Source: Nymphaea colorata | Lineage: Eukaryota; Streptophyta; Magnoliopsida; Nymphaeales; Nymphaeaceae | DNA length: 64,000 nt | Direction: 5' to 3' | Assembly: GCF_008831285.2 (NCBI RefSeq) | Contig: NC_045139.1 | Location: forward strand, 2,550,704 to 2,614,703 | Shown here: positions 1 to 64,000 of the stretch, piece by piece | Numbering within the stretch: position 1 is the stretch's first letter | Layout of the letters: every line of letters starts with the position of its first letter | Position numbers and translations under genes: made by a program | The notes under the pieces: generated by a model | Told to the model about the DNA's origin: nothing | Databases searched by the model: none | The model's input: only the letters and a program-made list of their open reading frames with translations

Positions 1-997
1 GGGCTTCTCAAGAGCTTGATTGACTTGAATTTGCATTATTGCCTATCACTAAAAGAACTGCATTCAGAAAATTGGCAATTGACCTCACTTGAAGAGCTTG
101 ACATCCAATTTTGCTCTGAAATTTCAACTTTGCCATCACAATTGGGGAATTGTAAGTCATTGGCTCGCTTGTCTTTGGAGGGCTGCAAATCATTGATGGA
201 ACTTCCTGAAGCAGTCTGTCAGTTGACCTCACTCAAAAAGCTTATCCTCTTCGATTGTGAACAATTAGAAATCATTCCAGATGTCTCAAGTCTAAAGGGA
301 TTACAGAAATTGGATCTAAGCTACTGCAACAGGATTGTCAATGTTCTTGGCATTCAGGTAAACAAATTATGGTGCCACTTTTCCCATTAACTTATTTTCG
401 CCCACTTGGTAGGGGCAGCTTTTGAAATTTGTCAAATTAGTGGCAACTCAAAATTTCAAAACTGGCGGGATCGAAAAAATGAAGATAGATGCAGTCCACC
501 AAGGAAAATGATATCTCTACTTCTTTTTCGATATAACCTAACCTTAAGAGGTAGGGTGTTTGACTTTAGGAACACCATGTGACTGTTTCATGAACCTACC
601 CAAAAATAAAAAAACAGATTCATAGAACACTTTTTTTTGAGTTTCATGAATCTACTCTAATTTTGAAGCAGATTCATGGAATACTTATATAGTGTTCCCA
701 ATGTCAAACAGTCCATAAGAGATCGTTTAGCAATAGTAACATATGTTAGTGTCCCATAAATGTGCCTCAAAAAATGAGGCAAATTCACAAAACATTATAA
801 TACAATGTGTTCCATAAATCTGTCATATTTTTTTGGGGTACATTTATGAAACAATAACAATGTATTATTGTTGCCAAACATCTCCTATGTATACATATTT
901 TTACAAGCCTCAACACTGAAAACCTTGCCTGCAATATATTACAGTGAATCTTACGGATGGAGATGTAAATTATTTATGAACCACAAGACTTTAAATG

Positions 998-1054
<57 letters not shown>

Positions 1055-2954
1055 TATATATATATATATCATTTTTCTATCATAAGCAGCAATTTAATTA
1101 CATTCTTGACTTATTTGAAGTTGAGAGCCCTAATTAGTTGGTGCAGCTGAGGCAGGTGATCGGTGCTTCACTCTTGTACATTGTCATTCTTACAAAATGT
1201 ATGTTTTTTCTGTTTTTGGGCCTAGGAACTTGACAAGTTGGAAGAACTGGTACTCAGTCATTGTGAAAACCTCACCAGGTGTCCACTTTTTTCGAGCAAG
1301 ATGACACACTTACGGACATTGGATTTTGGAGGTTGTGCTAGGATGACTGAACTTGATCCATCTATTGGGCATCTCAAGAGCTTGACTGACCTGAATTTGT
1401 ACAACTGCAAATCACTAAAGGAACTGCCTCAAGAGGTTTCTCAGTTGACCTCACTTGTAAATCTTAACCTTACTGGTTGCTTCCAGATTTCAGCTCTGCC
1501 TGAATCCATGAGACACTTGAAGCAACTGAAGTGGCTGTATCTAAAGCGGTGTTCCTCGTTGACAGAAATATCTGAATGCATTTGTTCCTTTCTCAATCTT
1601 GAACTGCTAGATGCTTCACACTGTCAACATATTGCAGTTTTGCCAAACTGGATTGAAAAGCTTAAGAGCTTGATTGTGCTTGATTTGAGTTGGACAGCCA
1701 TTGAAGAGCTGCCACATTGCATTGTGTCTCTAGAGAACCTTAAGCGCCTATCAGTTTCTCATTGCCATGGGCTCAAGTTCTTGCCTTGGTTCCCACCTTC
1801 CCTCACCACACCCGAAGCAAGGGGCTGCGGAAAGCTTGAGGACGTTCCTGGCATTAAGCAGATGAAATTGTTACGAGGATTGGACCTTAGAGGATGTAGA
1901 AGCCTTGACGACTCATTCTTGGAAAGACTTCAGGTAAACATCTTGGAAAACCGTTGTTATGTCTTTTCGTCCATTGATAGGGGTAACTCTGAAGGTTACC
2001 AAATTAGTGGGAGTTGGGAGGTCACAATTTTAAAACCCAAACCTTGCAGCAAACAAGGTCAAAGTTACAAGATATTCTCTCTTCTTTGAAGAGTTTCCAC
2101 TCAATCAAAATGCACAACTTGGTCCTTTTTCTATAACTTCAATTGAGTAGACCGTTTAGTAGGCGGGAATGTAGAGCGTGTTTCTGAGAATTCCAATTGG
2201 TCTGACTGGGATTGTAAAGCAGAGCTTCGATTCAAAGATGTTTGTAAAAGTTAATGGAAGCTTATGAAGGTTCTGGCATTCGTTAGTGGCATCCCATCTA
2301 AGAAGGCATTCAGTTTCACCTTTATGGATATGTTTATGGCTTTATGCTTACTCACTAACCACGATATCTCCATCATCTGTTTTCTCCTCTGTTTTCCAGA
2401 AAGCAAACTTTCAAAATCTAGGAGATTTCTCCATCTCGTCATATCCACAGTCCCCCTCTTTCCTTCTTCCCAAGCAGTTCGAGACAGCCATCTTGTACTT
2501 GCATGTAGATAAAAGCAGCTTGGACAACATTTGCTCGGAACTAGACGAAAGTAATGGCTCGGAACTTGTTCATAAAAGCATTCCAAGCGATGGAGCTATA
2601 GACAGCCAGCCGGTCAGAGTTGTTTTGAAAGAGATAACGACAGGTGATGCTAAATTCCAGTTTTCAGCTTTAATTGGAATTCAATGGCACGGAACTAGTG
2701 AAGAGGAGGAATATAGGAAGTTGCCCACGGCTACATTTGGGAGGGATAGCGAGCTGATGAAGATGGCAACAGAAGGAGAATTTAAGAGAAATGACGACGC
2801 CCGGCAGAGGACGATGATGACCATGCGTGTGTCCATCGACGGCTGCGTCCTACTCCACGGTGATTTATTCACATATACGGAACATTGCGATCATTGGTTA
2901 TATCCCGATCCGATTGAAGCTGACGATAATTTTGTTATTGTGAAATTTGGTTGA
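1..2954 (+). CDS. TNL immune receptor, 3' part (LRR exons plus post-LRR exon); 5' end outside window
   Basis: Three exons join in phase 0: 1-357 (open at the window edge), 1226-1933 and 2400-2954. Donors are CAG|GTAAAC at 358 and 1934; acceptors are CCTAG|GAA at 1226 and TCCAG|AAA at 2400. The first two exons encode LRRs of the plant TNL type (L..L.L..C..L..LP), for example 'LKSLTDLNLYNCKSLKELP'. The last exon (184 aa) begins KANFQNLGDFSI and carries the cluster's post-LRR domain with SELMKMATEGEF and VSIDGCVLLHGDL, ending at TGA 2952-2954. TIR and NBS exons would lie upstream of base 1. LRR and post-LRR regions of TNLs sense effectors and hold the receptor inactive; the effector here is unknown. 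No frameshift or stop is seen, so this part could be functional. A damaged inverted copy lies at 59.57-64.0 kb. Confidence 0.85.
1002..1070. repeat. (TA)n microsatellite in intron
   Basis: About 68 bp of almost pure TA, interrupted once by GATA, within the 358-1225 intron of the first TNL. The inverted copy of this intron near 61.14 kb has only a short TA run, so the expansion followed the duplication or was lost in the copy. Confidence 0.95.
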
Positions 2955-4049
2955 CCATCTTAAGAGCAAGCCAACATAACATAAAGCCCAGAACTGGAAA
3001 AGCCAAAGAATGCGAATTGGATCCAAGTGGCTGCCAAAAGCTTGTGGATCAATATTTTTGGCATTGAGCTGTTGAAGTCTGATATACAAAGCACAGGCCC
3101 TTGCGTACGTTTAGAGGGGATGATATGACGATGGGTATTGGGCTTGTATGCACATGCTATTGCCATCATATACATACCTTATTTATGCTGCTAAAAAAAA
3201 AATATATTTAAATGTGTGTGTTTTGTGGTTATTCCTTCAAGAGTTAAGTTTGCATGTGTTATATTCATAATTCTTTGCCAATATTTTAGCTGAATCTTGC
3301 CTGTAGTATTTAGCTGGTGTGGTACTGGTAATAATGTCTGTTACCTCCCTGGTTTGACGAAGTTCGTAGATAGGTTTCATTGTCATACTATTTGGTTGTA
3401 TTTACATAATAAATACGTAAACATCAACCCTTGAAAATTTCTTATATTTTAGAATCCTCAGTACAAGAGTATACTCAAGTCCTCTTTATATACTGACTGT
3501 TATAATTTACTGTGTTCACACACATATGCCCATATATTGGATTTGGCTTTCATGTCAATTGAAATAACTCGGCCCAAAGTTGACCAGAGATAGTCGTCAG
3601 CGACTCCTAATCTGTCCTGCAATTGTCTCCAACACATACTTAAGAATGCAAACTTAAATGACGGTAATATAACACACCAGCATGTAACATGTTATGGTGC
3701 ACTGGAATAAAAGAAGAAGAGAGGGAGCCATCGAGAGCTCATTGTCATTGTGGATGTAAGGTTCTTCTTGAACCAAACCACATTAAACCTTGTTTCTTCG
3801 CCTTTCTTAGATATTTTTCGGACATCAAGTCAAGAAAATCATAAAGAAAATGTTCTCATCATTCAAATGCCAACAAATTCTATGAAATCACACGACGATC
3901 ATAATAGAAGCTCGCCTCATCCATCTAAAGAGCTTGCCTGCAGAGAAACAACGTTACGGGAAAAGGAAAAGAAATATCGCCAATGTAGAAATTAATTGAG
4001 GCATCTTTCAGTCTTTGGATTCGCTGCCAGATTGTCAGTTTCCAGCCTC
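2955..4049. other. 3' flank of first TNL and intergenic DNA
   Basis: Bases 2955-3320 are the 3' UTR and flank, matched in reverse complement by 59.2-59.59 kb. Beyond that the DNA is AT-rich. An 81-codon open frame at 3750-3995 resembles nothing I recognise and is not called. Confidence 0.6.
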
Positions 4050-5200
4050 TGACGCATGTCTAGGCTCTTTTTTCTAGCTGCATAATATGTTCTATAATCG
4101 GTGACTCGTAAACTGCAGAATTAACACAGCCTAACTTCTTCAGGATTTGAACCAAATTTTTTACACCATCTACATGATGCTGCTCTTCAAAACGACTCGT
4201 CTTAGTCCACCATTTCTTGAGCACGAGTTCAATTGTTCTTATCACTCGTTCCAGATACAGAGATTGCACCCTCCATGCACATCACTGCAGCATTGAATAG
4301 CTTAAAGCAAATTTCACATATCTTTGTGTTCTGCACTGCACCCTGACTGACAGCATGTTGACACACTGCCTCTGCGTTCGCTATCTCACCAGTGTTAGGC
4401 AAATCTGACATCATATTTTGTGCAAACCAGCTTCCCACTCTTTCAAACATGTCTCAGCACCAGGAAAGTCACCAAGATTAACCAGTGCACGGATCGTATT
4501 CAAGTGATCAGGTTGATTGCTTTGAGGCATGTCAATTTTAAAGAATGCCAGATATAGTAAACTCCTGCCAAATTACCAGTTCAACCATGCAATAAGATCA
4601 GGCATTGAAAGGCAGGAAGACAATGCACATCCATTTCACTGTCAAATTCTTCAAGTGCTTTCTCTGCCATTTCCTTCAAACCTGCATTCACCTAAATTGG
4701 AGCAATATTATTGAAGGTGGTCTAATCGGTAGTAACCCGGCCATTTCCATTCAACTTACCTAAAGCCTTTTCTACTCCAATAATGTTACTGGCAGCAGCA
4801 GGACTCCTCATCCAAACATTATATGAGAAGACGTCTAGGATGACCTTCTTGGCCATCAAATCTGGAATTACAGCAGGAACCTTTTCAGACTTTCCATCCT
4901 TTGAACAAAGGGTTATCAAGTTATTGAATGCCAAGGGGGCTAGAAAGCAAGCTTCTGCTCCTCCATCTTCTCCACGAGGGCTTCAACTTTCTCGGTTATA
5001 TTCTCATGCAGTAAAAGTTGAAAAATGAAAAGCACCATAAGGGTGATGGTTTTTAATGGTTGAGGAAGATATGTTATTTCTCCCCAACAACAATCCCCTT
5101 TATTTTGGAGAGAAGATCAATCTTAGTTGCTTCATCTCTTGCTGTCAAATTCATACCTCTCTTGGAAGCCATTTCAAGAAGCTGCATCATTCATAGGACA
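4050..5200 (-). pseudogene. PPR protein pseudogene (C-terminal part)
   Basis: Read on the minus strand, successive fragments match P-type pentatricopeptide-repeat proteins of the short organelle-targeted plant family typified by At1g60770 and At1g02370 (recalled from family knowledge). In order they are: MASKRGMNLTARDEATKIDL near 5.15 kb; EKVEALVEKMEEQKLAF near 5.0 kb; AFNNLITLCSKDGKSEKVPA, DVFSYNVWMRS and GRVTTDWTTFNNIAPI at 4.93-4.70 kb; then weaker fragments to LEKRA at 4060. These fragments lie in different frames separated by stops (for example TAA straight after KGIVVGEK, and TAG after KLAF), so the gene is dead. Intact members bind organellar RNA. No intron is seen in this part. A probable N-terminal piece lies at 7.13-7.45 kb. 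Confidence 0.85.
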
Positions 5201-7127
5201 AATTAGGACTTCTTCATGAAGAAATTATACGACTGAAAATGATGAAGTTTTTAGAGAGGTGATCAAGGCCGTTAAGCAATTTACCACGTTCCAACATATA
5301 CTTCTTTTCTAAAAAAAATGGATTGGCAACAAAACCACTATTGCATGTCCTCTAATGACCCAGAATTTAAGAATGTTTAGAATTTGACGTATGACTATAA
5401 CTACCTTCCTCACAAGAACTGAAAATTTAAGCGTTATGGAACTATTAGTCAATAACCTGTGAAGAAGATATACAACTGATGTAAGGAGATACAACCCTTT
5501 CAAGAAACTTCAACATAATTTCTGTCCAAGGATAAACAAATGAGGGTTGTTATGGAGCATCCGCATGACAGCAAAAAGTTAATCTAAATCAATGTAAAAA
5601 ACATAAAAAGCAATCAGATCCATGAAAGATTCTCAAAGCAGACATTTGCAATAAAATGATGTCTCCCAATTTCCTCTTAATCTAACAGATCAACCAAAGT
5701 ATACAGCATCAAACATGGCAAGTAGGTCTCCGTAGACAATTAAATCACCAAAGAAGCAAATCTTAAGCCAAAGCAACTCCACTAACAGCAGACAACCATA
5801 GAAATAAATATTTTAAATTGTGCACCTAAGAAACAGCTAAAGGCACAACGAAATATGATTTGGCTAATCTAAGGGTGAAGCCAAATGATAAGTATCTATC
5901 TGATAGTAGGTAATTCCCACTGACGCCAGCAGGAAGCTAGTGGTAAAACAATTTTCATGCAAATTTAGATATTCACATAATAATGTATTCATCTGCTAAA
6001 TATGTAAAGACCTGCTCTTTGTAGGGAACCAGTAACATTAAGAACGGGGGTTGGGTGTCTACTCATTCTGTTGTTTATGCAATATAATGTCTTCACGTTT
6101 TTAAGCAAGGAAGATGCATTATATGTTCCCTCCCGACTATATATCAATCATCTCTAACTCTTTAATGTTTACTGCAAAAGGTCAAGCAAATTCTCAGTTC
6201 ATCACCTAGGCCCGTGAGGTCTAGGTAATGAAGTAGTTTACAACGCCTAGGCTGTCGCCTGGCATGCCATATGTACCCCTAACGTTTAACATGTAATATC
6301 GTCACCTTCATGGACAACGTGTCATACATATACCTGTACCATCAATCCTTGCATACACATACGTGACATTTCAATTCTCAGGAACATCTTACTAAAAAGA
6401 CCTATTGTATTCTACACTATCATTTCATCACCTCCTCAGTTTTCAAAGTTTTTATGTTTTGACCCTCTTCTACATGTATAGAATATTAAAAGGTACCACT
6501 TTGTTTACCGGATAACATTAAACTACAAAAACTTTGTAAACTTTAATATGTAGGTTTTCAGTTTTTCATGTTTCAGAATGTGGCGGCTTATGGAGAAAAA
6601 CGCAACAAAACTTCTTCTCCAAGTTCCTTGAAACAACAACCTCATCAAAGCACGTGATTATCATGATCATATGCCAATCATATGCCACCTAAATCAGCAG
6701 TAGCCTTTTTACCTTAACAAGCCCTGTAAGAGTAAGGCCCCACTGTATTAACTATCGTCATTGATAACATTTGATATACGAACAGTTGTTCTCTATCCTG
6801 TAAGTTCTTATAAACTCAAATAAAAGCAACTGCTTCATCACCAAATAACAAGAAATAGGAATTGCACTTAAAAAGATGCAAAAATTAAACCAACAAAAAA
6901 GAAAATAAAACAGAGAGACAATAACACGTCCAATCAATCTCTTGATCATAAGATACTATTGACAAATGAAACCGCAAAATGACACTCAAAAGGGAGTTCT
7001 AAATTTCCATTATTCAAAAACTGTTATCGAGAAGTAAAGAGACCCCAACATCTATCAAAAGGGCAAAGGAAATGAGTTAGAGCCTGCAAAGAATGAGGGA
7101 GAAAAAGAGTTCGTCATGTTTACCTTA
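5201..7127. other. AT-rich noncoding DNA
   Basis: No coding pattern, RNA gene or repeat recognised. It would be intronic to the PPR pseudogene if the 7.13-7.45 kb fragment is its first exon. Confidence 0.5.
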
Positions 7128-7446
7128 GGGCTAAATAGCACCTTCGTAATGAAAGCACCTTTAACGATCTTCCGATTTCCCATTTGTTGAAGTGCTTGGT
7201 ACCCTTCAAGCACCGGCTGAGCACCCTACCAATGCTTGGGGAGGAGCTGCCTTACTTGAAGAGTAGACAGCGAAGTGACTCCTTCGCCACCACCGAGCCC
7301 GCCGCCGCCAGCTTTAGTACCATTTGGCTACCGGTGCAGCCATTCTGTTTCTTTGTGAAGATGATAGTGGCGGCGAAGGGCTTTATGTTTGAGCAGAAGC
7401 GTTTTGGAAAGAGGGAGAGTATGCTGGGAGCCTGGGACGAGAGCAA
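7128..7446 (-). pseudogene. Possible first exon of the PPR pseudogene
   Basis: The minus-strand frame from 7446 reads SILSLFPKRFCSNIKPFAAT, rich in Ser, Arg and Lys like an organellar transit peptide. It continues past one TAA to SPSIGRVLSRCLKGTKHFNK and WEIGRSLKVL. That stretch resembles the segment before the first repeat in the same PPR family, where a Leu-rich and then a Trp-Glu-Leu motif precede the repeats. A donor-like AAG|GTAAAC follows near 7128. The match is weak and assigned partly because of strand and position. It could be unrelated sequence. Confidence 0.35.
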
Positions 7447-7449
7447 GTT

Positions 7450-9389
7450 ACGTCTATGTTGGAGTTGATTTAGTCCGCATCACTGCATCAGCTTCCGAAT
7501 AGATTGCCAAAAAAACAAAAAAAACCATTGGCCCCTGTAGGCTTAAACATGTTTTGGTTTAAAAAAAACGAAAACAAATGATCGCTTGTGTGTTGTATGC
7601 TGTGTTAAATGCATGGCATTAATCGAATTTTTAACTGCACAGATTATGTTTTCTGAATTAAACTTTACATATAATACAGTGACAAGTATGTATTTCTCCT
7701 CATTTTGTAAGTGGGCGTTATGCGGCTGTTTGAAAAAAACGTTAGTTTGTTCTGCTTGCTTCTTTAATGAGTCATTGAAGATAATGCTGGTGCTTCCAGC
7801 AGACTACCTATGCCTGCCCACACAAGCAAACTAGTTACAGAGTCGCTAGAAAAACAGAGTTGCTAGAAACTAGTCTATCTGCAGAACCCATATCCTATAG
7901 AACTATTTCTGAAACTTAAAACCATGCCAATGGACAATTTTTTGTTACAGAACAATTAGAAACCACACACTCAAAAAAATAGAACTGGAGGCGACACGAG
8001 GACTAACTCATAGCCTTTTGTAGTATTGTGTTTATAGCATTTGTCTTCTAAGGACATTCTCACAAACACTTGGTGAACATCACTAGAGTGTCACTTTGAG
8101 CATATAAAGGAATGGCAGTGGCAGTCGCAGTCCACGACTCCATTCTACAGGCAGAGATATCCCCTGCAAATCACCACAATAGCACAACGTGAAAGGAAAT
8201 AAAAATCAACTAATCGTCAAAAAATATATAAAAAAAGAGACAAGAACAGATAAAATGAGGAGAAAGGATTGTCAGGCAGATGCTATATGAATGAAAAATA
8301 TTGAAATAGAAAAAAAAAATCATTCTGGGCGTGGAAGAAAATTGAGGACAACTCTGGCATTGGGTTAATAAGTAAAAGCAGAAGAAGCGGAAATCAGGGA
8401 GGAAAGTGGAAATAGGGAGCCGCCAAATAATTCTCCAATTATGGTCGTTCGGACCATCGGCCCTCAAACGAGGAAAACGTATAGAGTCTTATGGACACCA
8501 ATTACATGTCATTTTGTGTTTTATTTGATCCCACAATTAATGATTCCCCTCTAAATCACAAATTCACCTTAAGGACCAATTTTCTTAAACATTTTCGTGG
8601 GGACTTGCTATTGTTACAAAAATAAGGGCGTAAAAGGAGCCGTAATCTTACAAAATTAATGTTCTAACAAGTACAAATAAATTTTTATTGACTTCAAAAG
8701 ACCTGCATTCATTCTATACCTTTTCTTATTCGGACGTTCATTAAATTTTAAAAAGTATTGCTTTTAGATAAAGTATTACAGTGTCCACTAATTTTCTTGA
8801 CAAGCACAAATGTTACGATACTCCAAATCTTTTCCAATAAATTTTTCAAAAAATATTGGTAAATGCACTTTCCAAAAATATATATATACGCAAAAAATAT
8901 AAAATATCAAGACCATCAAAATAAGTATGACAAAATTTCAATCTCCCTTAGATTTCGTCAAGACGGGATATTTCTAGGCGTTATAAAATAGTTCATTTCA
9001 ATCTTTCTTAACCCGATAAATTGAAACTTCTTTGTTTTCACTTTAAAATTTAACTCATAAAACTACAACTTTGTTTCTGCTACTTCAAATTAATTGTAAT
9101 CTCGAACTTTGATCGAAGTTTCTTCCCCTTCAAATAAAATTAATGAATTTCTTCTACGCCACATAACTACACTGATGTGCACTAGCTAGGGCCTAGGATA
9201 CATATATAATCATAATCCATCTCCTATACACATTTTGTAGGATGATCAATCTCCGTTCATGCATTGACCCAAGGGAGTTGAAAATGGAGTATGTTTTTGT
9301 TATTTAATTCTTGAAAGGCATCCAAAGTCTTTTTAATTTACGTAATGAATTCTAAAGGAAATCTGCGTCTTTATTATTCTTGATATTAC
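7450..9389. other. Intergenic AT-rich DNA
   Basis: No gene seen. Open frames at 7586-7834 and 8210-8467 are low-complexity and unrecognised. Homopolymer and AT-rich runs dominate 8.5-9.3 kb. Confidence 0.5.
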
Positions 9390-10620
9390 TCAGCAAGTTA
9401 AGAAGCAACTGAACTTGCTGCCTCTAGAGAATTGTCGCTCACTAAATAGCGAAAGAGTTGTCGGACTCCATCGTCTTACTAGAGAAGCTTGAGTTCCAAT
9501 CCATTGCTCATTGCTGTCGCCTCAGGTTCCCGCGAGCTTATGCTTCTGTTGCATCAAAAGAGCGATGGAATGTCACCAGCAGGTGCGGACCGAGGAAACT
9601 TCAGAAAATCTCCAATTGGAGAGCCTTCAAAGAGACGATACTACTCTTGCCTTCAGCTCCTCCTCCTCTCACTGAACTCTCCGCAACAGGTGGCCGTGAA
9701 TTAGAAACGATAGCAGATGTCTCAAATGCAAAGAGATTACGGGAATTGGATCTGAGCAGCTGCCAAAAATTTGTGGACGTTCCTTGCTCATGGAGGATGC
9801 AGAAGCCTCGCAGCTCACTGAGAAAAAGAGTCAAGGTGAATGGCATATTAACAAATGTTTTTGTGTCTATAGCCATTAGCTACTCTCCCTTCAACTGGTA
9901 GATGTAAATTGTGATTATCACAAACTTGTGGGTAGTCGTAATTGCAATCCAGCGGGGAAAATACCCGTCATACTCATGCATAGAAGCCTCAACATTAGCA
10001 TGATATCTACTCTGTTTTCCAGTTCTATCAGCTCATTAGACCTTGACATTCACAAGGGCATTTTCTATTTTCAGTCCACCAATGCCACTAGACAGATCTC
10101 TTTCCTTTGGTTTTTTGTTGCAAATCTATCATTTTTTTATATTTGTGTAAGTAATTTCCAACTCATTTTACTTTCTCTCATTTTTAGTTTTTTAAACCTT
10201 TTAAAATTTTATCGTATTTTTACCATATTATACTTAAAAAAAAACTAAACTAAACAGCAAGGAAGTTTTTTGTGACCATGGGAAGCCAGCCTTGACGGCA
10301 TCGTTGTTCATGTAGACATCCCTACAGATGACGCCCAGTTGCTGTTTCAAACCTCAATTCAATTCAGGGATCCATTTGATAACATCTGCGAACAACACGT
10401 CCCCAAAGTGGAACTTGGAGAGGGCATGGCGAGACGATGACGGTGGCGGGTGGAGGATCTGAATCTCACAGGAGGTCGATGATGCATGTTTCTGTCAATT
10501 GCTGGTGGTTACCTCAGGAGTCCAATCGATGGCGGATGTGATAATCATAATATGTGTGTTGATATGTCTTCTAGTGCCGCCGTCCGGCTGAATTTCGGTG
10601 GACCAATATAATATTATCAT
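9390..10620 (+). pseudogene. TNL remnant (end of LRR exon plus post-LRR exon)
   Basis: Fragments read KQLNLLPLENCRSL (near 9.40 kb), SDSIVLLEKLEFQSIAHC, PPLTELSATGGRELETIADV and LRELDLSSCQKFVDVP (to 9.78 kb), matching the last LRRs of TNL-A and B. After a gap, 10.28-10.55 kb reads VVHVDIPTDDAQLLFQTSIQ, EQHVPKVELGEG and MTVAGGG. This is closest to the TNL-A post-LRR domain (VNINITTDDARLLFQTSIQ) but is broken by a stop and a frameshift and lacks the ING-to-GDL part intact. The downstream flank at 10.66-10.96 kb resembles the 3' flank of TNL-A at 17.6-17.85 kb, so this is the tail of a tandem duplicate whose 5' part was deleted. Confidence 0.85.
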
Positions 10621-11931
10621 GGTCCTGCTACTGCTCCCTCTGTAGATTTCGGCTGATCAGCAAGAGCAGGGGAACATAAAGCTTGTGATTTTCTAGTCCT
10701 ACTACTCGTTCACTTACTTCTCTTGAGGATGTTTGCATTTCGGGAAAGAAGAAACCAGGCACAGCTTTTTGCCATTTCATTTTCTTATTTTCCTTGCTAT
10801 TCTTATATAATCAATTAGCTATGAAAGACTTGAGTGTCTTCTTCTCTTAATTTGTAAATGCAAATGAGAAAATGAGCAAAGGCTAGACAGGCACTCCAAA
10901 CGATTAAGCACGCATCACATGGACCAGTCGTTCTATTCAAAACCTACAGATAAGGCCTGTTTGGATGCCATCAAAATTGAGTTTAATGAAAGCCTAGTTT
11001 TGTAAAAGGAACTCAAAAAATTCGTTGGTTCCTTTAACTTTGATTTTATTGTTGGTCCCCGGTGAACTGAGGCTTATTTATTTTCGGGCTATGGGGTGCT
11101 GCTTGTATCTTGTCTACTCTTCCTTTGTGACATAGGCCTTGACTCTTTTATTATTTATTAACAGATTTATTTTTTTGAGTTGAGCTGCTGTCATCACATA
11201 AATTTCTAAAAATTAAGTGGATAAATTCATAGTCTTAGCTATACGAAATAATATTTTTTTGACGGGTAAATTTAGTCAAAGCTTCAAAACATGCTCAATT
11301 GAGAACTGACCCATATAACTTTTTTCTTTTTTTTTGTACCATTTTACAAAACTTGTGCAGCGCAAGGATGACACCCACTAAATCAAAATAAAAGCAACAT
11401 GAAAATGGATTAGTGTAGTTAACTAAGGAATTTAGAACCAGACGGTCTTTTTTTTTTAATTGATGCGCTTATCTTTATATTAGTAAATTATCATATATAT
11501 ATATATATATATTGTATTATATATGTTATAAATTATTTAATTTTCGTCATCCATACCTATTGCTTTTGCATGAATAAGATTATCTACACAGTAAAACCAC
11601 TTTTTTCTGGCGTTTTGCTTGTTTTCACATGTACATCATCTCAACTTGCTAAACCTATTGAGAAATAACGGAAAAAGAAGAGTCTAGGCAATAGGGTTCC
11701 AAGTTAGAACAAGAAACAAAGTTAGCTTCTAAAGCTAACTGCCTAACAGCATGATTTCCGAGATGATGGAAATTCAACCCAAGAACTGTTTCATGAAAAA
11801 ACAATGGAAAGGCACGGACATGAGCATAAGCCAAAGCCCTCTGCTCCTTCCATCTCGGACGGTGTCCAAGGTCACGAGAGCTATCGAGTGATTCACAGTT
11901 TCGTTGAAGCACCAAATTTGGCGTTGAGCGA
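10621..11931. other. Upstream region of TNL-A
   Basis: Contains the duplicated 3' flank (10.66-10.96 kb), a (TA)n tract at about 11.49-11.51 kb, and the presumed promoter and 5' UTR of TNL-A. I could not choose a TATA box among several AT-rich candidates. Confidence 0.5.
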
Positions 11932-14900
11932 ATGGGTCGAGAGATTGTACAGAGATTCTTGCCACCGGCTGCGATCGCCATCATCACGGCCATGACCTTC
12001 TTTTTCTGGTCCCATCAGTCCAGAAGGGCTAGAGTAAATTCGGAGAGGTCTGATTCGGACGACGGTAAGGATGATGCTTCGCCTCCACCGCCGGTGAGGG
12101 AAGACGGATTCCAGTATGATGTGTTTCTGAGCTTTAGGGGACCAGACACTCGCAAGGGCTTCACAGGCCATCTCTACCAAGCATTGAAAGAGAAGGGCAT
12201 AATCACTTTCATCGACAGTGAGACGCTGGAGAAGGGGCAAAATGTGGAGGAGCTATACGGGTGCATCGAGAGATCGAAAATCTTGGTGCCCATCTTCTCT
12301 AAAGGCTATGCTGATTCAAAGTGGTGTCTGAAGGAGATACACAAGATGGTAAAGTGCAATAGGCTGATCATACCGGTCTTCTTTGATGTGAATCCAAAAG
12401 TTGTCTGTCATCAAATTGGCTCTTTTGAACGTCCATTTAGGAGGTATCGTAAGAGTGAAGGAATAGACAAGGGGGAGGTAAGCAAATGGAGTGATGCTTT
12501 AAGAAGAGCAGGGAGAATCTCGGGGTATAATTTGGCTGATACTGAAGGGTGAGTTGCATAGTTCCTCATTCATTCTCATTAAGCAGCACTAAAATTCATA
12601 TACTAGTGAACTGGCAACTAAGAAGCACCGTCAATAGCCTTAGATGTGCTAATTTCTTTGAATGGCTTAAGATTGGCGATAACAAATAAGGTTAGTGTTC
12701 TCTATGTAAGCATTTTTCTTTCCTTTCGATCATACCCAGTATACATTCTTGCTTTTTTCACGTTCTTGGCAGAAACGAGGCAAAGCTTATCCTGCTCATT
12801 GTGAAGAGGATTCTGACTGAAGTGAGTAAAACCTCTCTATTTGTAGCTAAACATCCAGTAGGACTCAACTCTCGTATTGAAGACGTGGAAAAAATGCTTA
12901 ACGTTAAAGCCCAGGATGTCAGAATGGTCTGGATCCATGGGATGGGTGGCAGGGGCAAGACCACTCTTGCTAAGGCTGTCTATAACAAAATGTCTTCTCA
13001 TTTTGATGCTTGCGGCTTCATTCCTGACATCAGAGAAGTAGCAGAACGATCCTCCAAACTCGTTTCACTCCAAGAACAGCTGCTGTACGATGTTTTCAAA
13101 GAACTAAATGTGAAAGTAAACAGCATCAGTCAGGGAATTGGCATTATCAGTCGGCGACTTCAGATTACCAAGGTTCTGCTAGTTCTTGATGATGTTGATA
13201 ATGAATCACAACTCGATGCATTGGCTGGCAGCTTGAACTGGTTTCGCCCAGGGTCAAGAATCATCATTACTACCAGAAATAAGGGGCTGTTAAGGGAACC
13301 AAGAGCGAAGCAAAGTCATGTGTATGAGGTTAAGGAGCTTGACCCTGACCAATCACTCAAGCTTTTCAGCTGGCATGCATTTGGGACAGAGCAACCAGTT
13401 GAGGATTTTGCCGATCTTTCAAAGGAAGCTACATCTATTGCTGGTGGGCTGCCATTAGCCCTTGCCATCTTCGGGTCGCACTTCTTTGATCTGAAAACAG
13501 TCAAAGAATGGAGGGTTATGTTGGAAAGGTTGAAGGAAGATCAAGATAAAGAAATTCACCAAAGGTTGAGGATAAGTTTTGATGCACTTGATGCAAAAGA
13601 AAGGAAGGTATTTTTGGACATAGCATGCTTTTTCGTTGGGCTGGAAAGAGAGCTTCCAACTCTCATGTGGGAGGATTGCAGGTTCTTTCCAGACATATCA
13701 ATCAAAGTCTTAATGCACAAGTCTCTACTTAGTATAAATTATGATACCGGGAAGTTTGAAATGCATGAGCATATTAGAGATATGGGAAGAAAAATTGTGG
13801 AAGAGGAGAGCCTTTCAAATCCAGGAATGTATGGCAGGAGGTTGTGGAAAGAAGATGAGATACTAGATTTACTGCAAAAAGGAAGAGTAAGAGCACATCA
13901 TTTTCAATAATAACAATGATAATGATAACAATACTATTATTGTTATTAGTTTCATTTTTTTCGATTTCATTTTAATGATGTCCATGACTCTATTAGACTA
14001 CCCTCTGTTGCGAAACAATAAAACTAGTTGTTATTGTTCATCTGCTTTGGTTTGAAAATAGAGCACGTTGTGAGTAACTAGAACACCTAGGGAGCTTGTA
14101 TACTGTAGAACTGTGCTGGAAATATATAAGAAATATTTCTCATTATAAAAGAAACTCATTTTCTTTGGGTCTCAATCACTTTGAAATGCAGAGAGCGACA
14201 AATATTGAAGCCATCCAACTCTTTCGTGGAAATACCAGTTCAATGTCTGTGGACGCAGAGACTTTTGCCTCAATGTCTCAACTTAGAATGCTTCGATTGG
14301 GAAAGGTAACGTTGGAAGGTAAGTATGAACGTTTTCCCAAAAGGCTTAGATGGTTGCAATGGACTCTATGTGACTTGGATTCATTGCCTGGTGCCCTTCC
14401 TCTTGAGAATGTCATTGTTCTTGACTTATCTTGGAGCTCGATAACTCAAGTTTGGAACCGGCAAACATTTGCAGAGATCAAGGTAAAAGAAAAGTCTTCG
14501 GGTATATTGCCTTTTTGACTTCATCAATTTTGTTTATTAGCTACACGGGGTTATGTGGATCAACGTGATCGATATCCTTATATTGTGTGCATCATATCAG
14601 CCACAAAAGAATTTAGACACATAAGATTTTTTTTTTTTTTTTGGGAAGATAAATAGAAAGCCAATGCAAGTTAATGCATCAGTATTAAGATTGATTTCTC
14701 AAAATTTTCAGGAATTTGAGGATGAAAACATCAACACAAATCCCTTACAATGTTGCTAAGGGACACACACATTGCACATGGATATTGAATTTTTGACTTT
14801 CCTTTAGCTCGTGTAGATAGAAAGGTGAAGAAAACTTTACTTCTTTTTATGGGAATTGTTCTGATATTCTGATAAAACAATTTTTCCTTTAGGTCCTTGA

Positions 14901-17573
14901 CAAATTGAGAGTCCTAAAACTCAATGGTTGTTGGAATCTTGCTGTCTGTCCAAATTTTATAAGAATGCCACTTCTAGAGAAACTGGATTTTGAATATTGT
15001 GAGAGGATGAGAGAACTTGATCAATCTATTGGGCATCTCAAGAGCTTGACTCACTTGTCTTTGAGAGACTGTCATTCACTGGTGGAACTGCCTCAAGAAG
15101 TGTGGCAATTGATCTCACTTGAAATGCTTGACCTTACTCGTTGCTACCAAATTACAGCTCTGCCATCACTGTTTGGGGATTTAAAGCCATTGAAGCAGCT
15201 TTTGCTTGTCAAATTGAAGGTCCTCAATCTTCGTCATTGTCGGAACCTCACCATGTGTCCAGATTTTACAAGCATGCCACATATAGAGAAATTAGATTTT
15301 GGATATTGTCAAAAGATAACTGGACTTCATCCATCTATTGGGCTTCTCAAGAGCTTGACTCACTTGTCTTTGGGCTGGTGTGAATCACTAAAGGAACTGC
15401 CTGAAGAAGTTTGTCAATTGACCTCACTCCAAAAGCTTGACCTTAGTTGTTGCTCTCAAATTTCAACTCTGCCTATATCCATGAGAGACTTGAAGCAACT
15501 AAACTTGTTGTTTCTTGTGGGGTGTTCCTCGTTGGAAGAAGTACCTGAATGCATTTGTTCATTGCTCAATCTTCAAGTACTAAATTTTCGAGAGTGTCGT
15601 TCTCTTGCATCTTTACCCAACTCGATTGGCAACTTAAAGAGCTTGGAGATACTTGATTTGAGTTGCACAGCCATTGAAGAATTACCAGACTCCATTGCAT
15701 TGCTTGAGATGCTTGAGGTCCTATCAGTTGCTCATTGCAAAAGACTCAAATTCTTGCCAGCTTCTGCTCCTGTTGAGCCTTCAAAGAGACAAGACTACTC
15801 TCTCCCTCTGCTCCCGCCTTCCCTCACCGAACTCCATGCAGAAGGTTGTTATACTCTGGAAACAATTGCAGACGTCTCAAATACAAAGGGATTACTGGAA
15901 TTGGACCTAAGGGGCTGTGAAAGGCTTACGGACATTCCTGGCATTGAGAAACTGAATTGGTTAAAGAGCCTGAAGCTTGGAGGATGTAGAAGCCTTTCCA
16001 ATTCACTGAACAAAAACGTGCAGGTAAGTCTCATTTTCATGAATATGTTTTGTATCATGTCCATTAATTAGGTTCCCACCAATTATTAGCAGCACTAACA
16101 ACTTATGAATGTTACCTTCTCAACACTAAAAACCTTATCTACAGTATATTGAAATGAATGGTAATGATAGAGATATAATTTGTTTATCCATAAGATTATG
16201 TCTATTTTTTTTTTCTTTTTTCATACTTTTTACGGTTGCTTAGTTGAGACACCTACGGGGAAGGGCCTTCTTCATAGTTAAGGTTTTCCTTAGTCGTTGA
16301 GGCAGAAACATAAACTAGTCAGACAGTTCAGAAGGTGCAAGGAATTTGTTTCCATGCTTGGAAAAAGAATTTGCAGGTTGGGATGAGACGGTTCAGAAGT
16401 GTCATAACTAGTATGCAGCTGGTTGTAAGTTCAACGAGGAGCAAAACAGCTAGTACTTGTACGAGTGACATTCTTGAAGTATTAAAGGAACCTTGGACAT
16501 AAAGTTTTATGTTTTGACTTTTGAGAGCTTCAGTATAAATATGATGCATATATACCACATCAAGAGTGTATTTAAAAAAAAAAAAAATGGAGACGGTACT
16601 CGCAAGAAGGAATTTGTTATACACTTTATTTTAATTAAGATGAGCTCTGATGACTAAGCCTTATGAGGATAGCATTAACGAAAAATGCTCAAGCAACAAA
16701 ATCATAAGGTTGAGATTTGATTTAGGCTTTTCAACTTGACACACTTTACGTTCTTCTCTTGTTACCTACTTACTATCTCTGGTGGTATACTTTATAATTA
16801 AAACCATTATTTTCTGCTCAATAAATGGATTTTAGCTTTTGACTTACGCGAAATGGTTACACTTAACCAGTTCACTGCTTGTATGGCTGATCTAGTTAAG
16901 AAGCAGAGAAACCATTCTTGAGGTGGGAGACTTGTTGCACTAGTTAAACTTGCCCGTGCTTATGGTCACCTCTGCAATAGCGTACAATTGTACAAAGAGA
17001 TTCCATAGTCAATTAGTGTGATCTCTTTGCTCTGTATTTCAGGAGGCAAATTTTGAACACCTGGCTGATTTCTCCATTTCTGGGAACCTGAGCATTAGCG
17101 AGTCATCAGATGCACGCTCTCTCTACTTCTTTCTTCCCAAGTGGTTGGAGACAGGCAGCTTTTTCTTGAAACTAAATGAAAGTGAGCTTGACAGTGTCCT
17201 TGTTAATATAAACATCACGACAGATGATGCCCGGTTGCTCTTTCAAACTTCAATTCAGGCTAGACTTTGGCGACCTTATGATCACATCAACGAAAATCAG
17301 GTTCCCAAAGTGAAACTTGGAGAGTATGAAGAAATGATGATCGTGGCAGGTGGAGGAGGATTTGTGGGAAATAATGTTCGCAGGAGCTCGATGACGATGC
17401 ATGTGGCCATCAATGGCTGCCTCCTGCTCGACGGTTACCTCAGGAGTACCACCAATTGCACATTTGATGGTATGTATTTTGATGCATGTGATATCTCTTC
17501 AACTGCTGACATCAGGTATCATTATCATGGTCCTGCTGCTGCCCTCTTTCTGATTTCGTTTGGCCATGTGTAG
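11932..17573 (+). CDS. TNL-A, TIR-NBS-LRR immune receptor with N-terminal hydrophobic segment (1227 aa)
   Basis: Exons are 11932-12548, 12773-13886, 14192-14482, 14893-16023 and 17043-17573, all with GT-AG ends and a continuous frame. Residues 9-27 form a hydrophobic stretch (AAIAIITAMTFFFW) followed by basic residues, a likely signal anchor. The TIR domain spans about 61-197 (YDVFLSFRGPDTRKGF), with the putative NADase glutamate in WCLKE at E125. NBS motifs: P-loop GMGGRGKTT (262-270), kinase-2 VLLVLDDVD, RNBS-B GSRIIITTR, GGLPLAL, FLDIACFF, and MHEHIRDMG in place of the usual MHD. The LRR exon is 377 aa with two copies of the C(P)xF..MP module. The post-LRR domain covers 1052-1227 (ITTDDARLLFQTS, MTMHVAINGCLLLDG). 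Role by family: intracellular effector sensing, with NAD-derived signalling through EDS1. The Arg in the P-loop and the Glu in MHD are unusual. Confidence 0.92.
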
Positions 17574-17724
17574 AACGTGGAAGCCCTGAACTCTGCAATC
17601 TAAGCCCGCTAGCTACTCACTTCAGCTCTTGAGTTCTCTTGAGTTGGTTTACATTTCCTTAAGAAGAACCAGAAACAGTTGTTTGCAAAATTCATTAACT
17701 TGTTTTGTACTATTTTTATTAATC

Positions 17725-17730
17725 AATAAA
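17725..17730 (+). terminator. Polyadenylation signal of TNL-A
   Basis: AATAAA, 152 bp after the stop codon of TNL-A, in an AT-rich context typical of plant 3' UTRs. Position fits, but there is no transcript evidence. Confidence 0.5.
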
Positions 17731-20330
17731 AATTGGTGTTCTTCTAAACTTTTCCTGTGTAATTAAGAAAGTGAGCAAGGGTGAGGCAGACACCTCGCTG
17801 ATTGAACACACATCCCATGGACCTATCATTCTCTTCAAAACCAACCTACCAATAGAGCCTAACGTCTAAAGCTGAAAACTGTGATTTCTGAACCGTATAT
17901 CAGAAAACTATGTCAAGACCAAGGCACTTCTTGATTGCTGCAAACAAAGGGGGAGAGCTGGATTGCCCTGTTCTGTGGTGAAGCCCATGGACACAGTGGA
18001 ACAAATTGTTCTACTAGTCTGTCAATCCCATGATTTTTTGTTACATTTTAATGGCAGAGCAGGAATGTTCCGACGTTTTTCTCCTCCTATGGATTTAGGG
18101 CTTGAGGATTTCCTACTTTAAGTGTGTGTGTGTGTGTGTGCCTGTAGTGCTCCAATCCCTATCTATTTGATAATTGAAACTGTAAGAACATTTTTCTGAA
18201 AGATGTTCAAACATCTGAAAGAAAAGCCAACTGCTGCGGAAACCAAACCAAGTTGCCCGGAATCAATTTATGCCGATGAAACATATTTGCAAAGAAGCTT
18301 TCTCTTTTAATATAGCATATGCAAATTAGGTGATATTAAAATTTGTAGTTTGTAAAGCAATATTGGTGCATATTGCGATTTCAAAAAGTATCAAAAACTA
18401 AAAATTTACCACAATAAACCAAGACTATTGTTGGATAATTTAAAATGCATCCACTTTGTTTTCCGGTCTACATGAAGAACGGCAGATTTTGATAAAAAAG
18501 GAGAGCATAAATTCTTGTCGTTTGGGAGATCTTTGGACATAAAATTAACATACTAATGCAGTAATCTTCTAAAAAATGATTGAAAAAAACAACGCATATA
18601 TAAGGTCGTCAACCGAAAGCTCTGAACCAAATTCACCTCTTCAAAAAATAAATAAATAAATAAAAGTATAGTGTAAAGCTAAAACTACGGATTAACGATT
18701 TTATCCTTGACGAGAGCTGCGGAACTTAACATGTTATTTTCTTTAAAAAATATGAGGCCTATATAACAATCAAGAGAAGAGTAGGCAAAAGATCAGAATA
18801 AGATTGGCAGCACCATTTCATTAACATTTCCCTGCATTAGCAAGCCTTAGCCTTAGCCTGACGAAGACATGCAAGTGGGCACTAGAATCAAGCGTTGTCA
18901 TATTTATGGTGGACCCTCGAACACATGGCTTTTCGGGCATGTTATTAGCCTTATTGTTATTAGCCCACGTTTGTGGTAATAGCATAGAATCAAACTCAAT
19001 TATGAACTTACATGCCCAAATCTAACCGATTAATAAATATTTCAAACTTTGGCGAGATCCAGTTTTTACCGAATTCAAATAATTACCATATTCTATTTTT
19101 GAATTGAGACCTTTTCTTTAGACCAGAACTCAGATCTGATTAACATGAGATCTGATGCTTATATATAGATATAGTAACAAAGATGGATCGTTATCGGATC
19201 TCAACCTGAATACTGGACCTGCGTCGAATCAGATTCTTGGTAAATCCGGGAGACCCACCTGGGGCTGAAGGCTAAAGTTCTCATTCAATGCCTCCTCTTC
19301 TTAGGATACAAGTCTTACTTTTAGTGCTTTGGAGGCGGCTCCTGTGACGCTTTAACTTAGATGTTGGATAATAAAGAGTTGATGTTTCCAAAATTCTAAA
19401 CCAAATATCATTGCCTACCCACCCCCGCCTCATCCGTTGCACCAACTCTACTCCCATGGGGAACTGGTTGAATAGATTCAATTATGAACTTAGACACCAC
19501 ATCCTAAACATGATTAATAAATGATTGAAATTTCTTTACCGACTTTAGGTAAAACAGATTAGAAAACGAGACTGATCATAAAGGCGAGGTTAGCCGCAAG
19601 TCCATGTCATAGCTAAAAAAAAAAAAGCAGCTAAAAAAAAAAAAAGCATGGGTTTCACTTTTCCTTCCTCCTTTCTCCTTTGTTCTTACAAAGACTAGCT
19701 TTTTTCTCTCTGGCAGAGGAAGGGTATCCTAGTCATTTACTAATTACTTTACAAAGAACTTCTAATATAAATTAGTGTTTGATGGTCAGAAACATATTTT
19801 TGGGAACAAGTTTTAAAAATATGTTTTTAGAATTGGTTTTCTAAAAATAAAATTCTAAGATTTTCAAAAGTATGTTGCTAAAAAATAGATGGGAATGAAA
19901 AAGTAGCAGCTCAACCTCGGCCCCTTTCTTCCTTCTCCCTCCTTCCCCTCTCCTCTTCCCTCCTTCGTTTTTCCCCTTTCCTCCTCCCTCCTTTCCCTTC
20001 TTCTCGTTCCTTCCCTTCTTCTCCCTTCTTCTTTCTTCTTGGTCCTCCATCTTTCTCTTTTCCTCCTTCCTCCTCCTCCCTCCCCGCCCCTTCTTCCTCC
20101 CCAACGGTAAAAAAAAGAAAACTGAAAATATTATTCCGTCTCTGAGATGGAATAATATTTTTAAAAATATTATTTCTATTTCAGCCCCAAGGATAAAAAA
20201 AATAATTTCATGATTGATGAAACTGAAAAAATTTTAAAAATTTAAATTATTTTTCCTGTGCTACAGTAAAATTCCTACTTATGCAAAGTGATCGGAAGTT
20301 TCCATCACCCTCAACAGAGGGGGTTTCAGG
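17731..20330. other. Intergenic DNA between TNL-A and TNL-B
   Basis: No coding gene seen. There is a (GT)n run at about 18.12-18.14 kb. Two partly similar stretches at 18.98-19.07 and 19.47-19.56 kb share 'tcaattatgaactta' and 'gattaataaat', an old local duplication. The polypyrimidine tract at 19.92-20.10 kb precedes the TNL-B promoter. Confidence 0.5.
19915..20101. repeat. Polypyrimidine (C/T) tract upstream of TNL-B
   Basis: About 185 bp of almost only C and T on the plus strand, about 230 bp upstream of the TNL-B TATA box. The open minus-strand frame through it (Lys/Arg/Gly/Glu only) is composition, not a protein. Confidence 0.9.
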
Positions 20331-20334
20331 CAGA

Positions 20335-20343
20335 TATAAATAG
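20335..20343 (+). promoter_or_regulatory. TATA box of TNL-B
   Basis: TATAAATAG, 207 bp before the ATG at 20550. The following leader (about 20345-20410) is repeated in reverse complement at 55.29-55.40 kb. The TNL-C pseudogene has TATAAATA at a similar distance from its ATG. This conservation supports the call. Confidence 0.65.
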
Positions 20344-20549
20344 ATTTGAAGTTCCACTACCTCTCTCCCATCTGTCTACACCAACGCACATTCAGACAAT
20401 CTCCTTCTCCCTTCTTTGTCTTCACCCACCAGCTGATGAGTGAACGAGCATCACTGTGAGGACAAAACGTTGTGGAGCACTTTCTTAACTCTTCCGTCAC
20501 ACCATTTTTAGGCGTTGAGAGGGAGTGATCAGAAAGAGTTCTTACACGA

Positions 20550-22580
20550 ATGGGTGGAGCCTTTTCACACTTTTGCTGCATCGATCTTTGTCAAGGTCTC
20601 ATGAAAAGGCTAAGGTCTCCACAATATTCCGAGAGGCTTGATTATGAAGGTGATGAAGCAGAGGCTCCTTCAAGATATTCCGAGAGGCTTGATTATGAGG
20701 GTGATGAAGCAGAGGCTTCTTCACCTCCGTCATCACCCCCACCTTCCATGAGAGAAAAGGGCTTCGAGTATGACGTGTTTCTGAGCTTCAGGGGACCAGA
20801 TACTCGAAACGGCTTCACCAGCCATCTCCATGCTGCTTTAGAAGTTAAGGGCATCCTGGCTTTCATCGACAGCCAGAACTTGGAGAAGGGGCAAAAGGTG
20901 GAGGAGCTGTTTGAGTGCATCCAAAAATCCAAAGTCTTTGTGCCCATCTTTTCCAAAGGCTATGCTGATTCTAAGTGGTGTTTAAAAGAAATAACCAAGA
21001 TCGTAGAGTGTAAAAGGCTCATCATACCAGTGTTCTTTGATGTGGAGCCAAAAGATGTCCGCCATCAAACTGGTCCTTTTGCTGATGCATTTAGATCCCA
21101 CCTTGAAAATGTTGACATAGACATGGAAGAGGTGTGCAAATGGAGTGCTGCTTTGACAGAAGCAGGGAAAGTCTCAGGGTACGATTTGGCGTCGACTTGT
21201 GGGTAAGTAGCTTAATTAGTTCCCGTCCTGTTGTTTTCTTTATGTGATTTGCAAATGAAATATTCAACACTTTTTTGATACTGAATGTAAATTGAAGTAA
21301 CCAACACACGTACATACACAAAGTTTTTCCCTATTGAGAGATATGGAGATGTAAGGTTCCCCCAATGTTTCTTTAAAGGGGAAAAAGTGCTTGAGGGGGA
21401 GTGATCAGGCAGAGTTCTCATACCAAGAGGTGGGGCCTTTTCACACTTGTGCTCCATCCATCTTTGGCAGCGTCTCATGAAAAGGCCACGGTGTGATGAA
21501 GCAGAGGCTTCTTCACGGCCTTCATCATCCTCATCACGGGCGAGGGAAGATGGGTTTGAGTGTGAGGGTGATGAAGCAGAGGCTTCTTCACCTCCGTCAT
21601 CATCCCCACCTTCCGTGAGAGAAGAGGAATTCAAGTATGACGTGTTTCTGAGCTTCAGGGACCAGACACTCGCAACGGCTTCACCGGCCACCTCCATGCT
21701 TTTTTAAACTTAAGGGCATCACTGTTTTTATCGACAGTGAGAACTTGGAGAAGGGGCAGATATAACCAAGATTGTGGAGTGTAAAAGGCTCATCACAGCA
21801 GTGTTCTTTGACGTGGAGCCAAGAGATGTTCAACATCAAACTGGCCCTTTTGCGCGTGCATTTAAAAGGCACCATAAAAATAACAAAATAGACAAGGAGG
21901 AGGTGAATAGATGGAGTGCTGCCTTGACAGAAGCAGGGGAAGCCTCAGGTTATACATTAGTACTGACACTCAGAAAGAGGAAATGAGTGTAAGAAGAACA
22001 ATTTACAGTTCAGATAAAAAAATTAGCAAGCCCCCAAGCAGGAAGGCTAATGTACAGCTCTGTGCATCGGAATGAGACTTATGTACATAATCTGATGTGG
22101 AATGTTGCCGTCTGCAATTTTGATCGTTGGGGCCATATTTCTGATGATTGGCAGCACGGAGGAAGATGACAGCACGGAGTTTCTGCATCCACTACATAAT
22201 CTTTTCCATTTCTTGTTGTTAGAAAAAACTCCTATGCGGGCGTTAGAGAAATTAATTTGGAGCAAGAATTGAGAGAGGGCTTGGATCAAAGGAAATCAGA
22301 CGGACTTGGATTTATCATCAAATCAGTCTATTTGAATTTATTTACATACTTGTTACTTTGGTTTTTTCTACTTTGACATTAGTTTTATGAATATGATATA
22401 TTTACAATCTTTGTCCTCAAACTTATGCTTGGCTTCACATCACTTTGTTTCCCATCACTTAAAGGGCTCAGTGCTTGCTTCGCCTTCGCCTCATTGCATT
22501 TAACAACATTATAGATAAATAAGGGCCGTCCAGTTTCTTTATTGGGAGCGCCTAGGTACCATCTGTGATATAAGTTGGTT

Positions 22581-22662
<82 letters not shown>

Positions 22663-23041
22663 TCAACCAGCTCTCAAGAGGGTCATTTACTCTATGGCAA
22701 TTGACCATTGAGACCAAAAAAGATAAAAATATATGAACTAATAAAATTGTTTATCACTATTTTGTTCTTGTTTTCCTCTCAATTGTTATTGTAGTAGATC
22801 TGGTGACTCTCATGAATAAACTGGGTAACTCTCAAAAGCTGGAGTCATAGTTCAATTCTGTCTGCAATGGTTTCTCACAACATGTAGCCTGATGCAATTG
22901 AGAGGCTGGCTGCATGGGCTATGGCTCCTCTCCCCCAATATTTTGAAGAAAAACATTTGCCACTTGTAATTTTGGATATTTAAATTAAGCTATTATAATA
23001 TTTCAAAAAATTAAAATAAATGTACATAACGGGAAGAGTGT

Positions 23042-23118
<77 letters not shown>

Positions 23119-26100
23119 AGAGAGAGCCAACTAAATGAAAAAAATTAGCAAAAACTTAGTGACAAATAAGTCTTAAGTAAAAACGGGAAGAGAGAGAGTA
23201 ACAAAAACATATTGTCACTTGTGTGCTGTTTCGGTTGCATTTATTTCATTCGATGGGGTCAAAATTGATCGGAATGTGAGATCAGAATTAGAATGTACAT
23301 ATAGTCAAATGTGACAAATATGTAGTGCCTTTGTCTACTTTGTATTAACCAATTACCTAGAAGTAGCGTCCCTGCTTGAAAAGATATAAATCGATTTTCA
23401 AACCACACGTTTGATTGCACAATTAAACCTTATATTTGGGGAAAAGTCAACACATTGATTACAACAATGAGTCGTAAATTTAACTAACATTGTTGTGGCT
23501 TTCTGGCAGAAACCAGTCAATGCTTGTCGAGGATATCGTGAGGAAGATCGTTCGTGAAGTAAATAAGACCCCTCTTCCAGTAGCTGAACATCCAGTCGGT
23601 CTCAATTCTCGCATTGCAGATTTGATGAAAATGATGGAGATTGAAGCCCATACTGAAGCTAAAATGGTCGGGATTCATGGCTTGGGTGGCGTGGGCAAGA
23701 CGACTGTTGCCAAGGACATCTATAACCAAATCTCTTCTCATTTTGATGCATGCTGCTTCCTTTTCAACGTGAGATCAGAAGCAAAAAACCAGTCTGACAG
23801 GCTCATTTCCCTCCAAAAACAACTGCTGCGGAAAGTTTTCAAAGATGAAAATACGGACATAAGCAGCATCGATGAAGGAATCAGCATAATTAAACAACGG
23901 ATCAGGAGCAAGAAGGTTCTGCTAGTTCTTGATGATGTTGATCATGAATCACAACTGGAGGCATTGGCCGGTGGTGTGGACTGGTTTTGCTCAGGGTCTA
24001 GAATCATAATCACTACCAGAGATAAGCGGATGCTGAGAGCAGCAGGAGTGCACAAATATAATATGTATAAGCTGAAAGGGCTCGATTCTTCCCAATCACT
24101 TCAGCTTTTCAGTTGGCATGCATTTAGGAAAGAGGAGCCTGACCTCAAGTTTGCAAAGTTATCCAAGGAAGTTGCATCTGTTGCGGCCGGGCTACCATTA
24201 GCCCTTAAAATATTTGGGTCTCTTTTCCGTTATCTGGAAACAGTTGAACTCTGGGTAAGTAAGCTAGAAGAGTTGAAGAAATCTCAAGACAATGGTCTCC
24301 ATGAAATGCTAAAGATAAGTTATGATGCACTTGATGAAAACGCACAAAAAGTATTTCTGGATATAGCATGTTTCTTCATTGGGCAAGGAAGAGAGAAAGC
24401 CACTTATATGTGGGAAGGCTGTGGGTTCTTCCCAGATTTAAAAATTAATGTTTTAATTTGCATGTGTCTAGTCAGTGTAAACGATGATACAGGAGAGTTT
24501 GAAATGCATGATCATATCCGTGACATGGGGAGAAAAATAGTGCAAGACGAGAGCAATGACTTAGAAGAACGTAGCAGGTTGAGGGAAGATGATGAAGCAC
24601 TAGATGTATTGCAAAAGCGGAGAGTAAGACTATCTCTTCTGTTATTATAGTTATTATTATTATTAACTTGTTTTGTTCTGATTTTTGTATTGAGTTATTA
24701 GTAAAATATGGATGTGCCTTGGCTTCAACATAGAGTTCCCATAAACTTATTTCCTTTAATTGTTAATTAAATTTGAAATGCAGGGAACAAAAAACATTGA
24801 AGCCATCCATGTCTCTGGAGAAAAAAAATTTTCGGATAGAGCCACTTTTTGTAGCGAAGAGTGGACAGAAAGTGCATTGCATGTGGGGTCCTTTGCGGCA
24901 ATGTCTCAACTTAGAATGCTTCGATTGCAGCGTGTGATGTTAGAAGGTAACTATGAACATATTCCCCAGACTCTCAGATGGTTGGAATGGCATCCACATG
25001 ACTTGGATTCATTGCCTAACAGCCTTCCTCTTGAGAACATTGTTGTTCTTGACTTATCTTATAGCTCCATAACTCAAGTATGGAACCAGCAAGGATCAAG
25101 GATCAAGGTATAACTAGCAAACCCTTTGCTATAATGTATCCATTTTTCAGATTTGTTTTTCTTTGCTTCTTCAGCAAGATGGGGTATTGTTGATCAATAT
25201 TATCAGTCGTTGTTGCATGCATCCTATCAACGAGAAAGGGAAGTTAGATATTAGACCTTTTTTATTTATTAAACCTTTAAAATATTTATTAATTATTAAT
25301 TAAATAGAAAGTTAGAGAAAAAGGCCTATGTAGGTTGACATGTGTCACTATTTTGGGCATCAATTTTTCAAAGTTTTTAGAAACCAAACATGACTTACAA
25401 GTTCAATATTGATCTCTTATAATATTATTGCTAAAATACGTCGCACCTGGTCATTAATTTTTTTGTGCTTTCCTCAAGCGAATGCAGCTAGGTAGTTGAG
25501 GAATGCTTCACGCCTTTTTCCCTAGCATTTGTTCTAATAAAACAAATTTTATTTTTGTTTAGGTCTTTGACAAATTGAAAGTCCTAAATCTCAGTGATTG
25601 TTGTAAACTCAGTATGTGTCCAGATTTTACTAGCATGCCTCATCTGGAGAAATTGGATTTTAGTGGTTGTAAGAAGATAAGAGAGCTTCATCCATCTATT
25701 GGGCATCTCGAGAGATTGACTTACTTGTCATTGAGGAGTTGCGTCTCACTTCAGGAACTTCCTAGATCTATTAGGTGTCTCAAGAACTTGATCTACTTGT
25801 CTTTGAGAGGATGCAAATTGAAGAAACTTCCCAAATCTGTTGGACATCTCAAGAATTTGACTTACTTGTCTTTGAGTTGTTCTTCTTCTCTAAAGAAATT
25901 GCCGGAAGAAGTTTGTCAGTTGACTTCACTTGAAAAGCTTAATCTCAACTATTGCACCAAAATTTCAAATTTTCCATTACAGTTGAGGGATTCAACGTCA
26001 TTGACGCAGCACTTTTTTGACAAATTGAAAGTCTTAAATCTCAGTAGATGTACGAACCTCACCAACTGTCCAGATTTTACATGCATGCCGCATCTAGAGA

Positions 26101-28380
26101 AGTTGAAATTTAATGGTTGTAAGAAGATGAGTGAACTTCATCCATCTATTGGGCACCTCAAGAGCTTGAGTCGCTTGTCTTTGGGATGGTGTGAATCACT
26201 AATGGAACTGCCTGATGAAGTTTGTCAGTTGGCCTCATTGGAGAACCTTTATCTTAATTGTTGCAAACAAATTGCAATTTTGCCATCACATTTGGGGGAT
26301 CTAAAATCATTAGTGGAGCTATTCCTTGACAGCACCAGCATAACAACTCTGCCTGAATCTGTGGGACACTTGAAACAACTGAAGTATTTGTCTCTAAACG
26401 AGTGTTCTTCATTGAAAGAAATACCTGAATGCATTTGTGTGTTGCTTAATCTTGAAGAGATAGATGCTAAAAAGTGTGAATCTCTTGCCTCTTTACCCAA
26501 CTCGCTTGGCAACCTGAGGAGCTTGAGGAAGCTTGATTTGAGTGAGACAGCCATTGAAGAACTGCCAGACTCCTTTGTGTCACTAGAGAAGCTTGACGTC
26601 CTAGCAGTTGCTAAGTGCACTCAGCTCAAATTCATACCGGCCTCTGCTTCGACTTCTATTGTGTCTTCAGATAGACAACACTACTCCCTCCCTCAGTTCC
26701 CGCCTTTCCTCACCAAATTAAACGCGTCCAACTGCCCTGAATTGGAAATGATAGCAGATGTCTCAAATGCAAAGGGATTGAAAAAATTGAATCTTAATGG
26801 CTGCCAAAAGCTTGTGGATGTTCCTGGCGTCGAACAGCTGAAACGATTGGTGACGTTAAAGCTTGGAGGATGCAGAAGCCTTTGTAACTCATTGAAGGGA
26901 AGACTTCAGGTAAACATCTTTGAGAAAAGTAACGTTATGTCTCTTAGCCCATTAGCTTCGCTCCACTTACTTAGTAGGGGTGACTTGTGAAGGTTATCAA
27001 TAAGCAGTTTAAAACCCGACTGGGACAAGTATGCTATGTCTCTCGGGCCTTCAGCCCTTTAGCTTAGCTCCACTCACTTGGTAGGGGAGATTTATTGACA
27101 AACAACCGAGACGTCTTAGGTTCAAAACTAATACATGTCTCTTTCTTCATTAGCTTAGCTCCACTCTTTTGGTAGGAGCAACTTGTTAAGGGTTAACAAA
27201 TTGCTAAGACATCACAAGTTCAAAACCTGACCTTTGTCGAAGGTAGTCTCTAGTTTGGGAAGCGTTTCTACTCAACAGCATGCATATAGCATTCCTTTCT
27301 TAACTTTTGTTGGCTAGAGTTTCTAGGGATCATGCTGGAACGTAGTGCGTGTTCCTGGAAAGAGAAATGGTTCTGATTCAAATCGGAAAGCAAAGGTTTG
27401 TCAAAGATGCTTGCAAAAATTAATGGACACATGGGATGCAGATTAGTGCCTACCTTGTGTTTTTTCATTCCAAATGCGAGTGCAACTACTTGAGTTGGTG
27501 AGAAGATCCAGAACCATTTTCTTGAAACTGAGGGGAAGGAAAATCCCTTGAGCTGGTTCTGTGTCTGCCAAAGAGTGCACCACACTTACTGTAACTGTCT
27601 CCCTTTCAGGAGGCAAATTTTCAACATCTGCATAAATTCAACATTCGCGGAAACCCGAGCGATGGCGAGCCGTCATGTCCTCAATCTCTCTCTTTCGTTC
27701 TTCCCAGACAGTTCAACATAGGCTTCTTGTACTTGTATGTTGAAGAGAGCTGTCTAGGCAACATTGGCTCAGAACATTGGGCACATAAGCTCATAGCCAA
27801 CCTTCACTCAAATGGCAACAAAAGCACTGAAAACGAGGAAGATCATAACCACAGCATTGGCTCGATAGCAAATAGGAGCATTGAAAGTCGTGACGAAGGT
27901 GACAACCTGGATAAAAGCATCGCAAGTGGTGAAGGTAGAAGCCTGGACGGCACTAGCTCGGAACAAGATGAAAACAACGAAAGTGATGAAGATAGCAGCA
28001 TGGACAGCTTTGAAGAAGAAGAAGATAAATGCGTTGAAAGTGACGAAGACACTCTCTCGGTAGACAGCCTGGGCAAAGTTGTTCGAATAGACATCACGAC
28101 AGACGCTGCACAATTTGTCTTTAAAACTTCAATTGAAAAGGGCCTATATGGCAGGTCCCCCAACGCTATGTTTGGATGGAAGAGCAAGCTGATGAGGATA
28201 GCAAGAGAAGGAAAATTTATGGGAGCTGATGATGCTCCAAGGAGGACGACGATGGTGATGCATGTGTCCGTCAATGGCTGCGCCCTACTTGGTGGTGACC
28301 TCCAGACTGTTAGTGGGGAAGCCATAGATGGTCCTTCTTCTCTTGATGTGTTTTTTCAGTCCGTATCGTTGAACATGTAG
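20550..28380 (+). CDS. TNL-B, TIR-NBS-LRR immune receptor (1402 aa)
   Basis: Exons are 20550-21202, 23510-24623, 24784-25107, 25563-26909 and 27610-28380, all GT-AG and in frame. The N-terminus MGGAFSHFCC fits an N-myristoylation signal (Gly2, Ser6) with nearby Cys. A 17-aa repeat (residues 26-59) precedes the TIR (about 71-214; YDVFLSFRGPDTRNGF, WCLKE with E147). NBS: GLGGVGKTT (275-283), VLLVLDDVD, GSRIIITTRD, AGLPLAL, FLDIACFF and an intact MHDHIRDMG. The NBS exon has exactly the same length as in TNL-A. The LRR exon is 449 aa. The last exon (256 aa) starts EANFQHLHKFNI, then has about 100 residues rich in Ser, Asp and Glu, then the post-LRR domain (DITTDAAQFVFKTSIEKG, SKLMRIAREGKF, MHVSVNGCALLGGDL). 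No inactivating change seen. Intron 1 contains a broken TIR copy. All motifs for a working TNL are present. Confidence 0.93.
20624..20725 (+). repeat. 51-bp tandem repeat (two copies) in the first exon of TNL-B
   Basis: Copies at 20624-20674 and 20675-20725 differ at a few bases and encode YSERLDYEGDEAEAPSR and YSERLDYEGDEAEASSP. The unit is a multiple of three, so the frame is kept and the acidic spacer before the TIR is lengthened. Relics at 21.5 and 51.3 kb have related single units. Confidence 0.95.
21477..21985 (+). pseudogene. Broken duplicate TIR exon inside intron 1 of TNL-B
   Basis: Reads GDEAEASSPPSSSPPSVREE and FKYDVFLSFRDQ, then a frameshift, then (after a deletion of the part corresponding to GQKVEEL through WCLKE) ITKIVECKRLITAVFFDVEP, VQHQTGPFARAFKRHH and WSAALTEAGEASGY. 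The upstream DNA also matches the exon 1 start, but the ATG is lost (ccaAGAGGTGGGGCC against cgaATGGGTGGAGCC) and the exon end has no usable donor. It lacks the catalytic glutamate segment. It arose by tandem duplication of the TIR exon. Confidence 0.9.
22581..22661. repeat. Compound (CA)n(TA)n microsatellite in intron 1 of TNL-B
   Basis: About 48 bp of CA followed by about 32 bp of TA. Confidence 0.95.
23041..23116. repeat. Compound (TA)n(GA)n microsatellite in intron 1 of TNL-B
   Basis: TA repeats with one interruption, then about 30 bp of GA. Confidence 0.95.
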
Positions 28381-28496
28381 TACTAAAAGAGCAACGGACA
28401 TGAAGCCGAAGAACCTTAAAAGCTAATTCCTCCATTTCTACTCATTCGCTTCAGCACTTGAGTTTGCATTTGGGAAAGAAGAACCAGCACAGTTTA

Positions 28497-28502
28497 AATA
28501 AA
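28497..28502 (+). terminator. Polyadenylation signal of TNL-B
   Basis: AATAAA, 117 bp after the stop codon. The preceding flank (caaatttgggaaagaa-like sequence) is shared with the 3' flanks of TNL-A and the 10.6 kb remnant. Confidence 0.45.
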
Positions 28503-29519
28503 CTAGTCTTCTTATTTCCATTCCTAGGTAAGCTCATGAAAAATGGTGTTTATATTTGTAAAGCATAGGTGGGAAAAAATGGGCAAGACATGGACATGCC
28601 TTTTGATTGCATGGTTAACCTTTAAGTTATTTTTCTCATGTAAACGCAGTCAAAACACGCGAAGAAACTCAAAACTTCCTTCGCTGACCGTACATGCCTT
28701 CTTCCAAATAGACTGAATTAAAATTGTTGATGACAGAAAAGTTCAACTTTTCTCCACCTCGTTTCCCAGCATCCGCAAGCTAATTGAAAAACTAGTTTTC
28801 TATTTCCATCAAATATATATAGGACTGAACTTCTCCAAGCTTCTTCGTCTTAATTAATTTGCTGCTGCTTGATTCTTGAGACCGACAGTGAACCCAGCTC
28901 ACCCTAACCGTAAGGGATTAGAAAACCATACTAGCCTTTTTATTTGGTAGAGATACAGCCGATTCTCATTTTACTTTGTCTTCGGGACTTGAGTTGAGAG
29001 TGGGACATTTATCATTTGCAATCCAAATAAATACTAAATCATTGGATTCAAACTAACAACCGGACTTTTAGGAGCCTATCGGCTCTTAAACTTTCTATTG
29101 GACAGCTCACTGAAATGAAGCAACAGTAACGAGGCACATAACTTAGAAAAATGACTGCTCCCATGCTGATATCTACGAACGAACCTGGGCAAACTCTTGT
29201 TTAAGAAGGAAGCATGCATGGGAGGGATTAGGGGCGGACCCTGTTTGGATGTCCTTTGGCTTCATAAGGAGCATCAACCATTAATGATGATTTAGTTGAA
29301 GGGTGTTTGATCGAAAGTAGCCTTTTAAGTAATTTCTTAAATAGAGCCTCCATGAGTTTGGCTAAAGAGAGCCTTTTTGCCTTTCAGTATACTCCATGAC
29401 TGAGAAGAGTAAGTTTCCATTGTTTACTTTAAAGTACAAAAGGGAGGACCACCTTCCGTCAATTTTCATGATTGCTAGCTAAGGATTTCAAAATTTAGGT
29501 TTAGGCACATTGGATTCAT

Positions 29520-29831
29520 AGGAGTGGGCATCCGGCTGGGCGAGGCAGCTTGGCCGGATAAAATCCGGCCCGGGTCGGTCGGACCTGAAGCCCAGGCCCG
29601 GGCCTGGCCCGATAGCTTGTGTCCTAGCCCGGGCTCGGCCCAGCCCGTTTAAAAATAAAAAAATATTTTTAAAAATTATAAAATAATTTTTAATAATATA
29701 AAATATGTTTTTACTAATAAAATATATATTTTTAAATTAAAAATAATAAAAAATTATTTTTTAATATTATCGGGCCGGGCCGAGCCCACCTGGGCCCAGG
29801 CCGAGTACCGGGTACCCATGGGTACTCGGCC
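29520..29831. repeat. Repeat with GC-rich arms and AT-rich core
   Basis: Two GC-rich stretches dominated by GGCCC/GGGCC words flank an AT-only core (about 29.65-29.77 kb). The right arm ends with an 11-bp inverted repeat, GGCCGAGTACC (29799-29809) and its complement (29821-29831), followed by T6. It looks like a small dispersed repeat; class not determined. Confidence 0.6.
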
Positions 29832-30599
29832 TTTTTTATGATTTTGTTAGGAAAAACTTCTTTCAGCTCCCGCTCTTAAACCTGCTGCATTTTTCTTTGG
29901 AATTTCGTGGTGAGACCTACAGTTGGGACGGTGTGAGGTGCAGCTTAACTCTTTAGGCAGGGTGCTTTATAAACGAAATGAGGTTTGGCCATCTGTTTAT
30001 CAAAATCTTTTTTTTTTTTGGCCTTTCTTCGTCCTTTGGTGAATAAGATTTCTTGGGATAGTAGGGGGAGTATTATCTTATGGTCTAAGTAGAGAAACGA
30101 AGCTTTCATCCTTCCCCATACCAGGTTTGCTTATAATGCTTTGAGATTATGAAATGTTATACATAAACTTGTATATTGGTATCATTCTTTTGCAACATAA
30201 GAAGTTGACTATTCTTGAATTTATAATAGAGACTGACTGCCTACTAGCTCATGCACGCCCCATCCGTTATGCTAATGCCCTCCAAGATAGAGAAGGATTT
30301 CTTTCTCTTCTTATGACTTCCACCAGTGGCAGGGAAAGTTGCTGCCCCGTCGTCCCCCATGACTTGTGCTAATGAGATGGAAAGCCAACGTATGTAAAAC
30401 GAGTTGATCAGCACAATGAAATTATTAAACATATGTCAAACAAGTTGTTAAGCACAAATAAATTATTATAAGTAAACAATTCTAGAAGCAAATCAACAAG
30501 AAATTGACTAATTAAACCAAGTTGTTGAGAACAAGCTGGCCCTTTTCATTAAACTAGACCAGTCACAATCGTTGACCTATTTTTTTTTTCTTATAAGAA

Positions 30600-30990
30600 C
30601 TACGGTTCGGATGTAATCTTTTCATAAGTAAAACAGAACAAATCTATATGTGTAACTTTATAAAAGTTTCATAAAGTCTTTAACATAGCAAAGTTTGAAT
30701 GAAAATTTACAATCTAAAATCCAATCCTAATGTAAGTTTTAAATTCATACCCGAATCGAAATCCAATTCTTAACCTGAATCGGAACAGCCTTACAATATG
30801 CTAAGAAGTGATTTTTAAATTGTATGATGCGACCATTTAACATATGATATTTATTTAAAATAAATCTTGTCCAAATCGAATTTTGAACCCTATCGAACGT
30901 CATTCTATAAATCTGAATACGATCTAATTTTTAGTCAAATGCTAAATTTTTTCTACATTTGAATTAGGTTCCATCTCTACGGTGAAGTTT
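30600..30990. repeat. Degenerate dispersed repeat (AATCCGAAT-like)
   Basis: Carries repeated words such as 'cgaatcgaaatcc' and 'atctgaatacgatc', plus a motif like 'aggttccatctctac'. A related copy lies at 40.56-40.93 kb. Probably the 3' part of a non-autonomous retroelement. Confidence 0.4.
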
Positions 30991-31839
30991 CACGCATTCA
31001 AACGCTATGGCAGTGATGCATTCGGCGTCATGTGTGGGTATTGAATCAGGGGGCACCCCACTGTGGTGCCCACTTCTTTGTCTTTCCAGGCTAAGGCGTG
31101 CAGCTTCCAAGGGAATGTCGATAAAATATTGGTGCTCCTTCTATCTTGGTGTGTAAATCTTCCTTTGTGAACTAGGGTCTCGTCTTTTTATTATTTTTCA
31201 AGAACATAGTTCTTGAAATGTTCAGCTGCTCATCTCATCACATAAAAATATCGGTAAAAAGTTGATAAATTCAAGGTTTCAGCTTTACAAATATTATTTT
31301 CTGGGAGCTAAATTTGGTTTCAAAGCTTCCAGTTGAAACTCTTCTCTGTGTTTTTTTTTCCTTCATTTATTATCATTTACTTGTCAGAAGGTGAACTCTG
31401 TTACTGTGATTTTTTTTGTCCAAATATTCAGCAAATGACAATAATTTCCTTTTTCTTGGTGTGAGAATCTGACATGATTCATGCAAACTCCCCGTCAGGG
31501 CCTTATAAATTGTCTTGCTTTGTTGCAGAATCTAATTGAAGTTCTATGTTCAGTTGTTCACCTTCTCGCCCCTAGAGACAATATTTAGATTCTCGTGGTC
31601 AGGGCTAGCAACAACAACCCGGGATCAAAGCGAAGAAGCTTGAAGAAGCTCATTCCTAGTTTATGGATCGGAACGGAAAGCTGGTTTTCCAATTAATTTA
31701 TTTTCACTATGTGATTCTTGGGTGATAACACAATAGTTTCTCAACCTTCTTTTACTATTACAATCTTTTTTGAACTGCTTATTTATTCCGTCGATCAGAT
31801 CACATAGATTGAAGTTCGAAACAGCAACTGGGCATCATC

Positions 31840-32025
31840 TGTCGCCATGTTTTCGTCCACAAACAAGGCTGCCGTCAAGGCCGATTTCATCCATCTTCAA
31901 GCACAAGTTGCCATTCCGGAACAACTAATTGGGAAGAAAGCAAGGAAGAGATCATGGATCTGACGACTGACCGACATTCCTCTTCAGGGATGGAGAAGTG
32001 ATCGGTCGGCCATTGAAAGTTTGCC
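31840..32025 (-). pseudogene. Relic of a TNL post-LRR exon
   Basis: On the minus strand 'ctgtttttctg' (a lost CAG acceptor) precedes GAGGCAAACTTTCAA, coding EANFQ, the conserved start of this exon. It continues DHFSIPE, then after a frameshift reads GNVGQSSDP, SLPCFLPN and LFRNGNLCLKM, matching GNLSISESSDARSLYFFLPK and LETGSFFLKL of TNL-A. Two stops and a shift show it is dead. It probably belonged to TNL-C, whose LRR exon between here and 33.2 kb is gone. Confidence 0.75.
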
Positions 32026-33214
32026 TCCAGAAAAACAGGGTAAAGAGGTGCAGTCGCCATATGTTGAGCTGAATTGACAAAAGGGCGGCGCCATATTAGG
32101 TTGATAAGGTGGAAAACGTTAGTAGTCATTATCATTGATGACCAAGTTCACTGATTGATGATGAACTGGCCCAACCTTGAACAACAGCTATAAAGCTACT
32201 AAACTTTGGACGAAGTTACAAATATGAATTCTTTGCACACGGGCCTCACTAATTAATCATAGACTCAGGATCAATTTGGAAAATCCTACTACAGTTGACA
32301 TATTTTTCTGAATTCATGTGGCTAATTCATTTTTCCAATAGCTGTAAGCAAGCATTATTAGCTCGAGAAAGCTGTAAGCTCGAAAAAATAATGTCTAAAA
32401 AGCATCTCATGCTTCCTTATGAGTCTTGCCATCACATATAGGCTCTAATAAAACATTCGTAATTGATACCTTATCCATAAACAATGTTTTCCTGCTTTAG
32501 TCATCTATTTTTTCTTAGCTTCCTCATTAGTAGGAATTTTTGCATCTAATTCTTATTCTACATCGGGCAAAAATGTGACTTCATACATTATTTCCAATAT
32601 CCATAATTACTATTGTTTAGCTTTTTAATGTTACTTAATGCATTTTCTAATGCTTTTATAATCTCAGGATATAATGACAGTCAACAAGTACAGTAAGTCA
32701 GACAAACTCACAGGTGAATCTGGATTTATCCTTGGATTAAACCCACTCTGAAACCAAATGCACAAAACTTTGGGCCTAGATATGCTTAAATGCCAGTGCC
32801 TATAAAATTCAAATCCATATGTGGAGAAAATCTGGCACAAACTCGATAAACCTTTTTTTTTTTTTAATAACAAACTAATAGAAGTTTTCTTTAATTGAAA
32901 TTTAAGAGCTGAACCGAAATAATCTCACAGAGTGAACTCATAACAAAGCTTACTTATTGAGCGTGACCGGCAGTTCACACTCGACCAAAAGGAGAAACTC
33001 ATTCACTTGATGCACCCACATCTCACTTGACACTCTACTTAAGACACCATACACTAAGGACTCATGCCCTATTCATACAGGAATGAGAATGTCGGTGATA
33101 TATTTCCACCGCATTCTACAACTTTAACAATTTTTTTTCTTTTGTTTTCCATATAGCACACAGCTTAGGAAAAACAAGAGACTCGAGCTATCTAGAAAGT
33201 GGGTGATGACTCTT
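32026..33214. other. AT-rich DNA where the TNL-C LRR should be
   Basis: No LRR-like coding detected. A long deletion or replacement has occurred between the NBS fragment and the post-LRR relic. Confidence 0.5.
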
Positions 33215-34395
33215 TACATCTTTTATCTTGGTCCCGTTTCAACCTTTCCAACACAACTTTCCATTCTTCGTTGTTTTCAAATGAAAGAAATGCGACCCAA
33301 ATATTCTGAGGGTTAATGGCAGCCCAGCAGCAACCGATGCAACTTCCCTTGAAAGCTCAGCGAATTCCTCGGCTGGTTCCTCTGTCCCAAATGCATGCCA
33401 ACAGAAAAGCTGAAGTGATTGGGTGGCATCCAGCCCCCCAAGCTCATATACATTATTTATCTCCACTTTTGGTGCTCCCAATATTTGCCTATCTCTAGTA
33501 GTATTGATGATTCTTGACCCTGAGCAAAACCAATCTAGGCTGCCGACCAGTGCATCGAGTTGTGATTCATGATCAAGGTCATCGAGAACTAGCAAAACCT
33601 TTTTGCTCTGAATTCTTTCTTTAAATTTGTGCATTCCATCACTGGTGCTGCTTATGTCCATATTTTCAACTTTGAAAACATCACGAAGTAGTTGTTTCTG
33701 AAGGGAAATGAGACCCGAGGGTTGCTTTGCTGCTTCTCTGATGTTAACAATGAAGCTGCAGGCATCAAAGATTTGGTTATAAACAGCCTTAGCAAGAGTT
33801 GTCTTGCCTATTCCACCCATGCCATGGATCCCAACTATTCTGGCATCATCCTGGGCTTCAATGTCCAGCACTTCCATTAAATCTGCAATACGAGAATCGA
33901 GTCCTACTGCATGTTTAGCTGCAAACAGAGGGGTCTTCTTTACTTCTGTCAAGATCCCCTTCACGACACATTGGACGAGCTCTACCACGTCTCTACCGAA
34001 AGGCCAAAAAAATGCAAGTCAAGGTAATCAATGCTTTGTGCTTCTGCTCATACAATAATTGGCAATAATGTGTATGTTTTTTTGGGTCATTTTATATACT
34101 TTGAAAACAGGGGCATCACATCTTCATGGTTGGTTATAGAAAGAAAACGAAAAGAATGCATGTTTGTCATGTTTAATATGTGTACACTCTAATTTGGATC
34201 TCACAAACCAAGCAGTTTGACACACTATCAAATGATGTAGATGTATGCTGAACAATACTTGGTTTTTTTTTTAAATAAGAAAGCAAGGACACAGGCTGCA
34301 ACACATTAACTGCTTTTTTGCCATTGATTGACAAGCTGATTGCCACTAATTCATCCTCTCTCTCTCTCTCCTTTTTACTATACGCGGCTTCCTTC

Positions 34396-36310
34396 CTTCA
34401 TCCTTAAATTGGACATATCTAAGGCCTTTGACTCGGTTAGTTGGGAGTTTCTTTCTGACCTCCTCACCTGTCTTACTTTTGGTCCATCGTTCAGAGAGTG
34501 GATCCTTTCGCTTGTCACTGGGGCCCAGCTTGCGGTCACCTTCAATGGAAAGTATGGCGATTTCTTCAGTCTCAGGCGTGGCCTCCATCAGGGTTGTCCG
34601 CTATCGCCCTTGCTTTTCAACTTGGTCGCCGAGAGCTTTTCTGCTCTATTTCAGCACACAACGGGGCCCAGCTTGCGGTCACCTTCAATGGGAAGTGTGG
34701 CGATTTCTTCAGTCTTGGGCGTGGCCTCCATCAGGGTTGTCTGCTATCGCCCTTGCTTTTCAACTTGGTCGCCGAGAGCTTTTCTGCTCTATTTCAGCAC
34801 ACAACGGTCGTTGGCTTCCTCACGCCGCATTCGCTCCCCCACTTACAGACCTTCTCCACCCTTCAGTATGCAGATGACTTTCTCTTGTTCGGCAATGCTT
34901 CCCGCCAACTGATAGTGAGAACTTGGCTCATCTTCTGGGTTTTTGAGCTCATCTCGGGTTTTTCTATCAATTCCGCTAAATGTCACCTTTCCGTAATTCA
35001 CGCGGATCTGGCCACGGTACTTCTCGCTGAAGCGTGCTTTGGGTGTAAGGCTGCTGGCCTGCCCATGAACTATTTGGGGCTTCAGATTAAGTTGTCGCCT
35101 CCTGCATCCTCCTTTTGGGATGGAGTGGAGCACAAGCTTATTGATCGCCTTCAATGTTAGCAGGGAAAACCGTTTTCTCTCCCAAACTGTATTACTCTTG
35201 CTAGACACTGTCTTGCGTTTGTCCCCCTCCATGCTCTGGCCGTCTATCGGCCTCCTGTGACTGTCCTTAGTAGATTTGATGAGATTATTCGTAAGTTTAT
35301 CTAGAATAGGGATCGACCTTCGGATCGCCTTGCGCATTGAGATATGGTTGTCTTTCCGCGTCTTCTTGGGGGTGCTGGGGTTACCAACCTTAGTCGGGCA
35401 TGCGAGTCTTCTCTGTGTTCTTGGTGGTGGCGTCTGGCAACTGAGCATTCTCCCATCACCCAATTCATTTGTTCCAAATTCGACTTGCCTTCCCCTAGTG
35501 TTTGGAACTGTTCCATCTCTCACCCCTCTCTCTCTCACTTTTGGAAATACATGCTTTCTGTCCTTCCTCTTTTCCTCCGCCTTGCTGACCTCTCTTCGCC
35601 CACATCCCCTTCCTGGCCTCTCTCACCTACCTGCGAGTTCACTTTCTCTTCTTGCTACCTGGCCTCCTTTGGTCCATCTGTAGCGTCACTCCCACCCCGA
35701 TCCTTTTGGTCCCCTAACCCCTCTCCTCGTGCCATTGCTTTCGTCTGGCTTCTTCTTGCTGGCCACATCAACACTTTCGACCACTTACAGCTCCTTGGCA
35801 TCAGTTTAGCTAACCAGTGTCCCCTCTGTCTTGTCGCGGCTGAGTCTCGGGTCCACCTTTTTACCTCTTGCTCTTTCTTCTTTAGTGTTCTACCTTTTAC
35901 TTGGTCTTCCCTAGTTAGTAGTCTTCCAAACCCGCCATCCATTCGTCTTCTGTTTCTCTTTTGTCCTTCCTCCCACCTGTCTGCTTCCTAGGGTCGTGTT
36001 TGGAGGTCGTGACTCATTTCAACTTGGTGGCGCATTTGGGAGGAGCGCAACAACAAGGTCTTCAGGAACACCTTCTCTTCGTCAGATGGTGTGGCTCGTC
36101 TTGTGCAGGAGGATGTCCAGTTTGCCATTAGGTTAAGGCGCCGTGGTCTGTCTGCGGCTGGGTGACGGTGCTGCTTCTTCCTTCCTCTCTATTCATACAT
36201 TTCTTCTCGCTATGTATTGTATTGTATATTTCGTCTTTTTGCTTTTTTTTTTTGCGGATTGCTTTTGTATCTAGGGGACGTCTTGTCCCCAAATTTTGTT
36301 ATGTATTTCT
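34396..36310 (+). mobile_element. 5'-truncated LINE (non-LTR retrotransposon) in intron 1 of TNL-C
   Basis: Plus-strand fragments of ORF2 reverse transcriptase: KLDISKAFDSVSWEFL, GLHQGCPLSPLLFNL and the catalytic LQYADDFLLF (Tyr-Ala-Asp-Asp), then SINSAKCHLS. At 35.73-35.95 kb a zf-RVT-like region reads FVWLLLAGHINTFDHL and QCPLC, followed by WEERNNKVFR near 36.04 kb. The frame is broken many times, and the element starts within the RT palm, so the endonuclease is absent. It is inserted antisense to TNL-C. The 3' end merges into simple repeats. Target-site duplications were not resolved. Confidence 0.9.
34520..34805 (+). repeat. 143-bp tandem duplication within the LINE reverse transcriptase
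   Basis: Copies at 34520-34662 and 34663-34805 differ by only a few bases. Each spans the segment coding AQLAVTFNGK through GCPLSPLLFNL to FSALFQHT. As 143 is not a multiple of three, it frameshifts the RT. The near-identity suggests a recent event. Confidence 0.95.
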
Positions 36311-36320
36311 CATTTTATTG

Positions 36321-36479
<159 letters not shown>

Positions 36480-36787
36480 CTTGTTTAGCCAAACCAGCTG
36501 AAGTCCTTAGAAGAATAGTGGTTTAAGCTATTAGGTGTGCTTTGTCCCATATAAGATTTGAAAGAAATCTATGTAAAGAGAAGGTTTGAGTTTTTCATTT
36601 GCTAATTTAAAGTGCTCCATAAAGAGAGGAGAGAGTAGGAACTAAGATATTACCCATTGATGGTCTGAGATCTTCGCTGCTTCTCTCAAAGCACCACTCC
36701 ATTTGCTCGCCTCCTCCTTGTCTATCTTCTTATTTTTGTGGTGCCTTCTAAACGCAGGTGCAAAAGGGCCAGTTTGACGGCATACGT

Positions 36788-36855
36788 CTCCTGGCTCCAC
36801 ATCAAAGAACACCGGTATGATCTCCTGGCTCCACATCAAAGAACACCGGTATGAT
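36788..36855 (-). repeat. 34-bp tandem duplication in the TIR exon of TNL-C
   Basis: Identical copies at 36788-36821 and 36822-36855 cover the codons for IIPVFFDVEPGD. The length shifts the frame by one base and truncates the TIR after DVEPGDHTGVL. The reading frame of the following conserved part (CRQTGPFAPAFRRHH) is displaced. Confidence 0.97.
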
Positions 36856-37490
36856 GAGCCTTTTGCAGTCTACAATCTTGGTTATTTCCATTAAACACCA
36901 CCTTAAATCAGCATAGCTTTTGGAGAAGATGGGAACAAAGATTTTGGATCTTTCTATGTTTCCGAGTACATCCTCCACCTTCTTCCCCCTTTTCAACTCC
37001 TCATTGTCGATGAAAGTGGTGATGCCTTGGTTTTGCAATGCTTCATAGAGAAGGCCGGTGAAGCTTTTGCGAGTGTCTGATCCCTTAAAGCTCAAAAACA
37101 CGTCATACTGGAAGCCATCTTCCCTCACCGATGGTGGGGATGATGACGGAGACCGTGTAAAAGACTCTGCTTTACCTTCTTCAGAATTAATTGGCCTCCC
37201 TGTTTTTCCTCTAGACCTTCTTGATAGACGAGACCAGAGGAAGAAGGTGGTTACAGTGGCGATCATACCATACAGATTCCTCAAAGATAGAGGTCTCTCT
37301 GTCTCTCTCAATGCCAAAGCTGCTTTCACAATGTTCTCCTCTCGCTGGCGGTCGTTTAGCTAATGAATACAGAGAAGGCAGCAGGGATATGGATGACAGG
37401 ATGAGGTTGGGTTGTGAATTTTCTTGTATCTGTATGTGGGTGAAGAAGGCAGGAGAGGTGGAGCTGCTCTATCTAAGTGCTTCAAGCATA

Positions 37491-37498
37491 TATTTATA
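37491..37498 (-). promoter_or_regulatory. TATA box of TNL-C
   Basis: Minus-strand TATAAATA about 225 bp upstream of the ATG at 37266, with a pyrimidine-rich leader similar to that of TNL-B. Confidence 0.55.
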
Positions 37499-37540
37499 AG
37501 AAGCCAAGCTCTTTCTGCCTTAATGAGGCAATGGAGGATT

Positions 37541-37625
37541 GAGATTTCCTGGAAGGAAGACGCGAAGGTGCCTTCCTCATGAGGTCGCTGATTCTCTTTC
37601 AGTTTGAGCGTCTTTAGTGAAATGT
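37541..37625 (-). promoter_or_regulatory. Upstream box shared by TNL promoters and relics
   Basis: The minus strand contains GAAAGAGAATCAGCG (37600-37586), identical to 51134-51148 (+). Adjacent 'ggaaggaagacgcgaagg' is repeated as 'ggaaggaagaggcgaag' near 57.66 kb and 'ggaaggaggcgcgacc' near 55.46 kb. It lies 50-130 bp upstream of the TATA box. Conservation between duplicated flanks is seen; a regulatory role is inferred. Confidence 0.45.
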
Positions 37626-38049
37626 TCTTCAGAATTTTTGAGAGATATTTCATTTGAATCCAAAAGTGCTGTGCAAGGAAACCACTCAGAAATTTCTCGT
37701 AAGTTCACCTCACTGTCTTCTATGGGTTTTTTCTACAACCAACTCCCACTTAATTATTAAATTGGAATTCGATCCTGTTTTATTTAAGCTTCTCGTGGGT
37801 TCATTTCACCAAGGTCATGCTTCATGCAATTATTCCATTCTACCATACTTATCATACTTAAAAAAGTAACTTTTTGTAGACTTTTCTTTTACTCTTACAT
37901 TAATGACGAACCCATGCAGTTTTGCTTAAGCTTTATTTGGACTTTTTGGATTTCAGTCAAGATTTCTTTTTCCATAGGAAACCAATCCTAATTAGTTATC
38001 AATATGTTTCCAAAAGCAAAATGATGAGACCAAAGGTGCCGTAGGATTG
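37626..38049. other. Duplicated upstream flank of TNL-C
   Basis: Shares words with 57.79-58.10 kb: 'aaaagtgctgt', 'aggaaacca', 'tttttgtagact'. No gene. Confidence 0.5.
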
Positions 38050-41000
38050 GATACTCTCTCCCGAAATTTGAAGATTTGCGATTGTCCTGTTAATTATTTA
38101 TGCACACAGACGCACATTAATTTTTTACATAATGTATTTGCTTCTACAAAAGTTGTAAAAAGCTGCTTAATTTTTTGATAAATAACAAGATCATTACTCA
38201 ACTTCTAAAGGGGTCAACCAATAGGTGCTGATTTTTTTTAGAGAAAATTTTAAGGACAGCCATTTGAATCTCAAGTGGAGAAACACTTAGTTCACAAAAC
38301 TTCCTCATTTGATCAAAATTATTGCCTTGCGTGCTTGTTTTTGAGATAATTTGTATAAGGAGGCAGAAGAAATATGCATGAGGTTAGATTGTCAATGTTT
38401 TTGTTTTTTTTTTGGTAATGTGTGTACGGAGATAAATGCACATTTTATAATGGTTTTTAGTGACACAACATTAAAATTACTTTTCCTTTAGAGGCTACTT
38501 TTTATGTACTCCCACTTATCACATTGTCAAATATATATTCCATCGTGTTTTATTTAAGCATTTAACGTTAATTTTTGAAATTAAATTTCTTAGGAAAAAA
38601 TGATCTTTTATTCTTTTTAAGCATTTCACATCTGTTACTTTTTGAAACTAAATATATTAAGAATATTTTTCTTTTTGGAGAAAAGTGAACTTGATAACTT
38701 ATAATTAATAAATAACCAGTAATGCACCTAAATTTTCAATATCGTGAAAATTAAATGCCCAGCTGTTTTCTATTATTAAAAAATCCAAGGCTTGTCAGGC
38801 AAAGATGCATGGTCTTTCCAATATATGAAGGAAAGAACTGGAATGATCAGCTGGGCATGTAGCATTTTGTCAATGAGAAAAATAAAGTTTCTTTTAATAT
38901 CGCAACTACAAAGGTAGATTGTAAAAAAGAGAAAAAAGAATTTGAATTATTTGTCAGTATATGATTAGGTGCTGATTTTTTTAGAGAAATTTTTAAGGAC
39001 AGCCATTTGAATCTCAAGTGGAGAAACACTCCGTTCACAAAATTTCCTCATTTGATCAAAATTATTGCCTTGTGTGCTTGTTTTTGAGATAATTTGTACA
39101 AGGAGGCAGAAGAAATATGCATGAGCTTAGATTGTGATTTTTTTTTTTTTTGTAATGTGTGTACGTAGGTAAATGCACATTTTATAATGGTTTTTAGTGA
39201 GACAACATTAAAAAAAAAAATATCCAATCACAAAGTTATCGTACTGTCTAGCTACGGTTTTCAATTCTTTTATATTGATCAACCGGTGCTGCCCAAAGTA
39301 TTGCCTCCAAGTAATTGACATATATAATGCTTCATCTTTCTAGCATGTTCTAAAGTACTACTTTTTCTTTAGTGGCTACTTTTTAGGTACTCCCACGTTA
39401 TCACATTGTCAAATATATATTCCGTCGTCTTTTATTTAAGCATTTAACGTTACTTAAACTTCTTAGGAAAAAATGCTCTTTTATTCTTTTAAGCATTTCA
39501 CATGTTAATTTTTGAAACTAAATATATTAAGAATATTTTTCTTTTTGGAGAAAAGCGAACTTAAGAACTTACAGTTTTCAATACTGTTAGGAAAATTATA
39601 TGCCCAGCTGTTTTCTCTTATTAAAAAATCCAAGGCTTGTCAGGCAGAACAAGTACAACAGGTGGCAAGATGCATAGTTTTCCAATATATGAAGGAAAAC
39701 ACTAGAATGATCAGCTGGGCGTGTAGCATTTCTTCAAAGAGAAAAATAAAAAGTTTCTTTTAATATAGCAACTACAAAGGTAGATTGTAAAAAAGAGAAA
39801 AAAAGATTAAATTATTTGTCACGATATGATTAGGTGAGATTTCGCCCCTTTACCTACTTATCTAAAATGTCATAAATTCAACCGGAAGCCTTTTCCTTGT
39901 TCTTTCTAATTTTCTTTTTGTTGTTCCTTTCTTTTAATTTATACGTTGGCATTTTGTTTTTGAAAATGGCGGAGTTCGTTTCCAATACTAAAATGTTTAG
40001 CGTTAGCGAAAAACAAATGATACCGAATTCTAAGAATGAGTTTTTTTGGTATTGATTCAGATGCGCAGTTATATGTATTCATTTATAAAACTCATCTCCT
40101 GCATGTTGTAGGATGAGCAAAACGTTGAGTCCTTAGCGAAAAGCTGCGTTAGGGTTGGACACTCTCTCTGGAAATTTGAAGGTTTTCTATTGTCCTGTTA
40201 ATTATACATGCACACAGACGCATATTAATTTTTTATATAATGTATTACTTCACAAAAATTATAAAATGCTGCTTAGTTTTTTGAGAATAACAAGATCATT
40301 ACTCAATTTCTAATGGGGCCAACGAATAGGTGCCGAATTTTTGAGAGAAAATTTTTGGGACAACCATTTGATTCTAAAGTGGAGGAGTAATACTTGGTTC
40401 ACAGAACTTTCTCATTTGATCAAAATTATTGCCTCGCGTGTTTCTTTTTAGACAATTTTATAAGGAAGCAGAACAGATATGCATGAGGTTGGATTGTGAA
40501 TTTTTTTTTGCAATATATGTACGTAAAATATCTAGGAAAAATATACTGTTTTGTTTAACAAATAGGGATGTCAATGAATAAGATATATTCTTAACCAAAT
40601 CCCCTTTTTCATATATTCATAGATTTTGACTCAAATACAAATGAAGAAAAATCATGTCCAAATGAAAATCAGAAATCCGATAAATCTGATTTTTACATTC
40701 ATGCCAAATTCGAATCTGAATTTTAAACCATATCAAGTAAATTTTCAAAAGGTAAGGACATTGAATTAATGATATTTGTTTAAAACTAAATCCCGTCCGA
40801 AGTTGAATCCTTGTTTGATTGGATATTTATATACATCTGAATCTGAAACTGATCAGATTTGTAAATCTGAATCCAATCCAATTTTTTAATTCAGATCTTA
40901 ATTTTTTTTATATCAGACCTTTTGAAAGGGTTCCGTTGGATACCCGATTTAAATCGGACATACTGTCATTATACGTACCAAGAACTTTGGTACTTCTAGT

Positions 41001-41750
41001 ATTTACAAGAAACCAAACTTTTTTGCATTACTTGAATGGAAGGACGGAAGAGGTGATGTTTGAAAAGAGCCTGCAGCCTTTGAACGGCTTTCTTTTTTTT
41101 CATTTTTGTGCTCATATAAAACAGCTACGACACTTGGCTACGGTTTTTACTATATATGCACAGTTTGTAATGGTTTTTAGTGACACAAAATAAAAAAAAG
41201 TCATCCAAATACAAGTAATTGATATTGATAATGCTTTATCGTTGTAGGCTTGTAGCATGTTCAAAAGTACTACTATTTGTTTAGAGGCTACTTTTAAGTA
41301 CTTCCACGTTATCACATCGTCAAATATTCCATCCTATTTTATTTAAGCATTTAACGTTAATTTTTGAAATTAAATTTATTAAGAACAATGTTCTACTACT
41401 TTATCTAAGGGTTTCACTTATGTTAATTTTTTATACTAAATATATTAGAAAAATTTGTCTTTGTTTTCGAGAAAAGCGAACCTAATAACTTATAATTGAT
41501 CAATAAGAAACAATGCACCTAAAGTTTCAATATTGTTAGGAAAATTAAATACCCAACTCTATTTTCTTATTAAAAAATCCAAGGCTTCTAAAGCAGAAAA
41601 AGTACAATAGGTGGTAACATGTACACTTTTGCCGATACATGAACGAAACGAGTGGAATGATCAGTCACGTAGATGACAAAAATTTCTTTTAATATCGCAA
41701 CTACAAAGGTATATACCGACGTAGATTGTAAAAAACGTTCTTCTTTCCCA
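38050..41750. repeat. Three-copy noncoding repeat array
   Basis: Blocks at about 38.05-38.94, 38.97-39.83 and 40.15-41.75 kb share, in the same order, 'gacagccatttgaatctca'-like, 'catttgatcaaaattattgc', 'aagcatttaacgtta', 'ccaaggcttgtcaggc' and 'gcaactacaaaggta' words. The third block is longer (insertion at 40.56-40.93 kb) and more diverged, and it abuts the 3' end of TNL-D. Parts recur at 58.29-58.52 kb. No coding sequence seen. Confidence 0.85.
40560..40930. repeat. Degenerate dispersed repeat within the array
   Basis: Begins near 'agggatgtcaatgaa' and carries many 'aatctgaatcc'-like words, related to 30.6-30.99 kb. It interrupts the third array block. Confidence 0.45.
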
Positions 41751-41852
41751 AACGCAAGCCAACTCATGGGCTCAAGTGAACATATAAGAAGCATTCAGGA
41801 CTTAGCTTTTCGAGTCTACAGGCCTTATGCCATGTAGGTTTGCTCTTAGTGA

Positions 41853-44604
41853 CTAACCAAAATTCACCAGAACGATTGGATGTTCAGAATCAGAAAGAAA
41901 ATAGTTGTATGAGTTGCTGATGTCACCACCGATTAAGACACTGCCATTGATGGAAGCAAGCATAATCATCATCCCCCGAGCCTGTCCTGCAAATCTTCCT
42001 TGTCTTACCATCGTCATCAGCTCGCTATTCCAATCGAAAGTAGCCTCAGGGCGTCTATATCCTCTTTCAATCAAAGTTGTGAAGGTAAATTGGGCATCAG
42101 CTGTCATGACATCTATTTGGAGGACCCTGCCCAGGAGCCCCGCGCCTTTATCCAGTTTCAAGCCACTGTTGTCCTCGCCGCTTTTAATTCTCTCATCTAG
42201 TCCCGAGCTAATATCTTCGCTGCTTTCAAGGCTGAGGATGCCCATATCTTCGCCACTTTCATAGGTGAGAACGCTCTCATCTTCATTACTTTCAAAGCAT
42301 GCATCTACTTCCGCTCCAACGCTGTCCAGGTCACTATCTTGTCCACTTAAGGTTTCTATGTCAACGCTATCTCTGTCACTTGCATTCCCTTCATTTGACT
42401 CCTGTTGCGAGCCAAGAACATTCCCTTCATTTTATTCGTGTTGCGAGCCAAGAACATACGGGTTTCTGTCTCCCTCACCAATGCTATCTTTGCCACTTGC
42501 AATACCTTCTAGTAGCTTTTTGTCTTCGTCACTTTCGATGCTTTTATCTAGTTCGAAGCCCTTGTTGTCTATGCTGCTTTCATCTACAATCAGATATAAA
42601 TACAAGGAGGCCCACCTAAATTGATTGGGAAAAGGAAAAGAGACACCTTGTGAATATGACGGCTCGACGTAGATCAAGGTCCCAGCGATGGAGAATTCAC
42701 TTAGACGTCCAATGTTTGCCCCCTGAAAAATAGAACGAGTAGGTACCATAGTGAGCCAACTAGTCAAATTTTCTGCATGACTATAATCTCTAGTTAGCTA
42801 AAGTTGAAGAGAAAAGAACTCTATTTACATTCAGTAAAGAGATAGCATATTTTTTTCCTTGAAAGAAGTTGTTTACCTGAAGTCTTTCTTGGAATGAGTC
42901 ATGAAGGCTTCTACATCCTCCGAGCACTAATTTTACCAATCGTTTCAACTTCTCGATGCCAGGAACGTCCACAAGTTTTCTGCAGTTTTCTAGATCCAAT
43001 TTCTGCAGCCCCCCTGCATTTGAGACATCTGCTATCATTTCCAGTTGATGACAGTCTTGTGCATAGAGCTTGGTGAGGGAAGGAGGGAATTGAGGGAAAG
43101 AGTAGTGTTGTCTCTCTGAAGATTTTTCATCACCACTTGATGACACAACATGGCTCTTCAACAACATCAATGATCCAACAGTTGCAGAAGCCGGCAAGAA
43201 TTTGAGCCTTTTGCAACGAATAACTGATAGGACCTTTAGCTTCTGTAGTGAGACAATGGAGTCTGGCAACTCTTCAATGGCTGTCAAACTCAGATTAAGC
43301 CGCCACAAGCTCTTCATGTTGCCAAGAAAGGTGGGCAAAGATGCAAGACATTTACAGCCGCCAGCGTCTAGTACTTCAAGATTGAACAATGAACATACGC
43401 AATCATGTATTTCTTTCAATGAGTGACAACCCTTTAGAATTAACGACTTCAGTTGCTTCATTTGCCCCATGGATCCGGGCAAACCCCTTAGTGATTTACA
43501 TTTTTTCAAAGACAAGTGTGTCAACCTCTTGAGATGCCCAATTGATGGATGAAGTTCACTCAACTTAACACATTTTTCGAAATCCAAAGTCTTTAAATGT
43601 GGTATGCTTGAAAAATCTGGACACATCGTGAGATTCTTACAGTTACAAAAATTTAGGACTTTCAATTTGTCAAGCGTCAATGACTTTAAAACTCCCAATT
43701 GTGACGGCAAAGCTGCAATGTTGTAGCAATTGGTAAGGTCAAGCTCTTTGAGAGAAGTCAATTGCCAAACTTCTTCAGGTAGTTCCTTTAGTGATTCACA
43801 GCCCCTCAGTTGCAAGTTAGTCAACCCCTTGAGACGCCCAATAAATGGATGAAGTTCAACCATTTGCTTGCAGCCATTAAATTGCAATTTCTTTAAATGT
43901 GGCATACTCATCAAATCTGGACAAAGCCTGAGGTTCTTACAATACCTAAGTTTTAGCACTTCCAAATTTTCAAGCGAGTTCTCCTTCAATGACTTAGAAT
44001 CCCCTTGTTGTGATGGCAAACTTATAATTTGAGAGCAATGAGTGAGGTCAAGCTTTTTTAGTGATGACAATCGACAAACTTCTTGAGGCAATTCCCTTAG
44101 TGATTTGCGGTGCTTCAAAGACAAGTAAGTCAGACTCTTCAGATGTCCAATAGATGAATGAAGTTCACTCATCTTCTCACAATATCCACAGTCCAATGTC
44201 TCTAGACTTGGCATGCTCGTAAAATCTGGACACATGGTGAGCTTGGAACAATCATTGAGATATAAGACTTTCAATTTCTCAAGCAAGGGCTGCTCCACTG
44301 CCCTTGAATCCCCCAATTTCTTTGGCAAAGTTGTAAGTTGGTAGCACCCACTGAGGTTAAGAATTTCGAGTGAGGTCAACTGACAAAATTCATCAGGCAG
44401 TTTCTTAAGTGCTGTATGACTCAAAGACAAGTTAATCAAGCTCTTGAGATGCCCCATAGTTGGATGAAGTTCAGTCATCTTATGACAACCCCCAAAGTTC
44501 AATATTTGAAGATGTGGCATGCTCGTAAAATTTGGACAAATGGTGAAATTGTGGCAATTATGGAGACTTAAAAATTCCAATTTCTCTAGCAAGAGAGGAG
44601 AGAC
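41853..44604 (-). pseudogene. TNL-D: 5'-truncated TNL (LRR and post-LRR exons)
   Basis: Exons: complement 44604-42877 (LRR, 576 codons; acceptor GCACAG|GTC) and 42722-41853 (post-LRR), joined in phase 0. The LRR exon holds four copies of the module starting CPxFxSMPxL, the longest LRR of the cluster. The last exon starts GANIGRLSEFSI, then an acidic Ser/Asp/Glu-rich stretch, then QIDVMTADAQFTFTTLIERG, SELMTMVRQGRF, ASINGSVLIGGDI and HPIVLVNFG. A single in-frame TAA at 42434-42432 sits in the acidic stretch (GSQHE*NEG, where the neighbouring copy reads GSQQESNEG). Upstream TIR, NBS and linker exons are missing; transposon-like DNA and a copia element follow instead. An open frame extends from the LRR into that repeat to 44754, but no promoter is evident. 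Confidence 0.88.
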
Positions 44605-44930
44605 CTGTGCAATGAGAGAGGAGAGGTTCTGTCGAGTGCGAGAGAGGAGGACACACAATGAGAGAGGGGAAGATAGGCGTCGAGAGGAAAAGAGGGGAAA
44701 ATTGAGAGCCCTAATGGCTCTCAATGTTGTCTCCGCGAAAAAGTCCAATCTCACAGGTCAGATTTTTTCACGTGTGAAATTTCACCCGATCGCATCTCAT
44801 TTTTCGGGTAAAATTTCATGCTGTTTGATAGGTTGTGAAGTGAACTGGTGAAAGTTTACCTGCCGTACATATTTCAACCCATGCCCAGGATTTTTTCTCT
44901 GCATCAAACGGCTATAGGAAAAGTCTACAA
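44587..44930. repeat. Fragment of a transposon-like repeat fused to the LRR exon of TNL-D
   Basis: Contains 'gagagccctaatggctctca', 'atgttgtctccgc', 'tttcacccgatc' and 'tgcatcaaacgg', in the same order as at 57.1-57.56 kb. It represents the right end of that element; the left end is absent. 44931-45034 holds nothing else recognised. Confidence 0.75.
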
Positions 44931-45039
44931 AAAGTTATCTTTTAAGTATCGTAGAAAGGAATAATGGCATCAAGTACGCATGACCTTGGTGAATGAACCC
45001 ATGAAAATCTTCTCGGCGCTTAACATTATTGACTAAATT

Positions 45040-45302
45040 TGTGAAGAAGAACGTGATGAAACGAGAGAAGGAAAAAAAAAGATGAGTGAGCCAACTTGAT
45101 GTATTATTTCACATATGGTTAGGTATTTATACAACTTTACAGGCATATATAGATCCCACAAATTTTGGGATTGAGAGATCACAATCTTAGGAAAGAATAT
45201 AATTTCTTTCATGAAATTTCACTTTCTGATTTTCCTCTTTGATGTATAGGAAAGATTTTTCTTGATTCCTGAAAATCAGCAAACTGATTTTCCTCTCCAA
45301 TA
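45040..45302 (-). repeat. 3' LTR of the copia element (263 bp)
   Basis: Differs from the other LTR by about 27 bp of extra sequence in two places and several substitutions. On the sense strand it starts TATTGG, not the canonical TG, and ends CACA. Confidence 0.93.
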
Positions 45303-45304
45303 CT

Positions 45305-48300
45305 CCCCCTCAAGTTGGTGTGTGCAAATCTGAAACACCCAACTTGATTCTTAAAGTTTGAAAACTGTCTTTCCCCAATGGTTTAGTGAAAATATCAGCT
45401 AGTTGTAAACATGATGATACATCATGAGCCTGAATTATTCCTTGCTGAATTTTTTCTCTTATAAAGTAACAATCTAGCTCTATGTGTTTCGTTCTCTCAT
45501 GAAAAACTGGATTTGCTGAAATATGCAGAGCAACTTGATTGTCGCAATATAAATTGACTGTGACTCCATCCTAAGTCATTCAATAAAGCTTTTAACCAAA
45601 CAACTTCACAAGTTGTCAAAGCCATTGCCCGGTATTCTGCTTCAGCAGACGATCTGGCAATAGTAGACTGCTTCTTTGATTTCCAAGAAATAGGACTATT
45701 CCCCAAGAACACAATATATCCACTAACTGATTTACGAGTGGTAGGACAACTAGCCCAATCTGAGTCACAATAGGCCCTCAATTGTTTTGCACTTGATGAG
45801 GATAAAAATATTTCTTTTGCTGGTGAAGCCTTCAAATACTTCAATACTCTAAGTGCTGCTTCATAGTGTGTAGTTCGTGGCGATTGCATGAATTGATTGA
45901 GAACTTGGACTGAATACATTATATCTGGACGAGTAATGGTTAAATAGATCAAACGTCCAACTAACCTCCTGTATTTAGCTGGATCTTTCAATGAAATACC
46001 ATCATTGGGAGTTAAACGCAATTTTTGCTCCATTGAAAAGTCTATAGGCTTGGCTCCTATCAAACCTGCATCATTCAAAATATCCACGATATATTTTCTT
46101 TGACTTAGAAATATTCCCGATGGCGCTCTTGCAACTTCTATGCCAAGAAAATACTTAAGTATTCCCAAGTCCTTAATGTGAAATTTCGAATGTAAATATT
46201 GCTTAACTGAAGCAATTCCTGGTTCATCATTTCCTGCAATGATAAGATCATCAACATAGACAAGAATAACAATAAATTGTTTTTCATGTTTCCGAGTAAA
46301 GAGAGTATTGTCAGCTGATGATTGAATGAAACCAGCGCCTTTGAGTGCAGATAATAGCTTGTGAAACCAGTTACGTGGCGCTTGCTTGAGTCTGTACAGA
46401 GACTTATGAAGGCGACATACTTTATTACTAGAATACTCCCCCTCACACAGAAGGCCTGGAGGAATGGTCATGTATATTTCCTCATGTAATTCTCCATGTA
46501 TAAATGCATTACTCACATCCATTTGATATAAATGCCATCTTTGAATAGAAGCAAGAGCAAGAAGTGTGCGCATGGTTGTTAACTTTGCAACCGGAGCAAA
46601 TGTCTCATGATAATCAAGGCCCTCTAGTTGAGTGTATCATTTAACAACAAGTCTGGCTTTGTAGCGTTCAATACTTCCATCTGAACGCCATTTTATCTTA
46701 TAAACCCAACGACAACCAATGAGATTTTTGTGTGGAGGCAAAGTAGTAATAGACCATGTACTGTTTTGTTCAAGAGCCTGAATCTCATCAGCCATAGCAC
46801 TTCGCCAATGTTGATACTTAACCGCTTCCGCATACGAGCTAGGTTCAACATTACTCATGATAGAGGTTAAAAATGCATAATGAGATTTAGAGAATTTGTG
46901 AATAGGTAAATAATTGTGTATGGGATAACGTGTACCTGAGGATTGCTTTGTTGAAGTAAATTCCTTAGGCGGTGAACTTATAACCATCACATTGGAACAC
47001 ACATAGTCTTGAAGATAGGATGGTGAATGACGAGGACGACTAGATTTCCGTAGAGCAAGTGAATCTGGAGGAGGTGGATCATCTAACATAGGTCGATGAT
47101 CTGAAACTGATAGATTTTGGTCATTGTTGATGGAATCGGGAGGTTGAGTAGGTGATAACGGGGAGGAATTTGTTGGAACACCATTCTCACACGATGACAT
47201 ATATTCCTCTCCAAGGTAATCTGGTTGAGGATGAGGTAAAACAACATTGTTCAAATCGTTTGTATGGCATTGTTCGGTTAGAAATGGAAATTTATCCTCA
47301 AAAAAAGATATATCTCTGCTTGTAAAAATTTGTTTGGTATCCAAATCATATACCCGATACCCTTTCTAATTATGAGGATATCCGACAAAAACACATTTTT
47401 GTGCACCTGATGAAAACTTATGCATGGGGTTTAAATTTTTGGCATAACACAAGCATCCAAAAACACGCAAATCTTCATAATTGGGTTTTTTATGAAAGAG
47501 AAGTTCAAACGGAGATTTGTTAATTAAAAGAGTTGACGGCATTCTATTAATTAAAAAGGTTGCTATCAAAATACATTCACCCCAAAAAGTTACTGGGAGA
47601 TTTGCTTGAAACCTAAGTGCTCGCGCCACCTCTAGTAGATGGCGATGCTTCCTCTCAACATGTCCATTTTGTTGAGGAGTTCCAACACATGAGGTTTGAT
47701 GTTCTATGCCATGCTCATGAAAATATGCTTGCATATTATGAGCTGTAAATTCAGCACCATTATCACTCCGAACACATTTCACATGAGTATTGAATTGAGT
47801 AAACACCATGGCACAAAAACGAGTTAAACAAGAAAATGTTTCAGATTTGAACCTCATCAAGAAAACCCAAGTAGATTGTGTAAAATCATCTACGATAGTA
47901 AGGAAGTAACGTGCACCCGTGTGAGACGACATAGCATATCCTCCCCAAATATCACAATGAATCAAGCCGAACGGATCACTTGCTCTACTAGTACTAGTTG
48001 GAAAAGGTAAACGAGTGAATTTACCTTTAAGACATGCATCACAAGGAGAATCATGCTTGGAAATAGAAATGTTTTCATTCAATGAAAAAGACTTATCAAA
48101 TGAAGGATGTCCAAGTCTCATATGCCATATATGAGCTGTCTTATTACTAGGAGAAGCAAACAAAGCATGAGAAGTAGTTGGAAGAAGAAGATGGTAAAGT
48201 CCACCGCTCAAGTTACCCACTCCAATCAACTTCCTCGACAAAGGGTCCTGAAAAGCACAACAGGTTGGAAGAAAAACAGCAATACAATTAGTAGACTTGG

Positions 48301-49603
48301 TGAACTTTGGAACTGATAATAAATTGTATTTAAAATCAGGAATATATAGGACATCAGTAAGCTGAATATTGGCTGAAAGGTAAATTGTTCCAGTAATAGA
48401 GACTAGTGTTTGATGTCCATTGGGTAGGTTAATCACACGCTGTTTTGGTAGAATTTTGATATTAGAAAGCAAATGTAAATGATGGGTCATATGGTCTGAG
48501 GCTCCGGTGTCAATAATCCAAGGAAAATGAGTTGAGAATGATTGTTTACCTGCTATATTAGCGGCAGTCGGTGAAGTATCAACATTTAACCAAGATGCCA
48601 ATTGACTGACCTGTTCTTCGGTAAGTTGTGACAAAATAACATTGACTTTTACATTGTTTGCCGATGTTCCTCCCTGTTGCACCTTTTCAATTTTAGATGA
48701 ATCACCAGTTGAACCTGTAGCCTTAGGATGATTTGGAGGATAACCATGAAGCACATAACATCGAGATTTTATATGTCCAAGCATTCCACAATGATCATAT
48801 TTTGGTCGAGGACGATTGCGAGTAGCATTAGGCATTCTCGCCTGATTCCGTTTGGTATATGATGTAGCAGAAGACCTAGTTGCAAGAGCTATGTTATTGG
48901 ATCCAGACATTTTTGGTGTGAGAAGACGTTGAGTCTCTTCTTGAAGCAACATAGCATATACCCTATTAATGTTGGGTAGAGGATCGATAGCAAGAATCTG
49001 GCTTCGAAGATTGCTAAAACTTTCATTCAATCCCATCAGGAACTGATAAACTTTTTCATGATCTTGACATGAATGAAACTCTTTAAACGCACCACAAGTA
49101 CATGTAGACACAGTTGAATAAGATCCAAGTTCATCCCAAAAAGTTTTAAATGTAGTGAAGTAAACAACTAATGAATTGTGTTATTGGCGTAAATCAGATA
49201 TCATCTTCTTCAATTGATAAATACGAGCAGCGTTACCTTGAGAGAAACGTTCTTGAAGATCAATCCAAACCTCGTGAGCTTCACTTGCATAGATGACGCT
49301 ATTTGCTATCTCTTTGGATAATGAGTTAAGAATCCATAATAAAACCAAGTCATTACAGCGAACCCATGGCATGTAGTCCAAGCTAGTGGTTGCGGGTTTT
49401 GAAATAGAACCATCAACAAATCCGAACTTGTTCTTGGCACTCAGGGCCATTTCCATTGCCCGTCGCCATGTAGAATAGTTGTCTCCAACAAGGGGATTGG
49501 TCACTAAGATAGCACCAGGATTATCAGAATGGTGCATGACGAAAGGTGACTCATTCTGATCACTAGAAATATCAGTCCGATCAACAAGAGGAGTTGTCGC
49601 CAT
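45305..49603 (-). pseudogene. Degraded copia gag-pol
   Basis: Minus strand, ATG at 49603 (MATTPLVDRTD). Gag region: NYSTWRRAMEMALSAKNK; zinc-knuckle relic YDHCGMLGHIKSRC, whose first Cys is Tyr. Protease WIIDTGASDHMT. Integrase HMRLGHPSFDK, HCDIWGG, VDDFTQSTW, RSDNGAEF, QQNGHVERKHRH. RT FIHGELHEEIYMTIPPG and YVDDLIIAGND. RNase H DSDWASCPTTRKSVSGY and SSAEAEYRAMA. Three in-frame stops interrupt it, all different: TAA at about 49.18 kb (gag), TAG at about 47.36 kb (integrase-RT spacer) and TGA at about 46.63 kb (start of RT). A one-base frameshift near 45.56 kb breaks the end of RNase H. It cannot encode an active polyprotein. Confidence 0.93.
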
Positions 49604-50679
49604 AGTCAAAGAATATTGAATGCGCAAGAAAAATTAATACGAGCTCTAGATCCAACCTGAATCCTTCTTGCAATGATAAAAAATGCACACTTACAAGTGA
49701 GAACCTTCAATCCGGATCTTTCTTCCGTGACCTCCGATTTAAGGACGGTCTCCCTCCCGACCAGCACGAGAGCGGCAAAGGCACCGAGCTATTGAGCGCT
49801 CGAGCGAGCGATGCAGGAGCACTAGAACAGATTTGGACGCTCGGGCGAACAGAACCTTGAGCGGGCGGTGCAAGAGCGGACGATGTACACAACGCTCGAG
49901 AAAGCAGGCGTTCGAGCGGGTGCTCCAGCAGGATGCTCTGGCGAAGTGCGACGCCAAGTCCAGACACAAAGGAGAAGAAATCACTCGGGCAGGATGAGAG
50001 GGAATCACCGTCGGAGGGTCACAGTAGAGAAGGAATCCTATTTCTCTCTGCACACTCTCTTAGCCTCATTCAGAGAGAAAGGAAGCCCTAGTACCCAGCA
50101 GATCGCTCGCTCGGGCGGTGCAGGAGCAGGCGATGTAGGAGCAGGTGGTCGAGCGGACGGAGAAGATCGCTCGCTCGGGCGGAGCGAACAGAGGAGCCGT
50201 TCTTTCAGGAAGAAGGGCGATTGAATATTGAATATGCGGTCTTCTTTTTGTAGTACTGTGGCCGAGCTGAAGTACCGGGTGGATTTGCACGTATTTCTGA
50301 AGCAAAAGGGAGCAAACAGCTCGAGCTCGGGCGGACAGCAGCAGCGGAAATGATTTGGGGATGGTTGGGGATAGCAGTATCCTCACGGAATGACCCAAAC
50401 GATTTGAGCGCAGAGCCTTCGAGCGAGCGGATGAGAAAGACGCTCGGGCAGGAAGGACGCTCGAGCAGGGCGCTCAAGTGGATGATGCAGGGGCGGGCTG
50501 AGCAGAACAGAGGAGTGACTCTAAAAAACGGGCAAGGGCTCAAGCGGGCAGAACTCGAGCGGGGGGGTTGGGACGTTTTTCCCTTTCCCTTTTCAACCCA
50601 AGAAATCCCTTTTCAACCCAAGAAAGAAGGAAGACACTTGAGCGAAGAGCAGCTCTCTTGCGCTTCGCTCAGAGCGTCT
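49604..50679 (-). other. Copia untranslated leader, unusually GC-rich
   Basis: About 1 kb between the primer-binding site and gag, with dense CpG and many short repeats of GCTCGAGCGG/GCTCGGGCGG type. Open frames on both strands here are products of composition. No recognised domain. Confidence 0.7.
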
Positions 50680-50694
50680 CCTGCTCTGATACCA

Positions 50695-50930
50695 TGTGAA
50701 GAAGAACGTGATGAAACGAGAGAAGAAGAAAAAAAGATGAGAGTGAGCCAACTTGATGTATCATTTCACATATGGTTAGGTATTTATACAACTTTACAAG
50801 CATATACAGATCCCACAAATTTTGGGATTGAGAGATCACAATCTTAAGAAAGAATATAATTTCTTTCCTGATTTCTGATTTTCCTCTTTGATGTATAGGA
50901 AAGACAGTAAACTGATTTTCCTCTCCAATA
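50695..50930 (-). repeat. 5' LTR of the copia element (236 bp)
   Basis: Pairs with 45040-45302. Abuts the primer-binding site at 50694 and the AAATT duplication at 50931. Confidence 0.93.
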
Positions 50931-51120
50931 AAATTGAGGTCAGTCCAAATAAAATTTAAATAAAGCAGGATGTGATTCCAATTTAATAAGTGGGAGTGAG
51001 TGGTAGAAAAAAAAATCAATGGAAGACAGTGAGATTAAATTATCGAAGTCTCTGGGTGGTTTCCTCTGCACAGTATTTTTGAAGTGCCAATTCAAGAATT
51101 CTGAATAACATTTTAGTGAA

Positions 51121-51565
51121 AGATGCTCAATCCGAAAGAGAATCAGCGTTCTCATGGGGAGCAAGGAGGCGAAAGTGTCTTCCTCGCAAGACTCCTGCGC
51201 TGACTCCTCGCAAGACCACCTTCACACTTTTTGTGCATCGATCTTTGGCATTTGTGGAATCTATTCAGGACTTATGAAAAGATCAGGTCTGGACGATACC
51301 CCGAGAGGTCTGATTAAGAGGATGATGAAGCTGCCCTTCTTCATCATCCGCGCCCCCAGTGAGGGAAGATGGATTCCAGTATCAAGTATTTCTGAGCTTT
51401 AGAGGAGCAGACACTCCTAAGGGCTTCACCGGCCACCTTTATCAAGCATTGAAAGGCAAGGGCATCGACACTTCCATTGACAACTAGAAGTTGGTGAAGG
51501 GGAAGAAGCTGGAGGAGCTATTCAGATACATAGAAAAATCCAGTCTCTCTGCCCATATTCTCTAA
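51121..51565 (+). pseudogene. TIR exon relic with its promoter box
   Basis: The promoter-like box GAAAGAGAATCAGCG lies at 51134-51148. The leader 'tgcatcgatctttggcat' (near 51.23 kb) matches the TNL-B start region, but the ATG-Gly-Gly start is gone. From about 51.36 kb: VREDGFQYQVFLSFRGADTP and KGFTGHLYQALKGKGIDTSI, then a stop, then KKLEELFRYIEKSS, where homology ends. The conserved Asp of YDVF is Gln. Only the first half of the TIR is present and the WCLKE segment is lost. Confidence 0.88.
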
Positions 51566-53210
51566 ACTTTATTTGACACTCTTTCCGCGCCTAACTTTTT
51601 CCCAAAATCGGATTTCTGTCGTAGTTATGAATTTTTTACCAACTCCGACTTCCATTAATTAGGTAATCAAGTTTAATTGTTTTTACCAATTGTAACAAAT
51701 TTTGAATCACATGGAAAATAATATCTAAACTTAGTATCTAATTAGCTTGGGATCATATTATAAAATTGATAATTGAGTTGTTTGAGTCAGTTCAGTAAAA
51801 GCGACGCACTTGTTTGATAAGCATAATATTATTTTCGGCATTAGTTATTAGTTTGATCAAAATGGCTGATAGCAAGGTCAACTAATTAACTTTGGGAAAA
51901 GCCCCATCCATCTATTCAATAAAAAAATAGTGCAACGAATAAAATAATGAAAGAATATCAGCCAAATAAAAACATTGCAATCTAAGGCTACAGTATAATC
52001 ACAGTATGATTAGCAATCAAGATAAGAACATCACAACAAAGCGAAACACCTCCCATGATGTTCCCATGATGTTGACCAAAGGAGACCCACTGCTAGATTG
52101 AAGGCCGAAACTTTCATCCAACTCTTTATCTCCTTAAGTTAATTAAGGGTATGTTTTTGGTGCTTCAAGGTATCCACCCCTTTTTGTGCTTTAACTTACA
52201 TGTTGGTTAAAATAATTGGTTTGGTCTGGTTAAGTATTTATGAACTTTCCTTTCTCTCTCTCTCTCCATATATAAATAAATAAATATATATATATACCCT
52301 TTCAATACAGGATTAATATTGAAGATATCACAACTTATTAATTTTGCCTTCCTAAAACTTCTTGCAAGGGAAAGTAAGATTCTAATGGAGAAATATCTTT
52401 TTCCAAGCCCGCTTGGCTTTTAAATTAGAAAACGCAGACTGACTTTTACAGTTTTCTGAACAAGGGTCACGTTTGTCGTAAAAACTGTTAAGAAAAGCTA
52501 CGAAATAGACTTCCATTAATAGGAGAAACCACAAAAACGGTACTTTAGATGTTAAAAATACAATTTAGGGATAAAATAAAATACTAAAAAACTGCAGATA
52601 ACTTTTCTTTATGTCAAGCTGGCGGTTATTATTAAAAGGAATCATAAGAAGCCATATGCCTTTCACAACTATATATAACCCTTAACTTTCCAATTCATAG
52701 ACTCCATCAGTGTTATAGTTGTCAAACCTAATTTTAGAGGATTCATCAGAGAGGATGGCCAGCTGCACCCCTCTGTGCAGCCTAGGTCATTAACAGAGTC
52801 AGAAATTTTGGCCTCTTATTTTAAGGGGCACTTATATATATAAACAATTAAATATATGAAATTATTAATATAAAAATAAAAATAAAGTAAAGTTTGTGAA
52901 ACTGATGTGGGCAACTGCCCACACTAACCACAATGTGAGTGCCCCACTGGCCTAACTAGAGGAACCAAATCGAAGATACACTCCACTTGGTTGAGATAGA
53001 AAATGCATTTCCCACAAGTTGCGCGTTACTTCACACAAGTTGTGCGTTACTTCACACAAGTTGAACCGGACAGCACAAACGCATGTGAACATGATTATTA
53101 TGTGAGCATAAAACATGGCTATGATGAGTCGTTAGTTACACCTTACTTTTATATATAGTTCCGCAGTCCTCTGCGTCCTCCACCTCCTGGTTCCTTCGAC
53201 TGCGCCAAGT
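51566..53210. other. AT-rich intergenic DNA
   Basis: Simple (CT)n and TA runs at about 52.25-52.30 kb. A short direct triplication 'gcgttacttcacacaagttg' lies at 53.02-53.06 kb. No gene seen. Confidence 0.5.
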
Positions 53211-53217
53211 TCTGAAC

Positions 53218-54756
53218 ATGACGAAGCCCCCTCCTCCTCTACTCCTTCCTCCTCTTCCTCGTCCTCCTCCCTCTTTCGGTCCTTGCGGAGCCGGCGGAGA
53301 TTCATGCTCCTCCGACGATAACTGACGTGACAAACACCTAACCCTGATGCTCAAGATCACGGCGCTCGTCTCCATCCTCGTCTGCAGCTCCATAGGCGTG
53401 CTGCTCCCGCTCGCCGGCAAGTTTGTCCCTGCCTTACTCCCCGAGAGGGACGCCTTCTTCGCCGTGAAGTCGTTCGCGGCGGGCGTGATACTCGCCACCG
53501 GCTTCATCCACGTGCTTGAGGATGCCTTTGAGAGCCTCAGCTCGTCCTGTCTGAGCGAGCAACCGTGGCAGGAGTTCCCCTTTGCGGGCTTATCGCCATG
53601 GTGTCCGCAATGGAGACGCTCATGACCGACGCCTTTGCCACGGGGTATTATAACAGCTTGGAGCGCAGCAGGGCGGCGCCGGTGGAGGAGGGCGACGAGG
53701 AGTCCCGCAGCTCCGGTGCGCTCAGTAAGCACGCCACGCGGATTGCTCGGCCGGCGTCCCAGTTCTTGCCAAGTCCGACGACCTCATCCGCCATCGAGTC
53801 ATCTCCCAGGTGCCAACACCTTGTCCCCTGGCGGCTCTTCTTGTTAAGTTTGGGATTTAAGGTTTTTAGCGTGTGCGCTGGAGTTTAACCATTAAGATGA
53901 AGGCTAGAGAAAGCAAATCTGCATTTTCTAACGAACGATGCATTAAACAAAACGCTGAACATTAATGGTGCATTAATTGACGTCAGCACCAGAAAATTCT
54001 TTTCCAATGGTCGGTCCCAATCATTCCTGTTGATCGCTCCGCGTGGGATTACACATGGATCGCTAGTTTTTTTAACATTGCAGTTTCAAAAGAAAACCTG
54101 GATAACTTTTTGTGGAAAACTAGCTTTCTATGCTGATTTTTTGATACTATTATGATTGGAAGGTGTTTTATAGGAGGCACTTGGGGTAATTCGGAGTCTG
54201 AATTGAACCGTGTTGGGTGCAGGTGTTGGAGTTGGGGGTTGTGGTTCACTCTGTCATCATCGGCATATCCTTCGGTGCATCAGAGAGCACATGTACCATC
54301 AAGCCTCTGGTCGCTGCCCTCAGCTTCAATTTTGAAGGCATGGGTCTTTGAAGGCACGGGTCTCGGAGGCTGCATCGTCCAGGTATCCCATTCATAGACC
54401 TTTCACTTGTATATTCCTTTTGTGTTTTTCATGATAGATATATGTTTTTCTTGTTGGCAGACCAAGTTTAAGAGCAAAGCCACAGCCATAATGACTGTTC
54501 TTCTCACTCACAACTCCAGTGGGGATAGAAATTGGGAATGGGATATCATCCACCTACAATGAGAACAGCTCAACAGCTTTGATAGTGGAGGGAGGGTTCG
54601 ACTCTCTGAAGGCATCTCATATACAAAGCCCTTGTTGACCTTCTTGCTGCTGATTTCATGGCCCCCAACAGTGGGAAGCTTCAAATTTTGGCTAATGTCT
54701 CACTCCTTCTTGGAGCAGGACTCATGTCCCTCTTAGCACTTTCTGCATTAGCATGA
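53218..54756 (+). pseudogene. ZIP-family metal transporter pseudogene
   Basis: Three exon-like parts: 53218-53809, 54223-54382 and 54461-54756, with GT-AG-compatible ends. Encodes [129 protein letters not shown]-like and [15 protein letters not shown]. This matches plant ZRT/IRT-like Zn/Fe transporters (membrane helices I-VIII). Damage: TGA where a Cys is expected near 53.33 kb; a frameshift at about 53.59 kb; a 16-bp tandem duplication near 54.34 kb; further frameshifts in the last exon. The usual His-rich loop is not evident. It cannot make a full transporter. Confidence 0.9.
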
Positions 54757-55113
54757 AGCGAAGGATCCCTCAAATAAAATCCCCTTAATATATTGGTTCC
54801 TTCCTACATTTTTGTATTCAAAGTAGTCCTTCCAACCTCTTTCTAACATATCTCAAGCCCACTTTGCTAAGAGGGACATGAGTCCTGCTCCAAGAAGGAG
54901 TGAGACATTAGCCAAAATTTGAAGTTTCCCACTGTTCTGCATTCTGGGGCCCATGAAATCAGCAGCAGCAAGAAGGTCAACAAGGGCTTTGTATATGAGG
55001 ATGCCTGAAGAGAGTTGAACACTTCCTCCACTATCAAAGCTGTTGAGTTGTTCTCATTGTAGGTGGATGATATCTCAGTCCCAATTGCTATCCCCACTGG
55101 AATTGTGAGTGAG
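54505..55113. repeat. Inverted repeat of about 240 bp arms
   Basis: Arms at about 54505-54739 and 54866-55113 are reverse complements with scattered differences, separated by about 126 bp. Both derive from the last ZIP exon. An RNA crossing both would fold into a long hairpin. Confidence 0.88.
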
Positions 55114-55184
55114 AAAATGGTGTAACGGAAGTATTGACAGCAGAAGTGTTTATCATAGGATTCTGCCAAAGATCCACAAAGCAA
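54866..55184 (-). pseudogene. Inverted copy of the last ZIP exon
   Basis: The minus strand reads [36 protein letters not shown] and then (shifted) fragments matching 54.50-54.74 kb of the plus-strand ZIP pseudogene. The copy is closer to an intact ZIP (TPVGIAIG) in part than the plus-strand copy. It has no upstream ZIP exons; a TNL-type leader precedes it instead. Confidence 0.85.
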
Positions 55185-55235
55185 AAGTGTGAAAATGGTG
55201 TAACCGAAGTATTAACAGAGCCCTCTTCCAGATCT

Positions 55236-55500
55236 GCATGGTATAATTAACACAATGTTTTTGATCCGTACAATCGTTAGCTAGGTGAAGACAAAGAAGG
55301 GAGAATGAGATAAATTTGTCTGAATTTGTGTTGGTGTAGAAGGATGGGAGAATTGCAGTGGTGCTATACCTAAGAACTTCAAGTCTATATATGTATATAT
55401 GCAGGAAACCAATTAGCTTCTTCCTGTTGAAGGTGAATGAGTCTTCAGATTACTTTCTTGGAAGGAGGCGCGACCTTCCTCAAGACACTACTCTTTTTCT
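55236..55500 (-). promoter_or_regulatory. TNL-type promoter and leader next to the inverted ZIP exon
   Basis: The minus strand at 55.40-55.29 kb matches the TNL-B leader (20.345-20.41 kb), including 'gaagacaaagaagggagaa' in complement and the 'ttggtgtaga' word. A TATATAG-like box lies at about 55.39 kb and the 'ggaaggaggcgcgacc' box near 55.46 kb. Orientation would drive transcription into the inverted ZIP exon. Confidence 0.65.
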
Positions 55501-55554
55501 AATTGGTTTTTGTAAATAACTTGTAAAAGACTACAATACCCTTCTTTCTTGAGG

Positions 55555-57560
55555 ACCAGTTTGATGGCATGGAAGAATTTAACATGGTAAATTTACCATG
55601 GTAAATTTTTTTGAAAAAATTTATAGGATGAAATTTCTCTCTCTTCTAATCTGAAGCTCTGTTTGATGTAAAGAAAAAATTTAATATGATAAATTTAACC
55701 CTATTTGATGCACATGATAGTTTTTTACAGGGTAAAATTAACCATGTTTGATGCAAATGAGCACCCATCAAAACATATCATGTGTTTTTCATAACTTATT
55801 TTATCTAAACTTCTATATCCTATGATACATATAATGAAGACCTTGATGAGGAAGACAATAGCATGCCATATTGTGTTTGATTTATGTAAAGAAAAGTTCA
55901 TTAATCAATTCAGTGTAACTGCAATGTTAAATTATGCACAAGCATCGATGATCAAAAGGAAGATGAAGAGTTGCTGATATAGCTTGAACTTTCAAGGGTG
56001 CCTCACCTGCAAAACGTTTCATTTTAAGCACATTTGTTTCATTTTAAGCACATTTGTTTGGACTTTTCTTAGCTTTCCACATCTAACAGGAACAAACTTC
56101 AAAATTTATGAACTACATTACATAAATTTCAGGATCTCTTCCTCAGTCAAATTCTTTATAATAGATAGACATATTAATTTTATCATCAAAATTTTCAACC
56201 AAAATTACAGAAAGAGTTTTAAATGCTGGGACCAAATCAACGAAATCCTAACATTTGATATGTAAAATTACCTGCTGCAAGAAGATAAATGAAACAAAGC
56301 ATAGCAAAACACATGCATATGAGTACCTATTAAGTGCATCAAGAGCCATTAAGCTCAGTGAGAGAGAGACAAAAAGAGGTGGGAAGTAAACTTGATGAAA
56401 AGCAGATGCACATTATTGAGTTTAATGTCAATGTTGCAAATTGAACATGCTCACAGTAAGACAATCTTCAATGGGAAACATATAAATTGCCGTCAATAGT
56501 TGGTTACCAGAAAGGTTGGACATGGATTTCCTTGACAACCATAAAGGTCTAGACATGGATTTCGGTGTAAATGTAAAATTAGACAACAAGGACCCTGAGC
56601 CAACTATTTACAGTATTCCCTTTTAATGCCATTTTTTCCTCCACGCACAAAAAATGAACATTGTGAATCCAACGTCAACTTCATCAGATACAACCGCATT
56701 CAATAGCAGTAATCTATGAAAATAATAGCCTATGACCAATTTTACCACCACAGCATGTTTCCACAAGTTCGAAAAGGAAAACAGAGAGCAAGACTGAATA
56801 CCAGGGACACCAGATTACGAAGGAGAAGATTTTAAAGACAAACAGACAGCAAGGCTGAATATTTATAAACTAAAAGATGAAAATTTACCGCCACAATGAA
56901 GCAACATAAGCAAGCAAACAAAGGCTAAAAACTCGAAGCTCACATGCGTATGAAAAATACCAAAGAGGAAAGATGCAGCGACAGAGGAGGAAACACAGCA
57001 AGAGAAGAGGAGACCTATGATGTCTGACCTGTGGAAACATGCGAGGGAGGAGGAGACGCAGCGACAGTTCGAGCCCTTTGCAGTAACAGATGTGAGGAAG
57101 AAGACCGCGGCAGAGGAGGAGACATGGCAACAACAGAAAGAGACGCAAACCTGTGCAACGAGAGAGGAGGAGAAGTCCGTCGACTGCGAGGGAGGAGGAG
57201 AAGCAGACCTGTGGAGTGCAGCAAGTTAGGAGCCCTTCATTCTGGTGCGAGAGAGAAGGAGATGCAGGGAGAAGAGCCCTTCTGTCGACTGCGAGTGCGA
57301 GGGTGTAGCGAGAGAGAAGAGGGGAAAAGAGGGGAGACATTGAGAGCCCTAACGGCTCTCAAAAATGTCTCCGCCAAAAAGTGGGTCTTGTGAGGACCGA
57401 CTTTTTCACAGGCAAAATTTCACCCGGTGACAAAGTAAATTTCAGGTGAAATTTCGCTGCGTTTGTTGCAAAGAAGGGTGAACGGGTGGAATTTCACCCT
57501 CTTGTACGATTTGATTTTCAACCGATGCACAGGATTTTTCTTGTGCATCAAACGGGCCCT
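55555..57560. mobile_element. Candidate DNA transposon or non-autonomous derivative
   Basis: The left end 'ccagtttgatggcatgg' and right end 'gtgcatcaaacgggccct' are imperfect inverted repeats (GTTTGATG/CATCAAAC), and subterminal 'gtttgatgcaaatg' repeats occur near 55.75 kb. The right 450 bp is repeated at 44.6-44.93 kb. The interior 56.9-57.35 kb is GA-rich; open frames there on both strands are compositional. No transposase is recognised. The ends are a proposal. Confidence 0.4.
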
Positions 57561-57599
57561 GAGAAAAGAAAAGCTCTTCCTCGTTGTAAGAAGAAGGAA

Positions 57600-58115
57600 G
57601 CAAGAGTGCAATAATAAGGCATTTTGCTCTATGAGGTGATGAAGATTTGAGATTACTTGGAAGGAAGAGGCGAAGATGCCTTCCTCACGAGACCTCTAAG
57701 ACCCTCTTTCAGATCGAACATCTTTTAGTAAAATTTTCTTTACATTCTTTTTGAAAGACATTTTATTAGTAATCTTTCAATTTTAGTCAAAAGTGCTGTC
57801 AGAAGGAAACCATACGGAAGCTTCGCATAAGGGGCTGTTCTTTTTTTTACCATATTTAAGTTTATTTTTTATAGGTTTTTTCTACTACTGCTACTTTATT
57901 TAGTTGAAGCCTCATTCCGTTTCATTTTTGGCCTTACTTGGACTCGTCTCAATTTAGTCGATAGTTTGGTGCAAAGTAAAGCACCCAGAAGATCTTCAGG
58001 GGCTCATTCCACTGAGGTCAAACTTCTTGCCATTGTTCCTTTCTGCCAGACTGAAAAAAGTAAGCTTTTTTGTAGACTTTTTTTGACGAATCCATTCCGT
58101 TTTAACATTTAAACA
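57600..58115 (-). promoter_or_regulatory. Orphan TNL upstream region
   Basis: 'ggaaggaagaggcgaag' and 'ccctctttcag' (57.66-57.71 kb) and 'aaaagtgctgtcagaaggaaacc' words match the TNL-C upstream region in the same orientation. The TIR exon expected to the left is replaced by the 55.5-57.56 kb element. Confidence 0.5.
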
Positions 58116-58119
58116 AACA

Positions 58120-58750
58120 CATCAAGGAAGGTGGGGAAGAAGACTCCACAAAAGCCAAAGATCGTGCATCAGAAGTACTGTGAAACTGCTCCCCTTTGTG
58201 TAAAATATTTTGTAGATGACTAGGACACCGTTGGCCTATAAAAAATACTTTTCAATGTTTTTCCGAGCACTCTCACATTATTGCGTGAACAAATTAATCT
58301 ATCCTATTGCATCAACACTATCCTATTTTGTTGAAGCATTTAACGTTAATTTTTGAAATTAAATTTATTAAGAAAAAACTGCCTTTTTCTGGGGAGAAAC
58401 TTTAAAAACATGATTAAAGTTTTATATAAACAAACAATGATGCACCCATAAGTAGCTGGTCTTTTGTTTGTCAGAAAATATCCAAGGCTTGGCGTCCATC
58501 GTAAGTGGTAACACACGTTTTGTTCGCGCGTAAAAATTTGGAAAAAATTGCCCCCTTTTCATTTGGCATATGTTTGTTGTGCCAGTACTCTTACATTATT
58601 GGCGAATCCATCCAGCTTCATTTAAACAAACAACAAACACATCATCCTGAACCCATCTTCTCTCAAGGAAGGTGGGAATGATGACAGGGGTGAAGAAGCC
58701 TCTGCTTCATCATCATCATAAACCTGTGCCAAAGAGCGACGAAGCAAAAG
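58120..58750 (-). pseudogene. TIR leader relics
   Basis: The minus strand at about 58.74-58.66 kb reads DDDEAEASSPLSSFPPSLRE and DGF, the spacer before the TIR in TNL-B, then ends. At 58.20-58.13 kb a second fragment has 'gcacgatctttggcttttg', similar to the TNL-B start. Between them are pieces of the 38-41.8 kb array ('aagcatttaacgtta', 'ccaaggcttg'). Confidence 0.65.
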
Positions 58751-58965
58751 TAAACCAAGGCTTGTCATCCATCATAAGTGGTAACACACTTTATCCTTTC
58801 CTTTTATAATGGAAGAGCAGGTAAGATATATAAAAGCAGCACCATTTTATAAAAAAAAAAAAAATACACTGATACACCTTAAGCTTGACAAAATGTCCGC
58901 ACCAAAGGCCTTCTTACTATATACATACGTGACGTCGACAGCATCTCTTTTATGAGCCAAAAAAA

Positions 58966-59195
58966 CATTTTTTATTTGTTTACTGTTGGCACCGTTTGCC
59001 AATTATTTTCACAAAGGGCTGCAATTGAACATATTCAACCAGTAAACAAATAACCAGGTGCACATTTTTGTTTACTGTTAGCCTCGTTTGAACATATTTC
59101 ACGAAGGGCTGCAATTGAACATATGCACATTTTTTATTTGTTTACTGTTGGCCTCGTTTGCCAATTATTTTCACAAAGGGCTGCAATTGAACATT
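58966..59195 (+). repeat. Three-copy tandem repeat
   Basis: Units at about 58966-59033, 59061-59125 and 59126-59195 share 'ttgtttactgttggc', 'cgtttgccaattattttcac' and 'aagggctgcaattgaac'. The middle unit is shorter and diverged. Confidence 0.88.
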
Positions 59196-62110
59196 ACCAG
59201 TTCCACACCAGCTAAATACTACAGGCAAGATTCAGCTAAAATATTGACAAAAAATTATGAATATAACACATGCAAACTTAAGTCTGGAAGGAATAACCAC
59301 AAAGCACACACATTTAAATATTTTTATTTTTAGCAGCGTGAAATAAGGTATATACATGAAGGCAATAGCATGTGCATACAGGCCCAATACCCATCGTCAT
59401 ATCCTCCTCTCTAAACGTACTCAAGGGGCTATGCGTTGTATATCGCCCAATATTCCAGCGTATATCAGACTTCAAGAGCTCAATGCCAAGAATGTGATCC
59501 ACAAGCTTTTGGCAGCCACTTGGATCCAATTCGTATCCTTTGACTTTTCCAGTTCTGGGCTTTATGTTATGTTGGCTTGCTCTTAAGATGGCCAATCAAA
59601 TTCCACAATAACAAAATTATCGTCAGCTCCAATCGGATCGGGATTGAACCCATGAAATCGATGAAGAATTGTTGCAGATCTTGAAAATTTGCTTCCTGGA
59701 AAGTAGAATACGGATACATCGTGGTTAGTGAGTAAGCATAAATATATCGATATAGGTGAAGCCAAATGCCATATTAGATGGGAATCCACTAGCTAATGCC
59801 AGGACCTCCATAAGCTTCAGATGCGCATACCATGTCCATTGTCAAAAGCTAGAAGTTGGATGAACTAGTTGGTTGACACAACTCAGTCCCTTGGAATCTT
59901 AACAAAATTGCGGAGGATTTTGTCAACAATTCAACTAGCTTCACTAGCATTGGATAAGAAAAAAAAAAGACAATGGTAAGGAGTCATTCTCAACACCACA
60001 AGCATCCACTAACTTTTACAAACATATTTGAATCTAAGCTTAGCTTTACAATCCCAGTCAGAACAATAGGAATTCTCAGAAACACCCTCTGCATTCCCGC
60101 ATGACTAAAAGGTCTACTCAATTGAAAGAGAATATCTTGTAACTTTGACCTTGTTTGCTGCAAGGTTCGGGTTTTGAGCTTGTGACCTCCCACTAATTTG
60201 GTAACCTTTAGAGTTACCCCTATCAAGGGACGAAAGACATAACAAAGGTTTTCCAAGATGTTTACCTGAAGTCTTTCCAAGAATGAGTCTTCAAGGCTTC
60301 TACATCCTCGAAGTTGCAATCTCCGTGACAATTTCATCTGCATAATGCCAGGAACGTCCCCAAGCTTTCCGCAGCCCCTTGCTTCGGGTGTGGTGAGGGA
60401 AAGTGGGAACCAAGGCAAGAACTTAAGCCGATAGCAATGAGAAACTGATAGGAACTTAAGGTTCTCTAGCGACACAATGGAATGTGGCAGCTCTTCAATG
60501 GCTGTCCAACTCAAATCAAGCTCAAACAGGCTCTCAAGCTTTTCAATCCAGTTTGGCAAAAATGCAATACATTGACAGTGTGAAGCATCTAGTTTTCCAA
60601 GATTGAGAAAATAACAAATGCATTCAGGTATTTCTGTCAACGAGGAACACCGCTGTAGAGACAGCCAGTTCAGTTGCTTCAAGTGTCTCACGGGTTCAGG
60701 CAGAGCAGAAATCTGGTAGCAGCCAGTAAGGTCAAGCCTTATGAGTGAGGTCAATTGAGAAACTTCTTGAGGCAGTTCCTTCACTGATTTGCAGTTTCTC
60801 AAAATCAGGTCAGTCAAGTTCTTGAGATGCCCAAAAGATGGATCAAGTTTAGTCATCTTAGCACAGTCTCCAAAATCCAATCTATGTAAGTGTGTCATAT
60901 TGCTTGAAAAGAGTGGACATGTGATGAGGTTTTCACAATTATAGAGTTCTAGTTCTTCCAATTTGTCAAGGTCATATGCCCAAGAAGAGAAAAAGCATGC
61001 ATTTTGTAAGAATAAAATGACAATGTACCAGAATGAAGCACCGATCACCTGCCTCAACTGCATCAACTAATTAAGGCTCTCAACCTCAAATAAGTCAAGA
61101 ATGTAATTGAATTACTGCTTATGTTGGCAAAATGAAAAAAATATATATATACAATTGTCATTTAAAGTCTTGTGGATCATAAATAAATTATATCCCCATC
61201 CGTAAGATTCACTTTAATATATTGCAGGCAACGTTTTTAGTGTTGATGCTTGTAAAAATTTGTATACTTAGGCGCTGTTTGGCAACTGTAATACATTGTT
61301 ATTATTTCATAAACGTATCCAAAAAAATATGGTGGATTTATGAAACACATTGTGTTATAATGTTTTTTGAATTTCTTCATTTTTTGAGGCACATTCAAAG
61401 GACACTAATGCTAAACGATATCTTATGGACCGTTTGGCATTAGCAACACTACATAAGGTTACATAAAACTGCCTAGATTTGTAAAACTCTTAAACAAGTG
61501 TTCTATGAATCTGCTCTTATTTTAGGGTAGATCCATGAAACACTCACATGATGTTCCTAAAGCCAAACACCGACCTCTTAAGGTTAAGTTATAACGTGAA
61601 AGAAATAGAGAGATCACTTTCCCTAGTGGGCTGCATCTATCTTCATTTTTTCAATCCCACGAGTTCTGAAATTTTGAGTTGCCACTAATTTGATAAATTT
61701 CAAAAGTTTCCCCTACCAAGAGAGCGGAAATCAGTTGACGGGGGAAGTGGCATGCCATAATTTGTTTACTTGAATGCCAAGAACATTGACAAGCCTTTTG
61801 CAGTACCTTAGATCCAATTTCTGTAATCCCTTTAGCCTTGAGACATCTGGGATGACTTTTAATTGTTCGCAATCGTAGAGGATAAGCTCTTTGAGTGAGG
61901 TCAATTGACAGACTGCTTCAGGCAGTTCCATCAATGACTCACGGCCCCACAAAGACAAGCGAGCCAATCACTTAGAATTCCCCAGTTGTGATGGCAAAAC
62001 AGTAATTTGAGCACAATCACTAAGGTTAAGCATTTTGAGTGAGGTCAAATTTTCAATTTACTAGAGGCAGTTCTTTTAGTGATCGAGTAGTAATGCAAAT
62101 TCAAGTCAAT
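59195..62110 (-). repeat. Right arm of an inverted segmental duplication (left arm 1-3320)
   Basis: The reverse complement matches the first TNL through its LRR exons, introns and 3' flank, including intron words such as 'ccattgataggggtaactct'-like sequence and the 'ggtgatcggtgcttcactc'-like intron end. The copies are colinear over about 3 kb; the main difference is a deletion in the last exon on the right. Confidence 0.92.
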
Positions 62111-64000
62111 CAAGCTCTTGAAAAGCTCAATAGATGGATGAAGTTCACTCATCTTCTCGCAACCAGCAAAATTCAATTTTTGTAGATGCGGCATGCTCGT
62201 AAAATCTGGACAGATGGTGAGGTTAGAACAGCAACTGAAATTCAAGACTTAATTTTTCAAGCAACACCTTCTTCAGTGACTTCGGATCCTCCATTTGTAA
62301 TCGCAAAGTTGTAATTTCGGGATCAATATGTGAGGTCAAGCTCTTCGAGTGAGGTCAATTGCCAAATCTCTTGAGGCACTCGCTTTAGCAACCGACAGTA
62401 ACGTAAAGACAAGTGAGTCAAGCTCTTGAGAAGCCCAATAGATGGATGAAGTTCACTCATCTTAGTGCAACTACTAAAATCCAATTTCTGTAGTTGCGGC
62501 ATGCTCGTAAAATCTGGACAGATGGTGAGGTTCGCACAATGGGAGAGCTTTAGGACTTTCATTTGCCCAAAGACCTAGAAAAATAAAAGAAAACCTTTTT
62601 GTCAGAGGAAATGCCATGAAAAAAAAAAATCATTGCATCAGCTTAAGGTCAACACATTGATAACTGCATGCACGGTGTGCGTCTCTTGGCATCAATCATG
62701 TAAACATGACAAAGCGCGTATACCTAAAAGCTTTCCATTTACCTTGGTTGATTCCAATCCTTGTGGATTCCAAAGTTGAGTTATCAAGCTGTATGATAAG
62801 TCAAGAACAACAATATTCTCAAGATTAAGGCCACCAGGCAATGAATCAAAGTGTCCTTGAATACACCACTGCAACCATCTGAGCTCCTTAGGAAAATGTT
62901 CAAATTCACCTTTCAAATGTACATATTTCCCCAACCGGAGCATTCTAAGTTCAGACATTGCCACAAAAGAGTCCACTTCAACATACATAGGTTTCTCATA
63001 TGTTCCCGAGTTGAGTTGAATTGCCTCGATATTTTCTGTTCCCTGCAATTCAAATGTGATAGACAATTAAAGGAAATGGATTGGTTTTAGAATGAGGGAG
63101 GTGAACTTTTAAGTTTCAAATCAGAGACATGACCTCCCCAAGTAGACTAGTTTATGGAAACTCTAGTTTTCAGACCAAGCCATATCCACATTTTACTAAC
63201 TAGTTTTCTTGTATGGGCAGGCATTAGGAAGATTCTTACCTTCTTGGTTTGCAATACATATAGTGTCTCGTCATCCTTCCACAATCTGCTCTTACTGTCT
63301 TGGATGATTTTTCTTCCCATGTCCCTTATAAGGTCATGCATTTCAAACTTTCCAGTGTCATCATTTATATTGATCAGAGACTTGTGCCTTAGGACTTTGA
63401 CTGTTGTGTTTGGGAAGAACTTACAACCTTCCCACATGAGCAAAGGGAGGTCTATATTTTCTTCTTCAAGAAAAAAACACGCTATGTCTAAAAATACTTT
63501 CTTTTCCTTTTCATCAAGTGCATCAAAACTTATCTTCAATCTTACATGAATACCTTTGTCCTGATCTTCCTGTAACTTTTGAAGCTTCTCTCTCCATTCT
63601 TCAACTGTTTCCAGATCAAAGAAAAGTGATCCGAATACTGTCAGGGCTAACGGCAGCCCAGCACCCACAGATGCAATTTCCTTGGATAACTCTGCAAATT
63701 GGGGATCAGGATCCTTTTTTCCAAATGCATGCCAACTGAAAAGCTGAAGTGATTGGGTACCATCTAGCTCCTTAGGCTGATACAAGTTCATTCTTTGTGC
63801 CCTCAATACCTGCTTGTCTCTGGTAGTAACGATGATTCTTGACCCTGAGCAAAACCAATCTAGGCTGCCGGCCAGCGCATCAAGTTGTGATTCATGATCA
63901 ACATCATCAAGAACCAGCAGAACCATCTTACTGCGAATTCGAATTTTAATTATTTCAATTCCTTGGTCAATGCTGCTTACTTTATGATTTTCGTCATTGA
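59567..64000 (-). pseudogene. TNL-E: damaged TNL, 5' end outside window
   Basis: Parts, all complement: NBS exon 64000-63240 (MVLLVLDDVD, GSRIIVTTRD, AGLPLAL, FLDIACFF, MHDLIRDMG intact); linker exon 63042-62743; LRR exon from 62574 (acceptor CTAG|GTC) with CPDFTSMPQLQKLDFSSC, then insertions, a deletion and stops at about 62.32-62.24 and 62.05 kb; LRR end to 61770 (donor CAA|GTAAAC); second LRR exon about 60975-60266, whose acceptor is changed from CCTAG to CATATG; last exon 59695-59567. That last exon keeps EANFQ at its start and the DNA of the end, but about 430 bp is deleted, leaving 42 codons in another frame. Upstream NBS parts beyond 64000 may be intact, so a TIR-NBS product is still possible. 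Confidence 0.9.

Follow-up and report, generated by a model that had tools for sequence, protein, structure and literature searches.

A post-LRR exon of TNL immune-receptor genes in Nymphaea colorata that the C-JID model does not match

TIR-NB-LRR (TNL) immune-receptor genes of a cluster in Nymphaea colorata carry a separate last exon behind the one that encodes the LRR. The exon is open in several copies, homologous between copies, present on several chromosomes and constrained in its coding sequence, and the Pfam model for C-JID (PF20160) fails to match it. We think it fairly probable that the exon encodes a genuine post-LRR domain of these receptors, most likely with a C-JID-like action. 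The domain may plausibly descend from C-JID, and we do not file it as a C-JID member. The stretch of DNA analysed, here called the window, is 64,000 nucleotides long (C2:2550704-2614703, where C2 is contig NC_045139.1) and is part of the TNL cluster; L numbers are our handles for loci.

The last exon and its copies in the cluster

Copy A of the exon (2400-2954, plus strand, 184 aa), copy C (17043-17573, plus, 176 aa) and copy D (27610-28380, plus, 256 aa) are intact. Copy C lacks an acidic insert and copy D has a long acid-rich one; copy F (41853-42722, minus) has one TAA past residue 96, inside its own acid-rich insert, and both of its halves are otherwise well kept. These four copies are homologous: the six pairwise alignments scored 9.8-34.5 SD over shuffles, with the observed score reached by none of the 200 shuffles made for each pair (the halves of F being joined with X at the stop), and tblastn between copies within the window gave E values down to 2.7e-30. 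A profile built from A, C, D and F detects copy B at 10282-10422 (E 1.6e-10) and copy E at 31884-31807 on the minus strand (E 0.0013). Copy B (10255-10635, plus) is decayed; it is clear only in that mid-domain stretch, and its frame is broken, with three internal TGA codons. Copy E (31807-31884, minus) is a remnant of the ITT.DA block with an extra piece reaching to about 31978. Copy G (59586-59695, minus), which scored E 0.35 at ∼59.6 kb in the same profile scan, was recognized because it starts with EANFQ, ends with DDNFVIVEF and is flanked on the 3' side by sequence resembling that of A; the start (EANFQDLQQF) and the end are left and the middle is gone.

An initial annotation had described a last exon recurring in the window, and the shuffle test, tblastn and profile results bear this out. 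Its wider statements hold in part. As proposed, TNL genes here have a separate last exon behind the one for the LRR, but it does not close every one of them, with B frame-broken, E a remnant, G without its middle and F carrying a stop. The opening EANF or KANF, said to be invariable, stands for A, C, D and G, but F starts GANI and the starts of B and E are lost; in other copies of the genome the starts vary more (EVNF, EAHF, EASF, EANL and AEF). The copy placed at 31.84-32.03 kb does exist as a remnant, although its strand had to be corrected to minus.

A CAG acceptor stands directly before the exon start in all five copies examined (A, C, D, F and G), and a phase-0 donor is present at the LRR exon for A, C and F; the LRR exon of gene A (1226-1933, plus) ends ...ERLQ in phase 0 at a CAG/GTAAAC donor. 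We would expect the two exons to be spliced together in vivo. Gene C (11932-17573) is our model host TNL. Its splice sites, picked by hand, give a putative model of five exons and 1227 residues: exon 1 (11932-12548, plus) encodes a hydrophobic N-terminal segment and then the TIR, exon 2 (12773-13886, plus) NB-ARC and a ROQ1-type winged helix, exon 3 (14192-14482, plus) the NB-LRR linker (NLL) and exon 4 (14893-16023, plus) the LRR, with copy C as the last exon. Pfam places the gene among the TNLs (TIR E 5e-34, NB-ARC 2e-31, WHD_ROQ1 1e-15 and LRR_14 2e-27), and the last exon (residues 1052-1227) receives no Pfam name at E <= 0.01. The best PDB matches of gene C are ROQ1 and RPP1; among the 60 PDB matches listed, the best stretches reach no further than query residue 966, which lies within the LRRs. 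In the model of gene C the domain lies directly C-terminal to the LRR, and the putative exons of A, D, F and flanking genes follow the same order. This is the C-JID/PL position, as had been claimed: TIR, NB-ARC, ROQ1-type winged helix and LRR lie ahead, and the domain is a last exon of its own.

TIR exons at window 11932-12033 (plus) and 36802-37359 (minus) open with a hydrophobic stretch and then basic residues (for example AAIAIITAMTFFFWSHQSRRAR). To judge from the letters, this start resembles a signal or membrane anchor, a feature also present at the N terminus of flax L6. The P-loop of gene C (GMGGRGKTT) and its MHD motif (MHE), both within 12773-13886, are off the usual TNL form, and these departures might matter for activity.

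The consensus of the first half of the domain is EANF..L..FSISG......S..QSLSF.LPK.F..G.LYL.V. After the insert come VV.I.ITT.DA.F.F...I, SELM...G.F, R.MM.M.VSI.GC.LL.GDL and a final V.V.F. The SELM...G.F block looks helix-like, our strand and helix labels being a reading of the sequence, and the fold as a whole may be beta-rich. A block of the form [IV][ND]G[CS].L[LI].G[DY] is found in all four window copies A, C, D and F. The mid-domain insert is almost absent from C and L033 and acid-rich in D (∼98 residues) and F (∼144 residues). AlphaFold2 gave a mean pLDDT of 35.6 for copy C (nine alignment rows) and likewise for copy A (five rows) from window-only alignments, and these models are unusable.

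On a 234-kb map of the cluster (C2:2530704-2764703), where LRR hits fall into 16 groups by our own grouping, both halves of the domain follow nine groups (one being F, with its stop) and a remnant follows four (B and those near 2665.3, 2684.0 and 2698.3 kb). No profile hit at E <= 0.05 was obtained after three groups: G, the LRR at C2:2625101 and a distinct TNL with its LRR at 2719021. The distinct TNL (L025 and L026, C2:2713812-2721444) has a very long LRR exon, with a frame of 831 residues; an open frame downstream of it (2721818-2722168) is similar in style to the beginning of the post-LRR domain (KFEKLRNVRLP...AAIHFMLPRL). The stretches at C2:2625101-2632338 and C2:2666574-2673933, ∼41.5 kb apart, have near-equal TIR/NB/NLL/LRR spacing and are probably a recent duplication; the 2666574 gene of this pair retains the domain end alone, and the 2625101 gene has no recognizable post-LRR exon. 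One long frame with stops (window 45497-49633, minus), located between gene F and the neighbouring TNL, is by its motifs (gag, integrase and reverse transcriptase) a putative Ty1/copia-type retrotransposon. Overlapping frames at window 34340-35160 (plus), which have an apparent internal repeat and adjoin an NB exon remnant (33239-34018), resemble a non-LTR reverse transcriptase, again by motif.

Spread in the genome and divergence

With copy A as the query, the genome gave at least 13 matches, all of those listed lying at C2:2.54-2.75 Mb. Confinement to one cluster, as read from this query, was dropped, since other queries reach further: copy C has at least 19 matches (including C2:2510223, C2:2307376, C4:19031963 and a fragment on C9), the C4 copy (L040) at least 11 (including four at C11:20.73-20.79 Mb) and a C11 copy (L051) at least seven (including one on C7). 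These counts are lower bounds, as the scoring covered the best candidates alone; in some cases a single exon is represented by two matches. The domain had initially been described as one of this lineage; that scope is now wider, with relatives on several chromosomes of the same genome. The C4 gene has TIR, NB, NLL and LRR upstream of the domain, and an LRR is seen upstream of it in L032 and L033; for the C11, C7 and C9 copies we assume a TNL context. Five held-out copies from C4 and C11 scored 19.6-45.0 bits on a profile built without them, although its columns came from an alignment that had contained the held-out rows, and for each of the five none of the 244-269 reported shuffles reached the score. 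Four further pieces of about 55 residues (C7:14244760, C2:27017654, C2:22966567 and C10:1718543) match the C4 query in its second half at 83-86% identity and contain a single TAA apiece; these scattered fragments were perhaps carried by a mobile element.

Values of dN/dS, calculated by the Nei-Gojobori method for 10 pairs, were 0.33-0.39 in three C11 pairs, 0.41-0.50 in three C-group pairs and 0.52 for A-L005. The three youngest A-group pairs (dS 0.10-0.24) gave 0.68-0.93; two of them, A-L003 (0.93) and L003-L002 (0.90), would fit relaxed constraint too. Between the window copies of the exon, with the halves joined minus the insert for A, D and F, dN was 0.42-0.61 and the ratio 0.50-0.98 (six pairs). 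The other exons of the cluster had dN values of 0.20-0.21 (TIR), 0.23-0.29 (NB), 0.28-0.34 (NLL) and 0.27-0.33 (LRR), in a comparison that uses different gene pairs for different domains and draws in part on incomplete frames containing a stop. In the post-LRR exon, copy C is 29-39% identical to A, D and F at the protein level; the pairs compared for TIR, NB, NLL and LRR share 57-67%. By these dN/dS, dN and identity figures the exon is constrained, yet it is the fastest-changing of the exons compared. Fast change under constraint is what one expects of a recognition surface.

Comparison with C-JID and other known systems

PF20160 matched none of the 20 sequences scanned at E <= 10 (E <= 1 in one scan). 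The set comprised A, C, D, F (as two pieces), L002, L003, L004, L005, L007, L011, L032, L033, L037, L040, L051-L055 and an open frame at 2713812, in all 19 copies (several of them incomplete) plus one look-alike frame; it did not extend to the remnants B, E and G or to the piece on C9. The four-copy consensus gave no PF20160 match either. As a control, a 38-residue consensus made from the published PL motifs scored E 3.9e-14; a search of the whole genome with PF20160 returned no matches, but its controls gave none either. A full-length match to the C-JID model was thus looked for and not found, and the initial view that the conserved blocks are foreign to this family stands, also by motif. The published PL motifs are IPxWF, GxAxCxV and a CG motif (PMC4851768, in the portion of that paper available to us), and the available portion of PMC8813719 gives a looser motif 1, P-x-[Y/E/W]-F, and equates a conserved histidine motif with the third motif of Saucet et al. 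IPxWF, GxAxCxV and V..CG..L (for the last PL motif, VKKCGxxL) are each absent from the four window copies A, C, D and F. The looser P-x-[YEW]-F is found in one of 15 aligned rows (L032), and the domain does not qualify as C-JID on this motif.

Aligned to the C-JID consensus with BLOSUM scores, the first 60 residues exceeded more than 95% of 1000 shuffles in two of 13 copies (F and L032), and F alone also outscored all 199 control 60-mers taken from other parts of gene C. The PL1-PL2 consensus scored -2.8 bits on a 15-row profile, with 207 of the 466 reported shuffles equal or better, and PL-3 scored -2.3 bits, with 678 of 828 equal or better. A match drawn by hand between FSIPG...QS.S..LP and the start of C-JID was rejected, as the shuffle and profile tests were at or near chance. 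Membership of C-JID is thus not supported by sequence, because the Pfam, motif, shuffle and profile tests are negative or near chance.

Several weak Pfam hits (Pentapeptide_3, E 0.052; DNA_pol_phi, 0.035; BKRF4, 0.92; Beta-prop_SPT8, 0.82; DUF6631, 0.15; Say1_Mug180, 0.0097; zf-MYST, 0.11; DOR, 1.9) were taken as chance because they fall below the family cut-offs and concern one copy each. Searching PDB sequences with individual copies and profiles yielded no RPP1 or ROQ1 match in the domain and nothing usable, the hits to malate dehydrogenase (E 1.3) and KIF19 (E 1) being taken as chance; this search is weak here, because the C-JID consensus itself misses RPP1 and ROQ1 when used as the query. 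The C-JID fold is a jelly-roll or Ig-like β-sandwich of 8-9 strands.

The domain is like the C-JID/PL of RPP1, ROQ1, RPS4, N and Ma in lying C-terminal to a TNL LRR, in forming a last exon of its own of similar size, as in peach, and in varying in length in mid-domain. It differs in the PF20160 result, in the missing motifs of the window copies and in having other conserved blocks. The TNL#1 post-LRR regions are a further likeness, being TNL post-LRR regions without a Pfam match that are nevertheless predicted to be C-JID-like sandwiches (PMC9806590, in the portion available). Integrated domains of NLRs are similar as extra C-terminal domains on an NLR, but the domain described here has no recognized Pfam family, and its occurrence on several chromosomes speaks against a recent one-gene fusion. 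According to the available text of PMC7015852, N. colorata has expanded NLR genes, including TNLs; in the water lily Euryale, integrated domains are reported in nine TNL genes, and neither 'C-JID' nor 'post-LRR' occurs in the main text as available (PMC9140740). A title and abstract search, with subscription journals mostly outside it, found no published description of the sequence family of our domain.

Origin and mode of action

A C-JID-like mode of action is compatible with two origins, in line with the initial annotation, which had named a strongly diverged C-JID and a separate beta-rich domain as alternatives. One is that the domain descends from C-JID proper, so that the post-LRR domain of ancestral angiosperms would have diverged past the HMM in the water-lily lineage; we put this at slightly below an even chance. 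Position, exon and approximate size are all shared with C-JID, and the order F-[ST]-I-S/P-G ... LSF.LPK.F ... strand loosely recalls its start (L032 has PKWF, and L003 and L033 have FSIPG). The tests of a sequence link, however, came out at or near chance, every Pfam scan was negative, and C-JID was absent outside eudicots in 305 angiosperm genomes, as far as the available text of PMC12787737 goes. The other origin, which we consider rather unlikely, would be a post-LRR domain that arose independently in the water-lily lineage, replaced C-JID and does a similar job by another fold. The lack of any detectable sequence link to C-JID, Pfam or PDB at the settings used would agree with this, as would ITT.DA and [IV][ND]G[CS].L[LI].G[DY], which differ from the published PL motifs; but position and gene layout match those of C-JID TNLs, TNL#1 shows a predicted fold kept despite the loss of all Pfam similarity (PMC9806590, available portion), and the C11 copies show large drift within one genome. 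It is doubtful that the water-lily domain has a fold of its own unrelated to C-JID and that the sensing end of TNLs was filled independently in early-branching plants and in eudicots. A degenerate, functionless tail of an LRR gene, open by chance, is very improbable because constraint was found: although B, E, F and G are broken and dN/dS is near 0.9 in A-L003 and L003-L002, seven of the 10 pairs have values of 0.33-0.52 and the domain frames are open in A, C, D, L002, L003, L005, L007, L032, L033, L037, L040, L051-L054 and L055.

If the domain acts like C-JID, the reading we prefer, it would by analogy pack against the LRR and cap it, as C-JID does in RPP1, ROQ1 and RPS4. Its variable loops, including the acid-rich insert, may join the LRR in making contact with a pathogen effector or guarded host protein, and until that contact the domain may help to keep the receptor inactive.

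The domain bears on a conflict between surveys over the age of the post-LRR domain: one from 2025, using the Pfam model on 305 angiosperm genomes, has no C-JID outside eudicots in the text available (PMC12787737), whereas PMC6691002 places PL motifs already in Amborella. A Nymphaeales domain that sits in the C-JID position and is unseen by the Pfam model suggests that surveys by HMM miss some of the post-LRR domains that early-branching plants possess. The copies described here are seed sequences for a new domain model, and with this family one can ask whether TNLs inherited their effector-contacting end from an ancestor or gained it more than once.
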